From Gelidibacter algens (GTDB taxonomy: Bacteria > Bacteroidota > Bacteroidia > Flavobacteriales > Flavobacteriaceae), in assembly GCF_001678675.1 (NCBI RefSeq), contig NZ_LZRN01000002.1, forward strand, positions 1 through 64,000: a DNA stretch of 64,000 nt, given 5' to 3'. Made by a program: the position numbers and the translations under genes. Positions within the stretch are counted from its first letter, which is position 1. Each line of letters begins with the position of its first letter. Of the stretch, positions 1 through 64,000 are shown one piece after another. The notes beneath the pieces were generated by a model. It was not told where the DNA came from, searched no databases, and worked only from the letters and a program-made list of their open reading frames with translations.

Positions 1-168
1 TTTTGAAGAAAAACCAGTACTACTACAAAAACAATACAGTAAGAATACGAAAATGTACTTTAAATTTCATCTAGTTAATTTTATTTTTTTAATTTTAATT
101 ATCATTTACAACCAAATATATTTAACCATCTAAATGGTTTCTATGGATATCTTTGTTATGTCAGATAA

Positions 169-2034
169 CTAATTTGTTCTGATAATACCTGCTGTTGGCA
201 TATTAATTTTCACTAATCCCTTGAATTTTATTTTTTCTTTTCTGATTAACTTCCCCATACAATCGTAAATTGATACATTATGAGTTCCAAAATCTTTACT
301 GCAATCAAATACCAAACTGTTTTTATGAGTTGCATTTACAATAAGTAAATCTTTATTCATGTTTATTGGAGTTATAACACTTGGCTGATAGGCTACAATG
401 GCTGTTTTATGGTCTAGGGAAACCTCTGACCATGTATAATTTGCCTCCGGACCATAATTGTATGCTTGTCCTCGGGTTAAAACTTCATTAAATTCATTCC
501 ATTGTAGTAACAAAAATTGAAGCATTTTTAAATGTGACGCACTCATTTTGGTTAAATCTGTAGATATTTGAGGAACAGATAAAAACGTTTGTAATAATTG
601 CAACGCTGCTACTTCTGGAGTTTCATTTTCATTCCACGCTAATGGATCGGCGTGTATGACCTGTTTATTTAAGTTACGAGCATCTAGCGTACGCGTACGA
701 TTTTCTAATATGTTGTTAGGACAATCAATTGCTCTAAACATATTTGCATATTGTTGTAATATAGGACTTGTGAAAAATTGTCTGTATTCAATAAGAACAT
801 TAGGGTTAATGATTTTGCAAGCAAGATAAATATCTGACAATAATTTAACGGTTGCTTCTTCTACACTTTCATAATCACGACCATTTCCCATTGGCAAATT
901 TTTGGGAGCAAATCTTGAATTGATCAAATCCATAAAATCGATTTTGAATCCATCAATATTATTCTCTTTCATTAGTGAAACTAAACGCTCGGTAAGGTGT
1001 TTTCTCACTTCGGGAAAACGGGGATCTACAACCCAAGCGCTAGCCCAGTCAGCCTTGTAGAGCATTTTGTCTTTCAATGTTTCATATATTTTTGATTTTT
1101 CACCAATCATGCTTGGCGCTGTCCATAACATATATTTTAAACCCAGGTCTTGAACTTTTTCAACGTGCTTCTTAAAATCTTTAAATCGTGTAGTATCAAT
1201 TTCCCAATCGCCATTATAGGCACAATAACCCGATTTTGCATCGTATGCTTTTTGCCATCCATCATCAACAATAATAGTCTCACAACCTATTTCCTTGGCA
1301 AGTTGTGCTTGTTGTTCTATATTTTCAGCATTTAGTCCATCTGTTTTTAAAGCATACCAAGTACAATAAAAAGGATTGTGTGCTTTTTCAGGGATTGAAG
1401 CAAAATTTAATTGGTTTTCAGTTTTCCACCATTCCAATAAATCTTGTTGTGCAAGGTTATAGTTAATATCTCTACTGTCGAATCGAATTTTAACTTTATA
1501 GGATTCCATTGCCTTTGTCGGGTAAGAAAACAATCCTATTTTAATATCAAATCCGACACCATTTTCTTCATTCTCACCAATTTGTAATGTGGTAGGATAA
1601 ACCAATTCAGATACTGCAAGCGTTAATCGATTGGTATTATTGTTATTAATTAATGTCATGCTTGGCTGATCCATCATAGCTGAAGTAAAAGCAGGCTTAG
1701 CGTTAAAACTTACCGGGATCATTCTAGAAATTGGATAATGATACAGCGATGTTGGTTCATTTAATGCATCGGCACCATAAGGGCCTAAATAACTTTGAAT
1801 ATCAATTGAAGCTTGTTTGAATTTAATTGTAATAGGCGAAGGGATTGCTTTTTGTTGAGCTGAAAGACTAATTTCAAGCTCTTCAACCCCAGGTGCAATG
1901 GTTCTAACGTTTACAGTGCGATTAAAATTTTTGTCCTCACCTTCTATACTCAGATTGAATTGTCCAACTTTGAAAGTTTGAGATACAGTAATTTGGGATA
2001 AAAAAATAAAAGTGATAATTGATAATGTTTTCAT
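169..2034 (-). CDS. Secreted GH36-type alpha-galactosidase-like hydrolase (clan GH-D)
   Basis: Predicted retaining glycoside hydrolase that removes alpha-galactosyl (or related) side groups from oligosaccharides. A Sec signal peptide covers about residues 1-18 (cleavage near VSQ). An N-terminal beta-sandwich runs to about residue 210 and is followed by a TIM barrel. The clan GH-D nucleophile motif K-I-D is seen in DGFKIDFMD (Asp366), and the likely acid/base Asp437 lies in FRAIDCPN. The 621-residue length is on the short side for GH36. It is the last gene of a minus-strand series with the beta-helix, GH39-like and GH10 genes, separated from its upstream neighbour by 372 bases. No uronidase of family GH67 or GH115 is present in the window, so an activity other than alpha-galactosidase is possible. 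The fold assignment is firm; substrate specificity is inferred. Confidence 0.8.
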   Translation of the reverse strand: MKTLSIITFIFLSQITVSQTFKVGQFNLSIEGEDKNFNRTVNVRTIAPGVEELEISLSAQQKAIPSPITIKFKQASIDIQSYLGPYGADALNEPTSLYHYPISRMIPVSFNAKPAFTSAMMDQPSMTLINNNNTNRLTLAVSELVYPTTLQIGENEENGVGFDIKIGLFSYPTKAMESYKVKIRFDSRDINYNLAQQDLLEWWKTENQLNFASIPEKAHNPFYCTWYALKTDGLNAENIEQQAQLAKEIGCETIIVDDGWQKAYDAKSGYCAYNGDWEIDTTRFKDFKKHVEKVQDLGLKYMLWTAPSMIGEKSKIYETLKDKMLYKADWASAWVVDPRFPEVRKHLTERLVSLMKENNIDGFKIDFMDLINSRFAPKNLPMGNGRDYESVEEATVKLLSDIYLACKIINPNVLIEYRQFFTSPILQQYANMFRAIDCPNNILENRTRTLDARNLNKQVIHADPLAWNENETPEVAALQLLQTFLSVPQISTDLTKMSASHLKMLQFLLLQWNEFNEVLTRGQAYNYGPEANYTWSEVSLDHKTAIVAYQPSVITPINMNKDLLIVNATHKNSLVFDCSKDFGTHNVSIYDCMGKLIRKEKIKFKGLVKINMPTAGIIRTN

Positions 2035-2406
2035 TTCTAAGGTTATTGTTTAAACATTCTAATTTGGTTTTTTTTTAAAGTTGAACTCTGTTATGAGTTA
2101 TAAAATGCCCCTGTAAAAACACAAACTATATTGCTAAATCTTATGATTTTGAATTTTACAGATTATAAGAATACGTTGTTTTTAAATTTGTTTGATATTA
2201 AATAAAACCTATTTTATTTGCATTCTTAAAAGTCAATTTGTCTAATTGCAACCGTAATTGTGATGTTGATGTCAGTCTGGGCTTGCCAAAGACTTTTTTA
2301 ATAAAACTTCGACAGGCACAGCATGACAAATGAAATGCAATTGGCAAAAAAATAATAATTACAACTAAAGGGTAATCAAATTCATTTTAATATTAAATTA
2401 TTATAA
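2035..2406. other. Intergenic region between two minus-strand genes
   Basis: 372 bases without a convincing gene. The only structure seen is the imperfect hairpin at 2271-2327; the rest is AT-rich. No GTGTACGTTAAC operator was found here, so the GH36-like gene probably depends on read-through or on an unrecognised promoter. Confidence 0.5.
2271..2327. repeat. REP-like imperfect hairpin
   Basis: Left arm 2271-2291 and right arm 2307-2327 (contains CTTCGACAGGC) form an imperfect 21-bp stem with an A/T-rich loop of about 15 bases. The GC content is above that of the flanking DNA. It resembles short intergenic palindromic repeats that occur in many copies in bacterial genomes, but only this one copy is visible in the window. 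It could also act as a processing or termination hairpin between the two minus-strand genes. Confidence 0.45.
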
Positions 2407-5043
2407 TTAATTTCTGATCAAAATCTTGAGTGTTTTAATTACACCACTATGGTCTGAAACTTTCAATAAATACATACCGTTTGATAATGAATCAACCACA
2501 AATTCAACTGAGCTTGAACCCGCATTGATCGTCGAGTAGTTTTTTTCTTTTTGCAAGCGACCCTGTAAATCATATAAACCGATAACGACATTGTCTTTAG
2601 ATTTTCCTGAAAAATTAATATTTATTAGGTCTCTTGCAGGATTAGGATATGCAAATACTACATCTTTAGGAGAATCTATTTGATTTACACCGAGTGTAAC
2701 ATCTTCCATTATTGAAATATTATCCAAATACACTGGAGTACTGATCGTCCCTCCTAAATGAAAACGAAAATCCACATAGCCTGTAAAACTACTCGTAAAA
2801 GTATAAGGGCCAAAGTTGGTAGGTGTGGTGGTTAAAGGGATAGCACTTTTATTATATATAGTCGAATAAGGAGAGCCACTCATAAGAAGTATCAAATTGA
2901 TATTTCGAGACACATCAGCACTACCTCTAAAAGAAAGCAAATAGTTTTTACCTTTTACTACAAAAACTCTATTATAACTCAACTGTACATTATCGATTCC
3001 TGTGCTGTTACCGAGGTTTGTTACAGTAACTTTAGCCACATTCGTATCATATCCTGGCAATGTAACCATATCCAAAGTAGAACTTCCGCCATTTTTATTA
3101 GAAAAACCCCAACCTGTTGTATCTGTATCAAAGGATGGGTTTGCTATCATATTTGAACCTGCTGGAGGAAGCACTGGAGTTACAGTAAGTATCTGCGACA
3201 AACTATTTGCAGGATTGGTAGCTCCGTCTCCTGCTTGTGACGCTGTGATAGTAGAAGTACCTGCTCCTAAAATACGAATTTGACCAGCTACGATTGTTGC
3301 TACAGCACCATTTGAACTAGTATAAGCAATAGGTAAGCCCGAAGTTGTGGTTGCTCCAGGGTCGAAATCTGGATTGCCAATTACTTTAACAGGAAGCTCA
3401 TTAAAAGTAATGGTTTGCAAAGCTTTGGTGCCGTCGTATCCATAGCCTGTAATCGCAAAATTATAAGGATTTTCATTGGCATCGCTATTAGCAATACTAA
3501 TTGTACCTGTATAGACGCCAACTGTTACAGTAGTTAATTTTACTTGAAAAGTAACCGAACTACCGGCTGAAACCGAATCGGGTGCATCTGTTTCTAATGA
3601 AAATCCAGTACCTGTAACCACCACTTTAGGTGTTCCTGTTAAGTTCAAGGCTAAATCCCCAATGTTTTGAATGGTAAAGGTTACAATTTGGGGAGTTGTT
3701 GAGGCAACAGATCCGAAATCGAAACTTCCAGTATTGTCAAAAACATCAGTTATTCCCTGTCTAATGTTCATTTCAGCTCTTGGGATAACTGTGGGATATT
3801 CATAAGCACCCATATCGCTAGAAAAACCTACTGGACGGGCAAGCCCTAAAATATCTGTAGCAGCAAACTGTCCCACTGTATTGCTCCCATTGTTAACCGC
3901 AGGGCTAGTGTTTTGTAACCTAAAGTTTGCAGTCGCATCTAACGCAAGGGTAACAAAGTTCGGATTGCCAGTTTTGTCATTCGCTCCATTTCTAAAAGAT
4001 GGCCCGTTATGATACAAATTATAATCGTAAACAGCACCACTATCATTTCCATTGCAGTTTCCTCCTGTGCGGGCAAACATGATGTTGTTAAATATTTTTA
4101 CATCACTACATTCCTGTCCAAAAATCTCCGCATAGCCCACTACCGTTCCATTGTTGTACGCGGTATTATTGATGATATCAACCCTTACAGCTTGAAAAGC
4201 ATGTATGCCACTTCCCCCGTTATTGTAGGACACATTGTTTTCTACTAATGTGCGACCTGTGTAAACTGGTTTGCCTTGAGTTCCATTATTTGCATCTATA
4301 ATAATTCCGTTACCGTCTGATAAATTATCAACTCCAGTTAAAGACCTTCTCCACTTAATTTGGGTTTTGTTGCCATAACAAATGTTACCACGGATGATTA
4401 TTTTGTAAGTAGTAACGGCATCAATTGCTTTTGGTCCAAAAACACTTATCCCGCTGGTAGCATACATGGTGTACCAAGAATTGTTGTAAACTACGTTGTT
4501 TTCTATAGTGATATAATCTGCTGCACCAACACCAATCCCTCCTGCTGGGAAATCATGAACTTTTAAATTTCTAATGATAATATGATGTGGATTGCCTGTT
4601 TTAGCTACCGATATGGCATTCGTATTAAAATTTGCGTTAAAACTTGGCGGTGCAGTTTTAGATTGTTCGTAAGATGTTTGTGCACCTGCAAGGGTAAGGT
4701 TGGCATTATTGCCCTCCAACTCTAAACCTTCAAAAACAATATAAGACGCATCAATTACCACAGCATCCCAAACGTTTCCGGATGCTTTTAACAATGGTGA
4801 ATGCCCAGCGAGGGGTTTAAAGGTGATGTAATTACTAGCATTACCACCTATGTTGATGGTTAATAATGGTCCATTCGTGCTATTGTAAGTCCCATTCATG
4901 ATATAAACGGTATCTCCAGGAAGTGTTAAGTTGGCAGCTGATTGAATGGTTTGCTTTGCTAAAGTTGTTGATAGTCCTGAGTTGGCGTTGTTTCCGTTTA
5001 CGGCATCAACATAATAGTCGGTAGCCCAAAGGTGACCAGACAT
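2407..5043 (-). CDS. T9SS-secreted multidomain right-handed beta-helix protein
   Basis: Modular secreted polysaccharide-active or -binding protein. The order of parts is: right-handed parallel beta-helix (about residues 8-415, opening with YYVDAVNGNN and typical N-rich rungs), a choice-of-anchor/ASH-like beta-sandwich (about 421-540), a bacterial Ig-like domain (about 541-625), a CBM4/9-like carbohydrate-binding domain (about 629-775, NPSFDTDTTGW), and a T9SS type A sorting domain (about 790-878, with YPNPARD and ending KILIRN). The first ATG leaves no usable signal peptide. The reading frame is open upstream to about 5109 and encodes a hydrophobic stretch (FKFVFVIIISIM) after two lysines, beginning at an ATT codon (5089-5091). 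The true start is therefore probably this ATT or a mutated ATG. No catalytic residues could be assigned, so lyase, hydrolase and binding roles all remain possible. Confidence 0.8.
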   Translation of the reverse strand: MSGHLWATDYYVDAVNGNNANSGLSTTLAKQTIQSAANLTLPGDTVYIMNGTYNSTNGPLLTINIGGNASNYITFKPLAGHSPLLKASGNVWDAVVIDASYIVFEGLELEGNNANLTLAGAQTSYEQSKTAPPSFNANFNTNAISVAKTGNPHHIIIRNLKVHDFPAGGIGVGAADYITIENNVVYNNSWYTMYATSGISVFGPKAIDAVTTYKIIIRGNICYGNKTQIKWRRSLTGVDNLSDGNGIIIDANNGTQGKPVYTGRTLVENNVSYNNGGSGIHAFQAVRVDIINNTAYNNGTVVGYAEIFGQECSDVKIFNNIMFARTGGNCNGNDSGAVYDYNLYHNGPSFRNGANDKTGNPNFVTLALDATANFRLQNTSPAVNNGSNTVGQFAATDILGLARPVGFSSDMGAYEYPTVIPRAEMNIRQGITDVFDNTGSFDFGSVASTTPQIVTFTIQNIGDLALNLTGTPKVVVTGTGFSLETDAPDSVSAGSSVTFQVKLTTVTVGVYTGTISIANSDANENPYNFAITGYGYDGTKALQTITFNELPVKVIGNPDFDPGATTTSGLPIAYTSSNGAVATIVAGQIRILGAGTSTITASQAGDGATNPANSLSQILTVTPVLPPAGSNMIANPSFDTDTTGWGFSNKNGGSSTLDMVTLPGYDTNVAKVTVTNLGNSTGIDNVQLSYNRVFVVKGKNYLLSFRGSADVSRNINLILLMSGSPYSTIYNKSAIPLTTTPTNFGPYTFTSSFTGYVDFRFHLGGTISTPVYLDNISIMEDVTLGVNQIDSPKDVVFAYPNPARDLININFSGKSKDNVVIGLYDLQGRLQKEKNYSTINAGSSSVEFVVDSLSNGMYLLKVSDHSGVIKTLKILIRN

Positions 5044-5122
5044 AATGCTAATGATAATTACAAAAACAAACTTGAATTGATTTTTTTTAATTATAATTTT
5101 TTTTCTATGGGATTATCATTTT

Positions 5123-6592
5123 TTAATTAAAAACGACTTTTTCAGTAATTAATATAGGGGAATCATACAGCGGGATATTGAAGGTTGAATTACCTCCTGA
5201 TTTGCTCCATTGAGCTTTTTCAATGTCATAAATACTTCCAGTCATAAGGTCAACCCAAACAGGAGATTTAAAAGTGGTATTTTCGAGTGTAATACTAATG
5301 GTTGTGGTATTAAATGAGTTTGTGGCATTTTCCCCATCTAACCATAGAGCTACTAAAGGGGTGTTGTCCGAATTGTGTCGATAGCCATAAACAGAAAGTG
5401 ATTCATTGCTAGTAGTTGAATATTTAAAACCAGGGGTTAAAACCATATTACTATCAAATATGGCGGCTATATTTTGAACGGCATAATAGGCAACCTTTGG
5501 TCGTATTGCAGCCATTGTAATATCTGACTGAATCAAACCTTTCGTATTTAGAACGGCACGGTCGCCCCAATTGTAATAAATATCGATAATGGTAAAAACC
5601 GAAGTTTCAATATCATGTCCTAAATCCCCCAACAAACGGCGCATATTGTATTTAGCCTGAGTATATTCCGTCCAGTAATATTCTGATAAGGCAAAAGAAG
5701 GAATATAAGTTGATGGGGCACCGTTTTCGCCTTGGCGCAATAGGATTTTATCTGAATATTTTTCAATTACAGATCTTAACCCAAGCACTCTTTTATTGCT
5801 ATATGCATCTTCTGGTCTCAACGTATAACTGTGATAGCTTATCCAATGAAATAAATCTAGCTTACCTGCGTCGGCAATAACTTTTAAAAACTGGTCTAGG
5901 TATTCTTGATTGCTGTTTGACGCAAAAGCGAGACCAGCGATCTTTGCTTCTGGCTGAATGCGTTTGATTATTTCGGCTGTACGGATGTTTAATTTTGCAG
6001 AGGTTTCTGCGTCAATATGGCCATGAAGATCTGGTTCATTCCAAATTTCCCACTCTTTCACACGATCTTTATAACGGCTTACCAAAGCTTCCACCCACCG
6101 ATCCCAGGCAGCATACGCTTCATCAGATTGCATGAGACTATTTAGTAGGTTTATTCCGCCGCCTCCAGGGTATGCAGGATTTCCATAAGAAGGCTGAAGC
6201 CAAGGTTCTATATCATTGGCAACTGCATAATCTATAATGTCATCTAGCCATTTCCAATCGTAAACACCGGGAACTTTTTCGCATTTTGCCCAGCCTGCTT
6301 GTAAACGGATTTTTTTCACACCAAGCGGCGCTAAATAATCCTTATAGTTGTCCCAAACCGTATGGTCTCTGTCCAGTGTTTCACACCCCACGGTAAGTCT
6401 TGAAGATGTTATTTCTTTGGTGCTCTTGGGTTTTATACTCCCAATACGTTTCATTTTTACTTCTAAAGGCGTTTTGACACGATCGATGGAAGAGTCTATG
6501 AATTGCGCCTTGGAGTGACCAAATACGAATAGTAAAATAGTTAAAAAAAGTAGTTTTTTCGTTTTGCATTTTGTTGATTTTGTAGTTGACAT
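5123..6592 (-). CDS. Secreted GH39-like clan GH-A glycoside hydrolase
   Basis: Predicted retaining hydrolase of the (beta/alpha)8 clan GH-A, closest in appearance to GH39 (beta-xylosidase / alpha-L-iduronidase group). A signal peptide ends near HSKAQ (about residue 30). The barrel starts around IRLQAGWAKCE. The likely acid/base is Glu186 in WEIWNEPD, and the candidate nucleophile is Glu289 in RQGENGAPS. The C-terminal part looks like a small beta-sandwich (about 400-489). It sits 57 bases downstream of the GH10 gene in the same orientation, so the two are probably co-transcribed. A clear paralogue lies at 27494-28969 in the uronate gene run. GH-A fold and NEP acid/base are seen directly; exact family and substrate (xyloside or uronide) are inferred. 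Confidence 0.72.
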   Translation of the reverse strand: MSTTKSTKCKTKKLLFLTILLFVFGHSKAQFIDSSIDRVKTPLEVKMKRIGSIKPKSTKEITSSRLTVGCETLDRDHTVWDNYKDYLAPLGVKKIRLQAGWAKCEKVPGVYDWKWLDDIIDYAVANDIEPWLQPSYGNPAYPGGGGINLLNSLMQSDEAYAAWDRWVEALVSRYKDRVKEWEIWNEPDLHGHIDAETSAKLNIRTAEIIKRIQPEAKIAGLAFASNSNQEYLDQFLKVIADAGKLDLFHWISYHSYTLRPEDAYSNKRVLGLRSVIEKYSDKILLRQGENGAPSTYIPSFALSEYYWTEYTQAKYNMRRLLGDLGHDIETSVFTIIDIYYNWGDRAVLNTKGLIQSDITMAAIRPKVAYYAVQNIAAIFDSNMVLTPGFKYSTTSNESLSVYGYRHNSDNTPLVALWLDGENATNSFNTTTISITLENTTFKSPVWVDLMTGSIYDIEKAQWSKSGGNSTFNIPLYDSPILITEKVVFN

Positions 6593-6649
6593 TTCGTTGA
6601 TCTATTTAACGAAAAAGAGATTATTTTTTTGTTTTGTATTAAACAACAT

Positions 6650-8080
6650 TTATATTTTAAGGAACCATTGATTATCCATATTTTCAGTGAGATGTCTATC
6701 AATTATTATCGAGCTGCCATCTGGTTTGGTGATTTTAATTTGATAAGAACCATAAAACCCTCTAAAGCTTATTTGCCCGTTTTTATCAGCCTTCAGTACT
6801 AGATTTTTTGTCATCCATTCGTCTTTGATGAGTTTGTGTAAACGCGTATAAACTGGTTTTGGATTAAAATCCTTATCAAGTAAGCCACCACCTTTTAACC
6901 AGATCATACGGTCACTTAATCCCCACCAATGTATGGAACCCATAGATGGATACCCAAAGGATAAAATATAGAACTGCTCAGCAAAATCAGCTTGGGCTTC
7001 TTCTGTCCAAAACCCTTCACGCCATCCACCTGTAATGGGAATTCCTGAAGATTGAGGCGTGAATTCGGTTATATGAAGAGGTAATCCAAGTTCATTCATT
7101 CTGTCGTAGGTTTTAATTAATTCCACTGGGGAGAACCACATGTCACGTGGCTCATGTGCCTGAATACCAATGCCATTTATTGGTGTATTCTTTTTTTGGA
7201 GCTCTTTTACGAGTTGGTAGAACTTTTCACGAATATCTGGCTTGGCAATCAAAAAAAACTCATTTAAAATAAAATCCCCATTTTTATCTGCTTCTGCTGC
7301 CCATTTGTATGATTCTTCGATCCATGGAATGGTTTGTTCCAGCGTAATTCCTTCAACATTATATCTTGTCCCGTCATCAATTTTCCCTTCAGTTGTGAGC
7401 GTATCGGCAAGAGCCATCTTCCATGGTATGGTGTTTACGGGCTCGTTTACAACATCCCATATTTTTATTTGGTCTTTAAACCCTCCAACCAGGTTTTGAA
7501 TTCTGGCTTTGTATAAATCATTAGCTAATTCAAAAGGATATTTCATTAACCAGCGAGGAGTTCCTGCCAAATGTGTCCACCCCAAAGTATGGCCTTTGGG
7601 TGTGATATTATTCCTTTTACACCAATCGAGTTTTTGCTGCAATTTTTGCCATTGAGGCATTCCTTGCTTTGGTTCATAAGGCTCCCATTTTACAGTCAAT
7701 TCAGTAAAATTAAATAGACTAATAAATTTTTCCTCAAATTTGGTTGCATCTTCTGGTGTGAGCCTGAATATTTCCTCACATAGATTTCCGAACAGAAAGT
7801 CCTGTGTGATTTGGTTGATTTCAACTCGAATATTTTTAATAGGTTTACCGTGTTCATCTGTAAAAACCAGAGAGGCGTCTCCTTTACGATATTCTTCAAT
7901 ATTTTGACGAGCTTTGGCTAGCAGTTCTTTTTCAATTGAAGTTTTTTCAGCGGTTTGTCCGTTTATTTTTATGATTGAACACAGAAAGATCGATACAAAA
8001 AGTAGAGTACTTTGAAATCGTGATACTGAGGGTTGAATTTCTGAAATAAATTGTTTTAAGTCTTGAAGTATTGTTTTCAT
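6650..8080 (-). CDS. GH10 endo-beta-1,4-xylanase
   Basis: Predicted retaining xylanase that cuts the beta-1,4-xylan backbone. The acid/base is Glu213 in WDVVNEP and the nucleophile Glu339 in HITEFTP. Other GH10 marks are KGHTLGWTH and the late WWGLSD motif. A hydrophobic secretion segment lies at about residues 25-41 after an unusually long N-terminal region, ending near KINGQ. About 70 residues between the signal and the barrel form a small beta-rich domain, and about 60 C-terminal residues follow the barrel. It is the first gene of the minus-strand series, and the divergent region upstream holds the operator pair at 8281-8323, so control by the LacI-type regulator is likely. The gene is the strongest evidence that the locus targets a xylan-type backbone. 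Confidence 0.9.
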   Translation of the reverse strand: MKTILQDLKQFISEIQPSVSRFQSTLLFVSIFLCSIIKINGQTAEKTSIEKELLAKARQNIEEYRKGDASLVFTDEHGKPIKNIRVEINQITQDFLFGNLCEEIFRLTPEDATKFEEKFISLFNFTELTVKWEPYEPKQGMPQWQKLQQKLDWCKRNNITPKGHTLGWTHLAGTPRWLMKYPFELANDLYKARIQNLVGGFKDQIKIWDVVNEPVNTIPWKMALADTLTTEGKIDDGTRYNVEGITLEQTIPWIEESYKWAAEADKNGDFILNEFFLIAKPDIREKFYQLVKELQKKNTPINGIGIQAHEPRDMWFSPVELIKTYDRMNELGLPLHITEFTPQSSGIPITGGWREGFWTEEAQADFAEQFYILSFGYPSMGSIHWWGLSDRMIWLKGGGLLDKDFNPKPVYTRLHKLIKDEWMTKNLVLKADKNGQISFRGFYGSYQIKITKPDGSSIIIDRHLTENMDNQWFLKI

Positions 8081-8234
8081 ATGTTATTATTTTTAATAAA
8101 CCAGTTCTATAAAAAACATAAAAACGCATAAATCCTTTCGTCTAATTTTCAAATACCTATTGCCGTCTTTATTTCAAAAAGTCATTAGGAGTCCATATGT
8201 TAATAACATGCTTACTTTAAGTTACTGTAAAAAA

Positions 8235-8242
8235 TAATTTTG
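8235..8242 (+). promoter_or_regulatory. Candidate -7 promoter element (TAATTTTG)
   Basis: Matches the Bacteroidota -7 consensus TAnnTTTG and lies upstream of the operator pair and the beta-helix lipoprotein gene. No clear -33 TTG was found at the expected distance, so the call is weak. Confidence 0.25.
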
Positions 8243-8280
8243 TTGTAATCATTTTTTACTCTATTATTGTAATATATTAT

Positions 8281-8323
8281 GTGTACGTTAACTTATTTTT
8301 TCAAAAAAAGAGTGTACGTTAAC
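8281..8323. promoter_or_regulatory. Operator pair for LacI-type regulator (sites 1a, 1b)
   Basis: Two perfect copies of GTGTACGTTAAC at 8281-8292 and 8312-8323, 31 bases apart (about three helical turns). The 12-mer is a CG-centred partial palindrome, GTnnACGTnnAC, as expected for LacI-family operators. The pair lies between divergent genes, 200 bases from the GH10 start and 140 bases before the lipoprotein start at 8464, so it could control both directions. The identical motif occurs in the other two regulated regions. Confidence 0.8.
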
Positions 8324-8463
8324 ATAATTAAAATAAAAATACATATTATTATTTAAACGGAATGAAAAATAATGGGTTTTTTATTACGAATATTTAATCC
8401 ACCTAATTATTATTCACTTCTGGCCTTCAAAAATTAATCATTGAAATAAAAAATAAAATTATT

Positions 8464-10110
8464 ATGAAAACAAAAGTTTTGTTATTAAGTATACTCGTGG
8501 TTACAAGCATAATTTATTCTTGCAGTAAAGATGATAGTCCAACAACACCGACGCCAACACCCATAGCTCCTACAATTACTGGGTTTACAATTCCAACTAA
8601 AGTAGTTGGAGATGCTCCTTTTGATTTAACGCCTCCTACAAGCAATAGTTCTGGAGCGTTTACTTATTTAAGTAGCAATACTACTGTAGCAACTATAAGT
8701 GGCAATACACTAACCATTGTTGGTGCAGGAACTACGAATATTAAAGCTAGTCAAGCTGCCAATGGTGATTTTTTAGCGGGAGATATGTCAGCTGATTTAG
8801 TTGTAACTGCTCAAACTACACCCGTTGTAGGTACATTGTATGTTTCTACTACAGGAAACGATTCACATGATGGTTCAAAAAACGCACCTTTTTTAACTAT
8901 TAACAAGGCAGCTCAAGTTGCTGTGGCTGGAGATGTAGTTGTTGTAAAGCCTGGAACCTATAAACCTACTATAAAGATAGCGCCGTTAAATTCCGGAACT
9001 GCTGATAAGCCCATTATTTATCAAGCGGAAGTAAAAGGTGAAGTAATCATTGACGGAAGTGAATCAGCGGATGGTACCAAGGTGGATAGAAGAGGACTTA
9101 TTACCATCGATGGTTTTAGTGCATCAACTCCTAAAAGTTGGATTGTAATAGATGGTTTTACTATTATAAATGCAAAATGGGCGGGTGTAATAGCCATAAA
9201 CAGTAGTAATATTATCATAAAAAATTGCAACACTAAAAATACAGGTTCCTCTGGAATAATTGGTGCTAATTCAACTAACATTACTATTATTAATAATAAA
9301 GTAGAGCAAGCTTGTTCTATTGCGGAAAAAGCACAAAATACGAATGAATGTATTACAGTAGCGTCAGTTGTAGGATTTGAGATTGCTTACAATACGGTAT
9401 CAGATCGTATGGTTGATTTGAATAATGGGGGTGAAGGTATAGATGTTAAAAATGCTTCTGCAAATGGTACGGTGCACCACAACATTGTGACCAATTTGAT
9501 TCGGGTTGCTATATATGTTGATGCTTATCAAAGAGATTTAAATAATATAGATGTCTACGCTAATAAAGTGTATAACACTACTTCAGGTATTACTGTTGCA
9601 AGTGAAGAGGGAGGTGTGGCTTCAAATGTTGAAGTTCATGATAATTTGGTTTATGATATTCAAGGCGTTGGTATTAGACTTGCTGGTTATGTTAATAATG
9701 GGCCTTTAAAAGACATTAGTGTATATCAAAATACAGTGGTGCGTTGTGGTTTAGGTAAAACAGTTTCAGATTGGGAAAATTGTGCATTTATGATAGAAGC
9801 CGATAATGCAAACAATTCAAATTTTATTGTTAGAAATAACATATTTGCAGAATGCAAAAATCAAATAAACTGGAAAAATCAAAGTTACGCCATTATGGAC
9901 AATAATTTAGTGTTTGGCAATTCGACCACGGCAGGTACAAATGCTATTATCACAGATCCACAGTTTGTTAATTCAGCGGGAGCAGATTTTAAATTAAAGG
10001 CTGGCTCCCCTGCTATAAATAAAGCATTAGGAACTCCAATGTCTGCGATTGATTTTAATGACTTTACAAGAGACGCTACACCTGATATTGGAGCTTTTGA
10101 ATATCATTAA
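8464..10110 (+). CDS. Surface lipoprotein with Ig-like domain and right-handed beta-helix
   Basis: Predicted outer-membrane lipoprotein. The lipobox ends at Cys20 (SIIYSC) followed by SKDD, an acidic pattern typical of surface-exported lipoproteins in this phylum. A Thr/Pro linker follows, then a bacterial Ig-like domain (about residues 33-118, ending in TNIKASQAANG), then a DUF1565/pectate-lyase-like right-handed beta-helix (about 122-548, opening LYVSTTGNDSHDG). The Ig-plus-helix architecture mirrors the T9SS protein at 2407-5043. It is the first gene downstream of operator pair 1. It may be a glycan lyase, esterase-like or binding protein; no catalytic residues were recognised. A lyase producing unsaturated uronates seems less likely because no KduI/KduD genes are present. 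Confidence 0.78.
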   Translation: MKTKVLLLSILVVTSIIYSCSKDDSPTTPTPTPIAPTITGFTIPTKVVGDAPFDLTPPTSNSSGAFTYLSSNTTVATISGNTLTIVGAGTTNIKASQAANGDFLAGDMSADLVVTAQTTPVVGTLYVSTTGNDSHDGSKNAPFLTINKAAQVAVAGDVVVVKPGTYKPTIKIAPLNSGTADKPIIYQAEVKGEVIIDGSESADGTKVDRRGLITIDGFSASTPKSWIVIDGFTIINAKWAGVIAINSSNIIIKNCNTKNTGSSGIIGANSTNITIINNKVEQACSIAEKAQNTNECITVASVVGFEIAYNTVSDRMVDLNNGGEGIDVKNASANGTVHHNIVTNLIRVAIYVDAYQRDLNNIDVYANKVYNTTSGITVASEEGGVASNVEVHDNLVYDIQGVGIRLAGYVNNGPLKDISVYQNTVVRCGLGKTVSDWENCAFMIEADNANNSNFIVRNNIFAECKNQINWKNQSYAIMDNNLVFGNSTTAGTNAIITDPQFVNSAGADFKLKAGSPAINKALGTPMSAIDFNDFTRDATPDIGAFEYH

Positions 10111-10494
10111 TAAAATTGATTAAACAGCACTATTTATAATCCCAAATGTTTTTTTTGGTTATGAATTATCTATTAGAATTGATCGAAATAATACTTTAAG
10201 AATCTTGTTTACGACATTTCAGAACATAGACAATACATTTTGTAGCAAAAACAATTAAAATGAAAAAATATTCATTACAGTTTCTTTCGGGGTCTTTATG
10301 ATTTGTTGTATACCTCCTAAATTGTCAGCTCATGATAATTTGAAAACTGAAATAATAACTAAAACGGCTGAAAAACTTATTAATAAAATCCGTGGTGGCT
10401 AGTCTGGAATGACGATTAGAAATTTACTAATCAGCAAGCAAGAAAGAACTCTAAAACTTTATATTAATTAGAAGTGCTAATAATATTCTTATAG
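10111..10494 (+). other. Intergenic region holding a degraded gene stub
   Basis: 384 bases between the beta-helix lipoprotein and the GH127-like gene. It contains the broken reading frame at 10260-10402, described separately. No operator copy was seen. The unusual length compared with the 20-base gap to the following GH3 gene fits a deleted gene. Confidence 0.45.
10260..10402 (+). pseudogene. Remnant of a secreted protein (signal peptide stub)
   Basis: ATG followed by MKKYSLQFLSG then a stop, but adding one base in the GGGG run joins it to a second frame (VFMICCIPPKLSAHDN) to give an almost normal signal peptide and about 20 further residues ending LINKIRGG and a stop. A start codon, Lys-Lys, hydrophobic core and polar segment are thus all present but the protein ends after about 47 residues. 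This looks like the 5' end of a secreted enzyme whose body has been deleted. The parent gene cannot be identified from so short a piece. Confidence 0.45.
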
Positions 10495-13065
10495 ATGATG
10501 AAAAAAATAATATTTATTTTACTTTTTACATTAATTGGAGTACCTAATACTTACTCACAAGAATTAATTATTGACGGAAACTGGAAATATATAACGAAAG
10601 AAGATAATGCAGAATTCAGCAAAAAAGATTTTAATGATTCTGGCTGGGCTGAACTTGATAAATTAGAATGGCAAGATGATATCCATACAACGGCTGTTAG
10701 ATTGCTTTGGCTTCGTAAAAAGGTATTCATCCCAGTAAGCCTAAAGTCAGCGTCCGAAAAAACAGGTTCAATGAGTCTTTCGGTGGGCAAAATTCGTCAA
10801 ACCGACGAAACCTATTTAAATGGTAAGTTGATTGGTGAAAATACTTCAGGAGACACCAATAGAAATTATTTAATTGATACTGAAGATATATTATGGGATC
10901 AGGAAAATACGATAGCCATTAGAGCTACACATTGGGGGCATTTTTCTATCTCTATGGTACCACAATTCAAGTCCGCGAACCCTGATCTGTTTTTCAAATA
11001 TAATGCAGGTCTGAAAAAGGGAAACGAAAAAGACCTCGTAATAAATAAAGACTTGATTTATCAATTTACCATTACCAATGTTTCAACAAGAAAACTAAAT
11101 GGAAGTGTTGTAGCAGACTTTTATAATTTCAACGGAGAAAAAGTTAATTCAGATAAAAAGGAAGTCAACTTGGAATTTGGAGCAACTACTGTTGATTTCC
11201 ACTATAAAGCTGCTTCACCATTAATAAAAGTAACTTACACCTTAATTGTAAACGATTTTCAATATTCAGATAGTTGGAACGCCGTTTATGGCTATGAGAA
11301 TATAGCTTATAAAAAAGCAACCCCAATAATAACCTATAAGGTTGATGAAAAATTTCAAAATCCGGATGTAGATAGAACAGTCATTGATGGTTGGCTAGGG
11401 GAAAAGTTGGATATTAATACCCAACAAAGACTTTACAAAGTTGATGAAGATGTGTTATTAGCAGGATTTATTAATCGTCCAGGCGTGCATTCATGGATTG
11501 GGGAGCATGTTGGTAAATTCTTAGAAGCCGCTTGTAATACCTATGCAAATAAAGGTGATGCGGCACTAAAAGAACAAATTGATAGAAGTGCACAGCAACT
11601 TATAGCGGCCCAGTTAAAAGACGGGTATTTAGGAACTTATGATGCAGACAGTCATTGGACAAGTTGGGATGTGTGGTCGCATAAATATGATATGGTAGGA
11701 TTATTAAGATACTATGAATTATCTGGCTTTAAACCAGCATTGACTGCTTGCGAAAAAATTGGTGATTTACTATTTGAAAAATTCGGTGACTCCGTTGGTC
11801 AAAAAGATATAATAAAAGCTGGTGCACATGTTGGAATGGCAGCTGCAAGTGTTATAGACCCCATGACCGACTTATACCGTTTCACAGGAAACAAAAAATA
11901 TTTGGATTTTTGTTACTATGTTATCAAAAGCTATGACAATCCAAAAGGACCTCGCATTATTACCGATATTGATTCTTTAAAAAGATTGGATAAAGTAGCA
12001 AATGGCAAAGCTTATGAAATGTTGTCAAATATCGTTGGAATTTCAAAACTATATCGAATTACAAATGATGAAAATTTTTTAAAACCTGTATTGTTAGCGT
12101 GGAATGACATTGTTTCTAAACGTTTATATGTTACAGGAACAACAAGTTCCATGGAGCATTTTCAGGATGACCATGTATTGCCAGCAGAAAATGATGCGCA
12201 TATGGGAGAAGGGTGTGTTACTACAACTTGGGTTCAACTTAATTATCAATTGTTTAGTATTTCGGGAGATATGAAATATTTAGATGAATTAGAACGCTCG
12301 GTTTACAATCATTTAATTGGTGCTGAAGACCCACAGACAGGAGGTGTAAGTTATTATACCCCACTTATGGGAGTTAAGGAATACGGTACAAATATAACCT
12401 GTTGCATGTCTAGTATTCCGAGGGGTATAGCTATGGTTCCGATGTTTTCAAACGGTAAAATTAATCAGACTCCAACATTTTTATTTTATGAACCAGGAGT
12501 TTATAAAACTAAACTGAATACAAAAGATCAAACGGAAGTTGAGTTTGTAACTCATACAAACTTTCCATCAGATGGGAAGGTTTCAATTTCAGTAAATCCA
12601 TCAAAGACATCAAAATTTCAGATTCTATTCCGTAAACCATATTGGACAGAAAACTTTACGATTAAAGTAAACAATAAAACCCAAAAAGCTGGTCAGCAAT
12701 TAATTGAGGTTGACAGAACGTGGAAAAAAGGCGATAAAATTGAAATTAGTTTTTCTATTCCGCTTAAAATATTAGATGGCGGTAAAAGTTACCCAAATAG
12801 CATTGGCATTCAAAAAGGACCACAAGTACTGGTGTTTGACCAAAAGTTAAATAAAGTAAAAGCTGAAGATGTTTATTTAAATGAAAATGCCATTTTTTTG
12901 GAACAGGTGCCAAACAGCATATTGCCAGAAAATTGGTCAGGAAATCAGGTTTATACTTTAAATGCAGAAGTAAATGGGCGTACAGAAAAAATCTATCTCG
13001 TACCGTTTGCCGATGCAGGTCAAACTAATGGAATGATCACAACATGGAATAAAAAAGGAAAGTAA
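10495..13065 (+). CDS. Secreted GH127/DUF1680-type glycoside hydrolase
   Basis: Predicted hydrolase of the beta-L-arabinofuranosidase superfamily. Signal peptide about residues 1-21 (VPNTYSQ). An N-terminal GH2-like sugar-binding beta-sandwich (about 25-270) precedes an (alpha/alpha)6 barrel (about 285-700) and C-terminal beta domains. The zinc/cysteine site known from GH127 appears to be kept: Glu572-x-Cys574 in MGEGCV and the pair Cys636-Cys637 in ITCCMSS. In GH127 one of the paired cysteines is the nucleophile. It is 20 bases upstream of the GH3 gene and probably co-transcribed with it from the 8281 promoter region or a nearer one. Family assignment is good at superfamily level; the exact GH family and whether the substrate is an arabinofuranoside is inferred. 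Confidence 0.78.
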   Translation: MMKKIIFILLFTLIGVPNTYSQELIIDGNWKYITKEDNAEFSKKDFNDSGWAELDKLEWQDDIHTTAVRLLWLRKKVFIPVSLKSASEKTGSMSLSVGKIRQTDETYLNGKLIGENTSGDTNRNYLIDTEDILWDQENTIAIRATHWGHFSISMVPQFKSANPDLFFKYNAGLKKGNEKDLVINKDLIYQFTITNVSTRKLNGSVVADFYNFNGEKVNSDKKEVNLEFGATTVDFHYKAASPLIKVTYTLIVNDFQYSDSWNAVYGYENIAYKKATPIITYKVDEKFQNPDVDRTVIDGWLGEKLDINTQQRLYKVDEDVLLAGFINRPGVHSWIGEHVGKFLEAACNTYANKGDAALKEQIDRSAQQLIAAQLKDGYLGTYDADSHWTSWDVWSHKYDMVGLLRYYELSGFKPALTACEKIGDLLFEKFGDSVGQKDIIKAGAHVGMAAASVIDPMTDLYRFTGNKKYLDFCYYVIKSYDNPKGPRIITDIDSLKRLDKVANGKAYEMLSNIVGISKLYRITNDENFLKPVLLAWNDIVSKRLYVTGTTSSMEHFQDDHVLPAENDAHMGEGCVTTTWVQLNYQLFSISGDMKYLDELERSVYNHLIGAEDPQTGGVSYYTPLMGVKEYGTNITCCMSSIPRGIAMVPMFSNGKINQTPTFLFYEPGVYKTKLNTKDQTEVEFVTHTNFPSDGKVSISVNPSKTSKFQILFRKPYWTENFTIKVNNKTQKAGQQLIEVDRTWKKGDKIEISFSIPLKILDGGKSYPNSIGIQKGPQVLVFDQKLNKVKAEDVYLNENAIFLEQVPNSILPENWSGNQVYTLNAEVNGRTEKIYLVPFADAGQTNGMITTWNKKGK

Positions 13066-13084
13066 ATAACACAAAAAAATCATT

Positions 13085-15325
13085 ATGAATAATAAAAAGG
13101 TCTGGGTAATTTTGCTGGTAATTATAGCAACAACACAAATAATAGTTGCCCAAAACAGTGATAATGCAAAAAACAAGATAGAGTTGCTTTTAAAGAAAAT
13201 GACTTTGGAGGAAAAGGTAGGTCAATTAAATTTGGCTACTTATGTAAATGAGAACAATACAACAAATTCTTTTAATGAAAGCATCAAGAACGGAGAAATA
13301 GGAGGGATCCTTAAAAGCAATGGAGCCAAGACAAATTATGAATTGCAAAAAATGGCTGTTGAACAAAGCCGTTTGGGAATCCCTATATTATTTCAAGAAG
13401 ATGTGATACATGGTTATAGAACCATATTCCCTACGCCATTAGGGGAATCGGCCAGTTGGAATTTAGAGAATATTGAAAAATCAGCTAGTATAGCTGCAAA
13501 AGAAGCAGCAGCGGGTGGAATCCATCTCACCTATGCGCCTATGGTTGATATCACAAACGACCCACGATGGGGACGCATAGTCGAGGGCGCAGGGGAAGAC
13601 CCCTATTACGGTAGTTTGGTTTCAGCAGCCAGGGTCAAAGGTTTTCAAGGAAAGGATTTGACCAGCGGAGAAAGTGTGATGGCATGTGTTAAACATTTTG
13701 CGGGTTATGGTGCAGTTCTAGCAGGCAGGGATTATAATATTTCAGATTTTTCAGAAAGAACCTTAAGGGAGATTTATCTTCCCCCATTTAAAGCTGCCAT
13801 TGATGCAGGTGTAGGAAGTGTAATGACTGCCTATTCAACGTTTGACGGAATTCCTGCCACGGCCAACCAAAAACTGCTTAAAACTATTTTAAGAGAAGAG
13901 TTAGGTTTTAAAGGCATGTTAATTACAGATTGGTCAACAATTAATAATCTTGTTAAGATTGGGGTAGCTGCAGACCAAAAAGAAGCTGTTCTCATGGCCA
14001 TTGACGCAGGTGTTGATGTTGATATGACCAGTGGTTTATATTTAAAATATTTAAAAGTATTGGTTGAGGAAGGCAAAGTTAATGTTTCGGTAATTGATCA
14101 AGCCGTAAGAAGGGTGCTGCATGCCAAACAGCAATTAGGTTTGTTTGATAATCCCTATAAATTTTTTGATGTGGATAGGGAAAAGGAAACTTTACTTAAT
14201 CCAAAACATTTGGAATTTGCACGAAAGTCAGCAAGAGAAAGCATGGTTTTATTAAAGAATAACAATAGTATATTACCGCTTAATTCCAATGTTAAAAAGA
14301 TTGCAGTAATTGGACCAATGGCTACACGTAAAAAAGATATGTTTTCATGGTGGGGTGGAGATTATTCCCAAGGAAAACCTGAAGATGTCGTTTCGCTTTT
14401 AGAAGGCTTAAAGAAAACAGCGAGTCCTAATGTTACCATTGAATATGCCGAAGGCATAAAGCTGGATGGATTTGAGCCTAAAGGATTAGAATTAATTCCA
14501 GAGGCGGTAGCATTAGCATCCCAATCAGATTTAGTTATTTTAGCTTTAGGAGAAGAGTATTGGATGAGTGGCGAAGCAGGAAGTATTTCGAATATTAATT
14601 TACCAGGAGCTCAAGAAGAATTGGTTAAAGCAATATCTAAAACGGGTAAACCTATCGTTACTGTATTATTTAATGGCCGTCCTTTTGATTTGCAACTTGT
14701 AGAAAAACACTCTGAAGCCATATTAGAGGCTTGGTTTCCTGGAACTATGGCAGGTTTGGCTGTTTCAGATGTGCTTTGGGGAGCCTATAATCCTTCTGGA
14801 AAATTAACGATTTCCTTTCCAAGAAACACTGGTCAAATCCCAATATTTTACAATTATAAAAGAACTTCGCACGATATTAATGAAGGTGTCAAACCTTCTC
14901 GATGGACTAATATGTATTTAGATATTCCTACAACGCCTTTATACCCTTTTGGATATGGTTTGAGTTATACAAAATTTGAATATTCAAACATGGAATTATC
15001 AACCAATGCGATAAACAAAGAGGACAGTATCCAAATAACTGTTGAGGTATCGAATACAGGAAAAGTGTTTGGTGAGGAAGTTGTGCAATTGTACGTTGGC
15101 GATGATGTTTCATCTATCTCAAGACCACTAAAAGAACTTAAAGGCTTTAAAAAAATAGGATTGAACCCAGGTGAGAAGCAGAAGATTAGTTTTACTTTAA
15201 ATCCCACAGATTTCTCATTTTATAATAAGGATATGCAATGGGTTCTTGAATCAGGATCCTTTACAATTATGATAGGGGCCTCTTCTCAGGATATAAAATT
15301 TTCTAAAAAATTGGCTGTTCACTAA
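13085..15325 (+). CDS. Secreted GH3 beta-glycosidase (BglX-like)
   Basis: Predicted periplasmic exo-acting retaining beta-glucosidase/xylosidase. Signal peptide about residues 1-23 (ends IIVAQ). An N-terminal GH3 barrel carries RWGR (WGRIVEGAGEDP), KHF and the nucleophile Asp282 in LITDWST. An alpha/beta sandwich domain with the usual LLKNNN and VIGPMA motifs follows, then a C-terminal fibronectin-III-like domain ending near residue 746. The length is normal for BglX-type enzymes. It is the last gene before the LacI regulator, and a strong hairpin lies downstream between the convergent genes. It is one of three GH3 enzymes here; the other two are lipoproteins, so this one is the only soluble periplasmic member. 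Confidence 0.88.
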   Translation: MNNKKVWVILLVIIATTQIIVAQNSDNAKNKIELLLKKMTLEEKVGQLNLATYVNENNTTNSFNESIKNGEIGGILKSNGAKTNYELQKMAVEQSRLGIPILFQEDVIHGYRTIFPTPLGESASWNLENIEKSASIAAKEAAAGGIHLTYAPMVDITNDPRWGRIVEGAGEDPYYGSLVSAARVKGFQGKDLTSGESVMACVKHFAGYGAVLAGRDYNISDFSERTLREIYLPPFKAAIDAGVGSVMTAYSTFDGIPATANQKLLKTILREELGFKGMLITDWSTINNLVKIGVAADQKEAVLMAIDAGVDVDMTSGLYLKYLKVLVEEGKVNVSVIDQAVRRVLHAKQQLGLFDNPYKFFDVDREKETLLNPKHLEFARKSARESMVLLKNNNSILPLNSNVKKIAVIGPMATRKKDMFSWWGGDYSQGKPEDVVSLLEGLKKTASPNVTIEYAEGIKLDGFEPKGLELIPEAVALASQSDLVILALGEEYWMSGEAGSISNINLPGAQEELVKAISKTGKPIVTVLFNGRPFDLQLVEKHSEAILEAWFPGTMAGLAVSDVLWGAYNPSGKLTISFPRNTGQIPIFYNYKRTSHDINEGVKPSRWTNMYLDIPTTPLYPFGYGLSYTKFEYSNMELSTNAINKEDSIQITVEVSNTGKVFGEEVVQLYVGDDVSSISRPLKELKGFKKIGLNPGEKQKISFTLNPTDFSFYNKDMQWVLESGSFTIMIGASSQDIKFSKKLAVH

Positions 15326-15420
15326 AAAGTGAAACTAGGGAAGGGAGGCTTAGTTTTAGATAACAAATAGTTTACTAAACAACAGCTATTCAATACCATG
15401 TATAATCAATATCAAATATA

Positions 15421-15454
15421 AATCCTTTTACAAACTCAGGTTTGCAAAAGGATT
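15421..15454. terminator. Bidirectional terminator between GH3 and lacI genes
   Basis: Arms 15421-15435 and 15440-15454 form a 15-bp stem with one mismatch and the loop TCAG. A/T runs inside the stem ends supply a short U-tract for either strand. It is placed between two convergent genes, as expected for a shared terminator. Confidence 0.75.
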
Positions 15455-15474
15455 TAATATTTGTCTGTCTATGA

Positions 15475-16528
15475 TTAAATGCTATCGTCGTAATACATTA
15501 ATTTTTCCGTACAAACAATATCCAAAGGAATATCAATAATTGCTGGAGGGGTTTCATTCATAACTAAATATCGGTATAGAAGTTCTATGCCTTGATAGGT
15601 TTGTTGGGAGGGTTGTTGATTGATTAAAAAATCAATAACTCCCTCATTTATGAGATCTTTGTTTTTTTGTAAAAGATCATAGCCAACAATTTTAATATTC
15701 TTGTTTTCTGTAAGAACTTCAGCAATCATGTAGGATTTTGAATTTGCCACAAAAATCCCATCTATTTCTGGTATAGAATCAATTTTGATTTTAATTTTTT
15801 TGATTAGGCGGGGGTCTTCTTCCGTAATTGTAAAAGTATCAACGACAATATCATTATTTTTTTTTTCGTCCGAGGAAAGCTTTAAAACCTTCTATACGCT
15901 TGAGAACACGATAGTTTGGGTTTTCTGCTTTTAAGATATTAATGATTAAATATTTTGTACCATTGTTATTACCGTATTGTAACAATTGAGCTGCTACCCG
16001 TCCACCTTGGTAAGAGTTTTGTCCAATATTTAGGATAGCTTCCGTTTTGTTTTCGTAAGAACCAATTAATACAAAAGGTATTTGTTTAGCCTTGCATTCA
16101 TTTATAAAAGATGCAGATTCAGTAGGCATGACATCAGGGAAAAGAAGAGCAGCATCATTTTCTTCTAATAAAACTTTCTTACAAACTTTATTAAATGAGT
16201 TACTCTTATTCAAGTCATATAAATACACATTTATTTTTATGCCCAAAGATTTAAAATCATTCATGGCTTTTTTAACCCCTTGAAACGGATAGTGCCAAAA
16301 CTCACCTTCCTTGTGTTGAGGTAGTAGTACAGCGATATTAAAAGTTTTATTTAAAACCAAATTCCGTGCATAGGTATTTGGAACATAATCTATTTTTTGC
16401 ATGATGCTCTCAACAAGCTGTCTTGTATTTGCGGCGACATAACCTCTATTGTGTAAAACTCTATCAACTGTACCAATTGAAACGTTAGCCAATTCGGCAA
16501 TCTTTCTTATAGTTGGTTTTGAATTCAT
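15475..16528 (-). pseudogene. LacI-family transcriptional regulator, frameshifted at A10 tract
   Basis: Likely repressor of the surrounding genes. The N-terminal LacI helix-turn-helix is clear (IRKIAELANVSIGTVDRVLH) with the hinge region near NTYARNLVL, and a periplasmic-binding-protein-like sensor domain follows. The first frame (15854-16528) ends at residue 224 in GRKKK and a stop. Removing one base of the ten-T run at 15857-15866 (A10 on the coding strand) joins it to the second frame and gives a 350-residue protein, the normal size for the family. The break is thus a single homopolymer indel. It may be a sequencing error, a fresh mutation, or a slipped-strand switch. It sits divergent from the gene at 16840, with two operators between them, so autoregulation is likely. 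The sugar effector cannot be told from sequence. Confidence 0.82.
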
Positions 16529-16640
16529 GGTTATAAACTTATTGCCTATTTTATGTTTGTAAATATATTCGGTTTTGTGAAAATTAACAGAATATTTTTG
16601 TTAAAATAAAAATTTATTTAGGTTAGTTCGAGTAATATGT

Positions 16641-16648
16641 TATATTTG
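16641..16648 (+). promoter_or_regulatory. Candidate -7 promoter element (TATATTTG)
   Basis: Perfect match to the Bacteroidota -7 consensus TAnnTTTG, placed 14 bases before the first operator of the pair. Transcription would start near 16655 and run into both operators, which fits repression by blocking initiation or elongation. A clear -33 TTG was not found. Confidence 0.4.
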
Positions 16649-16661
16649 TGTTAATTAAAAA

Positions 16662-16728
16662 GTGTACGTTAACAATATGCGTAAAATAACAAAGCATTTT
16701 TTTTTACTTAAATTAAGTGTACGTTAAC
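16662..16728. promoter_or_regulatory. Operator pair for LacI-type regulator (sites 2a, 2b)
   Basis: Two perfect copies of GTGTACGTTAAC at 16662-16673 and 16717-16728, 55 bases apart. They lie in the divergent region between the lacI gene (start 16528) and the T9SS protein gene (start 16840). The location next to the regulator gene supports this motif being the regulator's own binding site. Confidence 0.82.
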
Positions 16729-16839
16729 ATGATTGTATTGAATCCTCTGGAGATGGCACAGTTTTAAGCTTTTATTCACAATAGTTTTATTGTTATTTAT
16801 TTTTCAAGTTGAATATTAATCCTTCTAAATCCATAAACT

Positions 16840-18174
16840 ATGAAAAAATTCTTTACCCTTTTATTATTTTTTAGTGCTGTTGTCATGCATTCACAAGATT
16901 ATACAAATGGAAACTTAATAGTTTCTTACAATGTTGATACTAATAACTCTGGAGCGTACAGGAATTTGAGCTTACAAGAATATACCACTGGAACAACAGG
17001 AGTAATTAACAGCGCCACAGCAGTAGGTGCTGCAATAATTACTGGACGTATGGTTGATGATCGTAAAGCTGCTTATGAAGGTCAGATTAATACTTCAGAA
17101 GTCGGGAATTACATTGTGTTAACAGGACGTAACACTCTTGATGGTACGTCTGCAGGTACGGCACGTGCAGCGGCTCTTTCGCTTGTGCGTATTTCTAAAA
17201 ATAAGACTATTGAATATTCTGATTTTCTACCTGCCGATGCTGCTTTTAATGGCGGAAGTGGTCGTTCAGTAGCTTCTGTTGATGGTACTACTTTTTTTAT
17301 TGCTACTGCTGCTTCCAGTGCTGATGCTGGGGTGAGGCTGGCTACTTTTGGTAGTACATCAAATACTTCTTATTTCCCTGAAGGGGCTCGTTCTGTAGGT
17401 ATTTGGAATAATGAGGTAGTTGCAACGGGTGGTAATGATCCTTCTACTTACATTAGTGGTGTAGCATCAACTCCTACTACTGCGCCAACTTCAACTGCTT
17501 TTACAGGATCTGCCGCTCCTAATAATTATTGCGGTCTTGTACTATTCGATGTCGACGCAGTGGAACCTGGTAATGATTTGATGTACGTTGCTCAAAGATT
17601 TAGTGGAATAGATAAATATTATAAAAGCTCAGGTGTATGGACTTATGTTAGTACAACAAGTACTGCTGATGATTATATTGGCGGCTTTACTGGTTTTCAA
17701 GCAATGACAGGAAGAATAGAAGGGGATAAGCCGGTTCTTTATGTAATTAAAATTGATGAATCATCTCCAAAGGCTAAAAGTACATTGTATCAAACAATTG
17801 ATAATACGCCTAGAACAGGAGACTGGACTTCTGGTGGAGCAGCTAATCCGACATATACTGTAATTGCGACTTCTGATGCTGGTACCAATCAAACTTTCAG
17901 AGGGGTGACTTTTGCGCCTTCATCTACAACATTATCAACTAGGGATTTCAGTCAAGATGCTAAAGGATTATTAGTGTATCCTTCTCCAGATAAGAGTTCG
18001 GTTGTAATATCTAATAATAATAGGTCAGTATCTGTAATTGTTTTCAATGCTATAGGTCAAAAAGTATTGAGTGGTGCGTCAGATGGGGATCTTATTTTAA
18101 ATATTAGTTATTTAAAATCAGGAATTTATATTGTTCGCACTTCTAATGGAGAAACAGCTCGTTTTGTGAAGTAG
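16840..18174 (+). CDS. Orphan T9SS-secreted protein of unknown function
   Basis: I do not recognise the main domain. A signal peptide covers about residues 1-19 (VVMHSQ). The body (about 20-365) is rich in Thr, Ser, Gly and short beta-strand-like segments, with repeated patterns of the type hydrophobic-x-G-x-N/D that would fit a beta-propeller-like fold. A T9SS type A sorting domain closes the protein (about 373-444; LLVYPSPDKS and a final RFVK). It has its own operator pair upstream and a strong terminator downstream, so it is a single-gene unit under the LacI-type regulator, placed between the regulator and susC. That position suggests a secreted glycan-binding or glycan-cleaving role tied to the same substrate. 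The function is inferred from context only. Confidence 0.7.
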   Translation: MKKFFTLLLFFSAVVMHSQDYTNGNLIVSYNVDTNNSGAYRNLSLQEYTTGTTGVINSATAVGAAIITGRMVDDRKAAYEGQINTSEVGNYIVLTGRNTLDGTSAGTARAAALSLVRISKNKTIEYSDFLPADAAFNGGSGRSVASVDGTTFFIATAASSADAGVRLATFGSTSNTSYFPEGARSVGIWNNEVVATGGNDPSTYISGVASTPTTAPTSTAFTGSAAPNNYCGLVLFDVDAVEPGNDLMYVAQRFSGIDKYYKSSGVWTYVSTTSTADDYIGGFTGFQAMTGRIEGDKPVLYVIKIDESSPKAKSTLYQTIDNTPRTGDWTSGGAANPTYTVIATSDAGTNQTFRGVTFAPSSTTLSTRDFSQDAKGLLVYPSPDKSSVVISNNNRSVSVIVFNAIGQKVLSGASDGDLILNISYLKSGIYIVRTSNGETARFVK

Positions 18175-18201
18175 TTGTTGTTTCAACACTATAATTTTCA
18201 A

Positions 18202-18237
18202 TTCCTTGCTAGAAGTGTATACGCTTCAAGCAAGGAA
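18202..18237 (+). terminator. Terminator after the orphan T9SS gene
   Basis: Nine-bp perfect stem TTCCTTGCT (18202-18210) with AGCAAGGAA (18229-18237), plus an inner GAAG/CTTC pairing, followed by AAATTTT. It lies 27 bases after the stop codon and separates this gene from susC. Confidence 0.75.
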
Positions 18238-18348
18238 AATTTTAGAATTCCGAAACCACAAAATGACTAATAATAAATTAAAGACACAATTAATATTTAA
18301 ATTGAATCAATAAAATTTGGTAATTTATTTAATTATCATTTAATTCGT

Positions 18349-18404
18349 GTGTACGTTAACGCAAAAGAGATTAGTGTATTTTACTCAAATAAGTGTACGT
18401 AAAC
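18349..18404. promoter_or_regulatory. Operator pair for LacI-type regulator (sites 3a, 3b)
   Basis: A perfect GTGTACGTTAAC at 18349-18360 and a one-mismatch copy GTGTACGTAAAC at 18393-18404, 44 bases apart, the second ending 50 bases before the susC start codon. This ties the SusC/SusD transporter to the same regulator as operator pairs 1 and 2. Confidence 0.8.
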
Positions 18405-18454
18405 ATAAATAATTCAATAAAAATTTTATACTTAACTTTCAAATTAAATTGAAT

Positions 18455-21400
18455 ATGAAAAACACTTTTAGAATTTTTTTTCTTCTTGTTTTGGTTCTTG
18501 TTTCTCAGCAAATGGTTGGGCAGAACTTAAATAGAAGTGGAATAGTAACGGACAATCAAAATATAGCTTTGCCTGGAGTAAATGTTATAGAAAAGGGAAC
18601 TGCTAATGGTGTTTCTACCGATTTTGATGGAAAATACTCAATTAATGTCTCAAATCCTTCGGCAGTTTTAGTGTTTAGCTCTGTTGGATTCTTAACACAA
18701 GAAATTAGGGCAGGACAGTCATCAACAATTAATGTTTCAATGGAAGAAGATGCTGCAAAACTTGATGAGGTTGTTGTTATAGGATATGGTACTCAAAAGA
18801 AAAAGGATTTGACAGGTGCTGTTGCTTCTGCTGATTTAAAGCAGTTTGAAGATTCTCCAAATACTAGTATAATACAATCGCTTCAGGGGTCACTTCCAGG
18901 GATTACTATTGGTCAGACCACAACTGCAGGTTCAGATCCTTCAATTTTAGTGCGTGGAAGAAGTACTCTAGGAGGAAATACGGGGGTTTTGATTATTTTG
19001 GATGGTGCTGTTTATCGTGGTGCATTTACCGACTTAAATCCAGCAGATATTGAGTCAGTGGATGTTTTGAAAGATCCTAGTAGTAAAGCTATTTACGGTG
19101 CTCAGGCCGCAAATGGAATTATCATGGTGACTTCTAAAAAAGGGAAAAAAAATCAGAAAACGGAGGTAAGTTATTCTACTTATTATTCCATGCAATCCCC
19201 TATTAAAGACAGAAAAACATTAAATAGAGCTGAATTCATAGAGTCCTCTAGGCTTAATCAATATACCAGAGGTTTTCTTGCCCCTGATTTTACCATACCT
19301 AATCCAAATTATGATTATTTGCTTGATAGTGGGGTAGCCGTATCTGCCGATCTTCAAAATTCAATTTCAAACGGGACCGATTTTGATTGGTTTGAGGCAG
19401 GTCAGAATAGTAGTCCTTATATCGTTGATCATCAATTTAGTGTTAAGGGGGGGGGTGAAAACACTTCATACTTTTTATCAGCAGGTTATACGGATCAACT
19501 TGGGTGGATAATTGGAGATAATTACAATCGTAAATCAGTACGTATTAATATAGATACTCAAGTTAATGATTGGTTAAAAGTGGGTATTAATACCTTTGGA
19601 GCTTTTTCTGACCGCTCAGGAGAATCACCTAACTTACAAACCTTTGTTTTAATGAGTCCTTTATATACGCCTACAAATGAGGACGGAACTTTTGTGATCA
19701 ATCCAAGCGGAAGTTCTTTAACAAGTCCTTTTTTGTCTATACAGTCAGAAGATTTAAACAAACAAAATAATATTGGTGCTCAAGCTTATTTGTCTATTGA
19801 TATCCCTGGAATTCGAGGATTAAATTATAGGTTAAATTTTAATAACAACTATCGTTGGTTTCAAGGGTATAATTCGAACATTTATGGAGCTAATGGTCTA
19901 GGGTCGGCTTCAAAGACTAATTCTTTTACATATGATACTGCTATGGATCATATATTGAATTATGATATTCATTTGGATGATGATCAGTTGCATGGATTGA
20001 AAGCCACCTTAGTCTATGGGTATAACAAAATTGAAAATCAAACGACAAGAGCTTCTGCAACTCAATTTGAAAATCAGTCTTTAGGATTTAATAATTTAGG
20101 TGTTGGTCTTATCCCTGTAGTTTCTTCAGGTGGTTATGAGGAATCTTTTCTATCAACTACCGCCAGAGTTATTTATGATTATGATGGTAAATATTTGTTT
20201 AATGCAAGCATTCGTAGAGACGGCCATTCCGCATTTGCAGAAGGTAATAAGATAGGTTATTTTCCTGCCCTTTCCGCAGGTTGGGTACTTTCAGAGGAAG
20301 CATTTTTATCCAAATATTCTAAAATTAATTTAATTAAATTGAGGGGCAGTTACGGGTTGAATGGAAATACTTCTCCTCGTTACTCAGCACAAAATACTTA
20401 TGCGTCAAATCCTTCAAATCAATATGTTTTTGGAGATAATGCGCCAACAGTTAATAGCTTTGTTCTAAATAGATTAATTAGTCCAGATTTAACTTGGGAA
20501 AAAACAGAGGGTTACAATGTTGGTTTGGATTTTGGATTTTTTAGTAATCGTATTACTGGTAGTGCAGATTATTATTTATCAACTACTAGAGATTTATTAT
20601 TTGATAGAACTTTAAGTGCTACATCTGGTGTTAATTCTATAAGGGTTAATATTGGAGAATTGCAAAATACTGGAATAGAGTTTAATTTGAACTTTAATCC
20701 GGTGAGAACTAAAGATTGGAATTGGGATTTAGGTTTCAATTTTTCTACAAATGATAATAAAATCACTCATTTAACTGGTGAAGATTTAGACAATGATGGT
20801 GTAGAAGATGATTTAGTTCAAAATAATTATTTTATTGGAAAATCAATAGGTACGGTTTATACTTACGTACAAGATGGGATTTATCAATTGGATGATGTTA
20901 TCCCTACAGGTTATGAACCGGGTTCTTACAGATTTAAAGATCTTGATGATAACGGGGTTATAGATGAACAAGATAGGACTTTTATAGGGCAAAGAGAAGC
21001 CGATTATCAATTTGGTATTACCAATAATCTTACCTACAAAAATTTCTCTTTCAAATTCTTTATTAGTTCCATTCAAGGTGGTATTGGACCAAACGATCCT
21101 TGGGCAGGTGCAGGTGGTTTTTACGGTTTAACTACCTATGTAGGGAATAATCGTTTTAATGATATCGATTATTGGTCACCTAGTAATCCAAATGCTGAAT
21201 TTAATAGAGCAAATTCAAATCTTGGTGGGGTTGATTTTACACCGTTTAAAGACAGAAGTTTTGTTAGATTACAAGATATATCAATAGGTTATACATTAGA
21301 TAGAGATCTATTGGAAAAAATAAAATTAGTTGGTGTGAAATTTTATGTGAGCGGAAAAAACCTTGGAACTTGGACAAAATGGCAAGGTTGGGATCCAGAA

Positions 21401-21484
21401 ACTGTTTCAGGTTTGGGAATTAATACTTCTACAGGTTTGCCAGTTATGAAGAGTTATAACCTTGGCATTGATATTACTTTTTAA
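18455..21484 (+). CDS. susC: SusC-family TonB-dependent outer-membrane transporter
   Basis: Outer-membrane importer of oligosaccharides, working with the SusD lid protein encoded next. The ATG at 18455 is preferred over an in-frame TTG two codons upstream because it starts a normal signal peptide (MKNTFRIFFLL, ending MVGQ). A carboxypeptidase-like regulatory domain (about residues 25-105; VLVFSSVGF) is followed by a plug domain with the TonB-box-like region DEVVVIGYGTQKKKDLTGAV and the motif IYGAQAANGIIMVTSK. A 22-strand barrel follows to residue 1009, ending LGIDITF. Length is normal for SusC. The operator pair 18349-18404 lies directly upstream. The pair has no SusE/SusF genes after it; the T9SS protein at 16840 may provide extra surface binding. 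Confidence 0.93.
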   Translation: MKNTFRIFFLLVLVLVSQQMVGQNLNRSGIVTDNQNIALPGVNVIEKGTANGVSTDFDGKYSINVSNPSAVLVFSSVGFLTQEIRAGQSSTINVSMEEDAAKLDEVVVIGYGTQKKKDLTGAVASADLKQFEDSPNTSIIQSLQGSLPGITIGQTTTAGSDPSILVRGRSTLGGNTGVLIILDGAVYRGAFTDLNPADIESVDVLKDPSSKAIYGAQAANGIIMVTSKKGKKNQKTEVSYSTYYSMQSPIKDRKTLNRAEFIESSRLNQYTRGFLAPDFTIPNPNYDYLLDSGVAVSADLQNSISNGTDFDWFEAGQNSSPYIVDHQFSVKGGGENTSYFLSAGYTDQLGWIIGDNYNRKSVRINIDTQVNDWLKVGINTFGAFSDRSGESPNLQTFVLMSPLYTPTNEDGTFVINPSGSSLTSPFLSIQSEDLNKQNNIGAQAYLSIDIPGIRGLNYRLNFNNNYRWFQGYNSNIYGANGLGSASKTNSFTYDTAMDHILNYDIHLDDDQLHGLKATLVYGYNKIENQTTRASATQFENQSLGFNNLGVGLIPVVSSGGYEESFLSTTARVIYDYDGKYLFNASIRRDGHSAFAEGNKIGYFPALSAGWVLSEEAFLSKYSKINLIKLRGSYGLNGNTSPRYSAQNTYASNPSNQYVFGDNAPTVNSFVLNRLISPDLTWEKTEGYNVGLDFGFFSNRITGSADYYLSTTRDLLFDRTLSATSGVNSIRVNIGELQNTGIEFNLNFNPVRTKDWNWDLGFNFSTNDNKITHLTGEDLDNDGVEDDLVQNNYFIGKSIGTVYTYVQDGIYQLDDVIPTGYEPGSYRFKDLDDNGVIDEQDRTFIGQREADYQFGITNNLTYKNFSFKFFISSIQGGIGPNDPWAGAGGFYGLTTYVGNNRFNDIDYWSPSNPNAEFNRANSNLGGVDFTPFKDRSFVRLQDISIGYTLDRDLLEKIKLVGVKFYVSGKNLGTWTKWQGWDPETVSGLGINTSTGLPVMKSYNLGIDITF

Positions 21485-21505
21485 TAAATTCAAAATATAT
21501 TTAAA

Positions 21506-23241
21506 ATGAAAAAATCTAATTATAATAATTTTTTGTTGCATTGCTATCGTTGGTTGCTTTAGTTTCATGCAGCGAGGAGGAATTCTTAAATGAAGTTCCT
21601 GTTGATCTGTATACCGCTGAGAACGTGTATTCTAATCCTTCTGGAATAGAATCGGTATTAACCAATTTTTACGTTAGAGAACGTTTTATATACTATCAAG
21701 GTTTTGGCGATATTTCGTTCACTTTGCTTTATGGTACTGATGCTTTCTTTTCTTCTAGAGGGACTGGAACTACTGAAAAAATAGGTGCCTTACAAACTTC
21801 TTTATCACCTAGTACGTATCCATCAGAGTTCTTTTATCAAGAGAACTTTAAAATTGTAGCGGCGGCAAATCTATTAATTGATAATGTAAATAAATCTGCA
21901 TTATCCCCAGAGCAAAAAACAGCGGTGATTGCGGAGTCTAAGTTCTTTAGAGCGAAAGCCTATCGAGATATGGTTTATTTATATGGAGGAGTTCCATTAG
22001 TAATAGAATTTTCTGCTGAGCCAGTATATGATCGAGTTCGTGCTACTAGAACAGAAATTCTGAATCAAATGGAAATAGACTTTAGAGATGCTGCGGATGG
22101 GATGCCTTCAATCGATAAAGTAAAAGACGGTAGGGTTTCTAACATAGTTGCCAGTTTTTATTTAGGTGAAACTTTGATGTCATTAGGGCGACCGGCAGAC
22201 GCTGTTACCGAAATTTCTAAAGTAATAAATGATCCCAATGTTGGATTGATGAAAGGCCGTTTCGGTGCTCGTGCTACTGCTTCTGGTAAAGATGTATTTT
22301 GGGATCTTTGGCAAAGAGGGAACCAAAATAGGGCTTCTGGAAATAGAGAAGCGTTATGGGTGTGCCAGTTTGAGACTGATGTTCCAGGTGGAGCTATAGT
22401 ATCAACTAATAAAATTGCGAATTTATTAGAGCGCCATCATGTACCTGCCGTTTGGACGCTTCAAGATCCTGATGGTAAGCCTGGTTTCTTAGGAAAACGT
22501 TCTAATGATAATGTTGGAGGAAATGGGGTTTCTTTCTTGCAACCTACAGCGTATACTTCAAATTCATCTGATATGCCGGGTGGTGGAATATGGCCTGCAA
22601 ATTACCTTGGCGATATGCGTTGTAACGACAACAATTTCATAAAAGACTATGTCTATGATAATCCAGCTTCTGCTTTTTTTGGAAAAAAAGGATCACAATT
22701 CAGAGCGAAAAATACAGGAACAGGTATTGGTACTCCACTTGAAGTAGCAAACGCTGGTGGTTGGAGATTTTATCCTTGGTTTGTGAAGGCAACTACTCCT
22801 GGAGATCATCCAGTAGGGTTAATTGATCCAGCAAATCCTTTGCTTCTATCTAATGCCGCTGGGTCTACTTATCATGATATGTATTACTTGCGTTTACCAG
22901 AAGCCTATTTATTGAGAGCTGAGGCTTATTTAGCTGCAGGAAATACTGCTTTGGCAGCTGCTGACATTAATGAAGTTCGTTCTAGAGCTGGTGCCACTGA
23001 TGTTGCTCCTGGAGATGTTAATATAGATTATATTCTTGATGAGCGAACAAGAGAAATTAATCTTGAAGAGCAACGTCATATTACTTTGCGCCGTGTAGGT
23101 AAATATGGAGAGCGTGTTGTTAAGTATAATTGGCTTACTGGCCCTACTTATGAACCTAAATATGATTTGTTTCCAATCCCTCAAAGAGAAATTGAAGCAA
23201 ATAATGGGGCTGTATTGGAACAAAACCCAGGGTATAATTAA
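21506..23241 (+). CDS. susD: SusD/RagB-family surface lipoprotein (frameshift in signal peptide)
   Basis: Surface glycan-binding partner of SusC. The body shows the usual SusD features: EEEFLNEVP after the lipobox, AESKFFRAKAYRDMVYLYGGVPL, and the C-terminal RLPEAYLLRAEAYLAAG and NPGYN. The lipobox LVSC is in the long frame, which has no ATG before 21541. The expected ATG is at 21506 (MKKSNYNNF), out of frame by one base. Adding one T to the six-T run 21529-21534 restores a perfect lipoprotein signal (NNFFVALLSLVALVSC). The break is therefore a one-base homopolymer deletion, probably a sequencing error since SusD without a signal would be useless. The gene starts 21 bases after susC and is followed by a terminator-like hairpin. 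Confidence 0.9.
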
Positions 23242-23286
23242 AATATTAATAAGTTGAGTTAGTTTGAATTTTGCAGCTATTGCTGT

Positions 23287-23316
23287 AAATGCCCTAGATT
23301 TACTTTTAGGGCATTT
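23287..23316 (+). terminator. Terminator after susD
   Basis: Perfect 10-bp stem AAATGCCCTA (23287-23296) with TAGGGCATTT (23307-23316), loop of 10 bases, then GTTTATC. It separates the transporter pair from the uronate catabolism run, either as a full stop or as a partial one that lowers downstream expression. Confidence 0.75.
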
Positions 23317-23461
23317 GTTTATCGTCAATTCACTTATATAGCAATTATAACTTCAACAAATTGTTATTAAATCTAAGAAAAACCATAGTGTTCAGAATTC
23401 ATTTTTCAATGTTTATTTTAAAATAAACATCAATTATTTAATAGTAAAAACTTAAAGAAGT

Positions 23462-25129
23462 ATGTCAACCCTTCAAACTCTAGATTATGTTTCAATCGGT
23501 ATTTATCTTCTGCTCATGGCTGGGGTTGGTATATTTTTCTCATGGTTTATAAAAGATATTAAAAGCTATTTCACCGGTGGTAATACCATCCCTTGGGGTA
23601 TTTCGGCGATTAGCAATTTTATGGGGTCATTAAGTACTTTTGTGTTTGTTGCTTATGCAGGGATTGCTTATAAAGATGGCTTAATAGGTGTGGTCGTTCT
23701 GTGGTGCACCATAATACCCTTTATTTTTGCAGCACTATTTATTGGAAAGCGCTGGGTACGCTCAAGAATTATGACCCCCATCGAATATTTAGAAATACGG
23801 TTCAATAGCAATATTAAGCAGTTATTTGGTTGGATGGGCCTTGGTATGAGGTTTCTAGATAACATGGTGAGACAGTATGCTATGGGTATTTTTTTGGTTA
23901 CAGCAACAGATCTAAGTTTTTTTGAAGCTATTATATGGTCTGGAGTTATAACCACACTTTTCACAGTTATTGGTGGTGTATGGGCAGTTGTAGTTATGGA
24001 CACTTTGCAGTTTATTATTTTAATTTTTGTATCAGTGTTATTAGTGCCACTTTCTCTGGAGGCTACAGGAGGGTTAAGTGCATTAATGACCAAACTTCCA
24101 GAACATTTTCAATGGTTTTCGGGAGCAAAAAGTCAACCTCTGTGGTTAATGGTTTATTATTTAATGATACTTTTTAAGTATAATGGTAACTGGGTTTTTA
24201 TACAGCGCTTTTATAGTGTTAAGGATGAGAAGGCGGCTAAGAAGCTTGGATATTGTACCGCCTTACTTTTATTTGTTTTCCCAATTATCTTTTTACTTCC
24301 AGCTATTGCCGCTGCGGATATACTTCCAAATTTAGCTAATCCTGAGCAAGCTTATGTAGCTGTAGCTGTTAAACTATTGCCTGCTGGTTTATTGGGCTTA
24401 ATGATTGCCGCTATGTTTTCTGCAACAATGTCTTCTTTAAATTCAGAGTTTAATGTGATGTCAGCTGTTCTTACAAATGACATTTATAAGAAATTAATAA
24501 ACCCTAATGCATCCGATAAAAAACTGATTTTTGTTGCAAGGTTAAACATTATTTTAGTTGGGATTGTGGTTGTTATAGGCTCATTATATATGGGGAGATT
24601 AGGCGGTGCTTTTGAAGCCAATAAAATATTAACAGGGCTCTTTGCCATCCCTTTAGCCATTCCATTAGTTTTAGGGTTAATGTTTAAAAAGACTAATTCT
24701 GTAGGAGTTTTCTTTACTGTAGTTGTCGGTATTTTAACAGGTCTTATTTTTATTTCTTCTACTAGTGTATCATGGGAAATGGGCACATTAATTCAAATTG
24801 TTAGTTGTATCTCTTCATTCTTTTTGGCAAGTTATATTTTCAGATCAAAAGATGAGTACAAAAAACGAGTTGACACTTTCTTTACTAAAATAAATACACC
24901 GCTTCAAAAAAGTGAGATTAGTGATGGTGATCCAAAATTCAAATTAGCACTTTCAAATTTGTTCGCCATTGTTATAGCAGCGTCTGGAATTTTATTTTGT
25001 GCTATGAGTATCCCAACATTGTCCCAAAGTAGTGGGAAAATATCTTTTTACTTAGGAAGTGCATGTGTTGTTTTATCCATAATTATTAAGCTGGTTTTTA
25101 CTGGAACTCTAAAATTTAAAAAGAACTAA
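23462..25129 (+). CDS. SSS-family sodium/solute symporter (likely hexuronate uptake)
   Basis: Inner-membrane sodium-coupled sugar transporter with about 13-14 hydrophobic helices. The early segment KSYFTGGNTIPWGISAIS and the mid-protein MFSATMSSLNSEFNVMS are typical of the sodium:solute symporter family. It is the first gene of the catabolic run and ends 3 bases before uxaC, so the two are probably translationally coupled. That position suggests uptake of glucuronate or small acidic oligosaccharides from the periplasm. It differs clearly from the second SSS transporter of the galactose operon. The family is certain; the substrate is inferred from the neighbours. Confidence 0.85.
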   Translation: MSTLQTLDYVSIGIYLLLMAGVGIFFSWFIKDIKSYFTGGNTIPWGISAISNFMGSLSTFVFVAYAGIAYKDGLIGVVVLWCTIIPFIFAALFIGKRWVRSRIMTPIEYLEIRFNSNIKQLFGWMGLGMRFLDNMVRQYAMGIFLVTATDLSFFEAIIWSGVITTLFTVIGGVWAVVVMDTLQFIILIFVSVLLVPLSLEATGGLSALMTKLPEHFQWFSGAKSQPLWLMVYYLMILFKYNGNWVFIQRFYSVKDEKAAKKLGYCTALLLFVFPIIFLLPAIAAADILPNLANPEQAYVAVAVKLLPAGLLGLMIAAMFSATMSSLNSEFNVMSAVLTNDIYKKLINPNASDKKLIFVARLNIILVGIVVVIGSLYMGRLGGAFEANKILTGLFAIPLAIPLVLGLMFKKTNSVGVFFTVVVGILTGLIFISSTSVSWEMGTLIQIVSCISSFFLASYIFRSKDEYKKRVDTFFTKINTPLQKSEISDGDPKFKLALSNLFAIVIAASGILFCAMSIPTLSQSSGKISFYLGSACVVLSIIIKLVFTGTLKFKKN

Positions 25130-25132
25130 GAA

Positions 25133-26548
25133 ATGAATTTAAATAAAAATTTTATACATGATAATTTTCTTTTGGATAATGGGATGTCTCAATCATTATT
25201 TCATGAGGTAGCTAAAAAACTTCCAGTTGTAGATTTTCATAATCATATCAATCCACAACATTTAGCATCGGATAAAATGTATAACAATATTGCTGAACTC
25301 TGGGTTAATGAAGATCCATATAAACATCGTGCCATGAGAATTAATGGTCTGTTTGAAAACACCATTACGGGTAAAGAAACTAGTGATAAGGATAAGTTTA
25401 ATGCTTGGGCACAAACATTACCAAAAACTATGGGAAACCCATTATTCCATTGGTCGTGTATAGAACTAAAACGAGTTTTTGAAATTGATGAATTGTTGAC
25501 ACCATTAAGCGCTGAACGTATTTGGAATACCTGTAACATTAAACTTAAAGATAAATCATTTTCAGCCAACCATATTATGAAACGCTGGAATGTAGATGCT
25601 ATTTGTACATCTGATAGTTTTTTTGATGATTTATCGGTGCATAAACAAGCCTCCTTAAAAAGCGGATTTATAGTTTTACCCTCTTTAAGAGCAGATGAGG
25701 CCCTCGATATAGATAATTGGAAATCTTCGAAGTTTTTAGTTCAATTATCGCAATCAAATAAAAAGGAAATTAATACACTTGAAGACTTAAAATCTGCCTT
25801 ACATGATAGATTAGAGTATTTTGATAAGCATGGCTGTAAATTATCTGACCATGCCTTAAATTCAGGGTTTACTTTCCAAGAATGTCCAGATGAAAAAGCA
25901 GCTTCAATATTTAAAAATATAATTGCCAATAAATCAATTACAGCTACTGAAACTGTTCAATTTCAATCTCATTTATTAGGCTTTTTAGGGAAGAGCTATA
26001 GCAATTTTGGTTGGACAATGCAATTGCACATTGGTGCACATAGAGAAACCAGTTGTCGTTTACGACGTTTAGCGGGACCCGCAGGAGGCTTTGCAACTAT
26101 TGGTAAAACAGCAAACATTAAAAGTCTCTGTAGTTTTTTGAATACGCTTGAAAAAAGTTCACTACTGCCCAATGTGATTATTTTCACTTTAAATCCCTCT
26201 GATAATGAGGCGCTAGCGACCTTGACAGGCTCATTTGCGGAAGATGGTATACCAGGAAAAGTACAATTTGGACCTGCGTGGTGGTACAATGATCATTTAA
26301 CAGGCATACAAGATCAATTAATGGCTGTTTCCAATTATAGCTTATTGAGCAGGTTTGTTGGTATGACAACAGATTCTAGAAGTATAATGTCTTTCTCAAG
26401 GCATGAATATTTTAGAAGAATCCTCTGTAATCTGATAGGTAACTGGGTAGAAAAGGGGCTGATACCAATGAATGAGGAAATTTTACATGAATTAATAACC
26501 GATATATCTTATACAAACAGCAAAAAAATAATTTTAAATGAAAAATAG
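25133..26548 (+). CDS. uxaC: Uronate isomerase (glucuronate isomerase)
   Basis: Cytoplasmic amidohydrolase-superfamily enzyme that converts D-glucuronate to D-fructuronate. The metal-binding motif VVDFHNHINP stands near residue 35, and family marks include GWTMQLHIGAHR and FGPAWWYNDHL. The 471-residue length is normal. The stop codon overlaps the start of the oxidoreductase gene by 11 bases, showing tight coupling. UxaC also acts on galacturonate, but the partners here belong to the mannonate branch, so glucuronate is the likely substrate. Confidence 0.92.
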   Translation: MNLNKNFIHDNFLLDNGMSQSLFHEVAKKLPVVDFHNHINPQHLASDKMYNNIAELWVNEDPYKHRAMRINGLFENTITGKETSDKDKFNAWAQTLPKTMGNPLFHWSCIELKRVFEIDELLTPLSAERIWNTCNIKLKDKSFSANHIMKRWNVDAICTSDSFFDDLSVHKQASLKSGFIVLPSLRADEALDIDNWKSSKFLVQLSQSNKKEINTLEDLKSALHDRLEYFDKHGCKLSDHALNSGFTFQECPDEKAASIFKNIIANKSITATETVQFQSHLLGFLGKSYSNFGWTMQLHIGAHRETSCRLRRLAGPAGGFATIGKTANIKSLCSFLNTLEKSSLLPNVIIFTLNPSDNEALATLTGSFAEDGIPGKVQFGPAWWYNDHLTGIQDQLMAVSNYSLLSRFVGMTTDSRSIMSFSRHEYFRRILCNLIGNWVEKGLIPMNEEILHELITDISYTNSKKIILNEK

Positions 26549-27380
26549 CACAGTACAAAAAATAGCAGTAGTTACAGGGGCAGGAGGAACATTATGCTCT
26601 GAGATGGCCAAAGATCTTGCTAAGCAAGGCTATAAAGTTGCTTTATTAGGCAGGAGTTTAGATAAGCTTAAAATTGTTGAAGAAGAAATTAAATCTATGG
26701 GACAAGTAGCTATATCTGTTAGCACAGATGTATCTGATGAAGCTTCGGTAATAAATGCTCATGCTATTATTTTAAAAGAACTTGGAAGTTGTACTGTATT
26801 AATTAATGGTGCAGGTGGTAACCAGATGGAAGCCTTAACTAACATTACAGAATTTGATGATAGAGAATTAGATGGAGATGAAGCCATAAAGGGATTCTTT
26901 AATTTAAACATGGATGTTTTTAAAAGTGTTATCAATGTAAACACCATGGGGACAGTAATTCCTTCTTTTGTTTTTGGTAAGGATATGGCAAAACAAAAGC
27001 ATGGGAGTATCATTAATATCGCTTCTATGAATAGTTTTAGACCACTTTCAAAAGTTGGTGCTTACGGAATGGCCAAAGCAGGCATAGCAAATTTCACTCA
27101 ATGGCTTGCTGCGTATTTAGCACCAGCAGGGGTACGCGTAAACGCTATTGCTCCTGGTTTTTTCTTGAATGACAGAAGCATAAAAATAATGTTTGATGAA
27201 AATGGAAATAAAACGGATCGTGCTATTAATGTACTTGGGCATACACCTATGAATCGTTTTGGGGAAGCTAAAGAACTTATTGGATGTATGAACTGGCTCA
27301 TTGATGAAAATACAGCAGGTTTCGTAACAGGAATAGTAGTTCCAATAGATGGCGGTTTTTTAGCAAGTTCTGGAGTTTAA
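26538..27380 (+). CDS. SDR-family D-mannonate oxidoreductase
   Basis: Predicted NAD(P)-dependent reduction of D-fructuronate to D-mannonate, the second step of glucuronate breakdown. It is a short-chain dehydrogenase: the Rossmann motif appears as VTGAGGTLCSE at the N-terminus, the NAG-like motif as INGAGGN, and the catalytic Ser-Tyr-Lys set as IASMNSF and YGMAKAG. The 280-residue length fits the SDR form rather than the longer UxuB polyol-dehydrogenase form. The gene overlaps uxaC by 11 bases and lies in the same run as uxuA, which supports the role. Enzymes of this type are often annotated as mannonate oxidoreductase; the substrate is inferred from context. Confidence 0.82.
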   Translation: MKNSTVQKIAVVTGAGGTLCSEMAKDLAKQGYKVALLGRSLDKLKIVEEEIKSMGQVAISVSTDVSDEASVINAHAIILKELGSCTVLINGAGGNQMEALTNITEFDDRELDGDEAIKGFFNLNMDVFKSVINVNTMGTVIPSFVFGKDMAKQKHGSIINIASMNSFRPLSKVGAYGMAKAGIANFTQWLAAYLAPAGVRVNAIAPGFFLNDRSIKIMFDENGNKTDRAINVLGHTPMNRFGEAKELIGCMNWLIDENTAGFVTGIVVPIDGGFLASSGV

Positions 27381-27493
27381 TATGAATATCAGATCATGAA
27401 ACAGAAACTTTTAATGCTATAGTTATATTTTCTATCATAGAATTATTGGGCATTAGCATTCTGGTAATGTATTCTAATTTATTACAAAAAATT

Positions 27494-28969
27494 ATGAAAC
27501 AGTTTATATACATAATAATAGTATCCTTGTTTACATACTGCAATAGCAATGGACAGGATAAAGAAAACATGGGGCTATCATTAATTGGAAAAATACAACC
27601 CCGAAATGCAAAAGACATTCAATCTTCCAATTGGATAATTGGTTGTGAAACACTGGATAGGGATTATGCAAATTATGATTCTTATAAGGATTATTTAGAT
27701 CCTCTTGGAATTAAACGTATCCGACTTCAAACAGGATGGGCAAAAACTGAAAAAGAAAAGGGCGTTTATGAGTGGGAATGGCTAGATCATATCATAAATG
27801 ATGCTACTAAAAGAGGATTGCAGCCATGGATGCAATTGTCATATGGCAACACTATTTATGAAGGCGGCGGTGGTATAAATTTGGCAGGAGGTATTCCAAT
27901 CTCAGATGAAGCATTAAAGGCTTGGGATAATTGGGTTGCTGCCAGCGTGAAAAGATATAAAGACAAAGCCATTGAATGGGAAATATGGAACGAGCCAAAT
28001 TTTGGAGATAATACGATGAATACTCCTGAAATTACAGCCCATTTAAATATTAGAACAGCCGAAATCATTAAAAGTATCCAACCTGAAGCTAAAATATCCG
28101 GCTTAGCTATGGGGCATATTGATTTGGATTTTGCAGATGATTTTTTCAAAATAATTGCAGATCAAAATAAAATGTATTTGTTCGATAATATGGGGTATCA
28201 TGATTATGTATATAATCCAGATTCAAATTACGATAAAGTTGAAAAATTAAAGAACATACTACATAAATATGCACCTAATATGCCTTTAAGGCAAGGTGAA
28301 AATGGAGCTCCTTCTATGGGAGGTAAGGGAAGAGGAGCCATTGGCGATCATGATTGGGCTGAAGTTTCACAAGCAAAATGGGATACGCGAAGAATGTTAG
28401 GCGATTTGGGTCATGATATAGAGAGTAGTGTGTTTACCATTATTGATATAGCATATACAGGAGGCCCTATAACAAGAATTAATGTAAAAGGACTCATTGC
28501 ATCTGATTCAACCCAAAAAGCCATCAGACCAAAAATAGCCTATTATGCGGTACAACATGTAGCTTCCATTTTTGACAATTCGTTGGAACGAATAAGAAAT
28601 GTAAAGGACTCACATAATAAGACTTATATTCCAGAAAACCCTGAAGATGTTGCCGTTATAAAAAGCACCGATAGAGCAATGGCTATTTACGGTTACCGAC
28701 ACAAGTTGAGTAAACTTCAGGTATTTACCATTTGGGAAAGTGAATGTATTCCGAGTAACTCTATGGAGAAAAATACCTTCGATTTCACCATAGCCAATGG
28801 TAATTTTAATGATCCCGTTTATGTGGATATCATAACAGGTGAGGTGTATGCCATTCCCAAAAAACAGTGGTCTAAAAATGAAAAAGTATATACTTTTAAG
28901 GATATCCCTATTTATGATGGGCCTATTTTACTTGCAGATAAAAGTATCATTAAAATAACATCAGAATAA
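27494..28969 (+). CDS. Second GH39-like clan GH-A glycoside hydrolase
   Basis: Paralogue of the enzyme at 5123-6592, sharing the block IGCETLDRD, the IRLQTGWAK strand, GGGGINL and the late FTIID segment. The start at ATG 27494 is preferred over an upstream TTG because it begins a signal sequence (MKQFIYIIIVSLFTYC). Cys15 could be a lipobox cysteine, although Tyr at -1 is unusual; cleavage after SNGQ is the alternative. The likely acid/base is Glu167 in IWNEPN and the candidate nucleophile is Glu269 in RQGENGAPS. Unlike its paralogue it sits among glucuronate genes, between the mannonate oxidoreductase and the RraA-like gene. This makes a uronide-releasing role worth considering, since GH39 also contains alpha-L-iduronidases. 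Confidence 0.72.
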   Translation: MKQFIYIIIVSLFTYCNSNGQDKENMGLSLIGKIQPRNAKDIQSSNWIIGCETLDRDYANYDSYKDYLDPLGIKRIRLQTGWAKTEKEKGVYEWEWLDHIINDATKRGLQPWMQLSYGNTIYEGGGGINLAGGIPISDEALKAWDNWVAASVKRYKDKAIEWEIWNEPNFGDNTMNTPEITAHLNIRTAEIIKSIQPEAKISGLAMGHIDLDFADDFFKIIADQNKMYLFDNMGYHDYVYNPDSNYDKVEKLKNILHKYAPNMPLRQGENGAPSMGGKGRGAIGDHDWAEVSQAKWDTRRMLGDLGHDIESSVFTIIDIAYTGGPITRINVKGLIASDSTQKAIRPKIAYYAVQHVASIFDNSLERIRNVKDSHNKTYIPENPEDVAVIKSTDRAMAIYGYRHKLSKLQVFTIWESECIPSNSMEKNTFDFTIANGNFNDPVYVDIITGEVYAIPKKQWSKNEKVYTFKDIPIYDGPILLADKSIIKITSE

Positions 28970-28996
28970 TAAATAATAATTTAAATCATAATAATC

Positions 28997-29740
28997 ATGA
29001 GCGTAGATCAATACAAAAAAGAGGTAAGTATGATGAAGTTGGACAAACTTACTGAAATGAGAGAAGGGGTTTCAACAAAAAAATTTCCAGTTTCAGATAA
29101 AGAAATTTTAGAACGTTATGAGCAATTATATACTGGGGCAATCAATGATGTGCTTAGGGAGTTTTGTTTATTAAACCAAGCATTGCCTAATCATATAATT
29201 CCATTAAGAGAATATACTACCGTTGCAGGCTTTGCTTTTACAGTAAAAAGTTCACCTAATACCAAAGTAAGTGGAGAAATGGAATATCGTTCTCAAATGC
29301 TGGATGAAATGCATGAAAATGCTTTTGTAGTTTGGGACACCAGTAATGATGAGCAATCAACAGCTTGGGGCGGCGTCATGACTGCCACTGCGAAAGGAAA
29401 AAAAATCAAGGCTGCTTGTTTAGATGGTGGGATTAGAGACACGCATCAAATTTTAGAAGCCGATTTTCCAGTGTTTTACAAGTATCGCCATTCTAATGGG
29501 AGTTTAGGACGTTGTTTAATAACACATTATCAAATAGCTCTTCAAATTGGAACTGTTGTAATTAAGCCTGGAGATATTGTTTTAGGAGATGTTGATGGTG
29601 TTTTGGTAGTGCCAAGAGATATTGCCTATGAAGTATTAGTGCGTGCTGAAGAAATTAAAGAAAATGAAAAGAAAATATTTGGTTGGGTTAAGGAAGGTCA
29701 AAGTGTAAAAGACATAACTGACAAAGGAGGTTATTTTTAA
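28997..29740 (+). CDS. RraA-like / HMG-CHA aldolase family protein
   Basis: Member of the RraA fold family, which includes regulators of RNase E and class II pyruvate aldolases such as 4-hydroxy-4-methyl-2-oxoglutarate aldolase. The metal-binding motif is seen as LDGGIRDTHQ, and PGDIVLGDVDGVLVVP is the usual late block. The 247-residue length is longer than plain RraA. It lies between the GH39-like gene and uxuA within the uronate run, so an enzymatic role on a 2-oxo acid is more likely than RNA regulation. The actual reaction is unknown. It could act on a side product of sugar-acid breakdown together with the FAD-dependent dehydrogenase at 31775. Confidence 0.7.
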   Translation: MSVDQYKKEVSMMKLDKLTEMREGVSTKKFPVSDKEILERYEQLYTGAINDVLREFCLLNQALPNHIIPLREYTTVAGFAFTVKSSPNTKVSGEMEYRSQMLDEMHENAFVVWDTSNDEQSTAWGGVMTATAKGKKIKAACLDGGIRDTHQILEADFPVFYKYRHSNGSLGRCLITHYQIALQIGTVVIKPGDIVLGDVDGVLVVPRDIAYEVLVRAEEIKENEKKIFGWVKEGQSVKDITDKGGYF

Positions 29741-29835
29741 TATGAAATCGCCATTAACAACAAGTTTGCGCAAGCAAAGCCATTGAAGATAAGGCGATAC
29801 CATATGACCTTAAAAAAACAAATAATTATCTACAT

Positions 29836-30812
29836 ATGAAATTATCTATTTTTGTTTTTTTGGCAATACACCTGATGAGAAGTGGCAATTATGCCGTCAA
29901 ATGGGTATTCATAATGCCATAGCCAAATTAGCACCAGAACTAACGGGAGCTCCCTCCATTGATGATTTCGAGTCTTTTTCAAAATCAAAAGATATTTATG
30001 AAAAAGAGGGTTTTAATCTTTACGGTTTAGAAGGCGATCAATTTGATATGCATAGAATCAAACTTGGACTGCCAGGAAGAGAGCGAGATATTGAAAAATA
30101 TCACAAAATGTTGGAAAATATGGGTCGCCTTGGTGTGACTTTGCTTTGTTATAATTTTATGGCAACGGGGTGGTATAGAACAAACAAGAATATTTCAGAA
30201 AGAGGAGGTGCCTTGGTAAGCGGTTTTAATTATGACACTTCCAGACAAGAGCCATTATCAAAATGGGGAACATTTTCTGAAAATCAAATTTGGGATAATT
30301 ACCAATGGTTTATAGAGCAGGTAATGCCGGTTGCTGAGGCCAATGGGGTGAAAATGGCTTTGCATCCGGATGATCCACCAATTAGTCCTGTAAACGGGAT
30401 TGGTAGAATTTTAACCTCTGCCAAAGCCATGGATCGAGCACTATCACTATCTAACAGTCCTTCTCACGGATTAACATTTTGTCAAGGAACATTTACTACA
30501 ATGAATGAAAATGTTTCTGAAATGATTCAAAAGCATGGTAAAAATGGTAAAATATTTTTTGTCCACATTAGAGATGTTGTAGGAACACCAGATAATTTTA
30601 GAGAAACATTCCATGACAACGGCCCAACCGATATGTTTAAAATGATAAAAGCGTATAAAGACGTTGGTTTTGATGGTCCTTTACGTTCAGATCATGTGCC
30701 AAGTATGGCAGGAGAATCGAATGAACATATGGGTTACGAAATGAAAGGTAATCTTTTTGGGATAGGTTACATTAAAGGATTAATGCATGGCTGTGGCATA
30801 AAAACACCTTAG
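29836..30812 (+). CDS. uxuA: Mannonate dehydratase (frameshift near the start)
   Basis: Converts D-mannonate to 2-keto-3-deoxygluconate. Family marks include KMALHPDDPP, GLTFCQGTF, FFVHIRDVVGT and FHDNGPTD, which hold metal ligands in UxuA. The open frame has its first ATG at 29901, lacking the barrel's first strand. An ATG at 29836 starts MKLSIFVF; adding one T to the seven-T run after the G at 29854 gives FFGNTPDEKWQLCRQMG and a 325-residue protein. This N-terminus fits the family, so the break is a one-base homopolymer deletion, probably a sequencing error. It follows the RraA-like gene by about 95 bases. A weak hairpin with a T-run (about 30810-30835) lies after the stop. Confidence 0.87.
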
Positions 30813-30848
30813 CCTTTCCGTAGATGGCTTTTTTTGATAAAAATTAAG

Positions 30849-31670
30849 ATGAAAAATCTATTTCTAATTTTAAGTTTGTTAATACCGTTATCTGCTTTTT
30901 GTCAAGTACAGGATAGAACCTTTAATCACCCAGATAAAACCGAATACCCAAGTAAAATGCCATCAAAAGAGCATGTTTGGATTTTTATTTTGGCGGGTCA
31001 GTCTAATATGGCTGGAAGGGCATTTGTAGAACCAAATGATACGATATCCAATCATCGCATATTATCTATTAATAGTAAAAGTGAAATTATTTTAGCTAAG
31101 GAACCATTACACTTTTATGAACCAAAAATGTCTGGATTGGATTGTGGCATGGCTTTCAGTATTGAAATTCTTAAACATATCCCTGATTCCATTTCAGTTT
31201 TGTTGATCCCTACGGCTGTGGGTGGTAGCGCTATTGATAAATGGGTAAACGATTCCATACATAGAAATGTAAAACTTTTTTCGAATTTTAAAGATAAAGT
31301 TGAATTGGCAAAAAAATATGGCACAATCAAAGCCATACTTTGGCATCAAGGAGAAAGTGATGCTAAGCCACTATTAATTACCACTTATAAGAATAAATTA
31401 CAAGCGTTATTTAAGAAATTCAGAAATATTATTGACAATCAAAACTTACCCATTTTAACGGGTAATATTGGCTTCTTTAAAGAGCATGATTCAGATAAAA
31501 AAAATATCAACCAACAAATTAATGCACATGCTTTCAATGATCCAAATACCTATTTAATTACTACTAAAAATTTTAAAAGTGTTGGTGATAATTCGCATTT
31601 TAATTCGAAAGCACAACGAAAAATGGGAAAACGATTTGCTAAAAAATATTTAAAAATAATAAATTATTAA
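30849..31670 (+). CDS. Secreted SASA/CE6-like carbohydrate acetylesterase
   Basis: Predicted SGNH-fold esterase that removes O-acetyl groups from sugars. The start at ATG 30849 gives a clean signal peptide (MKNLFLILSLLIPLSAFCQ), better than the TTG five codons upstream. Catalytic Ser lies in the block I motif GQSNMAGR. The block LWHQGESD and the late DNSHFNSKAQ (catalytic His) complete the set. The family includes sialate O-acetylesterases and CE6 acetyl xylan esterases. With GH10 and GH3 enzymes around it, acetyl xylan is the more plausible substrate. The 274-residue size fits a single-domain enzyme. Confidence 0.8.
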   Translation: MKNLFLILSLLIPLSAFCQVQDRTFNHPDKTEYPSKMPSKEHVWIFILAGQSNMAGRAFVEPNDTISNHRILSINSKSEIILAKEPLHFYEPKMSGLDCGMAFSIEILKHIPDSISVLLIPTAVGGSAIDKWVNDSIHRNVKLFSNFKDKVELAKKYGTIKAILWHQGESDAKPLLITTYKNKLQALFKKFRNIIDNQNLPILTGNIGFFKEHDSDKKNINQQINAHAFNDPNTYLITTKNFKSVGDNSHFNSKAQRKMGKRFAKKYLKIINY

Positions 31671-31699
31671 TGTCTTATGACATCTGAAAATTCACTTAC

Positions 31700-31765
31700 A
31701 TGAAAATCCTGAAAGTTAGTTTGATAGCAGTGGTCGTGTTTAGTTTTAGTACTATAAATAAATAA
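31700..31765 (+). pseudogene. Signal-peptide stub of a lost secreted protein
   Basis: A 21-codon frame, MKILKVSLIAVVVFSFSTIN-K, has the Lys-rich start and hydrophobic core of a signal peptide but stops at once. It fills the gap between the esterase and the FAD-dependent dehydrogenase genes. It may be the leftover of a deleted secreted enzyme. A small functional membrane peptide cannot be excluded. Confidence 0.35.
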
Positions 31766-31774
31766 TACCTACAA

Positions 31775-34600
31775 ATGAACATTACCATAGAACTAGAAAA
31801 AATATTGCCAGCACACCGAGTAAAAACACGCTATATAGACTTAATATCGTTTGCTTCAGATGCTGGTTTTTATCATTTAGTTCCTAAAGCGGTAGTGCAG
31901 CCAATTGACGATGATGAAATCATCTCTTTATTTGAATTTTCTCAAAAACACGCCCTTCCTTTAGTGTTTCGAACAGGCGGTACCAGCCTTTCCGGACAAT
32001 CTATTACAGACGGCATTTTGGTGGATTTAAGCAGCTCTTGGAAAAATATAAGTGTTGAAGCAAATGGAGAAACCGTGCGTGTGCAACCCGGTATTACAGG
32101 TGCCATGGTCAATGCACATTTAAAAAGATATAGCAGAAAAATTGGGCCAGACCCAGCCAGCATTAGTGCGGCTATGATGGGTGGCATCATATCTAACAAT
32201 TCAAGCGGTATGTGTTGTGGAGTAAAGTTAAACTCATACCATACCGTAAAATATTTGCGTTTTATACTGCCGAATGGCCATACCTATTCAACAGAAATTA
32301 AGGATGATTATCACAGATTTGAGGTTTCAGAAAATGAGTTGTTTAATAAGCTATCGACCCTTCGAAATAAAATAATTTCCAACACTGAATTATACGACAG
32401 AATCCGAAAAAAATACCTGACCAAAAACACGGTTGGCTATTCATTGAATGCTTTTATTGATTATGAGCATCCTCTTGATATTTTGGCACATTTGTTAATT
32501 GGAGGCGAAGGAACATTAGCCTTTATTTCTGAAGTGGTCTTAAATACGGTGCCAGATTATAGCCATAAAGCTACTGCATTATTATACTTTTCAACCATCT
32601 CAGATGCTTGCGATGCCATAGTGCCTTTAACCAATTCTGGCGCTTTAATGGTGGAATTGATGGATAGAGCTTCTTTGAGGGCGGTTGAAAATAAGGATTC
32701 CATTCCTGATTTTGTAAAAACACTCCCAGAATCTGCAGCCGCTTTACTAGTGGAATATCAAGAAAACACTATTGAAGTTTTACATAAAAAAGTAGAAAAC
32801 TTTTTAAAATCAGAAGTGTCAACAACGGTCATTCAAGCACCAAAATTTACAAGCGTCCCCTCTGAAATGGCGTCCTTATGGAAAGTTAGAAAAGGATTGT
32901 TTCCAGCAGTAGGAGCCGTGAGAGCCAGTGGTACTACCGTGATATTGGAAGATGTGGCATTTCCCGTCGAAAAATTGCGCAATGCCATCGTGGATTTACA
33001 AGAACTTTTTAAAAAGTATCAGTATAACGATGCCATTATATTTGGACATGCCAAAGATGGTAACATCCATTTTGTTGTGACACAAACTTTCAATTCGGAA
33101 GAAGAAATTAAGAGGTATGATTTGTTTATTAGAGAGGTAGTCAAACTTGTAGTTGAAAAATATGATGGTACTTTAAAAGCAGAACATGGTACCGGTAGGA
33201 ACATGGCACCGTTTGTAGAAACCGAATGGGGCGGATTGGGTTATGACATCATGAAGATCTTAAAACAATCCATAGACCCACATTTGCTTTTAAATCCAGG
33301 AGTGATCATCAATGATGATAAAAACACCCATCTAAAAAATCTAAAAGAGTTACCAACAGTTGAAAGTGAAGTGGATACCTGTATCGAGTGTGGGTATTGC
33401 GAACACAAATGCCCGAGCAGAGATTTAACCACAACCCCAAGAAGACGTATTGTTGTGAGAAGGGCTTTAAAGACACTTGAAGTCAATGGAGATACCGCAA
33501 ACTATAAACTATTAAAAGAACAGTTTCAATATGATGGCTTAGACACCTGTGCCGTTGATGGCTTGTGTGCAACTGCCTGCCCTGTGGATATCAATACGGG
33601 TGATTTGGTAAAAAGACTGCGAAGGGAAAACCATTCTTCCCTAGCAAATTCTATAGCTTTAAGGATTGCTAAAAACTTTAGCACCGTGCAATGGACTCTT
33701 AGAATGGCCATGAAGTCCGGCGTCATTATCAACAGTGTCTTTGGTAAAAGATCGATGACCAATTTAACAAACACAATAAAAAAAGTGATTCCGAGCGCGC
33801 CTTTATGGACAAGTCAAATAACATCACCACCTAAACTTTCGGTATTAAAAATTAAGGGTTCAAGAAAAAACGATGAACTTAAAATCATCTATTTCCCTTC
33901 CTGTATTTCAAGGTTACTTGGCCATTATGAGGGTAAAGAAAAAAATATTATGGAAGCCTTTATGAGTGTTTGTGAAAAATCGCATATTTCTGTTACTATT
34001 TTAAAAAATGTAAACAGTAACTGCTGCGGACAAATATATTCATCAAAAGGGCATGAAGATGCTTATCAATATACAGCAAACGCCATTGTTGAAAAACTAT
34101 GGAAAGCAACTGAATCCGGAAAAACCCCAGTTGTAATAGATGTCAGTTCTTGTGCTTATACCCTAAAGCAAATTAGTCCCGCTTTAAGTTCAGAAAACAA
34201 AGAAAAATACCAAAAGTTAAACATCATGGATGCCGTAGAATTTTTAAATGACATGGTACGCCCTAAAGCAGAAGTCAAGAAACAAAAGGACACTATTGTT
34301 TTACATTCGGTATGTGCCTTGGAAAAATTGAAGATTGAGGATAAATTTTTAAATGTGGCCAATCATTTTGCAAAAGATGTTGTTTTGCCAAAGAACAATG
34401 GCTGTTGCGGAATGGCTGGCGATAGAGGGTTTTTATTTCCGGAATTGACCAAGTCGGCAACAAAACATGAAAAGCAGGACGTTGAAAACATAGCTTGTGA
34501 TGGATATTATGCATCTACAAAAACATGTGAAATGTCAATGTCCGATGCCACCAATAAAAATTATGAGTCCATTCTGTTTTTGGTTGATGAATGTATTTAA
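31775..34600 (+). CDS. FAD/Fe-S 2-hydroxyacid dehydrogenase (D-lactate/glycolate type)
   Basis: Predicted membrane-linked oxidation of a D-2-hydroxy acid. An FAD-binding (PCMH-type) domain opens the protein (about residues 35-215; PLVFRTGGTSLSGQS), then an FAD-oxidase C-terminal domain (to about 520; EHGTGRNMAPF), then two 4Fe-4S clusters (CIECGYCEHKCP and CAVDGLCATACPVD, about 535-620), and two CCG motifs (SNCCGQ and NGCCGMAGDRGF, about 748-900). The 941-residue fusion is the same layout as DLD/GlcD-F-type fusions. It has no signal peptide. Its presence among uronate genes is unusual: it may oxidise glycolate or lactate released by a retro-aldol reaction, possibly by the RraA-like protein. 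That link is inference. Confidence 0.83.
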   Translation: MNITIELEKILPAHRVKTRYIDLISFASDAGFYHLVPKAVVQPIDDDEIISLFEFSQKHALPLVFRTGGTSLSGQSITDGILVDLSSSWKNISVEANGETVRVQPGITGAMVNAHLKRYSRKIGPDPASISAAMMGGIISNNSSGMCCGVKLNSYHTVKYLRFILPNGHTYSTEIKDDYHRFEVSENELFNKLSTLRNKIISNTELYDRIRKKYLTKNTVGYSLNAFIDYEHPLDILAHLLIGGEGTLAFISEVVLNTVPDYSHKATALLYFSTISDACDAIVPLTNSGALMVELMDRASLRAVENKDSIPDFVKTLPESAAALLVEYQENTIEVLHKKVENFLKSEVSTTVIQAPKFTSVPSEMASLWKVRKGLFPAVGAVRASGTTVILEDVAFPVEKLRNAIVDLQELFKKYQYNDAIIFGHAKDGNIHFVVTQTFNSEEEIKRYDLFIREVVKLVVEKYDGTLKAEHGTGRNMAPFVETEWGGLGYDIMKILKQSIDPHLLLNPGVIINDDKNTHLKNLKELPTVESEVDTCIECGYCEHKCPSRDLTTTPRRRIVVRRALKTLEVNGDTANYKLLKEQFQYDGLDTCAVDGLCATACPVDINTGDLVKRLRRENHSSLANSIALRIAKNFSTVQWTLRMAMKSGVIINSVFGKRSMTNLTNTIKKVIPSAPLWTSQITSPPKLSVLKIKGSRKNDELKIIYFPSCISRLLGHYEGKEKNIMEAFMSVCEKSHISVTILKNVNSNCCGQIYSSKGHEDAYQYTANAIVEKLWKATESGKTPVVIDVSSCAYTLKQISPALSSENKEKYQKLNIMDAVEFLNDMVRPKAEVKKQKDTIVLHSVCALEKLKIEDKFLNVANHFAKDVVLPKNNGCCGMAGDRGFLFPELTKSATKHEKQDVENIACDGYYASTKTCEMSMSDATNKNYESILFLVDECI

Positions 34601-34708
34601 AATAAAATGACTTTACTTTCTGAGGGGATTAATACAGATAAAATAGGTGTTGATTATCATTAAATACAAAAAATAGTAAGCATAATTAAAATAAAAACAT
34701 TAATAACG

Positions 34709-37315
34709 ATGAATAGAAAAATAGTAATATCAATAAGTTTTTTAGTAGTGATACTTTGTATCGTTTCGTGTTCAAACAAGGTTCAATATAAATATTCATT
34801 TCAAAACCCATCACTTCCGTTAGAGGAAAGAGTTGATAATTTGGTTTCCTTAATGACCATAGAGGAAAAAATCAGCCAGATGGTTAACAATGCTCCCGCC
34901 ATCGAAAGATTGGATGTTCCAGCTTACAATTGGTGGAATGAAACATTACATGGAGTGGCCAGAAGTCCGTACAACGTTACCTCATATCCACAGGCCATAG
35001 GTATGGCTGCGGGTTGGAACCCTGCATCTTTGCAAACCATGGCAGATTATTGTGCAACGGAAGGACGGGCTATTTATAATGATTCGCAAAAAAAAGGAAA
35101 CACGGGTATTTATTTAGGGTTAACCTATTGGTCTCCCAATATAAATATTTTTAGAGACCCGAGATGGGGGCGTGGGCAAGAGACCTATGGAGAAGATCCA
35201 TTTTTAACAGGGACTTTAGGTAAAGCCTTTGTGAGGGGGATAGAAGGAGATAACCCTAATTATTTAAAAGCGTCGGCATGCGCCAAACACTATGCGGTAC
35301 ATAGCGGACCTGAATGGAATAGAAGCACGTTTAATGCTGAAGTTTCGGATTATGATCTATGGAATACCTATTTACCAGCTTTTAAAGATTTAATTGTTGA
35401 TGCCAAGGTAAGTGGCGTTATGTGCGCTTATAACGCATTGGATGGGCAGCCCTGTTGTGCCAATGATAAGTTAATGAACACCATTTTAAGGGAGAAATGG
35501 AATTTTACAGGTTATGTGACATCAGACTGTGGTGGAATCAACCACTTTTGGAAAACACATAAAACACATCCCAATAAAGAAAGTGCCGCCGCTGCGGCTG
35601 TGTTGCATGGTACGGATTGTGAATGTTCAAGCGATCCTGCTTACAATGCCTTGTCCAAAGCACTTGCAGATGGGTTGTTGACTGAAAATGATATCAACAC
35701 ATCCGTTAAAAGATTGTTCACTATCAGGTTTCGTCTGGGCATGTTTGATCCTCCTTCAATGGTGCCATTTTCGGATATTGATGTTTCTGTCCTAGAACAT
35801 AAGAAACATAAAGAACATGCCCTAAAAATGGCGCGGGAATCTATGGTGTTGTTAAAAAATGAAAACAAGACTTTGCCTATAAGTAAAAGCATCAAGAAGA
35901 TTGCTATTGTAGGGCCAAATGCGGCTGATGAGTCTGTTTTATTGTCCAATTATTATGGGTCTCCATCAGAGGTAACATCTGTTGTAGAAGGGATCAGAGC
36001 AAAATTTAAGGGAGAGATAATCTATGAGCAAGGCGTAAATATAGCAGACAATGAAGTGTTCAAATCCCAATACAATCAAAAATTATTTACCCACAACGGT
36101 GTTGAAGGATTTAATGGGGCGTATTATAAGAATACAAAATTTGAGGGAGAACCAACAGTTGTTAAGTTAGATAAGACTGTTGATTTTCAGTGGGCAGACG
36201 GTGAGTTTGTTGCAGATGGAGTCATAGCCAATAGTGTATCCATGCGTTGGACATCTGAATACACTGCAGATAGAACGGCCGAAGTAACTTTTTCTTTAAA
36301 AGGAGATGATCATTGTAAATTATTTGTAGATGGCGAAAAGAAAATAGAAACAGATTTAAAAACCGGTTTTTATACATTCCAAGCTACAAAAGGAAAAACC
36401 TATAAATTGGTTATTGAGCTTGTCCAATATTCAGACAATGCAGAAGTTAAATTTGATGCAGGGTTTATAGAAAAGTTATCGCCTTTAGAAATTTCAAATC
36501 GTGTAAAAGATGCAGATGTTATTGTTTTCGTTGGAGGGATTTCAGCTAGTTTAGAAGGAGAGGCCATGCCTGTTTCAGTAAAAGGATTTAAAGGAGGCGA
36601 CCGTACTAATATAGAATTACCGGCTGTGCAAACAGAAGTCCTAAAAGCCTTACATGCAACAGGAAAACCTGTGGTGTTTATCAATATGTCCGGCGGCGCT
36701 ATGGGCTTTGAATGGGAAGCTGAGAATATTCCAGCAATCATTCAGGCATGGTATGCTGGTCAAGAAGGGGGAGCGGCCATTGCAGATGTATTGTTTGGAG
36801 ATTACAATCCAGCAGGGCGCTTACCTGTAACTTTTTACAAAAACGTCAATCAATTACCGGATTTTGAGGATTACAATATGAATAACAGAACGTATCGATA
36901 CTTCAAAGAAGAACCATTGTATGCGTTTGGTTATGGATTGAGTTACTCAACTTTTGCATATTCAAATTTAGAGATAGTTCAAAGCGATGGTGAAGAATTT
37001 ATTGTAAGTGCAAATGTTACCAATACAGGTAAGTTTGATGGCGATGAAGTGGTTCAGCTCTATGTATCCAATAAAAATGATGAAAAAAATAAATCGATTA
37101 GAGATTTAAAAGGATTTAAGCGTATTATTTTAAAAGCAGGTGAAACCAAGGGGGTCACTTTTAATCTTAAAAATGAAGATCTTTCAATCCTTGATGATAA
37201 TGGCAACAGCTTACCATTAAAAGGCACATTTGATTTTTCATTGGGAGGAGGACAACCTAATGAAAAATCACAGGATAAAAATAACGTAATAACAACTTCA
37301 ATCTCTTTAAATTAA
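34709..37315 (+). CDS. GH3 beta-xylosidase-like lipoprotein with PA14 insert
   Basis: Predicted retaining exo-beta-xylosidase/glucosidase. Lipobox ends at IVSC (about residue 21). The barrel shows NWWNETLHGVAR and DPRWGRGQETYGEDP, the pattern seen in plant-type and Bacteroidota beta-xylosidases. Asp273 in TSDCGG is the nucleophile. A PA14-like domain is inserted at about residues 460-587 within the second domain, and a fibronectin-III-like domain ends the protein. It starts 108 bases after the dehydrogenase gene and precedes another GH3 gene by 34 bases. The WWNE-type active site supports xylosides as the natural substrate. Confidence 0.88.
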   Translation: MNRKIVISISFLVVILCIVSCSNKVQYKYSFQNPSLPLEERVDNLVSLMTIEEKISQMVNNAPAIERLDVPAYNWWNETLHGVARSPYNVTSYPQAIGMAAGWNPASLQTMADYCATEGRAIYNDSQKKGNTGIYLGLTYWSPNINIFRDPRWGRGQETYGEDPFLTGTLGKAFVRGIEGDNPNYLKASACAKHYAVHSGPEWNRSTFNAEVSDYDLWNTYLPAFKDLIVDAKVSGVMCAYNALDGQPCCANDKLMNTILREKWNFTGYVTSDCGGINHFWKTHKTHPNKESAAAAAVLHGTDCECSSDPAYNALSKALADGLLTENDINTSVKRLFTIRFRLGMFDPPSMVPFSDIDVSVLEHKKHKEHALKMARESMVLLKNENKTLPISKSIKKIAIVGPNAADESVLLSNYYGSPSEVTSVVEGIRAKFKGEIIYEQGVNIADNEVFKSQYNQKLFTHNGVEGFNGAYYKNTKFEGEPTVVKLDKTVDFQWADGEFVADGVIANSVSMRWTSEYTADRTAEVTFSLKGDDHCKLFVDGEKKIETDLKTGFYTFQATKGKTYKLVIELVQYSDNAEVKFDAGFIEKLSPLEISNRVKDADVIVFVGGISASLEGEAMPVSVKGFKGGDRTNIELPAVQTEVLKALHATGKPVVFINMSGGAMGFEWEAENIPAIIQAWYAGQEGGAAIADVLFGDYNPAGRLPVTFYKNVNQLPDFEDYNMNNRTYRYFKEEPLYAFGYGLSYSTFAYSNLEIVQSDGEEFIVSANVTNTGKFDGDEVVQLYVSNKNDEKNKSIRDLKGFKRIILKAGETKGVTFNLKNEDLSILDDNGNSLPLKGTFDFSLGGGQPNEKSQDKNNVITTSISLN

Positions 37316-37349
37316 GGCTATAGTTTAAAGTGTTAACAGCTAAATTTTT

Positions 37350-39554
37350 ATGATGAAAATTCAAAACTCAATTATAATTTTAGTATTCTTTACGATATTA
37401 TCGTGTCAAAAAGAATCAAAACCAACTTACAAAGACAAGTCATTACCAATTGAAGAACGCATTAAAGATTTGGTAAACAAGATGACTCTAGAAGAAAAAA
37501 CACTTCAGCTAACTCAACAGATCTGTGGATTAAACACAAACAAAAACAATATAGGGGAAGCCATAAAAGAAATCCCATCAGGGATAGGTTCTCTCATCTT
37601 TTTTAGTGCGGACCCTGTTTTTAGAAATAGTATCCAAAAGAAGGCCATGGAAGAATCCAGGCTTGGAATCCCTATCCTTTTTGGTTTTGACGTAATCCAT
37701 GGATTTAGGACGGTTTATCCCATTTCACTTGCACAATCCTGCTCATGGAATCCAGCATTTGTTGAAAAAGCATGCGCTATTGCAGCAAAGGAATCCGTGC
37801 TGTCTGGTATAGATTGGACATTCTCTCCCATGATTGATGTATCAAGAGATCCACGCTGGGGACGCATTTCTGAAAGTTATGGCGAAGACCCCTATACAAA
37901 TGCCGTGTTTGGGGTCGCTACCGTAAAAGGATATCAGGGAAAAAACTTATCAGACCCTTATTCCATAGCGGCCTGTTTAAAGCATTATGTAGGCTACGGT
38001 GTGTCTGAAGGTGGCCGTGATTATCGGTATAGTGATGTTTCGCGTCAATCGCTTTGGGAAACCTATTTACCTCCTTACGAAGCCGGTATAAAAGCAGGAG
38101 CGGCTACCGTGATGAGCGGATTTAACGATATCAGTGGCGTACCAGCATCTGCAAACCATTATATACTCACTGAAATTCTTAAAAACAAATGGGGGCATGA
38201 TGGATTTGTTGTTTCCGATTGGTTAGCTATCGATCAACTTATTTACCAAGGTGTTGCGAAGGACAGAAAAGAAGCTGGCCTGAAAGCCTTTGAAGCAGGT
38301 ATCGAAATGGACATGAAAGACAATATCTATGTTGAAAATTTCCCAGAACTCGTTGAAGAAGGAAAAATCACTATGGATCAAATAGATGAAGCCGTCTCAA
38401 GAGTATTGCGTGTCAAATTTCGTCTTGGTCTGTTTGATGATCCCTATACACCTGTTTTGGATGAAAAGGATAGAATCTTACAAAAGGAAGATATTGCCAT
38501 TGCTCAAAATTTAGCAGAGGAATCCATGGTTCTTTTAAAAAATGAAAAACAAGTTCTGCCCATATCATCATCGATTAAAAGCATAGCTGTGATAGGTCCG
38601 ATGGCCAAAGATAAATCAAATCTGCTAGGCTCATGGTCGTTCAATGGAAAGGCTGAAGATGTTGAGACCATCTATGAAGGTTTGGAAAAGGAATTCGGTT
38701 CACAGATCCAACTCAACTATGCTATGGGTTGTGATTTTGATGGTTCAGATGAAAGCCTTTTTCAAGAAGCCATAGCATCAGCTAAAAAGTCTGATATCAT
38801 TTTAATTTGTTTGGGAGAGAAAAAGGAATGGAGCGGCGAAAATGCATCGCGTTCAACCATTGCGCTTCCGGTTATTCAAGAAAAACTAGTTTCAGAACTG
38901 AAGAAAACAGGAAAGCCAATCGTGTTGATTCTTTCAAATGGCAGACCTTTGGAATTAGTAAGGTTAGAACCACAAGTGGATGCCATAGTAGAGATATGGC
39001 AACCCGGTATTGCAGGCGGAACCCCATTGGCTGGTATTCTGTCGGGTAGGATAAACCCTTCTGGCAAGCTTTCTGTAACCTTTCCACTTACCACGGGTCA
39101 AATACCGACCTACTATAACATGCGCCAAAGTGCCCGCCCTTATGATAAGATGGGCGACTATCAGGATATACCAACGGAGCCTTTATATTGGTTTGGTCAC
39201 GGTTTAAGCTATACAACTTATGAATATAGTCCTGTAAAATTATCAACCAATAATATATCCAAAGACCAAAAACTAAAAGTGGAGGTTACGGTTTCCAATA
39301 CAGGAACTAAGGACGGTAAAGAAGCCGTTTTATGGTATATTTCAGATCCAGTTTGCTCTATTTCAAGACCGACGAAAGAATTGAAGCACTTTGAAAAGAA
39401 AGAAATAAAAGCAGGGAATAAGGTAATTTACAGTTTTGAGATAGACCCCATGCGGGATTTAAGCTATCCTGACAGCACAGGAAAACGTCTGCTTGAAGCT
39501 GGTGAATTTTATGTCCATGTGAATAACCAAAAAATAAGGTTTGAACTGCTATAG
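37350..39554 (+). CDS. GH3 beta-glycosidase lipoprotein (BglX-like)
   Basis: Predicted periplasmic-facing exo-beta-glycosidase. Lipobox ends at TILSC (about residue 19), followed by QKES. The barrel contains DPRWGRISESYGEDP and the nucleophile Asp290 in VVSDWLA. The alpha/beta sandwich domain and a C-terminal fibronectin-III-like domain follow, 734 residues in all. It is closest in layout to the GH3 enzyme at 13085-15325 rather than to its direct neighbour, which carries a PA14 insert. Three GH3 enzymes in one locus suggest splitting of different linkages or chain ends. Confidence 0.87.
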   Translation: MMKIQNSIIILVFFTILSCQKESKPTYKDKSLPIEERIKDLVNKMTLEEKTLQLTQQICGLNTNKNNIGEAIKEIPSGIGSLIFFSADPVFRNSIQKKAMEESRLGIPILFGFDVIHGFRTVYPISLAQSCSWNPAFVEKACAIAAKESVLSGIDWTFSPMIDVSRDPRWGRISESYGEDPYTNAVFGVATVKGYQGKNLSDPYSIAACLKHYVGYGVSEGGRDYRYSDVSRQSLWETYLPPYEAGIKAGAATVMSGFNDISGVPASANHYILTEILKNKWGHDGFVVSDWLAIDQLIYQGVAKDRKEAGLKAFEAGIEMDMKDNIYVENFPELVEEGKITMDQIDEAVSRVLRVKFRLGLFDDPYTPVLDEKDRILQKEDIAIAQNLAEESMVLLKNEKQVLPISSSIKSIAVIGPMAKDKSNLLGSWSFNGKAEDVETIYEGLEKEFGSQIQLNYAMGCDFDGSDESLFQEAIASAKKSDIILICLGEKKEWSGENASRSTIALPVIQEKLVSELKKTGKPIVLILSNGRPLELVRLEPQVDAIVEIWQPGIAGGTPLAGILSGRINPSGKLSVTFPLTTGQIPTYYNMRQSARPYDKMGDYQDIPTEPLYWFGHGLSYTTYEYSPVKLSTNNISKDQKLKVEVTVSNTGTKDGKEAVLWYISDPVCSISRPTKELKHFEKKEIKAGNKVIYSFEIDPMRDLSYPDSTGKRLLEAGEFYVHVNNQKIRFELL

Positions 39555-39664
39555 ATAGTTGAAGTATTTAATCAAAGCACTAAAGTTTAAGCTAAATGAT
39601 AATTAATGGATTAGTCAAACTTTTTGTAACAACTTATAAAAATCAGCTTATGTACAATAATTAA

Positions 39665-39678
39665 TGTCAAAAATGACA
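39665..39678. promoter_or_regulatory. Inverted repeat TGTCA-AAAA-TGACA upstream of kdgK
   Basis: A perfect 5-bp inverted repeat with a 4-base spacer, 63 bases before the kdgK start and in a 186-base intergenic gap. It may be an operator for a separate regulator of the kdgK-eda pair. It differs from the GTGTACGTTAAC motif. Evidence is one copy only. Confidence 0.3.
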
Positions 39679-39740
39679 CGAATAAATGAGAATTTAAAAT
39701 TATTTCAAGAATAAACTAAAAAAATAAATAATAATAAAAA

Positions 39741-40781
39741 ATGAAAAGAGTTGTCACATTTGGAGAGATCATGCTAAGATTAGCTCCAGAAGGATTTTTA
39801 AGATTTTCGCAATCTAATAGATTTGATGTAGTATATGGAGGAGGCGAATCCAATGTAGCGGTATCACTAGCCAATTATGGAATTCCAGTAGATTTTGTAA
39901 CCCGTTTACCAAAGAATGATTTAGGCGAATGTGCCATGATGGAAATGCGTAAACGCGGGGTCAATGTTGATAATATTATTTATGGAGGCGATCGTTTAGG
40001 AATTTATTTTTTAGAAACTGGAGCCGTAAGTAGAGGTAGTAAAGTAGTCTATGATAGAGCGCATTCAGCTATGGCAGAGATAGAACCAGGGATGATCAAT
40101 TGGGAAGAAGTGTTTAAAGGCGCCGAATGGTTTCATTGGACTGGCATAACTCCAGCGATTTCACAAGGTGCAGCCGATGCATGTTTGGAAGCTGTAAAGG
40201 TAGCCAGTAAATTAGGTGTAACAATTTCGACCGATTTAAACTATAGAGCGAAGCTTTGGAAGTTTGGCGCCGATAGAGTAGCGATTATGACCGAGTTGAC
40301 ATCATACTGTGATGTTATATTAGGAAATGAAGAAGATGCAGAGATGCACTTTGGTATCAAGCCAGAAGGCATCAGTGTTCAAACACAAGGCCATGAAATA
40401 AAAGCAGAAGCTTTCTTATCAGTATGTCAGCAAATGATGGAAAAATTCCCAAAAGCAAAAAAAGTGATAACAACCTTGAGAGGATCTATTTCAGCATCGC
40501 ATAATACCTGGGCGGGTGTTTTATATGACGGTAAGAAAATGTATGAATCACATCAATATCAAATCACAGATATAGTAGATAGAGTAGGAGGCGGCGATAG
40601 TTTTATGGGTGGCTTAATCTACGGATTATTAACCTATCCAGATGATGACCAAAATGCTTTAAACTTTGCAGTGGCCGCCTCTTGTTTAAAACATACTATT
40701 AAAGGTGATGCAAACTTGGTGACTGTAGATGAAGTAAAGAAACTTATGGGTGGAGATTCTTCAGGGAGGGTAGCCAGATAA
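39741..40781 (+). CDS. kdgK: 2-dehydro-3-deoxygluconokinase (PfkB family)
   Basis: Phosphorylates 2-keto-3-deoxygluconate to KDPG, the fourth step after UxuA. PfkB/ribokinase marks are the early YGGGESNVAVSLANYG and the late DRVGGGDSFMGG, which holds the catalytic Asp. The 346-residue length is normal. It has a 186-base upstream gap and is followed after 34 bases by eda, so the two form a pair. Confidence 0.92.
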   Translation: MKRVVTFGEIMLRLAPEGFLRFSQSNRFDVVYGGGESNVAVSLANYGIPVDFVTRLPKNDLGECAMMEMRKRGVNVDNIIYGGDRLGIYFLETGAVSRGSKVVYDRAHSAMAEIEPGMINWEEVFKGAEWFHWTGITPAISQGAADACLEAVKVASKLGVTISTDLNYRAKLWKFGADRVAIMTELTSYCDVILGNEEDAEMHFGIKPEGISVQTQGHEIKAEAFLSVCQQMMEKFPKAKKVITTLRGSISASHNTWAGVLYDGKKMYESHQYQITDIVDRVGGGDSFMGGLIYGLLTYPDDDQNALNFAVAASCLKHTIKGDANLVTVDEVKKLMGGDSSGRVAR

Positions 40782-40815
40782 AAAATAAATAATTAAATTT
40801 TAAGACGATTATAGA

Positions 40816-41481
40816 ATGGCACAATTTACAAGAATAGAAGTAGCAATAGCCATGAAAGACACTGGAATGATTCCTTTGTTCTTTCATAATGATGTAGAAT
40901 TAAGTAAAAACATTCTTAAGGCCTGCTATGATGGCGGAGCTAGATTGATGGAATTTACTGCACGCGGCGATTTTGCTCATGAGGTTTTTGGGGAGTTAAC
41001 CAAATATGCTATTAAAGAACTTCCAGGAATGATTATGGGAGTAGGTTCTGTGACCGATGCTGCAGCTGCTTCACTTTACATAGCATTAGGAGCTAACTTC
41101 ATTGTAACTCCTGTCCTCAGAGAAGATATAGCAATAGTTTGTAACAGGCGTAAAATTTTGTGGTCACCAGGCTGTGGAACCTTAACAGAAATAACCAGAG
41201 CGGAAGAGTTAGGTTGTGAAATTATTAAGTTGTTTCCTGGAGATATCTACGGGCCACAATTTGTGAAAGGTATCAAGGGGCCACAACCATGGACTAATAT
41301 TATGCCAACAGGAGGTGTGTCACCAACAGAAGAGAATTTAAAAGGATGGTTTGATGCAGGCGTAACATGTGTTGGTATAGGATCACAATTAATTTCAAAA
41401 GATATTATTGCGAATAAAGATTATGTTAAGCTTAAACAGAAAGTTAAAGAAGCTTTAGATATTATAAAAGTTGTTAAATAG
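40816..41481 (+). CDS. eda: KDPG aldolase
   Basis: Splits KDPG into pyruvate and glyceraldehyde-3-phosphate. The class I aldolase motif GGARLMEFTARG carries the catalytic Glu, and the Schiff-base Lys is in CEIIKLFPGD. IMPTGGVSPTEEN binds phosphate. The 221-residue length is typical. It is the last gene of the plus-strand run and closes the glucuronate route. A convergent 444-base region without a gene follows. Confidence 0.92.
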   Translation: MAQFTRIEVAIAMKDTGMIPLFFHNDVELSKNILKACYDGGARLMEFTARGDFAHEVFGELTKYAIKELPGMIMGVGSVTDAAAASLYIALGANFIVTPVLREDIAIVCNRRKILWSPGCGTLTEITRAEELGCEIIKLFPGDIYGPQFVKGIKGPQPWTNIMPTGGVSPTEENLKGWFDAGVTCVGIGSQLISKDIIANKDYVKLKQKVKEALDIIKVVK

Positions 41482-41925
41482 TATATTAAATTTTAGTGTA
41501 GAATACATACTAAATGTAGCGTTGATTTTTCGTTTATGTATAAGTAAAGTTGAGTGATTGTGTGCGAGGATTTTCCGAAGGAGGATGAGATGCTTGCAAA
41601 ATAAAATCTGACTTTAGATTATGCCAAACTAGCATTTTTTTTTCTAAGATGTTATGTGGCGTTTTTTATTTCAATAATGGAATAACTTGGAGATATCTAT
41701 TCTTTCCTTTTTTTTAGCATTTTTCTAACATTGCCAATATCAATAATATATTAAATAAATCGAACGAAAACAGTAAAATGCTGGGATTAGAGAATGTCTA
41801 CAGCCAACGATCTCATATTATCTGCTGATCTTTTATCTAGTTTTTTATATATTACTATACAATGGCTAATAAGTAAATCCAATTGAAAAACTAAGTAATC
41901 AACTGGATATAAATGTCGTTGTAAG
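41482..41925. other. Convergent intergenic region between eda and xylE
   Basis: 444 bases without a supported gene. A short ATGC/GCAT stem before nine Ts at about 41624-41644 may act as a weak terminator for eda. A locally GC-richer stretch at about 41560-41600 has no open frame I can recognise. No operator copies were seen. Confidence 0.4.
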
Positions 41926-43344
41926 CTAATTTTTCTTCCATAGGTTTTCCATCTCTTCTAAAGTTTTTCCTTTGGTCTCGGGTACAAATTTCCATACCAA
42001 TATAGCGGCAAGTACACCCATGACTCCATAAATCCAATAGGCAAATCCATGATTAAATTTTTCTAATAAATACGAATTTTTATCCATCAGAGGGAAGGTC
42101 CATGATACCAAATAATTTGAAATCCATTGGGCTGCAACTGCTATTGACAATGCACGACTCCTTATTTTATTTGGAAAAATCTCTGATAATAGCACCCAAC
42201 ATACAGGTCCCCAACTCATGGCAAAACTGGCCACATAAATAAGCATAAACACCAAAGCTGCAATACCTATAGTTTGAGTAAAAAAAGTTGTTCCCAAGGC
42301 AAACATGGAAATGGCCATACCCAGAGCGCCTATTATCATTAAAGGTTTTCTACCAAATCTATCAACCGTCATGATGGCTAATACGGTAAAAATTAAATTA
42401 ACTGAACCTACAATAATGGTTTGTAACAATGCTATGTCTGTTCCCGCCCCCATACCTTTAAAAATTTCTGGAGCATAATATAATACCACATTAATACCTA
42501 CAAATTGTTGAAAAACCGAGAGTAAAATTCCAATAACAATAATGCCTATTCCAAATGAAAATAATTTACCTGAATGACTTACTACGGTGTTTTGTATTTC
42601 AGCCAATATTTTTTTAGCTTCCTCAATACCATTTACTTTTATTAAAACATCTAAAGCTTTTTCTGGTTGTGACTTTAATACCAACGATCTTGGTGTATCT
42701 GGTACAAGAATCAGCATGACCAGGAAAAAGGTGGCTGGAATAATTTCAGAAGCAAACATCCAACGCCATCCAACGGTATTTGACCAAGAATCATTTCCTT
42801 GTCTTGATATATAATAGTTAACAAAGTAAACCACTAACATCCCAAAAATAATCGCAAATTGATTTAAAGACACCAATTTACCTCTTATTTTAGCTGGTGC
42901 AATCTCTGCAATATACAGCGGAGAAAGCATTGAGGCCAGCCCAACGCCTATACCTCCAACAATCCTGTAAATGATAAATATGTAAATAAATGTATGGTCA
43001 GCATCCCCAATAGGTTTTAAGAATATTTCAGGCATTGCCGAACCAATAGCAGATATTAAAAATAAAATGGCGGCTAAAACCAACCCATTTCTACGCCCAA
43101 GCTTTTTACTGATGATGCCCCCTGAAATTCCACCAATAATACATCCAATTAAGGCGCTGGAAACCACAAATCCCAATCTGGCATTTGCACTCATTTCATC
43201 CAAACCAAAGGGTAGCACAAAAAAATTTTCCAAAGAACTTACTGTTCCCGATATCACTGCTGTATCATACCCGAACAGTAATCCTCCTAAAGTTGCAACT
43301 AAGGTTAGTTTTAATAAATAACTGGTATTTGCTGATAGTCCCAT
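41926..43344 (-). CDS. xylE: MFS sugar:proton symporter (xylose-type)
   Basis: Inner-membrane major-facilitator sugar porter with 12 helices. Family motifs include GYDTAVISGT near the start, KLGRRNG, VDRFGRKP, and the late PETKGKTLEEMENLW. The 472-residue length fits XylE/GLUT-type proteins. It is the last gene of the xylose operon, 12 bases after xylA, so D-xylose uptake is likely; the specificity is inferred from position. Confidence 0.88.
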   Translation of the reverse strand: MGLSANTSYLLKLTLVATLGGLLFGYDTAVISGTVSSLENFFVLPFGLDEMSANARLGFVVSSALIGCIIGGISGGIISKKLGRRNGLVLAAILFLISAIGSAMPEIFLKPIGDADHTFIYIFIIYRIVGGIGVGLASMLSPLYIAEIAPAKIRGKLVSLNQFAIIFGMLVVYFVNYYISRQGNDSWSNTVGWRWMFASEIIPATFFLVMLILVPDTPRSLVLKSQPEKALDVLIKVNGIEEAKKILAEIQNTVVSHSGKLFSFGIGIIVIGILLSVFQQFVGINVVLYYAPEIFKGMGAGTDIALLQTIIVGSVNLIFTVLAIMTVDRFGRKPLMIIGALGMAISMFALGTTFFTQTIGIAALVFMLIYVASFAMSWGPVCWVLLSEIFPNKIRSRALSIAVAAQWISNYLVSWTFPLMDKNSYLLEKFNHGFAYWIYGVMGVLAAILVWKFVPETKGKTLEEMENLWKKN

Positions 43345-43356
43345 AGAATCGTTAGA

Positions 43357-44682
43357 TTATATATACTGATTAATAATATTTTCAAACAACTCTTGTTTAC
43401 CACTTTTAAGAGGTAATTCAGCGTTTTCCTGCGCTATTTTATACAAGTCTGACAAGCTTAATTTACCAGTTTCAAAATCTTTTCCTTTACCAGTATCAAA
43501 TGAACTGTATCGTTCTTTTCTTAATTTTTCATAAGGAGATGACGCTATAATTTTATCTGCAGTTAGTAAGGCTCTCGCAAACGTATCAGCGCCTCCAATA
43601 TGTGCGTGGAACACATCTTCTAAATCTGTAGAATTTCTTCTGATTTTGGCATCAAAATTTATTCCTCCGCCTTGTAAACCTCCCGCTTTAAGAAACACTA
43701 ACATAGCTTCTGTAGTTTCTTGGATGTTGTTTGGAAATTGGTCGGTATCCCAACCGTTTTGATAATCACCACGATTAGCATCTAAACTACCTAACATACC
43801 TGCTTTGGCTGCTGTTTCAATTTCATGCTGGAATGTGTGCTGTGCCAAAGTAGCATGATTTACTTCAATATTTATTTTGAAGTCTTTATCTAAACCAAAT
43901 TGGCGTAAAAATCCAATAGCGGTAGCCGTATCAAAATCATATTGATGTTTCATCGGTTCCATAGGTTTAGGCTCAATTAAAAAGTTACCTTTAAATCCTT
44001 GAGAACGGGCATAATCTCTAGCCATAGTTAGAAATTGACCCAAATGATCCAATTCACGACCCATATCGGTATTTAATAAAGACATATAGCCTTCACGTCC
44101 GCCCCAAAAAACATAATTCTCACCACCTAATTTAATAGTGGCATCCAATGCTAGTTTAATTTGACCACCAGCTCTAGCAACCACATTAAACTCTGGATTG
44201 GTTGCTGCACCATTCATATATCTTGGGTTTGAAAAACAGTTAGCTGTACCCCAAAGTAGTTTAATGCCAGATTGTGCTTGCTTTTCCTTTATATAGCTGG
44301 TAATTGTATCCAATCTTTCTTCAGATTCAGAAAAGGTTGCACCCTCTTGAACTAAATCATAATCATGAAAACAGAAATAGTCAAAGCCCATTTTACTTAT
44401 AAATTCAAAAGCAGCATCGGCTTTATCTTTTGCCGCTTGGATAGGGTTATTGGATTGATCCCATTCAAATTTTTGAGTACCTGATCCGAATGGATCAGAT
44501 CCTTGACCACAGAAGGTATGCCAATAGGCTATAGCGAATTTAAAATGCTCGCGCATCGTTTTTCCAGCAACCACTTGTTCTGGATTATAATATTTAAAAG
44601 CTAAAGGATTATCTGATGCCACACCTTCAAATTTAATGTCTTTGATTCCTTTATAATATTCTTTGTCTCCTAAAATCGCCAT
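43357..44682 (-). CDS. xylA: Xylose isomerase
   Basis: Converts D-xylose to D-xylulose. The catalytic region FCFHDYDL, the metal-binding region [11 protein letters not shown] and [11 protein letters not shown] are all present. The 441-residue length and the N-terminal extension ([14 protein letters not shown]) place it in the class II type. It lies between xylB and xylE in a tightly spaced operon. Confidence 0.96.
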
Positions 44683-44702
44683 TGTTTTATGTTTTAAAAA
44701 GT

Positions 44703-46196
44703 TTATGTTTTGTTTATTTTATTTAAAATAAGATTTAATTCAGCTTTCCAGTTTTCATAAGCCTTTAAATAAGGAGCTTTATCTTTAAGGGGCATAAACG
44801 TCTTGATGTAGTCGTTTTCTTCAACAAGTTTAGCATAAGATTCAAAATCACCGTTGTGCAATCCCGCAGCCCTAGCCGCCCCTATAGCTCCTGTTGTGTT
44901 ATATATTTCAATTTCTTGGTTTATTAATGTGGCAACGGTACTAGCGAAGATTTCTGAACGGAATAAATTATCGTTTCCTGCTCTCATAACATTGATTTTA
45001 ATACCATCAGATTTTAAGATCTCCATTCCGTATACGAATGAAAAAGCAATGCCCTCTAAAGCAGCTCTGCAAACATGGCCTTTTTGATGGTTATTCAAAT
45101 TCAAATTAACCAATCGGGAGCCTATTTCCATATTGTTTAGCATTCTTTCAGCACCATTACCAAAGGTTAGCATACAAACGCCATCTGAACCCACTGGAAC
45201 TTGTGATGCCAATTGATTCATCTCATCATAAGAATGAACAGATAAATTTTTTAGCAGCCATCTGTATTGAATACCTGCTCCATTAATATTGAGTAATTTT
45301 CCAATTCTGGGATTTGATTGTTTATAGTTTACATGCGCAAAATTATTAACTCTCGTACTTTCTTTACCCGATAAACTTTCGGTTACGGCATAGATGACAC
45401 CTGATGTTCCGCAGGTAGCAGCAACTTCTCCAGGGTTAAATATATTTAGAGATAACGCGTTGTTAGGTTGATCTCCAGCTCTATATAATATTGGGGTACC
45501 AGCTGCTAGACCGCTTTCCAATTCTCCTTTTTCATCTACAACAGATTGCAAGCCAAATGTGTCAACAATATCTGGCACTAATGATTCATCGATTCCATAA
45601 AATTCTAATAGAAAATGGGCAATATTATCCTTTTTGAAATCCCAAAAAACACCTTCCGAAAGTCCAGAAATGGTTGTATTTATTTTGTTGGAAAACCTAA
45701 AGGCAATATAATCGCCAGGGAGCATAAACTTAAAAGCTTTTTTATAAATGTCTGCTTCGTTATCTTTTACCCATTTTAATTTGGAAGCCGTAAAATTTGC
45801 TGGAGAGTTCAATAATAGGCTAGTACATTTTTCACTTCCAATGTTTAAAAACGCATCTTTTCCAATTTGAACAGCTCTACTATCACACCAAAGAATACTT
45901 TTTCTTAAGGGCTTGCCATCAATGTCCACTAAAACCAAACCATGCATTTGGTACGAAATGCCAATACCTTTTATTTGGTTTCTTGAGACTGTGTATTTCT
46001 TTTTTAAATGTCCAATAGCCTTACATATATGTCGCCACCATTCTTCTGGATTTTGTTCCGCCCATCCATTTTTCAAAGCAAGCATGCTCATTTCGGTTTT
46101 GGGTTCTTGTATAACACCAATGCTTTTTCCTGTTGAAATTTCAACCAAAGCAGCTTTTATTGACGAACTACCTATATCAAATCCTATATAATACAT
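44703..46196 (-). CDS. xylB: Xylulokinase
   Basis: Phosphorylates D-xylulose to xylulose-5-phosphate for the pentose phosphate route. It is an FGGY-family kinase: [15 protein letters not shown] at the N-terminus, MHGLVLVD in the middle, and GDQPNNAL and [11 protein letters not shown] for substrate and ATP binding. The 497-residue length is normal. It begins 4 bases after the regulator gene ends and 20 bases before xylA. Confidence 0.94.
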
Positions 46197-46200
46197 CTTT

Positions 46201-47199
46201 TTATAATGAGTCTCTTATAATTAATTTTGTTGGCACTAAATATTGTATTTGCTTGTCTTCCATTATAAATTCGGCTGCTTTGGTACCCAGTTCCTTAAAA
46301 TCTGTCGAGACTACTGTGATGCCTTTATAGATGAATTTTTTCATGGGGGTTTCATTGTATGATAGAAAGCCCACATCTACCCCTGGTTCAAATTCCTTAT
46401 CCCTACACTGCTCTAAAAATAATCCCAGCATCCTATCGCTGACACTTATATAGGCTACATTTCTTTCAACATTAAACTCTTTCGAATTGGTAATCATTTT
46501 AAAATCAAATTGATTTTTTTTACAGAATTTTTTAAAATATTCAACAGTTTCAATAGGGTGATTAGTAAATGAAGGATATAAGAAATGAATCTCTTTATAC
46601 TTTTTGAACAACTCTAACCCTTGCTCTAAAGAATTTAAAAACGATGGCCCAAAATCTTGGTACACATAATTGTTTTCTTTAGTAGCGTTTATTTTCCAGT
46701 CAATTAACAACAATTTATCATCGCTGATTTTTGATAAAATTGACGGAATGGTTTTGTTGTCGAAGCCCATCACGACATATTTATAATATTTACCAATATT
46801 GTTGTTGATTATAGTTTTAAAGTTATCGATATTATAATGGTGAAATTGAACATCCGTTATGATTGTGTCTGGTAAGTTGTTAGTAAATGAATGGTATAAA
46901 ACTTCTTTATAAGCTTTGAGGGTGTCTAAAACCAAAAGCACCTTTTTTGTTTTACTGGCTACATAATAGCCTTTATTTGGAACTGCTTCAATAACACCAG
47001 CATCCTTAAGTATTGAGTACGCTTTAAAAACGGTGTCTCTAGATAATTTACAGTCCTTACAAATGGAATTTACAGAAGGTAAAGTATAGCCAATTGATAT
47101 AAGATCCTTTGAAATACTATCATTGATTGCATTTACAATTTGTTGATATTTTGGAGTATCACTATCATGATCAATATTTAATGACAAATTATTTTTCAT
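46201..47199 (-). CDS. GntR-type regulator with LacI-like sensor domain (XylR-like)
   Basis: Predicted sugar-responsive repressor or activator of the xylose operon. A GntR winged-helix domain (about residues 10-80; PKYQQIVNAINDSI, LPSVNSICKDCKLSRDTV) is fused to a periplasmic-binding-protein-like domain (about 85-332; GVDVGFLSYNETP near the end). It is the first gene of the xylose operon with a 4-base gap to xylB, so it likely controls itself. The divergent region to galM is 171 bases and contains a TTCTGTTCTG direct repeat (47206-47215) that may be its site. The effector is probably xylose or xylulose, by position. Confidence 0.8.
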   Translation of the reverse strand: MKNNLSLNIDHDSDTPKYQQIVNAINDSISKDLISIGYTLPSVNSICKDCKLSRDTVFKAYSILKDAGVIEAVPNKGYYVASKTKKVLLVLDTLKAYKEVLYHSFTNNLPDTIITDVQFHHYNIDNFKTIINNNIGKYYKYVVMGFDNKTIPSILSKISDDKLLLIDWKINATKENNYVYQDFGPSFLNSLEQGLELFKKYKEIHFLYPSFTNHPIETVEYFKKFCKKNQFDFKMITNSKEFNVERNVAYISVSDRMLGLFLEQCRDKEFEPGVDVGFLSYNETPMKKFIYKGITVVSTDFKELGTKAAEFIMEDKQIQYLVPTKLIIRDSL

Positions 47200-47231
47200 A
47201 TACTGTTCTGTTCTGGTATGTGAAAATATAA

Positions 47232-47239
47232 TATATTTG
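47232..47239 (+). promoter_or_regulatory. Candidate -7 promoter element for the galactose operon
   Basis: TATATTTG matches the TAnnTTTG consensus and lies upstream of galM on the plus strand, next to the TTCTG repeats that may bind the divergent GntR-type regulator. No clear -33 element. Confidence 0.3.
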
Positions 47240-47370
47240 TGTATTAGAAAAGAATATTTGAGAAATTAAGTTAATAATTTATAGTCTCGAATAAAAGCAA
47301 AAAGATTTATGCGTCATGCATTGACAAGAAATGTGGAAATTTTATAACGCAATTTTAGCGAAATTTAAAA

Positions 47371-48256
47371 ATGTTCAAAATCAACCAGAAAAAAAATAAT
47401 CTAGAAATAATAGGCATAAAAAAAAGTGTCTAAAGCAAAAATTCATCTTAACCAAGGTGCCAGTTTACAAGAACTAACATTAGGAGGTCATGAATTGATA
47501 AAGGACATGTCACCATTTGCATATGATACTACATATGCTTCTTCAATTCTGTTTCCATTTGCTAATAGAATTAAAGATGGTAGCTATACATTTGAAGGGA
47601 TTTCCTATCAATTTGATATTAATGAAGAGAAGCTGAATAATGCGCTTCATGGACTGGTATATAATAAAACATTTGAGGTTATACATAAAGAGGGTACTGA
47701 AACATATGCTTCAGTAAAACTTATGTATCATGAAAAAAATGAATCTAACGGATTTCCATTCACATATGTCATTTGCCTGGAATATATATTAACAGAAACC
47801 ACAATAGATTTAAATGTGGAAATAAAAAACACTGATTCTAAACCTTTTCCTTTTACCTTGGGTTGGCATCCCTATTTTTTAAGTAGTGATTTGCATAATA
47901 GTTCACTTATTTTTGATTCCAATTTAAAATTACAATTAGACAAAAGAAATATAACAGAAAAAATTGTGATCAATGAGAATGCTGATTGCTTTAAAATAAA
48001 TAATCAATTTTTAGATGATTGTTTTGTTTTAAATTCTAAATATACTGTGTTTAAAACACCAAAATACGTTTTAACTTTAAGAACATCTGAAGAAGATTCC
48101 TATTTACAACTCTACACACCACCACAAAAAAACACCATTGCCATAGAACCAACTACAGGGGGTTCAGATAGTTTTAACAATGGTATAGGGTTAAAAACAT
48201 TGAAGCCCGGTGATACGTACTCAATCAACTGGAATTTAAATATTGATAATGTTTAA
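47371..48256 (+). CDS. galM: Aldose 1-epimerase (frameshift near the start)
   Basis: Interconverts alpha and beta anomers of aldoses before GalK. Family marks are SSILFPFANRI, NNALHGLVYNKTF (catalytic His region), GWHPYFL and the late EPTTGGSDSFN. The long frame begins only at a GTG at 47426. An ATG at 47371 starts MFKINQKKNNLEIIGI and would run into it if one A were removed from the eight-A run just before 47425. The joined 294-residue protein has the N-terminal strand expected for the family. The break is a one-base homopolymer insertion, probably a sequencing error. It is the first gene of a tight galM-galK-galT-transporter operon. Confidence 0.85.
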
Positions 48257-48265
48257 ACTAAAAAC

Positions 48266-49417
48266 ATGAATACCAATTTAATACAAAAGATTAAAATTAG
48301 TTTTCAGGAAAGATTTAAAACAGAACCACTGATGATATTTTCCCCAGGCAGAATTAATATTATTGGAGAACACACCGATTATAACGGTGGCTTTGTGTTT
48401 CCTGCAGCTATTAATAAAGGTATTATAGCCGCCATAGGAAAAAGTGATTCAAAGAGTTTTTCCATGGCTTATGCTGTAGATAAAGAGGAAATCGTTACGA
48501 TTTATTTAAATGATTTAAAGCCTTCATCTAAAGGGAGCTGGGAAAATTATGTATTGGGCGTGGTGGCTGAACTTCAAAGCAGAAATATTACCATCGGCAA
48601 TTTTAATATTGCTTTTGGTGGTGATATTCCTAGAGGCGCAGGTATGTCGTCATCAGCCGCATTAGAAAATAGTGTGGTGTTTGGTCTAAATGAACTGTTT
48701 GATTTGAGTTTATCAAAAGATGAGATGATTTTAATCTCACAAATGGCAGAACATAACTATGTTGGTGTTAAATGTGGCATCATGGACCAGTATGCTAGTA
48801 TGTTTGGTATAGTGAACAATGCATTTTTATTGGATTGCAGAACAGTAAAATCAAAGAGTTATGAAATTGACTTTAAAGATCATGAGCTGATATTAATCAA
48901 TACTAATGTAAAACATAATTTATCTGATAGTGCATATAATGACAGACGTTCGGTTTGTGAGTCTATTGCAGATTTGCTGAATGTAAAAGCACTTAGAGAT
49001 GCCACTGAATATGATTTAGAATCAATAAGGAATAATGTAACGCCCGAAAATTACCAAAAGGCACTCTATGTGATTCAAGAAAACGATAGAGCAGTCAAAG
49101 CATCAAAAGCGATAGAAGCGGGTGATTTAGAATTACTAGGGAAATTAATCTATGCCTCACATGAAGGCTTACAACATCAATACAAAGTAAGTTGTGAAGA
49201 ATTAGATTTTTTAGTTGACCAAGCGAAATTGAATAGCCATATTTTAGGAGCAAGAATGATGGGCGGTGGTTTTGGTGGTTGCACCATTAATTTGATAGAA
49301 AAAATCGAAACAGAATCTTTTAAAGTCTATGTTGCCGAAGCCTATAGAAATCAATTCCATAAAGATTGTTCTATATACGAAGTAGCACTTTCAAATGGTA
49401 CAGGCATTATTGAATAA
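48266..49417 (+). CDS. galK: Galactokinase
   Basis: Phosphorylates galactose to galactose-1-phosphate. GHMP-kinase marks are SPGRINIIGEHTDYNGGF, the ATP loop RGAGMSSSAALE, and GARMMGGGFGGCT near the C-terminus. The 383-residue length is normal. It lies 9 bases after galM and 9 bases before galT. Confidence 0.96.
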   Translation: MNTNLIQKIKISFQERFKTEPLMIFSPGRINIIGEHTDYNGGFVFPAAINKGIIAAIGKSDSKSFSMAYAVDKEEIVTIYLNDLKPSSKGSWENYVLGVVAELQSRNITIGNFNIAFGGDIPRGAGMSSSAALENSVVFGLNELFDLSLSKDEMILISQMAEHNYVGVKCGIMDQYASMFGIVNNAFLLDCRTVKSKSYEIDFKDHELILINTNVKHNLSDSAYNDRRSVCESIADLLNVKALRDATEYDLESIRNNVTPENYQKALYVIQENDRAVKASKAIEAGDLELLGKLIYASHEGLQHQYKVSCEELDFLVDQAKLNSHILGARMMGGGFGGCTINLIEKIETESFKVYVAEAYRNQFHKDCSIYEVALSNGTGIIE

Positions 49418-49426
49418 CTAATCAAG

Positions 49427-50461
49427 ATGATTAATAGTATGAATTCGGATCTACAAGATTACTCACATAAGCGTTTAAATATACTAACAGGCGAATGGGT
49501 ATTGGTATCACCACATCGGGCCAAACGCCCATGGCAAGGGCAAAACGAAGAAGTTTCCAATCAAAAGAGACCAACTTATGATAGTACCTGTTATTTATGT
49601 GCGGGTAACACAAGAATCAATGGCGAACTAAACCCAAAATACGAAGATGTTTTTGTGTTTACCAATGATTTTGCAGCTTTACAGAATGATTCTAAAATAT
49701 TCAAAAAAGAAGACGGCTTGCTAATAGCACATAGCGAAAAAGGTATTTGTAAAGTAGTATGTTTTAGTCCAGACCATTCTAAAAGTTTGGGAGATATGGA
49801 CCCAAAAGATATCACTAAAATAGTAGAGGTATGGCAAAATGAATATAGAGAACTAGGGAAAAACAAAAGCATTAACTATGTTCAAATATTTGAGAACAAA
49901 GGGGCTATAATGGGTTGTAGCAATCCGCATCCACATGGACAGATATGGAGCCAGTCAACACTGCCAAATGAAGTTGATAAAAAGAATACACAGCAGTTAA
50001 AATATTACAATACAAACAAAAATAGTCTTTTAGGAGATTATTTAAATCAAGAATTAAAAAAACAAGAACGCATTATTTTTGAAAATGAGTCTTTTGTTAT
50101 TCTGGTACCTTTCTGGGCTATCTGGCCATTTGAAACGATGATATTGCCTAAGAGACACCAAAAAAATATTTTGGAGATGACAGAAAAAGAATCGAATCTT
50201 TTTGCAGAAGCTATATCAGTTATCACCAAAACATACGATAAATTATTCAATACCTCATTTCCTTATTCTAGTGGTATACATCAGTCACCAACGGATGGAA
50301 AAGACCATAGCCATTGGCATTGGCATATGAGTTTTTATCCACCACTACTAAGAAGTGCAACGGTTAAGAAATTTATGGTAGGTTATGAGATGTTTGGTTC
50401 ACCACAACGAGATATAACGGCGGAAATAGCATCTCAAAGTTTAAAAGAATTAATTTTTTAA
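49427..50461 (+). CDS. galT: Galactose-1-phosphate uridylyltransferase
   Basis: Transfers UMP between UDP-glucose and galactose-1-phosphate. The zinc-site motif CYLCAGN and the catalytic histidine motif NPHPHGQIW are seen, with a second His cluster DHSHWHWH near the end. The 344-residue length fits. It is third in the galactose operon. Confidence 0.96.
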   Translation: MINSMNSDLQDYSHKRLNILTGEWVLVSPHRAKRPWQGQNEEVSNQKRPTYDSTCYLCAGNTRINGELNPKYEDVFVFTNDFAALQNDSKIFKKEDGLLIAHSEKGICKVVCFSPDHSKSLGDMDPKDITKIVEVWQNEYRELGKNKSINYVQIFENKGAIMGCSNPHPHGQIWSQSTLPNEVDKKNTQQLKYYNTNKNSLLGDYLNQELKKQERIIFENESFVILVPFWAIWPFETMILPKRHQKNILEMTEKESNLFAEAISVITKTYDKLFNTSFPYSSGIHQSPTDGKDHSHWHWHMSFYPPLLRSATVKKFMVGYEMFGSPQRDITAEIASQSLKELIF

Positions 50462-50488
50462 AAGAATAGCAAAGCAAACTAAACTATT

Positions 50489-52141
50489 ATGACATCAAAT
50501 TTTGAATTTTGGGACTATTTCGTCTTTATTGCGTATGCCATATTAATATTAGGAGTCGGCTTATGGGTTTCCAGAGATAAAAAGGGACATCAAAAAAATG
50601 CAGAAGATTATTTTTTAGCCAGTAAATCATTACCATGGTGGGCTATTGGCGCCTCATTAATCGCGGCTAATATATCAGCAGAGCAATTTATAGGGATGTC
50701 CGGTTCTGGTTTTGCATCAGGACTAGCTATAGCCAGTTATGAATGGATGGGCGCCATCACATTAATAATAGTTGGAAAATTTTTTCTACCCATATTTATA
50801 GAAAAAGAACTTTACACCATTCCAGAATTCCTTGAAAAGCGATTTTCTACTAATCTAAAAACCATTTTAGCAATATTTTGGATCGCTTTGTATGTATTTG
50901 TAAACCTAACCACCGTTTTGTATTTAGGCGCTTTGGCATTAGAAACAATTATGGGCATTCCAATGATGTATGGTGTTTTGGGATTAGCATTGTTTTCCGC
51001 GGCCTATTCGTTATATGGAGGCTTATCAGCTGTAGCTTGGACCGATGTGATTCAAGTCATTTTTTTAGTGTTGGGTGGATTAATAACAACCTATTTAGCA
51101 TTAAACACCTTATCAGACGGCGCAGGTTTTATGGCTGGATTGACTACGATTTATGACACCGTACCAGAACGTTTTGCCATGATCTTAGATAAATCAAATC
51201 CAGAGTATAACAATCTACCGGGGCTGGGTGTAATAGTAGGAGGTATGTGGGTAGCGAATTTATATTATTGGGGATTCAATCAGTATATTATTCAAAGAAC
51301 CTTAGCAGCCAAATCTTTAAAAGAAGCTCAGAAAGGAATTTTGTTTGCAGCGTTTTTAAAATTAATAATTCCGTTAATAGTAGTTATCCCAGGAATAGCA
51401 GCTTATTTAATGATTAACGATCCAGAGATTATGGGGCGACTGGGCGATGCTGCATTAAATAATATTCCTTCATTAGAACAAGCCGATAAAGCCTACCCTT
51501 GGTTATTGCAATTTTTACCAACAGGACTTAAAGGCGTTGCCTTTGCAGCCTTAGCAGCAGCAATTGTGTCGTCGTTAGCCTCTATGTTAAATTCGACATC
51601 AACCATTTTTACCATGGATATTTATAAGCAGTATATCAATAAGAATGCTAATGATAAAGCGACGGTAAGTATGGGTAGAAAATCAGCAGGTGTAGCCTTA
51701 CTAGTAGCCTGTATTATGGCGACACAATTAGGTGATATAGACCAAGCGTTTCAATTTATACAAGAATATACGGGTGTTGTGAGTCCGGGGATTTTGGCAG
51801 TATTCATTTTAGGATTATTCTGGAAGAAAACCACAAATAAGGCAGCGATTGTAGGTGCCTTAGTATCTATTCCGATAGCGATGTATTTTAAAGTAGCACC
51901 AAAAGGCTGGTCAACATCCTATATTTTTGTGGATGTGCCTTTTATGGATCAGATGGGATACACAGCTATATTAACAATGATTGTTATAGCATTAGTTAGT
52001 TATTTTCAACACAATGGCGCCGATGATGAAAAAGGCATTGACATCACTAAAGACTTATTTAAAACAAGCCCACTATTCAACATAGGTGCTTTCTCTGTGA
52101 TGCTCATCCTAGTAGTATTATATAGCGTGTTTTGGAATTAG
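50489..52141 (+). CDS. SSS-family sodium/sugar symporter (galactose/glucose type)
   Basis: Inner-membrane sodium-coupled sugar transporter with 13-14 helices, similar to SglT proteins. Marks are EDYFLASKSLPWWAIGASLIAANISAEQ at the N-terminus and ALAAAIVSSLASMLNSTSTIFTMD in the middle. It is the last gene of the galactose operon, 27 bases after galT, so galactose is the likely substrate. It clearly differs from the uronate-run transporter at 23462. Confidence 0.88.
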   Translation: MTSNFEFWDYFVFIAYAILILGVGLWVSRDKKGHQKNAEDYFLASKSLPWWAIGASLIAANISAEQFIGMSGSGFASGLAIASYEWMGAITLIIVGKFFLPIFIEKELYTIPEFLEKRFSTNLKTILAIFWIALYVFVNLTTVLYLGALALETIMGIPMMYGVLGLALFSAAYSLYGGLSAVAWTDVIQVIFLVLGGLITTYLALNTLSDGAGFMAGLTTIYDTVPERFAMILDKSNPEYNNLPGLGVIVGGMWVANLYYWGFNQYIIQRTLAAKSLKEAQKGILFAAFLKLIIPLIVVIPGIAAYLMINDPEIMGRLGDAALNNIPSLEQADKAYPWLLQFLPTGLKGVAFAALAAAIVSSLASMLNSTSTIFTMDIYKQYINKNANDKATVSMGRKSAGVALLVACIMATQLGDIDQAFQFIQEYTGVVSPGILAVFILGLFWKKTTNKAAIVGALVSIPIAMYFKVAPKGWSTSYIFVDVPFMDQMGYTAILTMIVIALVSYFQHNGADDEKGIDITKDLFKTSPLFNIGAFSVMLILVVLYSVFWN

Positions 52142-52247
52142 TTATTTAATTAAGATAGAAGTTTGTTTTCTACTAACATAGAATTCTTCCTGTATAGACT
52201 GACAACAATTTTTGCTTAATCTTAAAACCCCACAACTTTATGACTTG

Positions 52248-52312
52248 ATCCAAATTAAGTGCCATTCGGAGGCCTCGTTTTTTGGGGCCACCGAATTGGT
52301 CTCGATTTGGAT
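52248..52312. repeat. Large imperfect hairpin (29-base arms)
   Basis: Left arm 52248-52276 and right arm 52284-52312 match at 22 of 29 positions with 2 further G-T wobbles, around the loop GTTTTTT. Outer ends ATCCAAAT/ATTTGGAT and inner ATTCGG/CCGAAT and GGCC blocks pair perfectly. It lies between the galactose transporter and the tmRNA gene, which are convergent. It may be a terminator for the transporter, or one copy of a palindromic repeat element. Confidence 0.6.
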
Positions 52313-52350
52313 GATATTAGATGATTTTAATTGATATTGAATAAAATGAA

Positions 52351-52381
52351 AAACCCTGTAAATCATATGATTACAGGGTTT
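52351..52381 (-). terminator. Terminator of the tmRNA gene
   Basis: Perfect 11-bp stem AAACCCTGTAA (52351-52361) with TTACAGGGTTT (52371-52381), loop of 9 bases, flanked by A- and T-runs on both sides. On the minus strand it lies 26 bases after the tmRNA 3' end. Confidence 0.85.
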
Positions 52382-52406
52382 TTGGTGAGTTTTGATACTC
52401 AATAAG

Positions 52407-52799
52407 TGGAGCCGGAGAGAATCGAACTCTCGTCCAAACAAGTCATCAAAGGGCCTTCTACACGTTTATTCTTTTCTTGGGTTTTCGATTGCAGGCTGGT
52501 TAAAGACAACCCACCCACAACTTATCTTCTTTAGTTTCAAGAGCAAATCAAAGCGCTTCACTCCCTATGTCAACATTTACGATGTCTCTAAGCTGACCGC
52601 CGCTGACCAGGGCTTTCAAGAGACATTTAGCTTCCCTACCTGGTAGAGATTAGCAAATCCTACTGTAATTCGGATTATGCAGCTAAAGCGTAGTTATTCT
52701 CGCCGTTTAAAAGTTTGAAATAGTCTTTTACGTGTTTCAATTTCATTACACGACGTGCTTACCGTTCAATAAATCTCGCTGTCAAAACCAGTCGACCCC
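52407..52799 (-). ncRNA. ssrA: Transfer-messenger RNA (tmRNA)
   Basis: Rescues stalled ribosomes and adds a degradation tag. The 5' end GGGGTCG (52793-52799) pairs with the 3' end CGGCTCC (52408-52414 region) to form the acceptor stem with one G-U and one more wobble. The T-arm sequence GTTCGATTC is next to it. The tag frame at 52675-52704 reads GGC GAG AAT AAC TAC GCT TTA GCT GCA TAA, giving GENNYALAA. CCA is not encoded. The length is about 393 nt, normal for a one-piece tmRNA, and a strong terminator follows. Confidence 0.95.
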
Positions 52800-53088
52800 G
52801 TTTAGATATTATTTATTTGGGCGTTCCCTTTCAGCTATATCTTTTGCCGAAGGGGCAAAAGGATGTCGCTTCAAACTCGAAGAGTTCACGAATTCCTATT
52901 TGTTAAAATAAAAATACATGAGTAATCGCTAACGCAGCTTGCAAAGATATCAAAAACTTTGATTCTTGCGATTATTCTTTAATCTTATTGCAAAGTTCAT
53001 TCCATATACTCCGATAGTAATTTTGATTTACAATGTTAATTTAGGCCAAAAATTAATTTTTGAAAATAATAGACCCATTAAAACCTAA

Positions 53089-53859
53089 TTAGCGTAAATC
53101 TACATCAGGGTATTTCGATTTTATCAACATAAACACACCATAGCAAGCAATCCCGGCAGCAACGATTGCCATAATGATGGAACCAAACTCATTTTGAAGC
53201 AAATTAAAAGCGTCCGCTCTGTTGAGATCACCGCTCGAATTTTGAAGTCCTGCTTTAAAAAATAAATACGCCAAAATTCCCGCAACAATACCTCTAGCGG
53301 TAAACCCAATCGTGCCTGCATTGGTTAAAAGAGTTCTTGCCTTGTGGTCAATTCCTGCCTGCTCAACCTCTTCTTTAAATTTTCCGGAGTAGGCCATGTA
53401 AAATTCGTAAATCGCTTTTCCTACCAAAACCAATGCTATGCCAATGGCAATTGTATTACCGTATTCTGAATTTAAAACTTTTGAAACCGAACTTGATTTG
53501 CCACTAGAACTACCAAAAACCATTTTGAGTGCGGTAAATCCTAAATATCCATAAACTAAACCACTAACTAGATAACTACCACGCATGAGATATCCTTTAG
53601 CATTGTCATCATGATTTTTTAAGTTCGCAATCGCCTGATACCCTCTAAAAAATAAATAGCCTAACAGGCCAAGTCCAAGAATGACCAATAAAACCTGTCC
53701 GTAAGATTGGTCTGCCAAAAAACGTAAGGCGCCCTTGCTGCTTGAGGTCTTGCCTCCCAATCCGAAAATTGGAAGCGCCGTTAAAATCCCTATTAACAGA
53801 TAAATAGCGCCTTTGGCCACCATCCCTATTCGTGAAATTGTTTCTTTTTTTTGACTCAT
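53089..53859 (-). CDS. DUF1206 family membrane protein
   Basis: Integral membrane protein of unknown role. Six hydrophobic segments occur as three related pairs (for example IGMVAKGAIYLLIGILTALP, then MRGSYLVSGLVYGYLGFTAL, then IGFTARGIVAGILAYLFFKA), the three-repeat layout of DUF1206. The start at ATG 53859 (MSQKKET) is preferred; an in-frame ATG at 53892 adds 11 polar residues. It is a single gene unrelated to the sugar locus. Confidence 0.82.
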   Translation of the reverse strand: MSQKKETISRIGMVAKGAIYLLIGILTALPIFGLGGKTSSSKGALRFLADQSYGQVLLVILGLGLLGYLFFRGYQAIANLKNHDDNAKGYLMRGSYLVSGLVYGYLGFTALKMVFGSSSGKSSSVSKVLNSEYGNTIAIGIALVLVGKAIYEFYMAYSGKFKEEVEQAGIDHKARTLLTNAGTIGFTARGIVAGILAYLFFKAGLQNSSGDLNRADAFNLLQNEFGSIIMAIVAAGIACYGVFMLIKSKYPDVDLR

Positions 53860-54074
53860 ATTTATAGTTTTTGAAGTTATTGTTACTTCCAATGAACTGA
53901 AATTAGTTCAATAATGATAACCTTATTCAAAGAAATACTAACGTATTCAAAACTTTGAATTTGAGTCGAACTTATATTAAGTAGTTGAATTTCAATGTCT
54001 TATTGAAACACTTGACGATTGTAGGATGGGTTCATTATCCTTTCATAAAAAAACATTAAATTGAAACAAAAACC

Positions 54075-54287
54075 ATGATCAGAAAAGGAACATTAGTCCA
54101 ATGGAATTGGGGTTCAGGCAAGGCAGAAGGTAAGGTTGTAGAAACCTATACCAACCCCGTCACTAAAACCATCAAAGGAACCGAAATCACAAGAAACGGC
54201 GAACACGATAACAAAGCACTTTACATCAAACAAGAAGATGGCGACCACGTTTTGAAAAGCGAAAGTGAGGTTGAGCGCCTGTCTTAA
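54075..54287 (+). CDS. DUF2945 (TUDOR-like) small protein
   Basis: A 70-residue protein of the hypervirulence-associated/DUF2945 family. The pattern IRKGTLVQWNWGSGKAEGKV, then a conserved GTEITRNG block and DGDHVLKSESEVER, is typical. It is probably a cytoplasmic small beta-barrel protein; its molecular role is unknown. Confidence 0.85.
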   Translation: MIRKGTLVQWNWGSGKAEGKVVETYTNPVTKTIKGTEITRNGEHDNKALYIKQEDGDHVLKSESEVERLS

Positions 54288-54471
54288 AGATTTTAATTGT
54301 CGATTGCTTGCTAAAGCCTACAAATCGACTTATTTTCGTCAAAAAGAGATTTTAGTAAACAGTCCTCAGTCCTCAGTAAGCAGTTTTTAGAAAGAGATTT
54401 GCTTGTCTGCTTATTGGAAGACAGGATTATTGCCGGGTATTGTCCGATTTATCTTTAGGTTTAATCTTTAG

Positions 54472-54511
54472 ATTTCCGCCCCTATCTGCCGATAGGTAGG
54501 TTTGCGGAAAT
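54472..54511 (+). promoter_or_regulatory. Hairpin in the leader of the dehydrogenase-like gene
   Basis: Outer arms ATTTCCGC (54472-54479) and GCGGAAAT (54504-54511) pair perfectly, and an inner CCTATC/GATAGG stem lies inside. It ends 16 bases before the start codon at 54528, so it could affect translation. It could also be a copy of a dispersed palindrome. Confidence 0.4.
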
Positions 54512-54527
54512 AAAAAAACAAGTTTTA

Positions 54528-55733
54528 ATGAAATTCGCCATCATCAAAGAACGTAAAAATCCGCCAGACAGACGTGTCGTATTCTCACCAGAAAAATTAG
54601 CAGAAGCTCGCATGGAATTTCCAGAGGCAGAGTTTATTGTGGAATCCAGTGACATCAGGATATTTCCGGATTCGGCATACAGAGCCTTAGGGTTTGAGGT
54701 GACCGATGATGTTTCGGATGCAGATGTCATGATTGGTGTTAAGGAAGTGCCAATTGAGGCGTTGATTCCCAATAAACACTATTTTTTCTTTTCACATACC
54801 ATCAAAAAACAACCTTACAATAGGCACTTGCTTCAAGCTATTCTTGAAAATAACATTGAACTGCTTGATCATGAAACCATCGTCAAAAAAAGTGGCGCAC
54901 GCCTCATTGGATTTGGCCGTTATGCGGGATTGGTTGGTGCTTACAACGCATTTAGAGCTTTAGGATTGCGAGAAAAATTGTTTGATCTTCCAAAGGTGCA
55001 ATTACTATCTGATTTGAGCAGTGTAAAGGATGAGCTTGATAAAATAACTATTCCAAACATTAAAATTCTACTTTCCGGAACAGGAAAGGTCGCCTATGGT
55101 GCCAAAGAAATATTGGATCATTTAAAAATTAAGGAAGTGAGCGATGCGCTTTATCTTACTTCAAAATTCACAGAACCGGTGTATTGTATGGTAGATGTGA
55201 TGGAATATAGTAAACGAAAGGACGGAAAAGTAGGCAGCAAACAGCAGTTCTACAAGGATCCTTCAGATTACGAGAGCAATTTTATGCCATATGCCAAAGA
55301 AACGGATATGTTTATTGCTGGACATTTTTATGGCAACAATGCTCCTTATTTATTCACCCGTAGGGATGCAAAATCGGCAGATTTTAAGATCAACCTTGTG
55401 GCAGATATCAGCTGTGATATTGATGGTCCCGTAGCTTCAACCATAAGGGCTTCAACAATTGCCGATCCATTTTATGGCTATGATGCCAAAACAGAAAAGG
55501 AAGTAGCTTTTGATTCCCAAAACGCCATAACCATTATGGCTGTTGATAATTTGCCGTGCGAACTTCCTAAAGATGCCAGTGAAGGTTTTGGTGAAATGTT
55601 TTTAGAAAATGTTATTCCTGCATTTTTTAATGACGATGAGCGCGGAATCCTAAAGCGCGCCAGAATATCAAAGAATGGCAAGCTCACTGAACGTTTTCAA
55701 TATTTACAGGATTATGTAGATGGAATAGAATAA
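54528..55733 (+). CDS. Saccharopine/alanine dehydrogenase-like NAD(P) oxidoreductase
   Basis: Member of the AlaDH/PNT superfamily. The N-terminal substrate domain opens KFAIIKERKNPPDRRVVFSP, and the segment YFFFSHTIKKQPYN resembles the lysine-forming saccharopine dehydrogenases. A Rossmann motif is seen as LLSGTGKVAYGAKE (about residue 182). The 401-residue length fits. Its leader carries a hairpin. A saccharopine or amino-acid dehydrogenase role is likely, but the substrate cannot be assigned. Confidence 0.75.
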   Translation: MKFAIIKERKNPPDRRVVFSPEKLAEARMEFPEAEFIVESSDIRIFPDSAYRALGFEVTDDVSDADVMIGVKEVPIEALIPNKHYFFFSHTIKKQPYNRHLLQAILENNIELLDHETIVKKSGARLIGFGRYAGLVGAYNAFRALGLREKLFDLPKVQLLSDLSSVKDELDKITIPNIKILLSGTGKVAYGAKEILDHLKIKEVSDALYLTSKFTEPVYCMVDVMEYSKRKDGKVGSKQQFYKDPSDYESNFMPYAKETDMFIAGHFYGNNAPYLFTRRDAKSADFKINLVADISCDIDGPVASTIRASTIADPFYGYDAKTEKEVAFDSQNAITIMAVDNLPCELPKDASEGFGEMFLENVIPAFFNDDERGILKRARISKNGKLTERFQYLQDYVDGIE

Positions 55734-55777
55734 TACACGCTAAGTGTTTGATTCTTGAATTCTAGCTATTAGATTGG

Positions 55778-57859
55778 TTAATCTCTAACAAACTTATTGC
55801 CCTTCAATACTTCTACATAATTTGTATTAGCCTTAATTTCTGCATCTGTAAACCATGCCTCCCTTAATTCTTTTTTGGAGAAAAGTTCTAGTTGATCACC
55901 AAAGTGTGGAGAGTCTTTTTGGGTTGCATTACCATAACTTAGTAAGACTTTGGCCTTAGGTGTTTTGCCAAATTCAATGACGCCTACCCAAGAATCGCCA
56001 CCCCCAACATATGCATGTGTAGCATCAGTACTCCCTGGCCAAGCTACTCTAAAGGTTCCTAGGGCGCCATCCATTCCATTTGCAGGTAAATCTTTATCTC
56101 CATATGTGATGCGGTAGTAATCACCCCATGGGACATCGAGTTTGCCAAATCCAGCTTCAATTTCGTTCGCTGCAGTTTCTAATAATGAGACAGCGGTTGT
56201 GGGATCGGAAAGACCATCTGGTGTGGTGTTTGGAGAATCAAAACTCCAACTTTCAGCATAATTACTGACCCTCCATATATTAAACTTTCCTGCCCAATTA
56301 TAAAAAAGCAAGGTTCCGCGACTATTATTATTTGCTTCCCTGTCCCAAGCAGTCAATACCTTCATGGCTTCTTTGGCTTTATCTGAATCAGAATTTGCAA
56401 CGGCCCTTCCCAAATCATCGAGAATTCTATCCGCAAATTCCAAATGAGTGGAAAGCTTATAATCAACCAATTCATCAAAGGTTATAGAGTTATCTTCCAT
56501 CAGCATTCTGGCAGCCCTTTGCGATCTATAAGACATATAAACGGGTGCCATATACGACGGAAAATCACTTGGTTTTAGAATCATTGGTAGTGTGCTGGTC
56601 CATGGAGGATCATTCGAATTTTGTAACCATCCAGTCTCTGGATTTTTTACTTTTGGTAAATCAGAATAGGAGTGGACTTCTGTCCACAGATCGGCGGACT
56701 TTCCTCCAGGGATAAATCGGTTCCAATACTCCCAATCTCCAGAACTCCGTTTAGGAACCAGCCCGTTAAAAAGATAGAATATGTTGCCCGCATCATCTGC
56801 ATACATCACGTTCCAAAAAGGAATCTGAGCCATTTTTAGGGCTGATTCAAATTCATTAAAATTTGAAGCATTGATCATTTTCCACCATTGTAAGGCCATA
56901 TCCGGCCTGTCCATTCCGACCATTCTTATGGCCAAGACCTTGTCTTCTGATTTCTTAACCACAGGGCCATATTTTGTTTTCATGATAGGGATGTTCTGTT
57001 CGATCAATGTCCCGTCTTCTTGCTTGATTTTAATAGTTTTGCTTGATACTTCAAAATCATTCCTTTCACCATCAATCAAATAGCCACCATCTTTCAAGTC
57101 TAGTTCATAGGTATCAGCATTATCAATGGTATTGTCCGTATGGCTCCAACCAAGATGGTCATTAAATCCGATCGCAATTCCTGGCAACCCCACAAGATTG
57201 GCGCCGTACATATACTTACCATTTAAATTGAAATGAGATTCAAAGAACAGAAATTCGCCAAACCATGGTAGATGAGGGTTTTGGACCAACATCGCGTTGC
57301 CAGATGCTGACTTAGATGGACCTATGGCATAAGCGTTTGATCCCATGTCTGGCCAATCTTGCACACGACCCAAATCTCCACCCCCTATAAATCTTGTAAA
57401 AACGATGTACATGCTGTGCATCTTGGCATCTTTGGAAGTAAGGGGAAGTAATTTTTTATTTGCTTCGTCAATTGCCTCTGGGTGCGCCTCTGCATAGGCA
57501 TTAAGTCCACTCACGAAGGAATCGTAGATTTTTTTGGTGATGGGGTCTTGGGTATTTTCCCAGGCATCGGCCAGTTCAGAAAAGCCCAATGTATGGATCA
57601 ACATATCATCTATCAACTTGTCCTTGCCCCAATACTCTGCTCCGCGTCCTCTAGAAACCCCGAAAAGCTCTATGATGTGATTTGCATGGTTATGCATTTC
57701 TGCCCATCCTTGAGCAAAAAACAAATCTTCCAAATTGTCCGCTTTAATATGCGGTACACCCCAAGTATCCCAAGTAATTGTTGTAGGGGAATCATTTTGG
57801 CTAAAACCATTTAAAATTAGGCTTACTATAAATAGCGAAGAAACTAATAAATTTTTCAT
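55778..57859 (-). CDS. Secreted penicillin acylase family Ntn-hydrolase
   Basis: Amide hydrolase made as a precursor and cut into two chains. A signal peptide spans about residues 1-20 (LNGFSQ). The alpha-chain part shows PHIKADNLEDLFFAQGW. The nucleophile is Ser174 in MGSNAYAIG, whose cleavage frees the beta chain; LVQNPHLPW follows, as usual. The 693-residue length fits penicillin or acyl-homoserine-lactone acylases. It is a single gene. The natural substrate (beta-lactam side chain, acyl-homoserine lactone or other amide) is not known. Confidence 0.87.
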   Translation of the reverse strand: MKNLLVSSLFIVSLILNGFSQNDSPTTITWDTWGVPHIKADNLEDLFFAQGWAEMHNHANHIIELFGVSRGRGAEYWGKDKLIDDMLIHTLGFSELADAWENTQDPITKKIYDSFVSGLNAYAEAHPEAIDEANKKLLPLTSKDAKMHSMYIVFTRFIGGGDLGRVQDWPDMGSNAYAIGPSKSASGNAMLVQNPHLPWFGEFLFFESHFNLNGKYMYGANLVGLPGIAIGFNDHLGWSHTDNTIDNADTYELDLKDGGYLIDGERNDFEVSSKTIKIKQEDGTLIEQNIPIMKTKYGPVVKKSEDKVLAIRMVGMDRPDMALQWWKMINASNFNEFESALKMAQIPFWNVMYADDAGNIFYLFNGLVPKRSSGDWEYWNRFIPGGKSADLWTEVHSYSDLPKVKNPETGWLQNSNDPPWTSTLPMILKPSDFPSYMAPVYMSYRSQRAARMLMEDNSITFDELVDYKLSTHLEFADRILDDLGRAVANSDSDKAKEAMKVLTAWDREANNNSRGTLLFYNWAGKFNIWRVSNYAESWSFDSPNTTPDGLSDPTTAVSLLETAANEIEAGFGKLDVPWGDYYRITYGDKDLPANGMDGALGTFRVAWPGSTDATHAYVGGGDSWVGVIEFGKTPKAKVLLSYGNATQKDSPHFGDQLELFSKKELREAWFTDAEIKANTNYVEVLKGNKFVRD

Positions 57860-58287
57860 ATGATATTGATTTTCAGAGTACTTAAAGATACACTATGTTT
57901 TAAATCGAAATCCATAGAGAAATTATTTTTTATTTTTAGATTTGGATTTTACTGATCATTTTTTACGATAGCTATTTTTGATACAGATTTATTTCTGGAG
58001 ATTACATGCAACATTTAGATAAAAAGCCTATTGAATTATTAGATACTTAAGCTTCCATTTGTTGTTTGGTGTGATTTCTACTGAAATAACAATGAAGAGA
58101 AGAAGAAAGGGATTCTGATTAATTTCTTATGAATTATAACCAAAAAAAATATAGCCAATGGAAACTATACTAAATCTTTTGATGCTATTGGTTTCCAGTT
58201 GTCAAACGATGGAAATAGGTTTCAAAAATTAATACTGATCTGATTCATAATATGAATAAAGATCTGTGAGGTAGCTGTGAAATATAC
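57860..58287. other. Intergenic region without a gene
   Basis: About 430 AT-rich bases between the acylase start and the terminator of the next gene. No supported open frame, repeat or operator was seen. Confidence 0.5.
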
Positions 58288-58319
58288 AAAAAGCCTGAAA
58301 ATTGAATTTCAGGCTTTTT
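58288..58319 (-). terminator. Terminator after the TlpA-like gene
   Basis: Perfect 13-bp stem from 58288-58300 and 58307-58319 containing GCCTGAAA/TTTCAGGC with A- and T-runs at both ends. It lies 21 bases after the stop codon on the minus strand and could work in both directions. Confidence 0.85.
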
Positions 58320-58339
58320 TCTTAAATGTTTTATTTTGC

Positions 58340-60244
58340 TTATGGTTTCAAAATGTCAATCATAATATCCATTTCTTTAACCAGTTTTTCATTAGAGCCA
58401 TTATAGCCAACAGATTTGAATTTCATTCGTCCATCTGGTCCAATGATAACTTTGGTTGGAATTCCTGAAATATCATATTTTTCAGCCACTTCAAAGTTAT
58501 TGCTGCCCTCAATTTCATTGTCATAGACCACATGAAAATCATAATCGTTCTCTTTAATAAAATCTACGACCATTTTTTCTCTATTCTTGTCTCTTTCAAA
58601 AGTATCTACAAACAATAAAACTACTTTGTCATCGTCTTTGTATTTAGTAACCACTTCTTGCATCCCAGGGAACGATGCGATACAAGGGCCACACCAGGTT
58701 GCCCAAAAATCCAAGATCACCGTTTTTCCTTTCAGCGCTTCTAAAGAAACGTCCTTACCTTTTGTGTCTTTCAATGTGAATGTTGGCGCTTCTTCATCGA
58801 GCATCGTTTTTTTGATTTCCGCTACTTGTTTTTTATAAGCCTCTTCATCAAAAGCCGCCAATTTCTGATCCGCATCTTTTGCTGACGGATGTTCTTTAAG
58901 ATAGGCTGTTTTGTAAGCCTCTTTTATTTTTGTATTGCCATTACCAAGCTTTATTAAATTTTCGGCTTTATCTGCAGCTTTTGCATATTGTTTGTCTGCC
59001 ATTAAATACTCGATATAGCGCGCGTTCATAGCAGGGTCTTGTGCTTTTGGATCCTGTGCTTTTTCCTGATAGGTGATAGCTTCCTTCACCTTGCCTTGTT
59101 TGAATAAAATCAAAGCATAGGTATCTGCATACATGTTGTATGAAGATTTGAGACTTTTTTCGTATTGTCTTTTCGTATAATAATCTGGCTTGTCTTCCGG
59201 ATTTTTTTCTAGAGAAGTGATGAGATCAAGAGATGTTTTAGACATTTTTGCGGCCTGATCTAAGTTTTCACCACTTTCTGCCATTGGCCAAGCCAAGTTG
59301 TTATAGGTTGAAGCTCTACTGGACTTATCATCAATCATGGAAACATATTTCTCAAAATTGTCCATGTCCTTTTGTTGATAATATGTTCTGGTCAAAGTGC
59401 CAGCCATATAATTCCCTATGTTTCCTAGTTTTGAGTTCGCATCAGCATAATTCTTGAAGATATCCGCTTTCTTTTCTAAATCGGTTTCTTTCTGAAACAG
59501 CTCTACCATTTCATAATTAGCAGTATTCCCGTTTGGGAATTTCTCAAGGGCTACGTTCTTTATTGAATCATATTTGGTTTGCTCTCCGGTCATGTTATAA
59601 AATTGCATCATGGAGGTGTACTCTTTTTCAGAAACATCATTTTTTTTCTCCATAGAAGTAGCATAGGCATCAATGAGTTTTTTACCTTCTTCTTTGTTAT
59701 TCCTGAATGCCATTTGTAGATAGGAATTATTCCAATCCGATTGAAGTTCAGGATGCGCAGTCATATCCGTTTTAATTGCTTCAAAAGCGACTTTTTCATC
59801 CATTTTGATGCCATAATCGCTACCATTTCCCAATGCGTAATAAGAGGTGGCGGCATTACTACCTTTTATTTGCTTACCATCTTTAGTATATAAAGGTAGC
59901 AAATAGCCTTTTTTATTGTTGTCATCGAATTTGTCATCAGCTTTTATGATAAATGCAAGAGCAACGGCTGAATCTGGAATCTTTATAGACCCTTTTTGTT
60001 CGCCATCCTTTTCTGAAAAGTCAATGTCGAGAGGATAATTTTTGTCGTCTACCATATAGGCGTAAAAAGCCTCGACTTCGTCTTTACTGTTATAAATTAG
60101 CTCGATTTCATCGCCTGGCGAGGGTTGCTCTTTGGAGATGGTTAATTGGCCCATGGTAAGTAGTTGTGCTTTTTTTTCTTCTTCCTCTTTACAGGAGAAA
60201 AATACCAATAGCATTAAAAATGAATACAAAGTGATTTTTTTCAT
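58340..60244 (-). CDS. TlpA-like thioredoxin-fold lipoprotein
   Basis: Predicted envelope thiol-disulfide oxidoreductase. The lipobox ends at Cys18 (VFFSC) followed by KEEEEKK, an acidic pattern of surface lipoproteins. The N-terminal part (about 30-480) is helical, with features of TPR-like repeats and an initial beta domain. The C-terminal thioredoxin domain (about 490-634) has the active site WATWCGPC (Cys518, Cys521) and the cis-Pro region GIPTKVI. The 634-residue length is large for the family because of the N-terminal region. It is a single gene. Confidence 0.83.
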   Translation of the reverse strand: MKKITLYSFLMLLVFFSCKEEEEKKAQLLTMGQLTISKEQPSPGDEIELIYNSKDEVEAFYAYMVDDKNYPLDIDFSEKDGEQKGSIKIPDSAVALAFIIKADDKFDDNNKKGYLLPLYTKDGKQIKGSNAATSYYALGNGSDYGIKMDEKVAFEAIKTDMTAHPELQSDWNNSYLQMAFRNNKEEGKKLIDAYATSMEKKNDVSEKEYTSMMQFYNMTGEQTKYDSIKNVALEKFPNGNTANYEMVELFQKETDLEKKADIFKNYADANSKLGNIGNYMAGTLTRTYYQQKDMDNFEKYVSMIDDKSSRASTYNNLAWPMAESGENLDQAAKMSKTSLDLITSLEKNPEDKPDYYTKRQYEKSLKSSYNMYADTYALILFKQGKVKEAITYQEKAQDPKAQDPAMNARYIEYLMADKQYAKAADKAENLIKLGNGNTKIKEAYKTAYLKEHPSAKDADQKLAAFDEEAYKKQVAEIKKTMLDEEAPTFTLKDTKGKDVSLEALKGKTVILDFWATWCGPCIASFPGMQEVVTKYKDDDKVVLLFVDTFERDKNREKMVVDFIKENDYDFHVVYDNEIEGSNNFEVAEKYDISGIPTKVIIGPDGRMKFKSVGYNGSNEKLVKEMDIMIDILKP

Positions 60245-60351
60245 GTGGACTATTTAAGTTAATGTGGATCTAAAATAGAGAATATTCATTGAATGATAAA
60301 GATTTAGAGGATGATATATTAAAAGCTGGAACTCAATAGGGTAGAAGACGA

Positions 60352-60369
60352 CTACAAAATTTTTTGTAG
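60352..60369 (-). terminator. Short palindrome after the DUF1361 gene
   Basis: Perfect 8-bp arms CTACAAAA and TTTTGTAG with a 2-base loop, directly after the stop of the DUF1361 gene. It is weak as a terminator because no further U-tract follows. Confidence 0.4.
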
Positions 60370-60375
60370 ATACTA

Positions 60376-61038
60376 TTAGTTTTCGACAGTATTAAATCCT
60401 TTAAAGATCCAATAACCAACACCTAAAAATGCTGCAAATGTCAAGGTGAATACCCAAGCTTGTAAATGATCTGTTGGATGTACTAAAATATCAAAAATAT
60501 CTGCAAACAAAGCGAATGGGTTTTGCAGAATTTCCCACGAATTATAGCGTAAAAATCGTCCCAAATACATCCCGAAACTCGTTAATGGGAATAATGACAG
60601 TAGGACATATTTCAAAATTCTGTCGTTCAGCACGCGTTTCAAAAGGACTTCCATATCAAAAATCGAAAGGTAAAAAAGTAAAATTCCGTTACAGGCAAAT
60701 GAGGTAATCACCAAAACATCTAACCATATACATCGGCTTTCAAGGGCATTGAGATGTAACAAATCTGTCAGAATATAAGGTGCGTTGGGCAGAAAGAGTA
60801 ACCAAACACAAAACCCGAAACCAAGTATCCATTTGTTGATGTGCGCTTTACTGCTGAGATAGGTAGTAATAAGATACGGAATCAGTGCCAAAATCAAATT
60901 CCAAATCAGAAACAGGAAAAAGAAGGAGTGGTTAAGCTTCATGCGGAGAGCCAAAATAATGATGCTCAACGCCATTGAAGTTATTAACATAACTACAATT
61001 TTAAACCGATTGAAGAGCAGTGTTTTAAGTGCTTGCAT
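60376..61038 (-). CDS. DUF1361 family membrane protein
   Basis: Integral membrane protein with about seven hydrophobic segments and the DUF1361 core FLPNAPYILTDLLHL. The start at ATG 61038 (MQALKTLLF) is preferred over the ATG at 61062, which adds 8 residues. It overlaps the end of the DUF2809 gene upstream, so the two are coupled. The function is unknown. Confidence 0.82.
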   Translation of the reverse strand: MQALKTLLFNRFKIVVMLITSMALSIIILALRMKLNHSFFFLFLIWNLILALIPYLITTYLSSKAHINKWILGFGFCVWLLFLPNAPYILTDLLHLNALESRCIWLDVLVITSFACNGILLFYLSIFDMEVLLKRVLNDRILKYVLLSLFPLTSFGMYLGRFLRYNSWEILQNPFALFADIFDILVHPTDHLQAWVFTLTFAAFLGVGYWIFKGFNTVEN

Positions 61039-61408
61039 GCTTAGTATAATTTGATTCGACAATTAATATAAATAGAATTCCGAGCGTGTATGCGATTAAA
61101 TCTGAGACGTGAAATGTGCTGCCCAAAATAAGTTTTGCCATGTGATTGTTTTCAAGATTTAAAAGTTTCAAAAGTTGGAATAGTTGCAAAAACTCAATCA
61201 GAAATGAGAATGCCAACACAGCTAAAGCAAGGTATATTGGTTTTGTATCCAAAAAACTTTTTAAGAAACAGTAGATTAAAATCACCACTAAAAAATCACC
61301 GAACGTATGCCGGATAAATCCTGTGACCAAGAATGTTGCAATCAAGATTTCGGTCAGCAGTAGCAGGATGAAGCTGAGAAAGTAAACTGTAGTGAATTTG
61401 AATTTCAT
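61025..61408 (-). CDS. DUF2809 / VanZ-like small membrane protein
   Basis: A 127-residue protein with four hydrophobic helices, including FLIEFLQLFQLL and the late TFHVSDLIAYTLG, typical of DUF2809. It overlaps the next gene by 14 bases at the preferred start. The function is unknown. Confidence 0.78.
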   Translation of the reverse strand: MKFKFTTVYFLSFILLLLTEILIATFLVTGFIRHTFGDFLVVILIYCFLKSFLDTKPIYLALAVLAFSFLIEFLQLFQLLKLLNLENNHMAKLILGSTFHVSDLIAYTLGILFILIVESNYTKHAST

Positions 61409-61441
61409 GTGGATAGTATTAAGAAGTACGGTGAAAGCGCG

Positions 61442-61473
61442 ACCCTGCTCTTGCCGGAAAGCAAGTGCAGGGT
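61442..61473. repeat. GC-rich hairpin between creD and the DUF2809 gene
   Basis: Arms 61442-61454 and 61461-61473 form a 13-bp stem with one mismatch (ACCCTGC...GCAGGGT) and a 6-base loop. It lies in the 91-base gap between two minus-strand genes. There is no U-tract, so it may be an RNA-processing or repeat element rather than a terminator. Confidence 0.5.
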
Positions 61474-61499
61474 AACACCCACATTATTATGGGTATCAA

Positions 61500-62882
61500 T
61501 CATCCGTTATTCCAATCAATTTTTCGTGATATAAACATCACTATGGCCAAAATGAGAAACAGACCGATACTGCCCACTAGCAACGCGTAGTTTTCCAACT
61601 GGATAATGACATAGATAAAGGTGTACAATGCAGTCAGCGATGCGCCAATAAACATTGGGAACTTCCAGTTTGTCAGGATTGATTTTGAATAGAGCGCAAT
61701 TAAAGTAATGACCGAAATGCCGGCGATGAGGTAGGCTTTTAGGAAGTTACTGTGCTCAGAAATGGACACCAATAAAGTGTAAAACATGGTCAGGGCAATG
61801 CCAATCATCAGATATTGAAACGGGTGAATGTTAATTTTGCTCATGGTTTGCATCAAAAAGAAAATGAGAAAGGTAAGCCCAATGACGAGAAAGCCATATT
61901 TGGCGGAGCGTTCACTTTTTTGGTATTCATCGACCATGACCATGAATTTTGTTCCGAAAGCAAACTCGTTAAGATTCGGAATTTTGTTCAAATGCTGTTG
62001 CGAGAATGCCCGGTTGATGTGGAGCACGCTCCAATGGGCCTCAAAGCCATCTTTACTAATGGTTTTTGATTCGTCATTTGGCAGATAATTGCCGATAAAA
62101 CTTGGGTCTGGCCAATTGGAAGCCATGCTCATGGTGGTGGTTTTCCCAACGGGAATCAGCTCGATTTGCTTGCTTCCGTTGAAAGACATTGCCATGCTGA
62201 ATTCTGAGTTTCCTTGATTTTGAGCGTCGTCGATTTTGAGAAAACCAGATTCCAAGGTGTCCAAATGTCCATCGTTAGACTGTTGGTCATCGCTATAATT
62301 GGTCTGGAAAGTGTAGCTGTTATCATTCAATTTTAAAATCAATTCGCTTTTGATGCCTTTCAAATTGGAAGTCTTAAAAATCACACTTGCTTTATCCCAA
62401 ATGATAGCGTCTGTTTTAATGCCTTTGTCAGCCAAATCTGTAGGTATGAAATGCCCCTTGAACGCCATATTGGTTGTAAATACGGCCGATTCAAAGTTGC
62501 CACGATTTAAAGTTTTGGAATTCACAGTGACATCAGCATCCAGACTTTCGGGAAAAATGTAGGCGTAATTGATATGGGTTTGTGTTTCCTTGAGATAGGT
62601 TTTGGTCTTTTCGTTAAAGGTTGAGGTTTGAGAATAGGTGTTATACGGCAATTTTAAAATGGGTCCGTATAAGAGGACGTTGTTTCCCCATTTGTCATTG
62701 ATTTCATTGACCACATCTTGTTGTCTGAACGAGCGCTCGGTAATCAAGCTATTTATATAGGAAAGAGGAATCAATAAAATGAGTATCAAGAAACCTACCA
62801 TGATCATTCTTGCGGTAATGGATGTTTTTAGCCAATTGCTAAATTTGTTGGGCTGTGGAGATTGTTTTTCAGTGTGTTCCAT
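61500..62882 (-). CDS. creD: CreD-like inner-membrane protein
   Basis: Inner-membrane protein of the CreD family. An N-terminal helix (about residues 27-45, MIMVGFLILILLIPL) is followed by a large periplasmic domain (about 50-320), then about five C-terminal helices. The 460-residue length is normal. The upstream genes on the same strand are a small winged-helix regulator and a membrane protein, an arrangement that suggests one operon. In enterobacteria CreD affects envelope integrity; its role here is unknown. Confidence 0.85.
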   Translation of the reverse strand: MEHTEKQSPQPNKFSNWLKTSITARMIMVGFLILILLIPLSYINSLITERSFRQQDVVNEINDKWGNNVLLYGPILKLPYNTYSQTSTFNEKTKTYLKETQTHINYAYIFPESLDADVTVNSKTLNRGNFESAVFTTNMAFKGHFIPTDLADKGIKTDAIIWDKASVIFKTSNLKGIKSELILKLNDNSYTFQTNYSDDQQSNDGHLDTLESGFLKIDDAQNQGNSEFSMAMSFNGSKQIELIPVGKTTTMSMASNWPDPSFIGNYLPNDESKTISKDGFEAHWSVLHINRAFSQQHLNKIPNLNEFAFGTKFMVMVDEYQKSERSAKYGFLVIGLTFLIFFLMQTMSKINIHPFQYLMIGIALTMFYTLLVSISEHSNFLKAYLIAGISVITLIALYSKSILTNWKFPMFIGASLTALYTFIYVIIQLENYALLVGSIGLFLILAIVMFISRKIDWNNG

Positions 62883-62959
62883 GAGTTAAAGTTTAAAGTA
62901 CTTTGTATTTCAAAGTTGATTGATAAAAAAAATGTTTGTTGTTAGTGTAATAGAGGAGA

Positions 62960-63253
62960 CTATGTTTTATTGATTAGTTTTTCAAGCGCTTCAATATGTT
63001 TCTTAAATTCAGCTTCGCCTAGTTTAGTGGTACTATAACGTGTGTTGGGTTTTCTTCCTATAAATTGTTTCTCTACTTTAATATATGCTGCGGCCTCCAA
63101 TGCTTTTGCGTGGCTTGCCAAATTACCATCGGTGACTTCCAAAAGTTCTTTTAAAGTATTAAAATCGGCATATTCATTGACCATCAACACAGACATGATT
63201 CCTAAACGGATTCTGTGATCGAATACTTTATTTATGTTGTTGATGATGCTCAT
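62960..63253 (-). CDS. Small winged-helix regulator (HTH_34 type)
   Basis: A 97-residue transcriptional regulator made only of a winged-helix domain: FDHRIRLGIMSVLMVNEYADF, then the recognition region LKELLEVTDGNLASHAKALE and the wing FIGRKPNTRYSTTKLG. It lies between creD and a membrane protein gene on the same strand and probably controls this small operon. Confidence 0.88.
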   Translation of the reverse strand: MSIINNINKVFDHRIRLGIMSVLMVNEYADFNTLKELLEVTDGNLASHAKALEAAAYIKVEKQFIGRKPNTRYSTTKLGEAEFKKHIEALEKLINKT

Positions 63254-63335
63254 AGTACTTCCTGCGAAGGCAAGGATTTCATATTTTAAAGGTCAATTTA
63301 TTCTTGTGTTATTGTCAACTGCTAGTGGACACTGT

Positions 63336-63962
63336 TCACTTAATTCTGTCATACTTAAAATGCATCACGGCTCCATAAACAATATGCATAACGCCAAAAC
63401 CTAAGGCCCAAAAGTACAAGCCATAACCGACAAACTGGGTAGCGACGAGCCCTAAAGCAACATTGATCAATCCTAAATATCTAATGTCGCCCAAAGTATA
63501 TTTACTGGCATTGATACAACCCAATCCATAGAAGATCAGTGTTGCCGGCGCAATTAAACCGAACACTGCTTTATCAATTAAAACGAGGCAAAATAAACCC
63601 CCAGTAACAAGTGGTATTAAGAAATTGATGACGAGCCGTTTGGATGAACCATCCCAAATACGTGCATTATTTTTTTTAGCTTTTCTTACAGTAAGAACTA
63701 TTCCCGTAAAGATGGAAAGTAAAATCACTGACACCGCAACGACAAATAGCGTAGTGACCGTATCAAAGATTACAAAAAATCGTTTTAAAGGATTTTCTAT
63801 AATCTTAATCTCTTGAATAATATTATGAGCTATAAAGGCACCTACTAGTGCATAAATACCAGCGAGTATACCAGACAATCCGCTTAACGAAATAAACCGT
63901 GACGACTTATTCATCATATTTTTAATCTCGCTGATGTCTTTTAGATAGTCTTTCGATTCCAT
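63336..63962 (-). CDS. Membrane protein of unknown function
   Basis: A 208-residue protein with about six hydrophobic helices and a short cytoplasmic N-terminus (KDYLKDISEIKNMM). I do not recognise a named domain beyond a general membrane fold. It is the first gene of the run with the winged-helix regulator and creD, 82 bases upstream of the regulator. Confidence 0.75.
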   Translation of the reverse strand: MESKDYLKDISEIKNMMNKSSRFISLSGLSGILAGIYALVGAFIAHNIIQEIKIIENPLKRFFVIFDTVTTLFVVAVSVILLSIFTGIVLTVRKAKKNNARIWDGSSKRLVINFLIPLVTGGLFCLVLIDKAVFGLIAPATLIFYGLGCINASKYTLGDIRYLGLINVALGLVATQFVGYGLYFWALGFGVMHIVYGAVMHFKYDRIK

Positions 63963-64000
63963 AGTAAAGTACTTTGAAATACAAAGCTAATATATTTATT

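Follow-up and report, generated by a model that had tools for sequence, protein, structure and literature searches.

Several LacI-family regulators of uronate catabolism have been described in Bacteroidota. Ravcheev and co-workers predicted KdgR, UxaR, UxuR, and UxmR for Bacteroides (PMC3878776), and a 2014 paper places UxaR, UxuR, and KdgR on one branch (PMC4052901). According to the same 2014 paper, about 20% of the operons controlled by LacI-family transcription factors (LacI-TFs) have more than one site, and tandem sites show spacing peaks at 13, 22, and 32 bp, of which the 22- and 32-bp peaks were read as cooperative binding (PMC4052901). For LacI proteins of the TVSR type, a recognition code has been reported in which the residues equivalent to LacI 17, 18, and 22 set the outer bases of the operator (PMC2978694). 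LacI regulators have already been reported in xylan loci (PMC5306329, PMC12125979), and so the kind of system treated here is known. The gene cluster description for alginate use in Flavobacterium UMI-01 names no characterized regulator (PMC5334617), and literature searches, 12-mer strings included, found no published description of an operator for the group of LacI proteins that read TVDR.

The locus considered here lies in a 64-kb window of the Gelidibacter algens genome, the window being the whole stretch of DNA that was analyzed. In some Bacteroidota polysaccharide loci, this one among them, neither a hybrid two-component nor an ECF regulator is seen, which leaves their control without a prediction. 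Of the 46 open reading frames (ORFs) of at least 100 amino acids, 39 were scanned with Pfam, the other seven overlapping scanned ones; in agreement with the original prediction, this found no hybrid two-component or ECF/anti-sigma system in the window, which starts at base 1 of the contig and thus has the contig edge as its left end.

A motif search located GTGTACGTTAAC exactly at positions 8281, 8312, 16662, 16717, and 18349 and located GTGTACGTAAAC, one change away from it, once at 18393, all six sites being on the + strand. These candidate operators form three pairs. Operators 1a (8281..8292) and 1b (8312..8323, 31 bp past 1a) lie in the intergenic region between the GH10 and beta-helix genes (8081-8463), operators 2a (16662..16673) and 2b (16717..16728, 55 bp past 2a) lie between lacI and the gene for a T9SS protein (16529-16839), and operators 3a (18349..18360) and 3b (18393..18404, the GTGTACGTAAAC copy, 44 bp past 3a) lie between the T9SS-protein gene and susC (18175-18454). 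This is the arrangement that had been predicted: five exact copies and one single-mismatch copy, always paired, between genes in these three regions only, and spaced 31, 55, and 44 bp from start to start. The likeness to LacI-family operators that had been proposed for the motif also holds, as evidenced by its CG center and by the symmetric form found in the loci of relatives; a CG-centered GTnnACGTnnAC pair sits in the lacI intergenic region, as expected of LacI/GalR operators. The window site itself is asymmetric, with a strong half, GTGTAC, and a degenerate half (GTTAAC or GTTTAC).

The exact 12-mer was absent from 100 dinucleotide shuffles of the window (mean 0, maximum 0). When two mismatches are allowed, the window holds seven matches, including an extra 2-mismatch match at 35470 within a GH3 gene, and this count was reached in 5/100 shuffles, so within the window only the exact form is striking. 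The whole draft genome (4,506,948 bases in 140 contigs) holds the exact 12-mer at the five window places alone. Allowing one mismatch raises the number of places to 15, of which 9 are outside the window, and the palindromic relaxation GTKWRCGYWMAC occurs at nine places genome-wide, six of which are the window sites.

The genes around the sites suggest a uronate/xylan locus. To the left, a four-gene minus-strand set (169-8080) encodes Melibiase/GH31-like, T9SS beta-helix, GH39-like, and GH10 proteins, with the GH10 gene first (6650..8080; 128 bits for GH10; best PDB match, a beta-xylanase). To the right of pair 1, on the + strand, a beta-helix protein (8464..10110), whose best PDB match, 3vst "Xylosidase," covers 77 residues (126-202) only, is followed by Pfam-assigned GH127 (10495-13065) and GH3 (13085-15325) genes; a terminator-like hairpin of 17 pairs (15419..15456, minus strand) lies between the convergent GH3 and lacI genes. 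The T9SS-secreted protein (16840..18174, + strand) is recognized by its sorting tail alone, and no orthologue besides its own was found in 148 relatives at an E value of ≤1e-30. After its gene comes an inverted repeat with 18-nt arms (18202..18237), possibly a terminator that sets susC apart. Terminator and sigma-70 scans of the region gave overall counts at chance level, and no tandem repeats were found. Behind operator pair 3 are susC (18449-21484) and susD (21541-23241), both on the + strand and assigned by Pfam; a run of nine G at 19447-19455, unusual at 35.5% GC, lies inside the open susC frame. A co-directional + strand run (23462..41481) then encodes an SSF transporter, UxaC, an SDR, a GH39-like protein, an RraA-like protein, UxuA, a SASA esterase, an FAD/FeS oxidase, two GH3 enzymes, a PfkB kinase, and KDPG aldolase. 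These genes presumably share a transcription unit with susCD, since the gaps do not exceed about 220 bp. Further along, 41926-52141 is a separate sugar cluster (MFS, isomerase-like, FGGY kinase, epimerase, GalK, GalT, and SSF genes) with its own GntR/Peripla_BP_3 regulator.

Hexuronate catabolism is thus linked to the lacI cluster, which encodes UxaC (553 bits) and UxuA (239 bits, both by Pfam) together with an SDR, the PfkB kinase, and KDPG aldolase. This set, which we take to be the route from glucuronate to KDPG cleavage, looks complete if the SDR serves as the reductase step. The original prediction had called the substrate glucuronoxylan, and the GH10 and xylosidase-like enzymes and the glucuronate route fit that name, but no match to a GH67 or GH115 alpha-glucuronidase was found in the whole draft genome at an E value of ≤0.001, a search in which positive controls were detected. 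The glucuronic acid side chain would therefore be removed otherwise, or the substrate would be a different uronate-bearing, xylose-containing polymer.

The first piece of lacI (15854..16528, minus strand, 224 amino acids) encodes a LacI helix-turn-helix (HTH; PF00356, 55.3 bits against a cut-off of 27) and 148 of the 258 positions of Peripla_BP_4. The frame is then lost where the coding strand has ten consecutive A (15857..15866, minus strand), the window's longest homopolymer. The remaining ligand-binding domain (P0001; 15476..15849, minus strand) continues in another frame for 124 residues with no stop, and it shares 30% identity across 117 positions with the corresponding C-terminal portion of a homologue in another genome (G037). 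Since the frame is split, the second part of the ligand-binding domain is missing from the product that this sequence encodes. This detail modifies the predicted LacI-controlled glucuronoxylan regulon: the assignment to LacI stands, as evidenced by recurrence of the site near homologues, but the split had been missed. The recognition helix reads SIGTVDRVLH, which puts the protein in a Bacteroidota subgroup of LacI that reads TVDR in place of TVSR, and its residues 17, 18, and 22 in LacI numbering are I, G, and R. Eight PF00356 hits exist in the genome, the window lacI included. Six others (L033-L038) have TVSK or AVSK helices and a partial hit (L039) is unalignable, leaving the window lacI as the only TVDR type among alignable hits. 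Near two of these paralogues are CGAAAACGTTTTCG palindromes (L036, 1311; L037, 1866), likely an operator of a different class for those proteins.

Related sites lie near many relatives of the window LacI. A protein search of 148 relatives at an E value of ≤1e-40 gave one match besides its own, G037, in which a perfect palindrome, GTGTGTACGTACACAC, lies between lacI and the adjoining gene. Eight genomes of the same genus have no LacI match at that cut-off and no 12-mer pair, with single copies of the 12-mer in two; the cut-off is strict and also missed a homologue in G057. A phylum sample of 394 genomes yielded 20 further genomes at an E value of ≤1e-35, and their lacI regions of about 15 to 20 kb were fetched. 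In 8/12 genomes of a Flavobacterium-like genus (g116; the label comes from near-identical helices in named Flavobacterium loci), GTGT(A/G)CG(C/T)ACAC lies between lacI and an operon with genes for KDPG aldolase, SDR, or UxuA. Genome-wide, all copies are at the lacI locus in 8 of these 12 genomes, while 3 have none and 1 has a copy elsewhere. In some other genomes the palindrome is found 5' of susC or transporter genes. Five fetched lacI regions (L066, L076, L078, L079, and L080) have no site at ≤1 mismatch, and L069 has a single such match, inside a gene. Across 21 of 23 genomes, the palindrome GTGTRCGYACAC has 18 copies genome-wide, 13 of them in the lacI regions of about 20 kb; outside these regions there are two copies in G306 and one each in G395, G298, and G057.

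All 12 g116 lacI genes (L063, L064, L065, L066, L067, L069, L071, L072, L073, L075, L076, and L078) lack an in-frame ATG, GTG, or TTG just ahead of the HTH. They share a conserved 5' stretch, ATC/ATT-ATA-AC(A/G), which suggests that these repressors may use a conserved AUA or AUC/AUU start codon; G037 has TTG at the same codon.

A second set consisted of the best 80 of at least 580 relatives in titled Bacteroidota records, chosen by LacI similarity and not by motif; it came from an alignment-based scan, a single-protein scan of contigs having given nothing. In these 80 loci GTGTRCGYACAC has 39 matches, 37 of them intergenic and spread over 27/80 loci, with intergenic sequence making up 131 of 912 kb, and 11 control half-sites with the same core gave three matches in all. 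The other 53/80 of these best 80 loci have no perfect intergenic palindrome. In raw counts, uncorrected for background, 24/80 loci have uronate genes (KDPG aldolase, KdgK, UxaC, or UxuA), 24/80 have susC or susD, and 46/80 have one or the other kind. As a separate observation, a contig from a metagenome-assembled genome (L085) encodes at 1556-2599 a KdgK homologue 88% identical to the window kinase, and its lacI is only about 40% identical to that of the window, possibly reflecting transfer of a uronate module.

The search of relatives found 13 copies of the exact 12-mer in 10 other genomes, not above a reversed control; eight of the copies fall within ORFs and a ninth at the end of one, and G057 alone has a pair. 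There, an inverted pair, 22 bp from start to start, precedes susCD, and a TVDR lacI follows directly after these genes. The exact 12-mer also clusters with TVDR lacI genes in L068, L151, L163, and the motif-picked L060, alongside susC, an SSF transporter, or kdgK. For instance, G410 (L068) has GTGTACGTACAC, GTGTACGTAAAC, and GTGTACGTTAAC between an SSF transporter gene and susC about 5 kb from lacI; in Pedobacter sp. N36a (L163), the exact 12-mer directly follows lacI and one GTGTACGTAAAC precedes susC; and Cytophagales bacterium Alg240-R148 (L151, Val-Gly) has the exact 12-mer between kdgK and lacI.

Within the 80-locus set, site type varies with residue 18. Loci with Gly-18 have GTGTnCGnACAC in 38/61 and GGGnnCGnnCCC in 1/61, whereas loci with Ala-18 have them in 2/19 and 8/19, respectively (Fisher P values of 1.3e-4 and 2.0e-5, which ignore kinship). 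With 22 loci from the genome search added, the counts for GTGTnCGnACAC and GGGnnCGnnCCC become 51/81 and 1/81 for Gly and 2/21 and 9/21 for Ala. On the tree, Ala/Gly changes five times with two independent pairs on supported branches; the association is clustered and rests on so few independent pairs that a phylogeny-corrected test has no power. Asymmetric GTGTACGTTAAC/GTGTACGTAAAC sites are intergenic in 3/17 Ile-Gly loci versus 1/63 other Gly loci (P = 0.029, with the motif-picked L060 left out), and one more Ile-Gly locus, L100, has an asymmetric site that the filter missed. As an Ile-Gly protein, the window LacI has a site in keeping with its class. Separately, GGGTACGTACCC or GGGCACGTGCCC is present at the Ala-18 TVDR loci L070, L107, L110, L148, L152, L116, and L144, besides GTGT-type sites in L107 and instead of them in the others.

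Pairing had been taken to suggest cooperative binding or looping, and the relatives support this in part. Their pairs within 150 bp (≤1 mismatch) have spacings of 21 (four), 22, 31 (five), and 32 (three) bp, with further pairs at 35, 55, 68, 78, 89, 113, 114, 116, and 122 bp. The 31-bp pair of the window matches the 21- and 31- to 32-bp spacings, but its 55- and 44-bp pairs miss a whole number of 10.5-bp turns by 2.5 and 2.0 bp. Among relatives, helical phasing gave R = 0.61 over 17 pairs of ≤80 bp, many of them from related Hymenobacter and so not independent. Bacteroidota promoters follow a -33/-7 pattern, and the top-scoring + strand elements of this kind lie 11 to 13 bases before the first operator at two of the three sites (tied at one). 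Promoter placement by these elements was dropped; equal scores are common in shuffles, and so they do not fix operator position relative to the start site.

We consider it likely from sequence comparison that the six sites are operators of the adjacent LacI-family protein, acting as a repressor of the uronate/xylan locus; the broader proposition, that they serve a LacI of the type encoded next to them, is very probably correct. The positions of the sites, their uniqueness in the genome, and their recurrence near homologues are observed, whereas binding, repression, ligand, and operon extent are inferred. A LacI dimer is predicted to bind the CG-centered 12-bp site through its strong GTGTAC half and its degenerate half. 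When sugar is absent, repressor on the pairs would block three + strand units, namely, the beta-helix/GH127/GH3 genes, the T9SS gene, and the long unit from susCD to KDPG aldolase; these intergenic regions might also govern the divergent GH10 genes and lacI itself. The inducer would likely be a hexuronate or a breakdown intermediate, because homologues are often near uronate genes, and its binding would release the repressor.

The broken frame complicates this explanation. The one assembly leaves three readings of the repressor at the A run: a recent break, an error in the sequence, or dependence on slippage. A sequencing or assembly error at this homopolymer, with the repressor whole and ordinary, is a proposition that we regard as evenly balanced: the break falls at the longest homopolymer of the window, the genome is a 140-contig draft, and all 102 homologues are whole (336 to 364 amino acids from HTH to stop in 102/102), with no homopolymer longer than nine in any of their genes. 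However, an unsystematic look noticed no other broken frame in the window, and no second assembly was found. Those homologue lengths, set against the 224 amino acids of the first piece, also suit true inactivation of lacI at the A run, which would make the operators relics and leave the locus uncontrolled or under another regulator. Moreover, listed window ORFs contain 47 other runs of 7 to 9 bases without losing their frame, and another two runs, of 7, are at ORF ends. We find inactivation doubtful, though it deserves serious weight, as five of six operator copies are still identical, the C-terminal frame has no stop, and the break is known from one assembly; with operators identical and that frame open, any loss of lacI would be recent. 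It is unlikely, though conceivable, that the ten-A run is a switch in which length changes or transcriptional slippage turn the only repressor of the whole utilization locus on or off in a subset of cells; if so, some cells would express the 40-kb locus ahead of any substrate signal.

Two further alternatives concern the sites themselves. A different transcription factor might bind the 12-mer, especially as the lacI product may be nonfunctional, but this is improbable given that, across Bacteroidota, sites of this type accompany TVDR lacI genes and that the aligned LacI paralogues of the genome differ in helix, two of them having their own palindromes nearby. The motif could also be chance or repeat-type sequence unrelated to regulation, being just 12 bp long and no commoner as single copies in other genomes than its reversed control. 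We give that idea almost no credence: five exact copies stand against none in shuffles and none elsewhere in 4.5 Mb, and the site type recurs near lacI across the phylum.

Control by the adjacent LacI-family protein, the explanation that we favor, matters beyond this locus. Tying GTGTRCGYACAC and its relatives to TVDR LacI proteins would give loci of this kind a testable regulator, site, and probable ligand class, and with at least 580 relatives, the rule could extend far past the G. algens genome. The split in the repressor is a lesser matter that would be cheap to decide.

Compared with known systems, the window combines familiar elements. Like the operators described for LacI-TFs, its sites are of even length with a central CG, and the 31-bp spacing of pair 1 is near the reported 32-bp peak, whereas 55 and 44 bp are off the peaks (PMC4052901). 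The TVSR code pairs Arg22 with an outer G, and the same combination is found in the window, although that code is confined to TVSR proteins and the window protein is TVDR (PMC2978694). As in the window, the xylan loci described for Gramella flava contain lacI, GH10, and susCD; they also contain GH67, with xylose genes downstream, whereas the window has uronate genes and no GH67 or GH115 (PMC5306329). The Bacteroides regulators KdgR, UxaR, UxuR, and UxmR, likened here by description, are likewise LacI-family proteins of Bacteroidota devoted to uronate catabolism, and some extracellular or periplasmic proteins are stated to fall under KdgR and UxmR (PMC3878776). Relative to these hexuronate regulators, the window locus adds susCD and xylanase-type genes, and its sites are paired.
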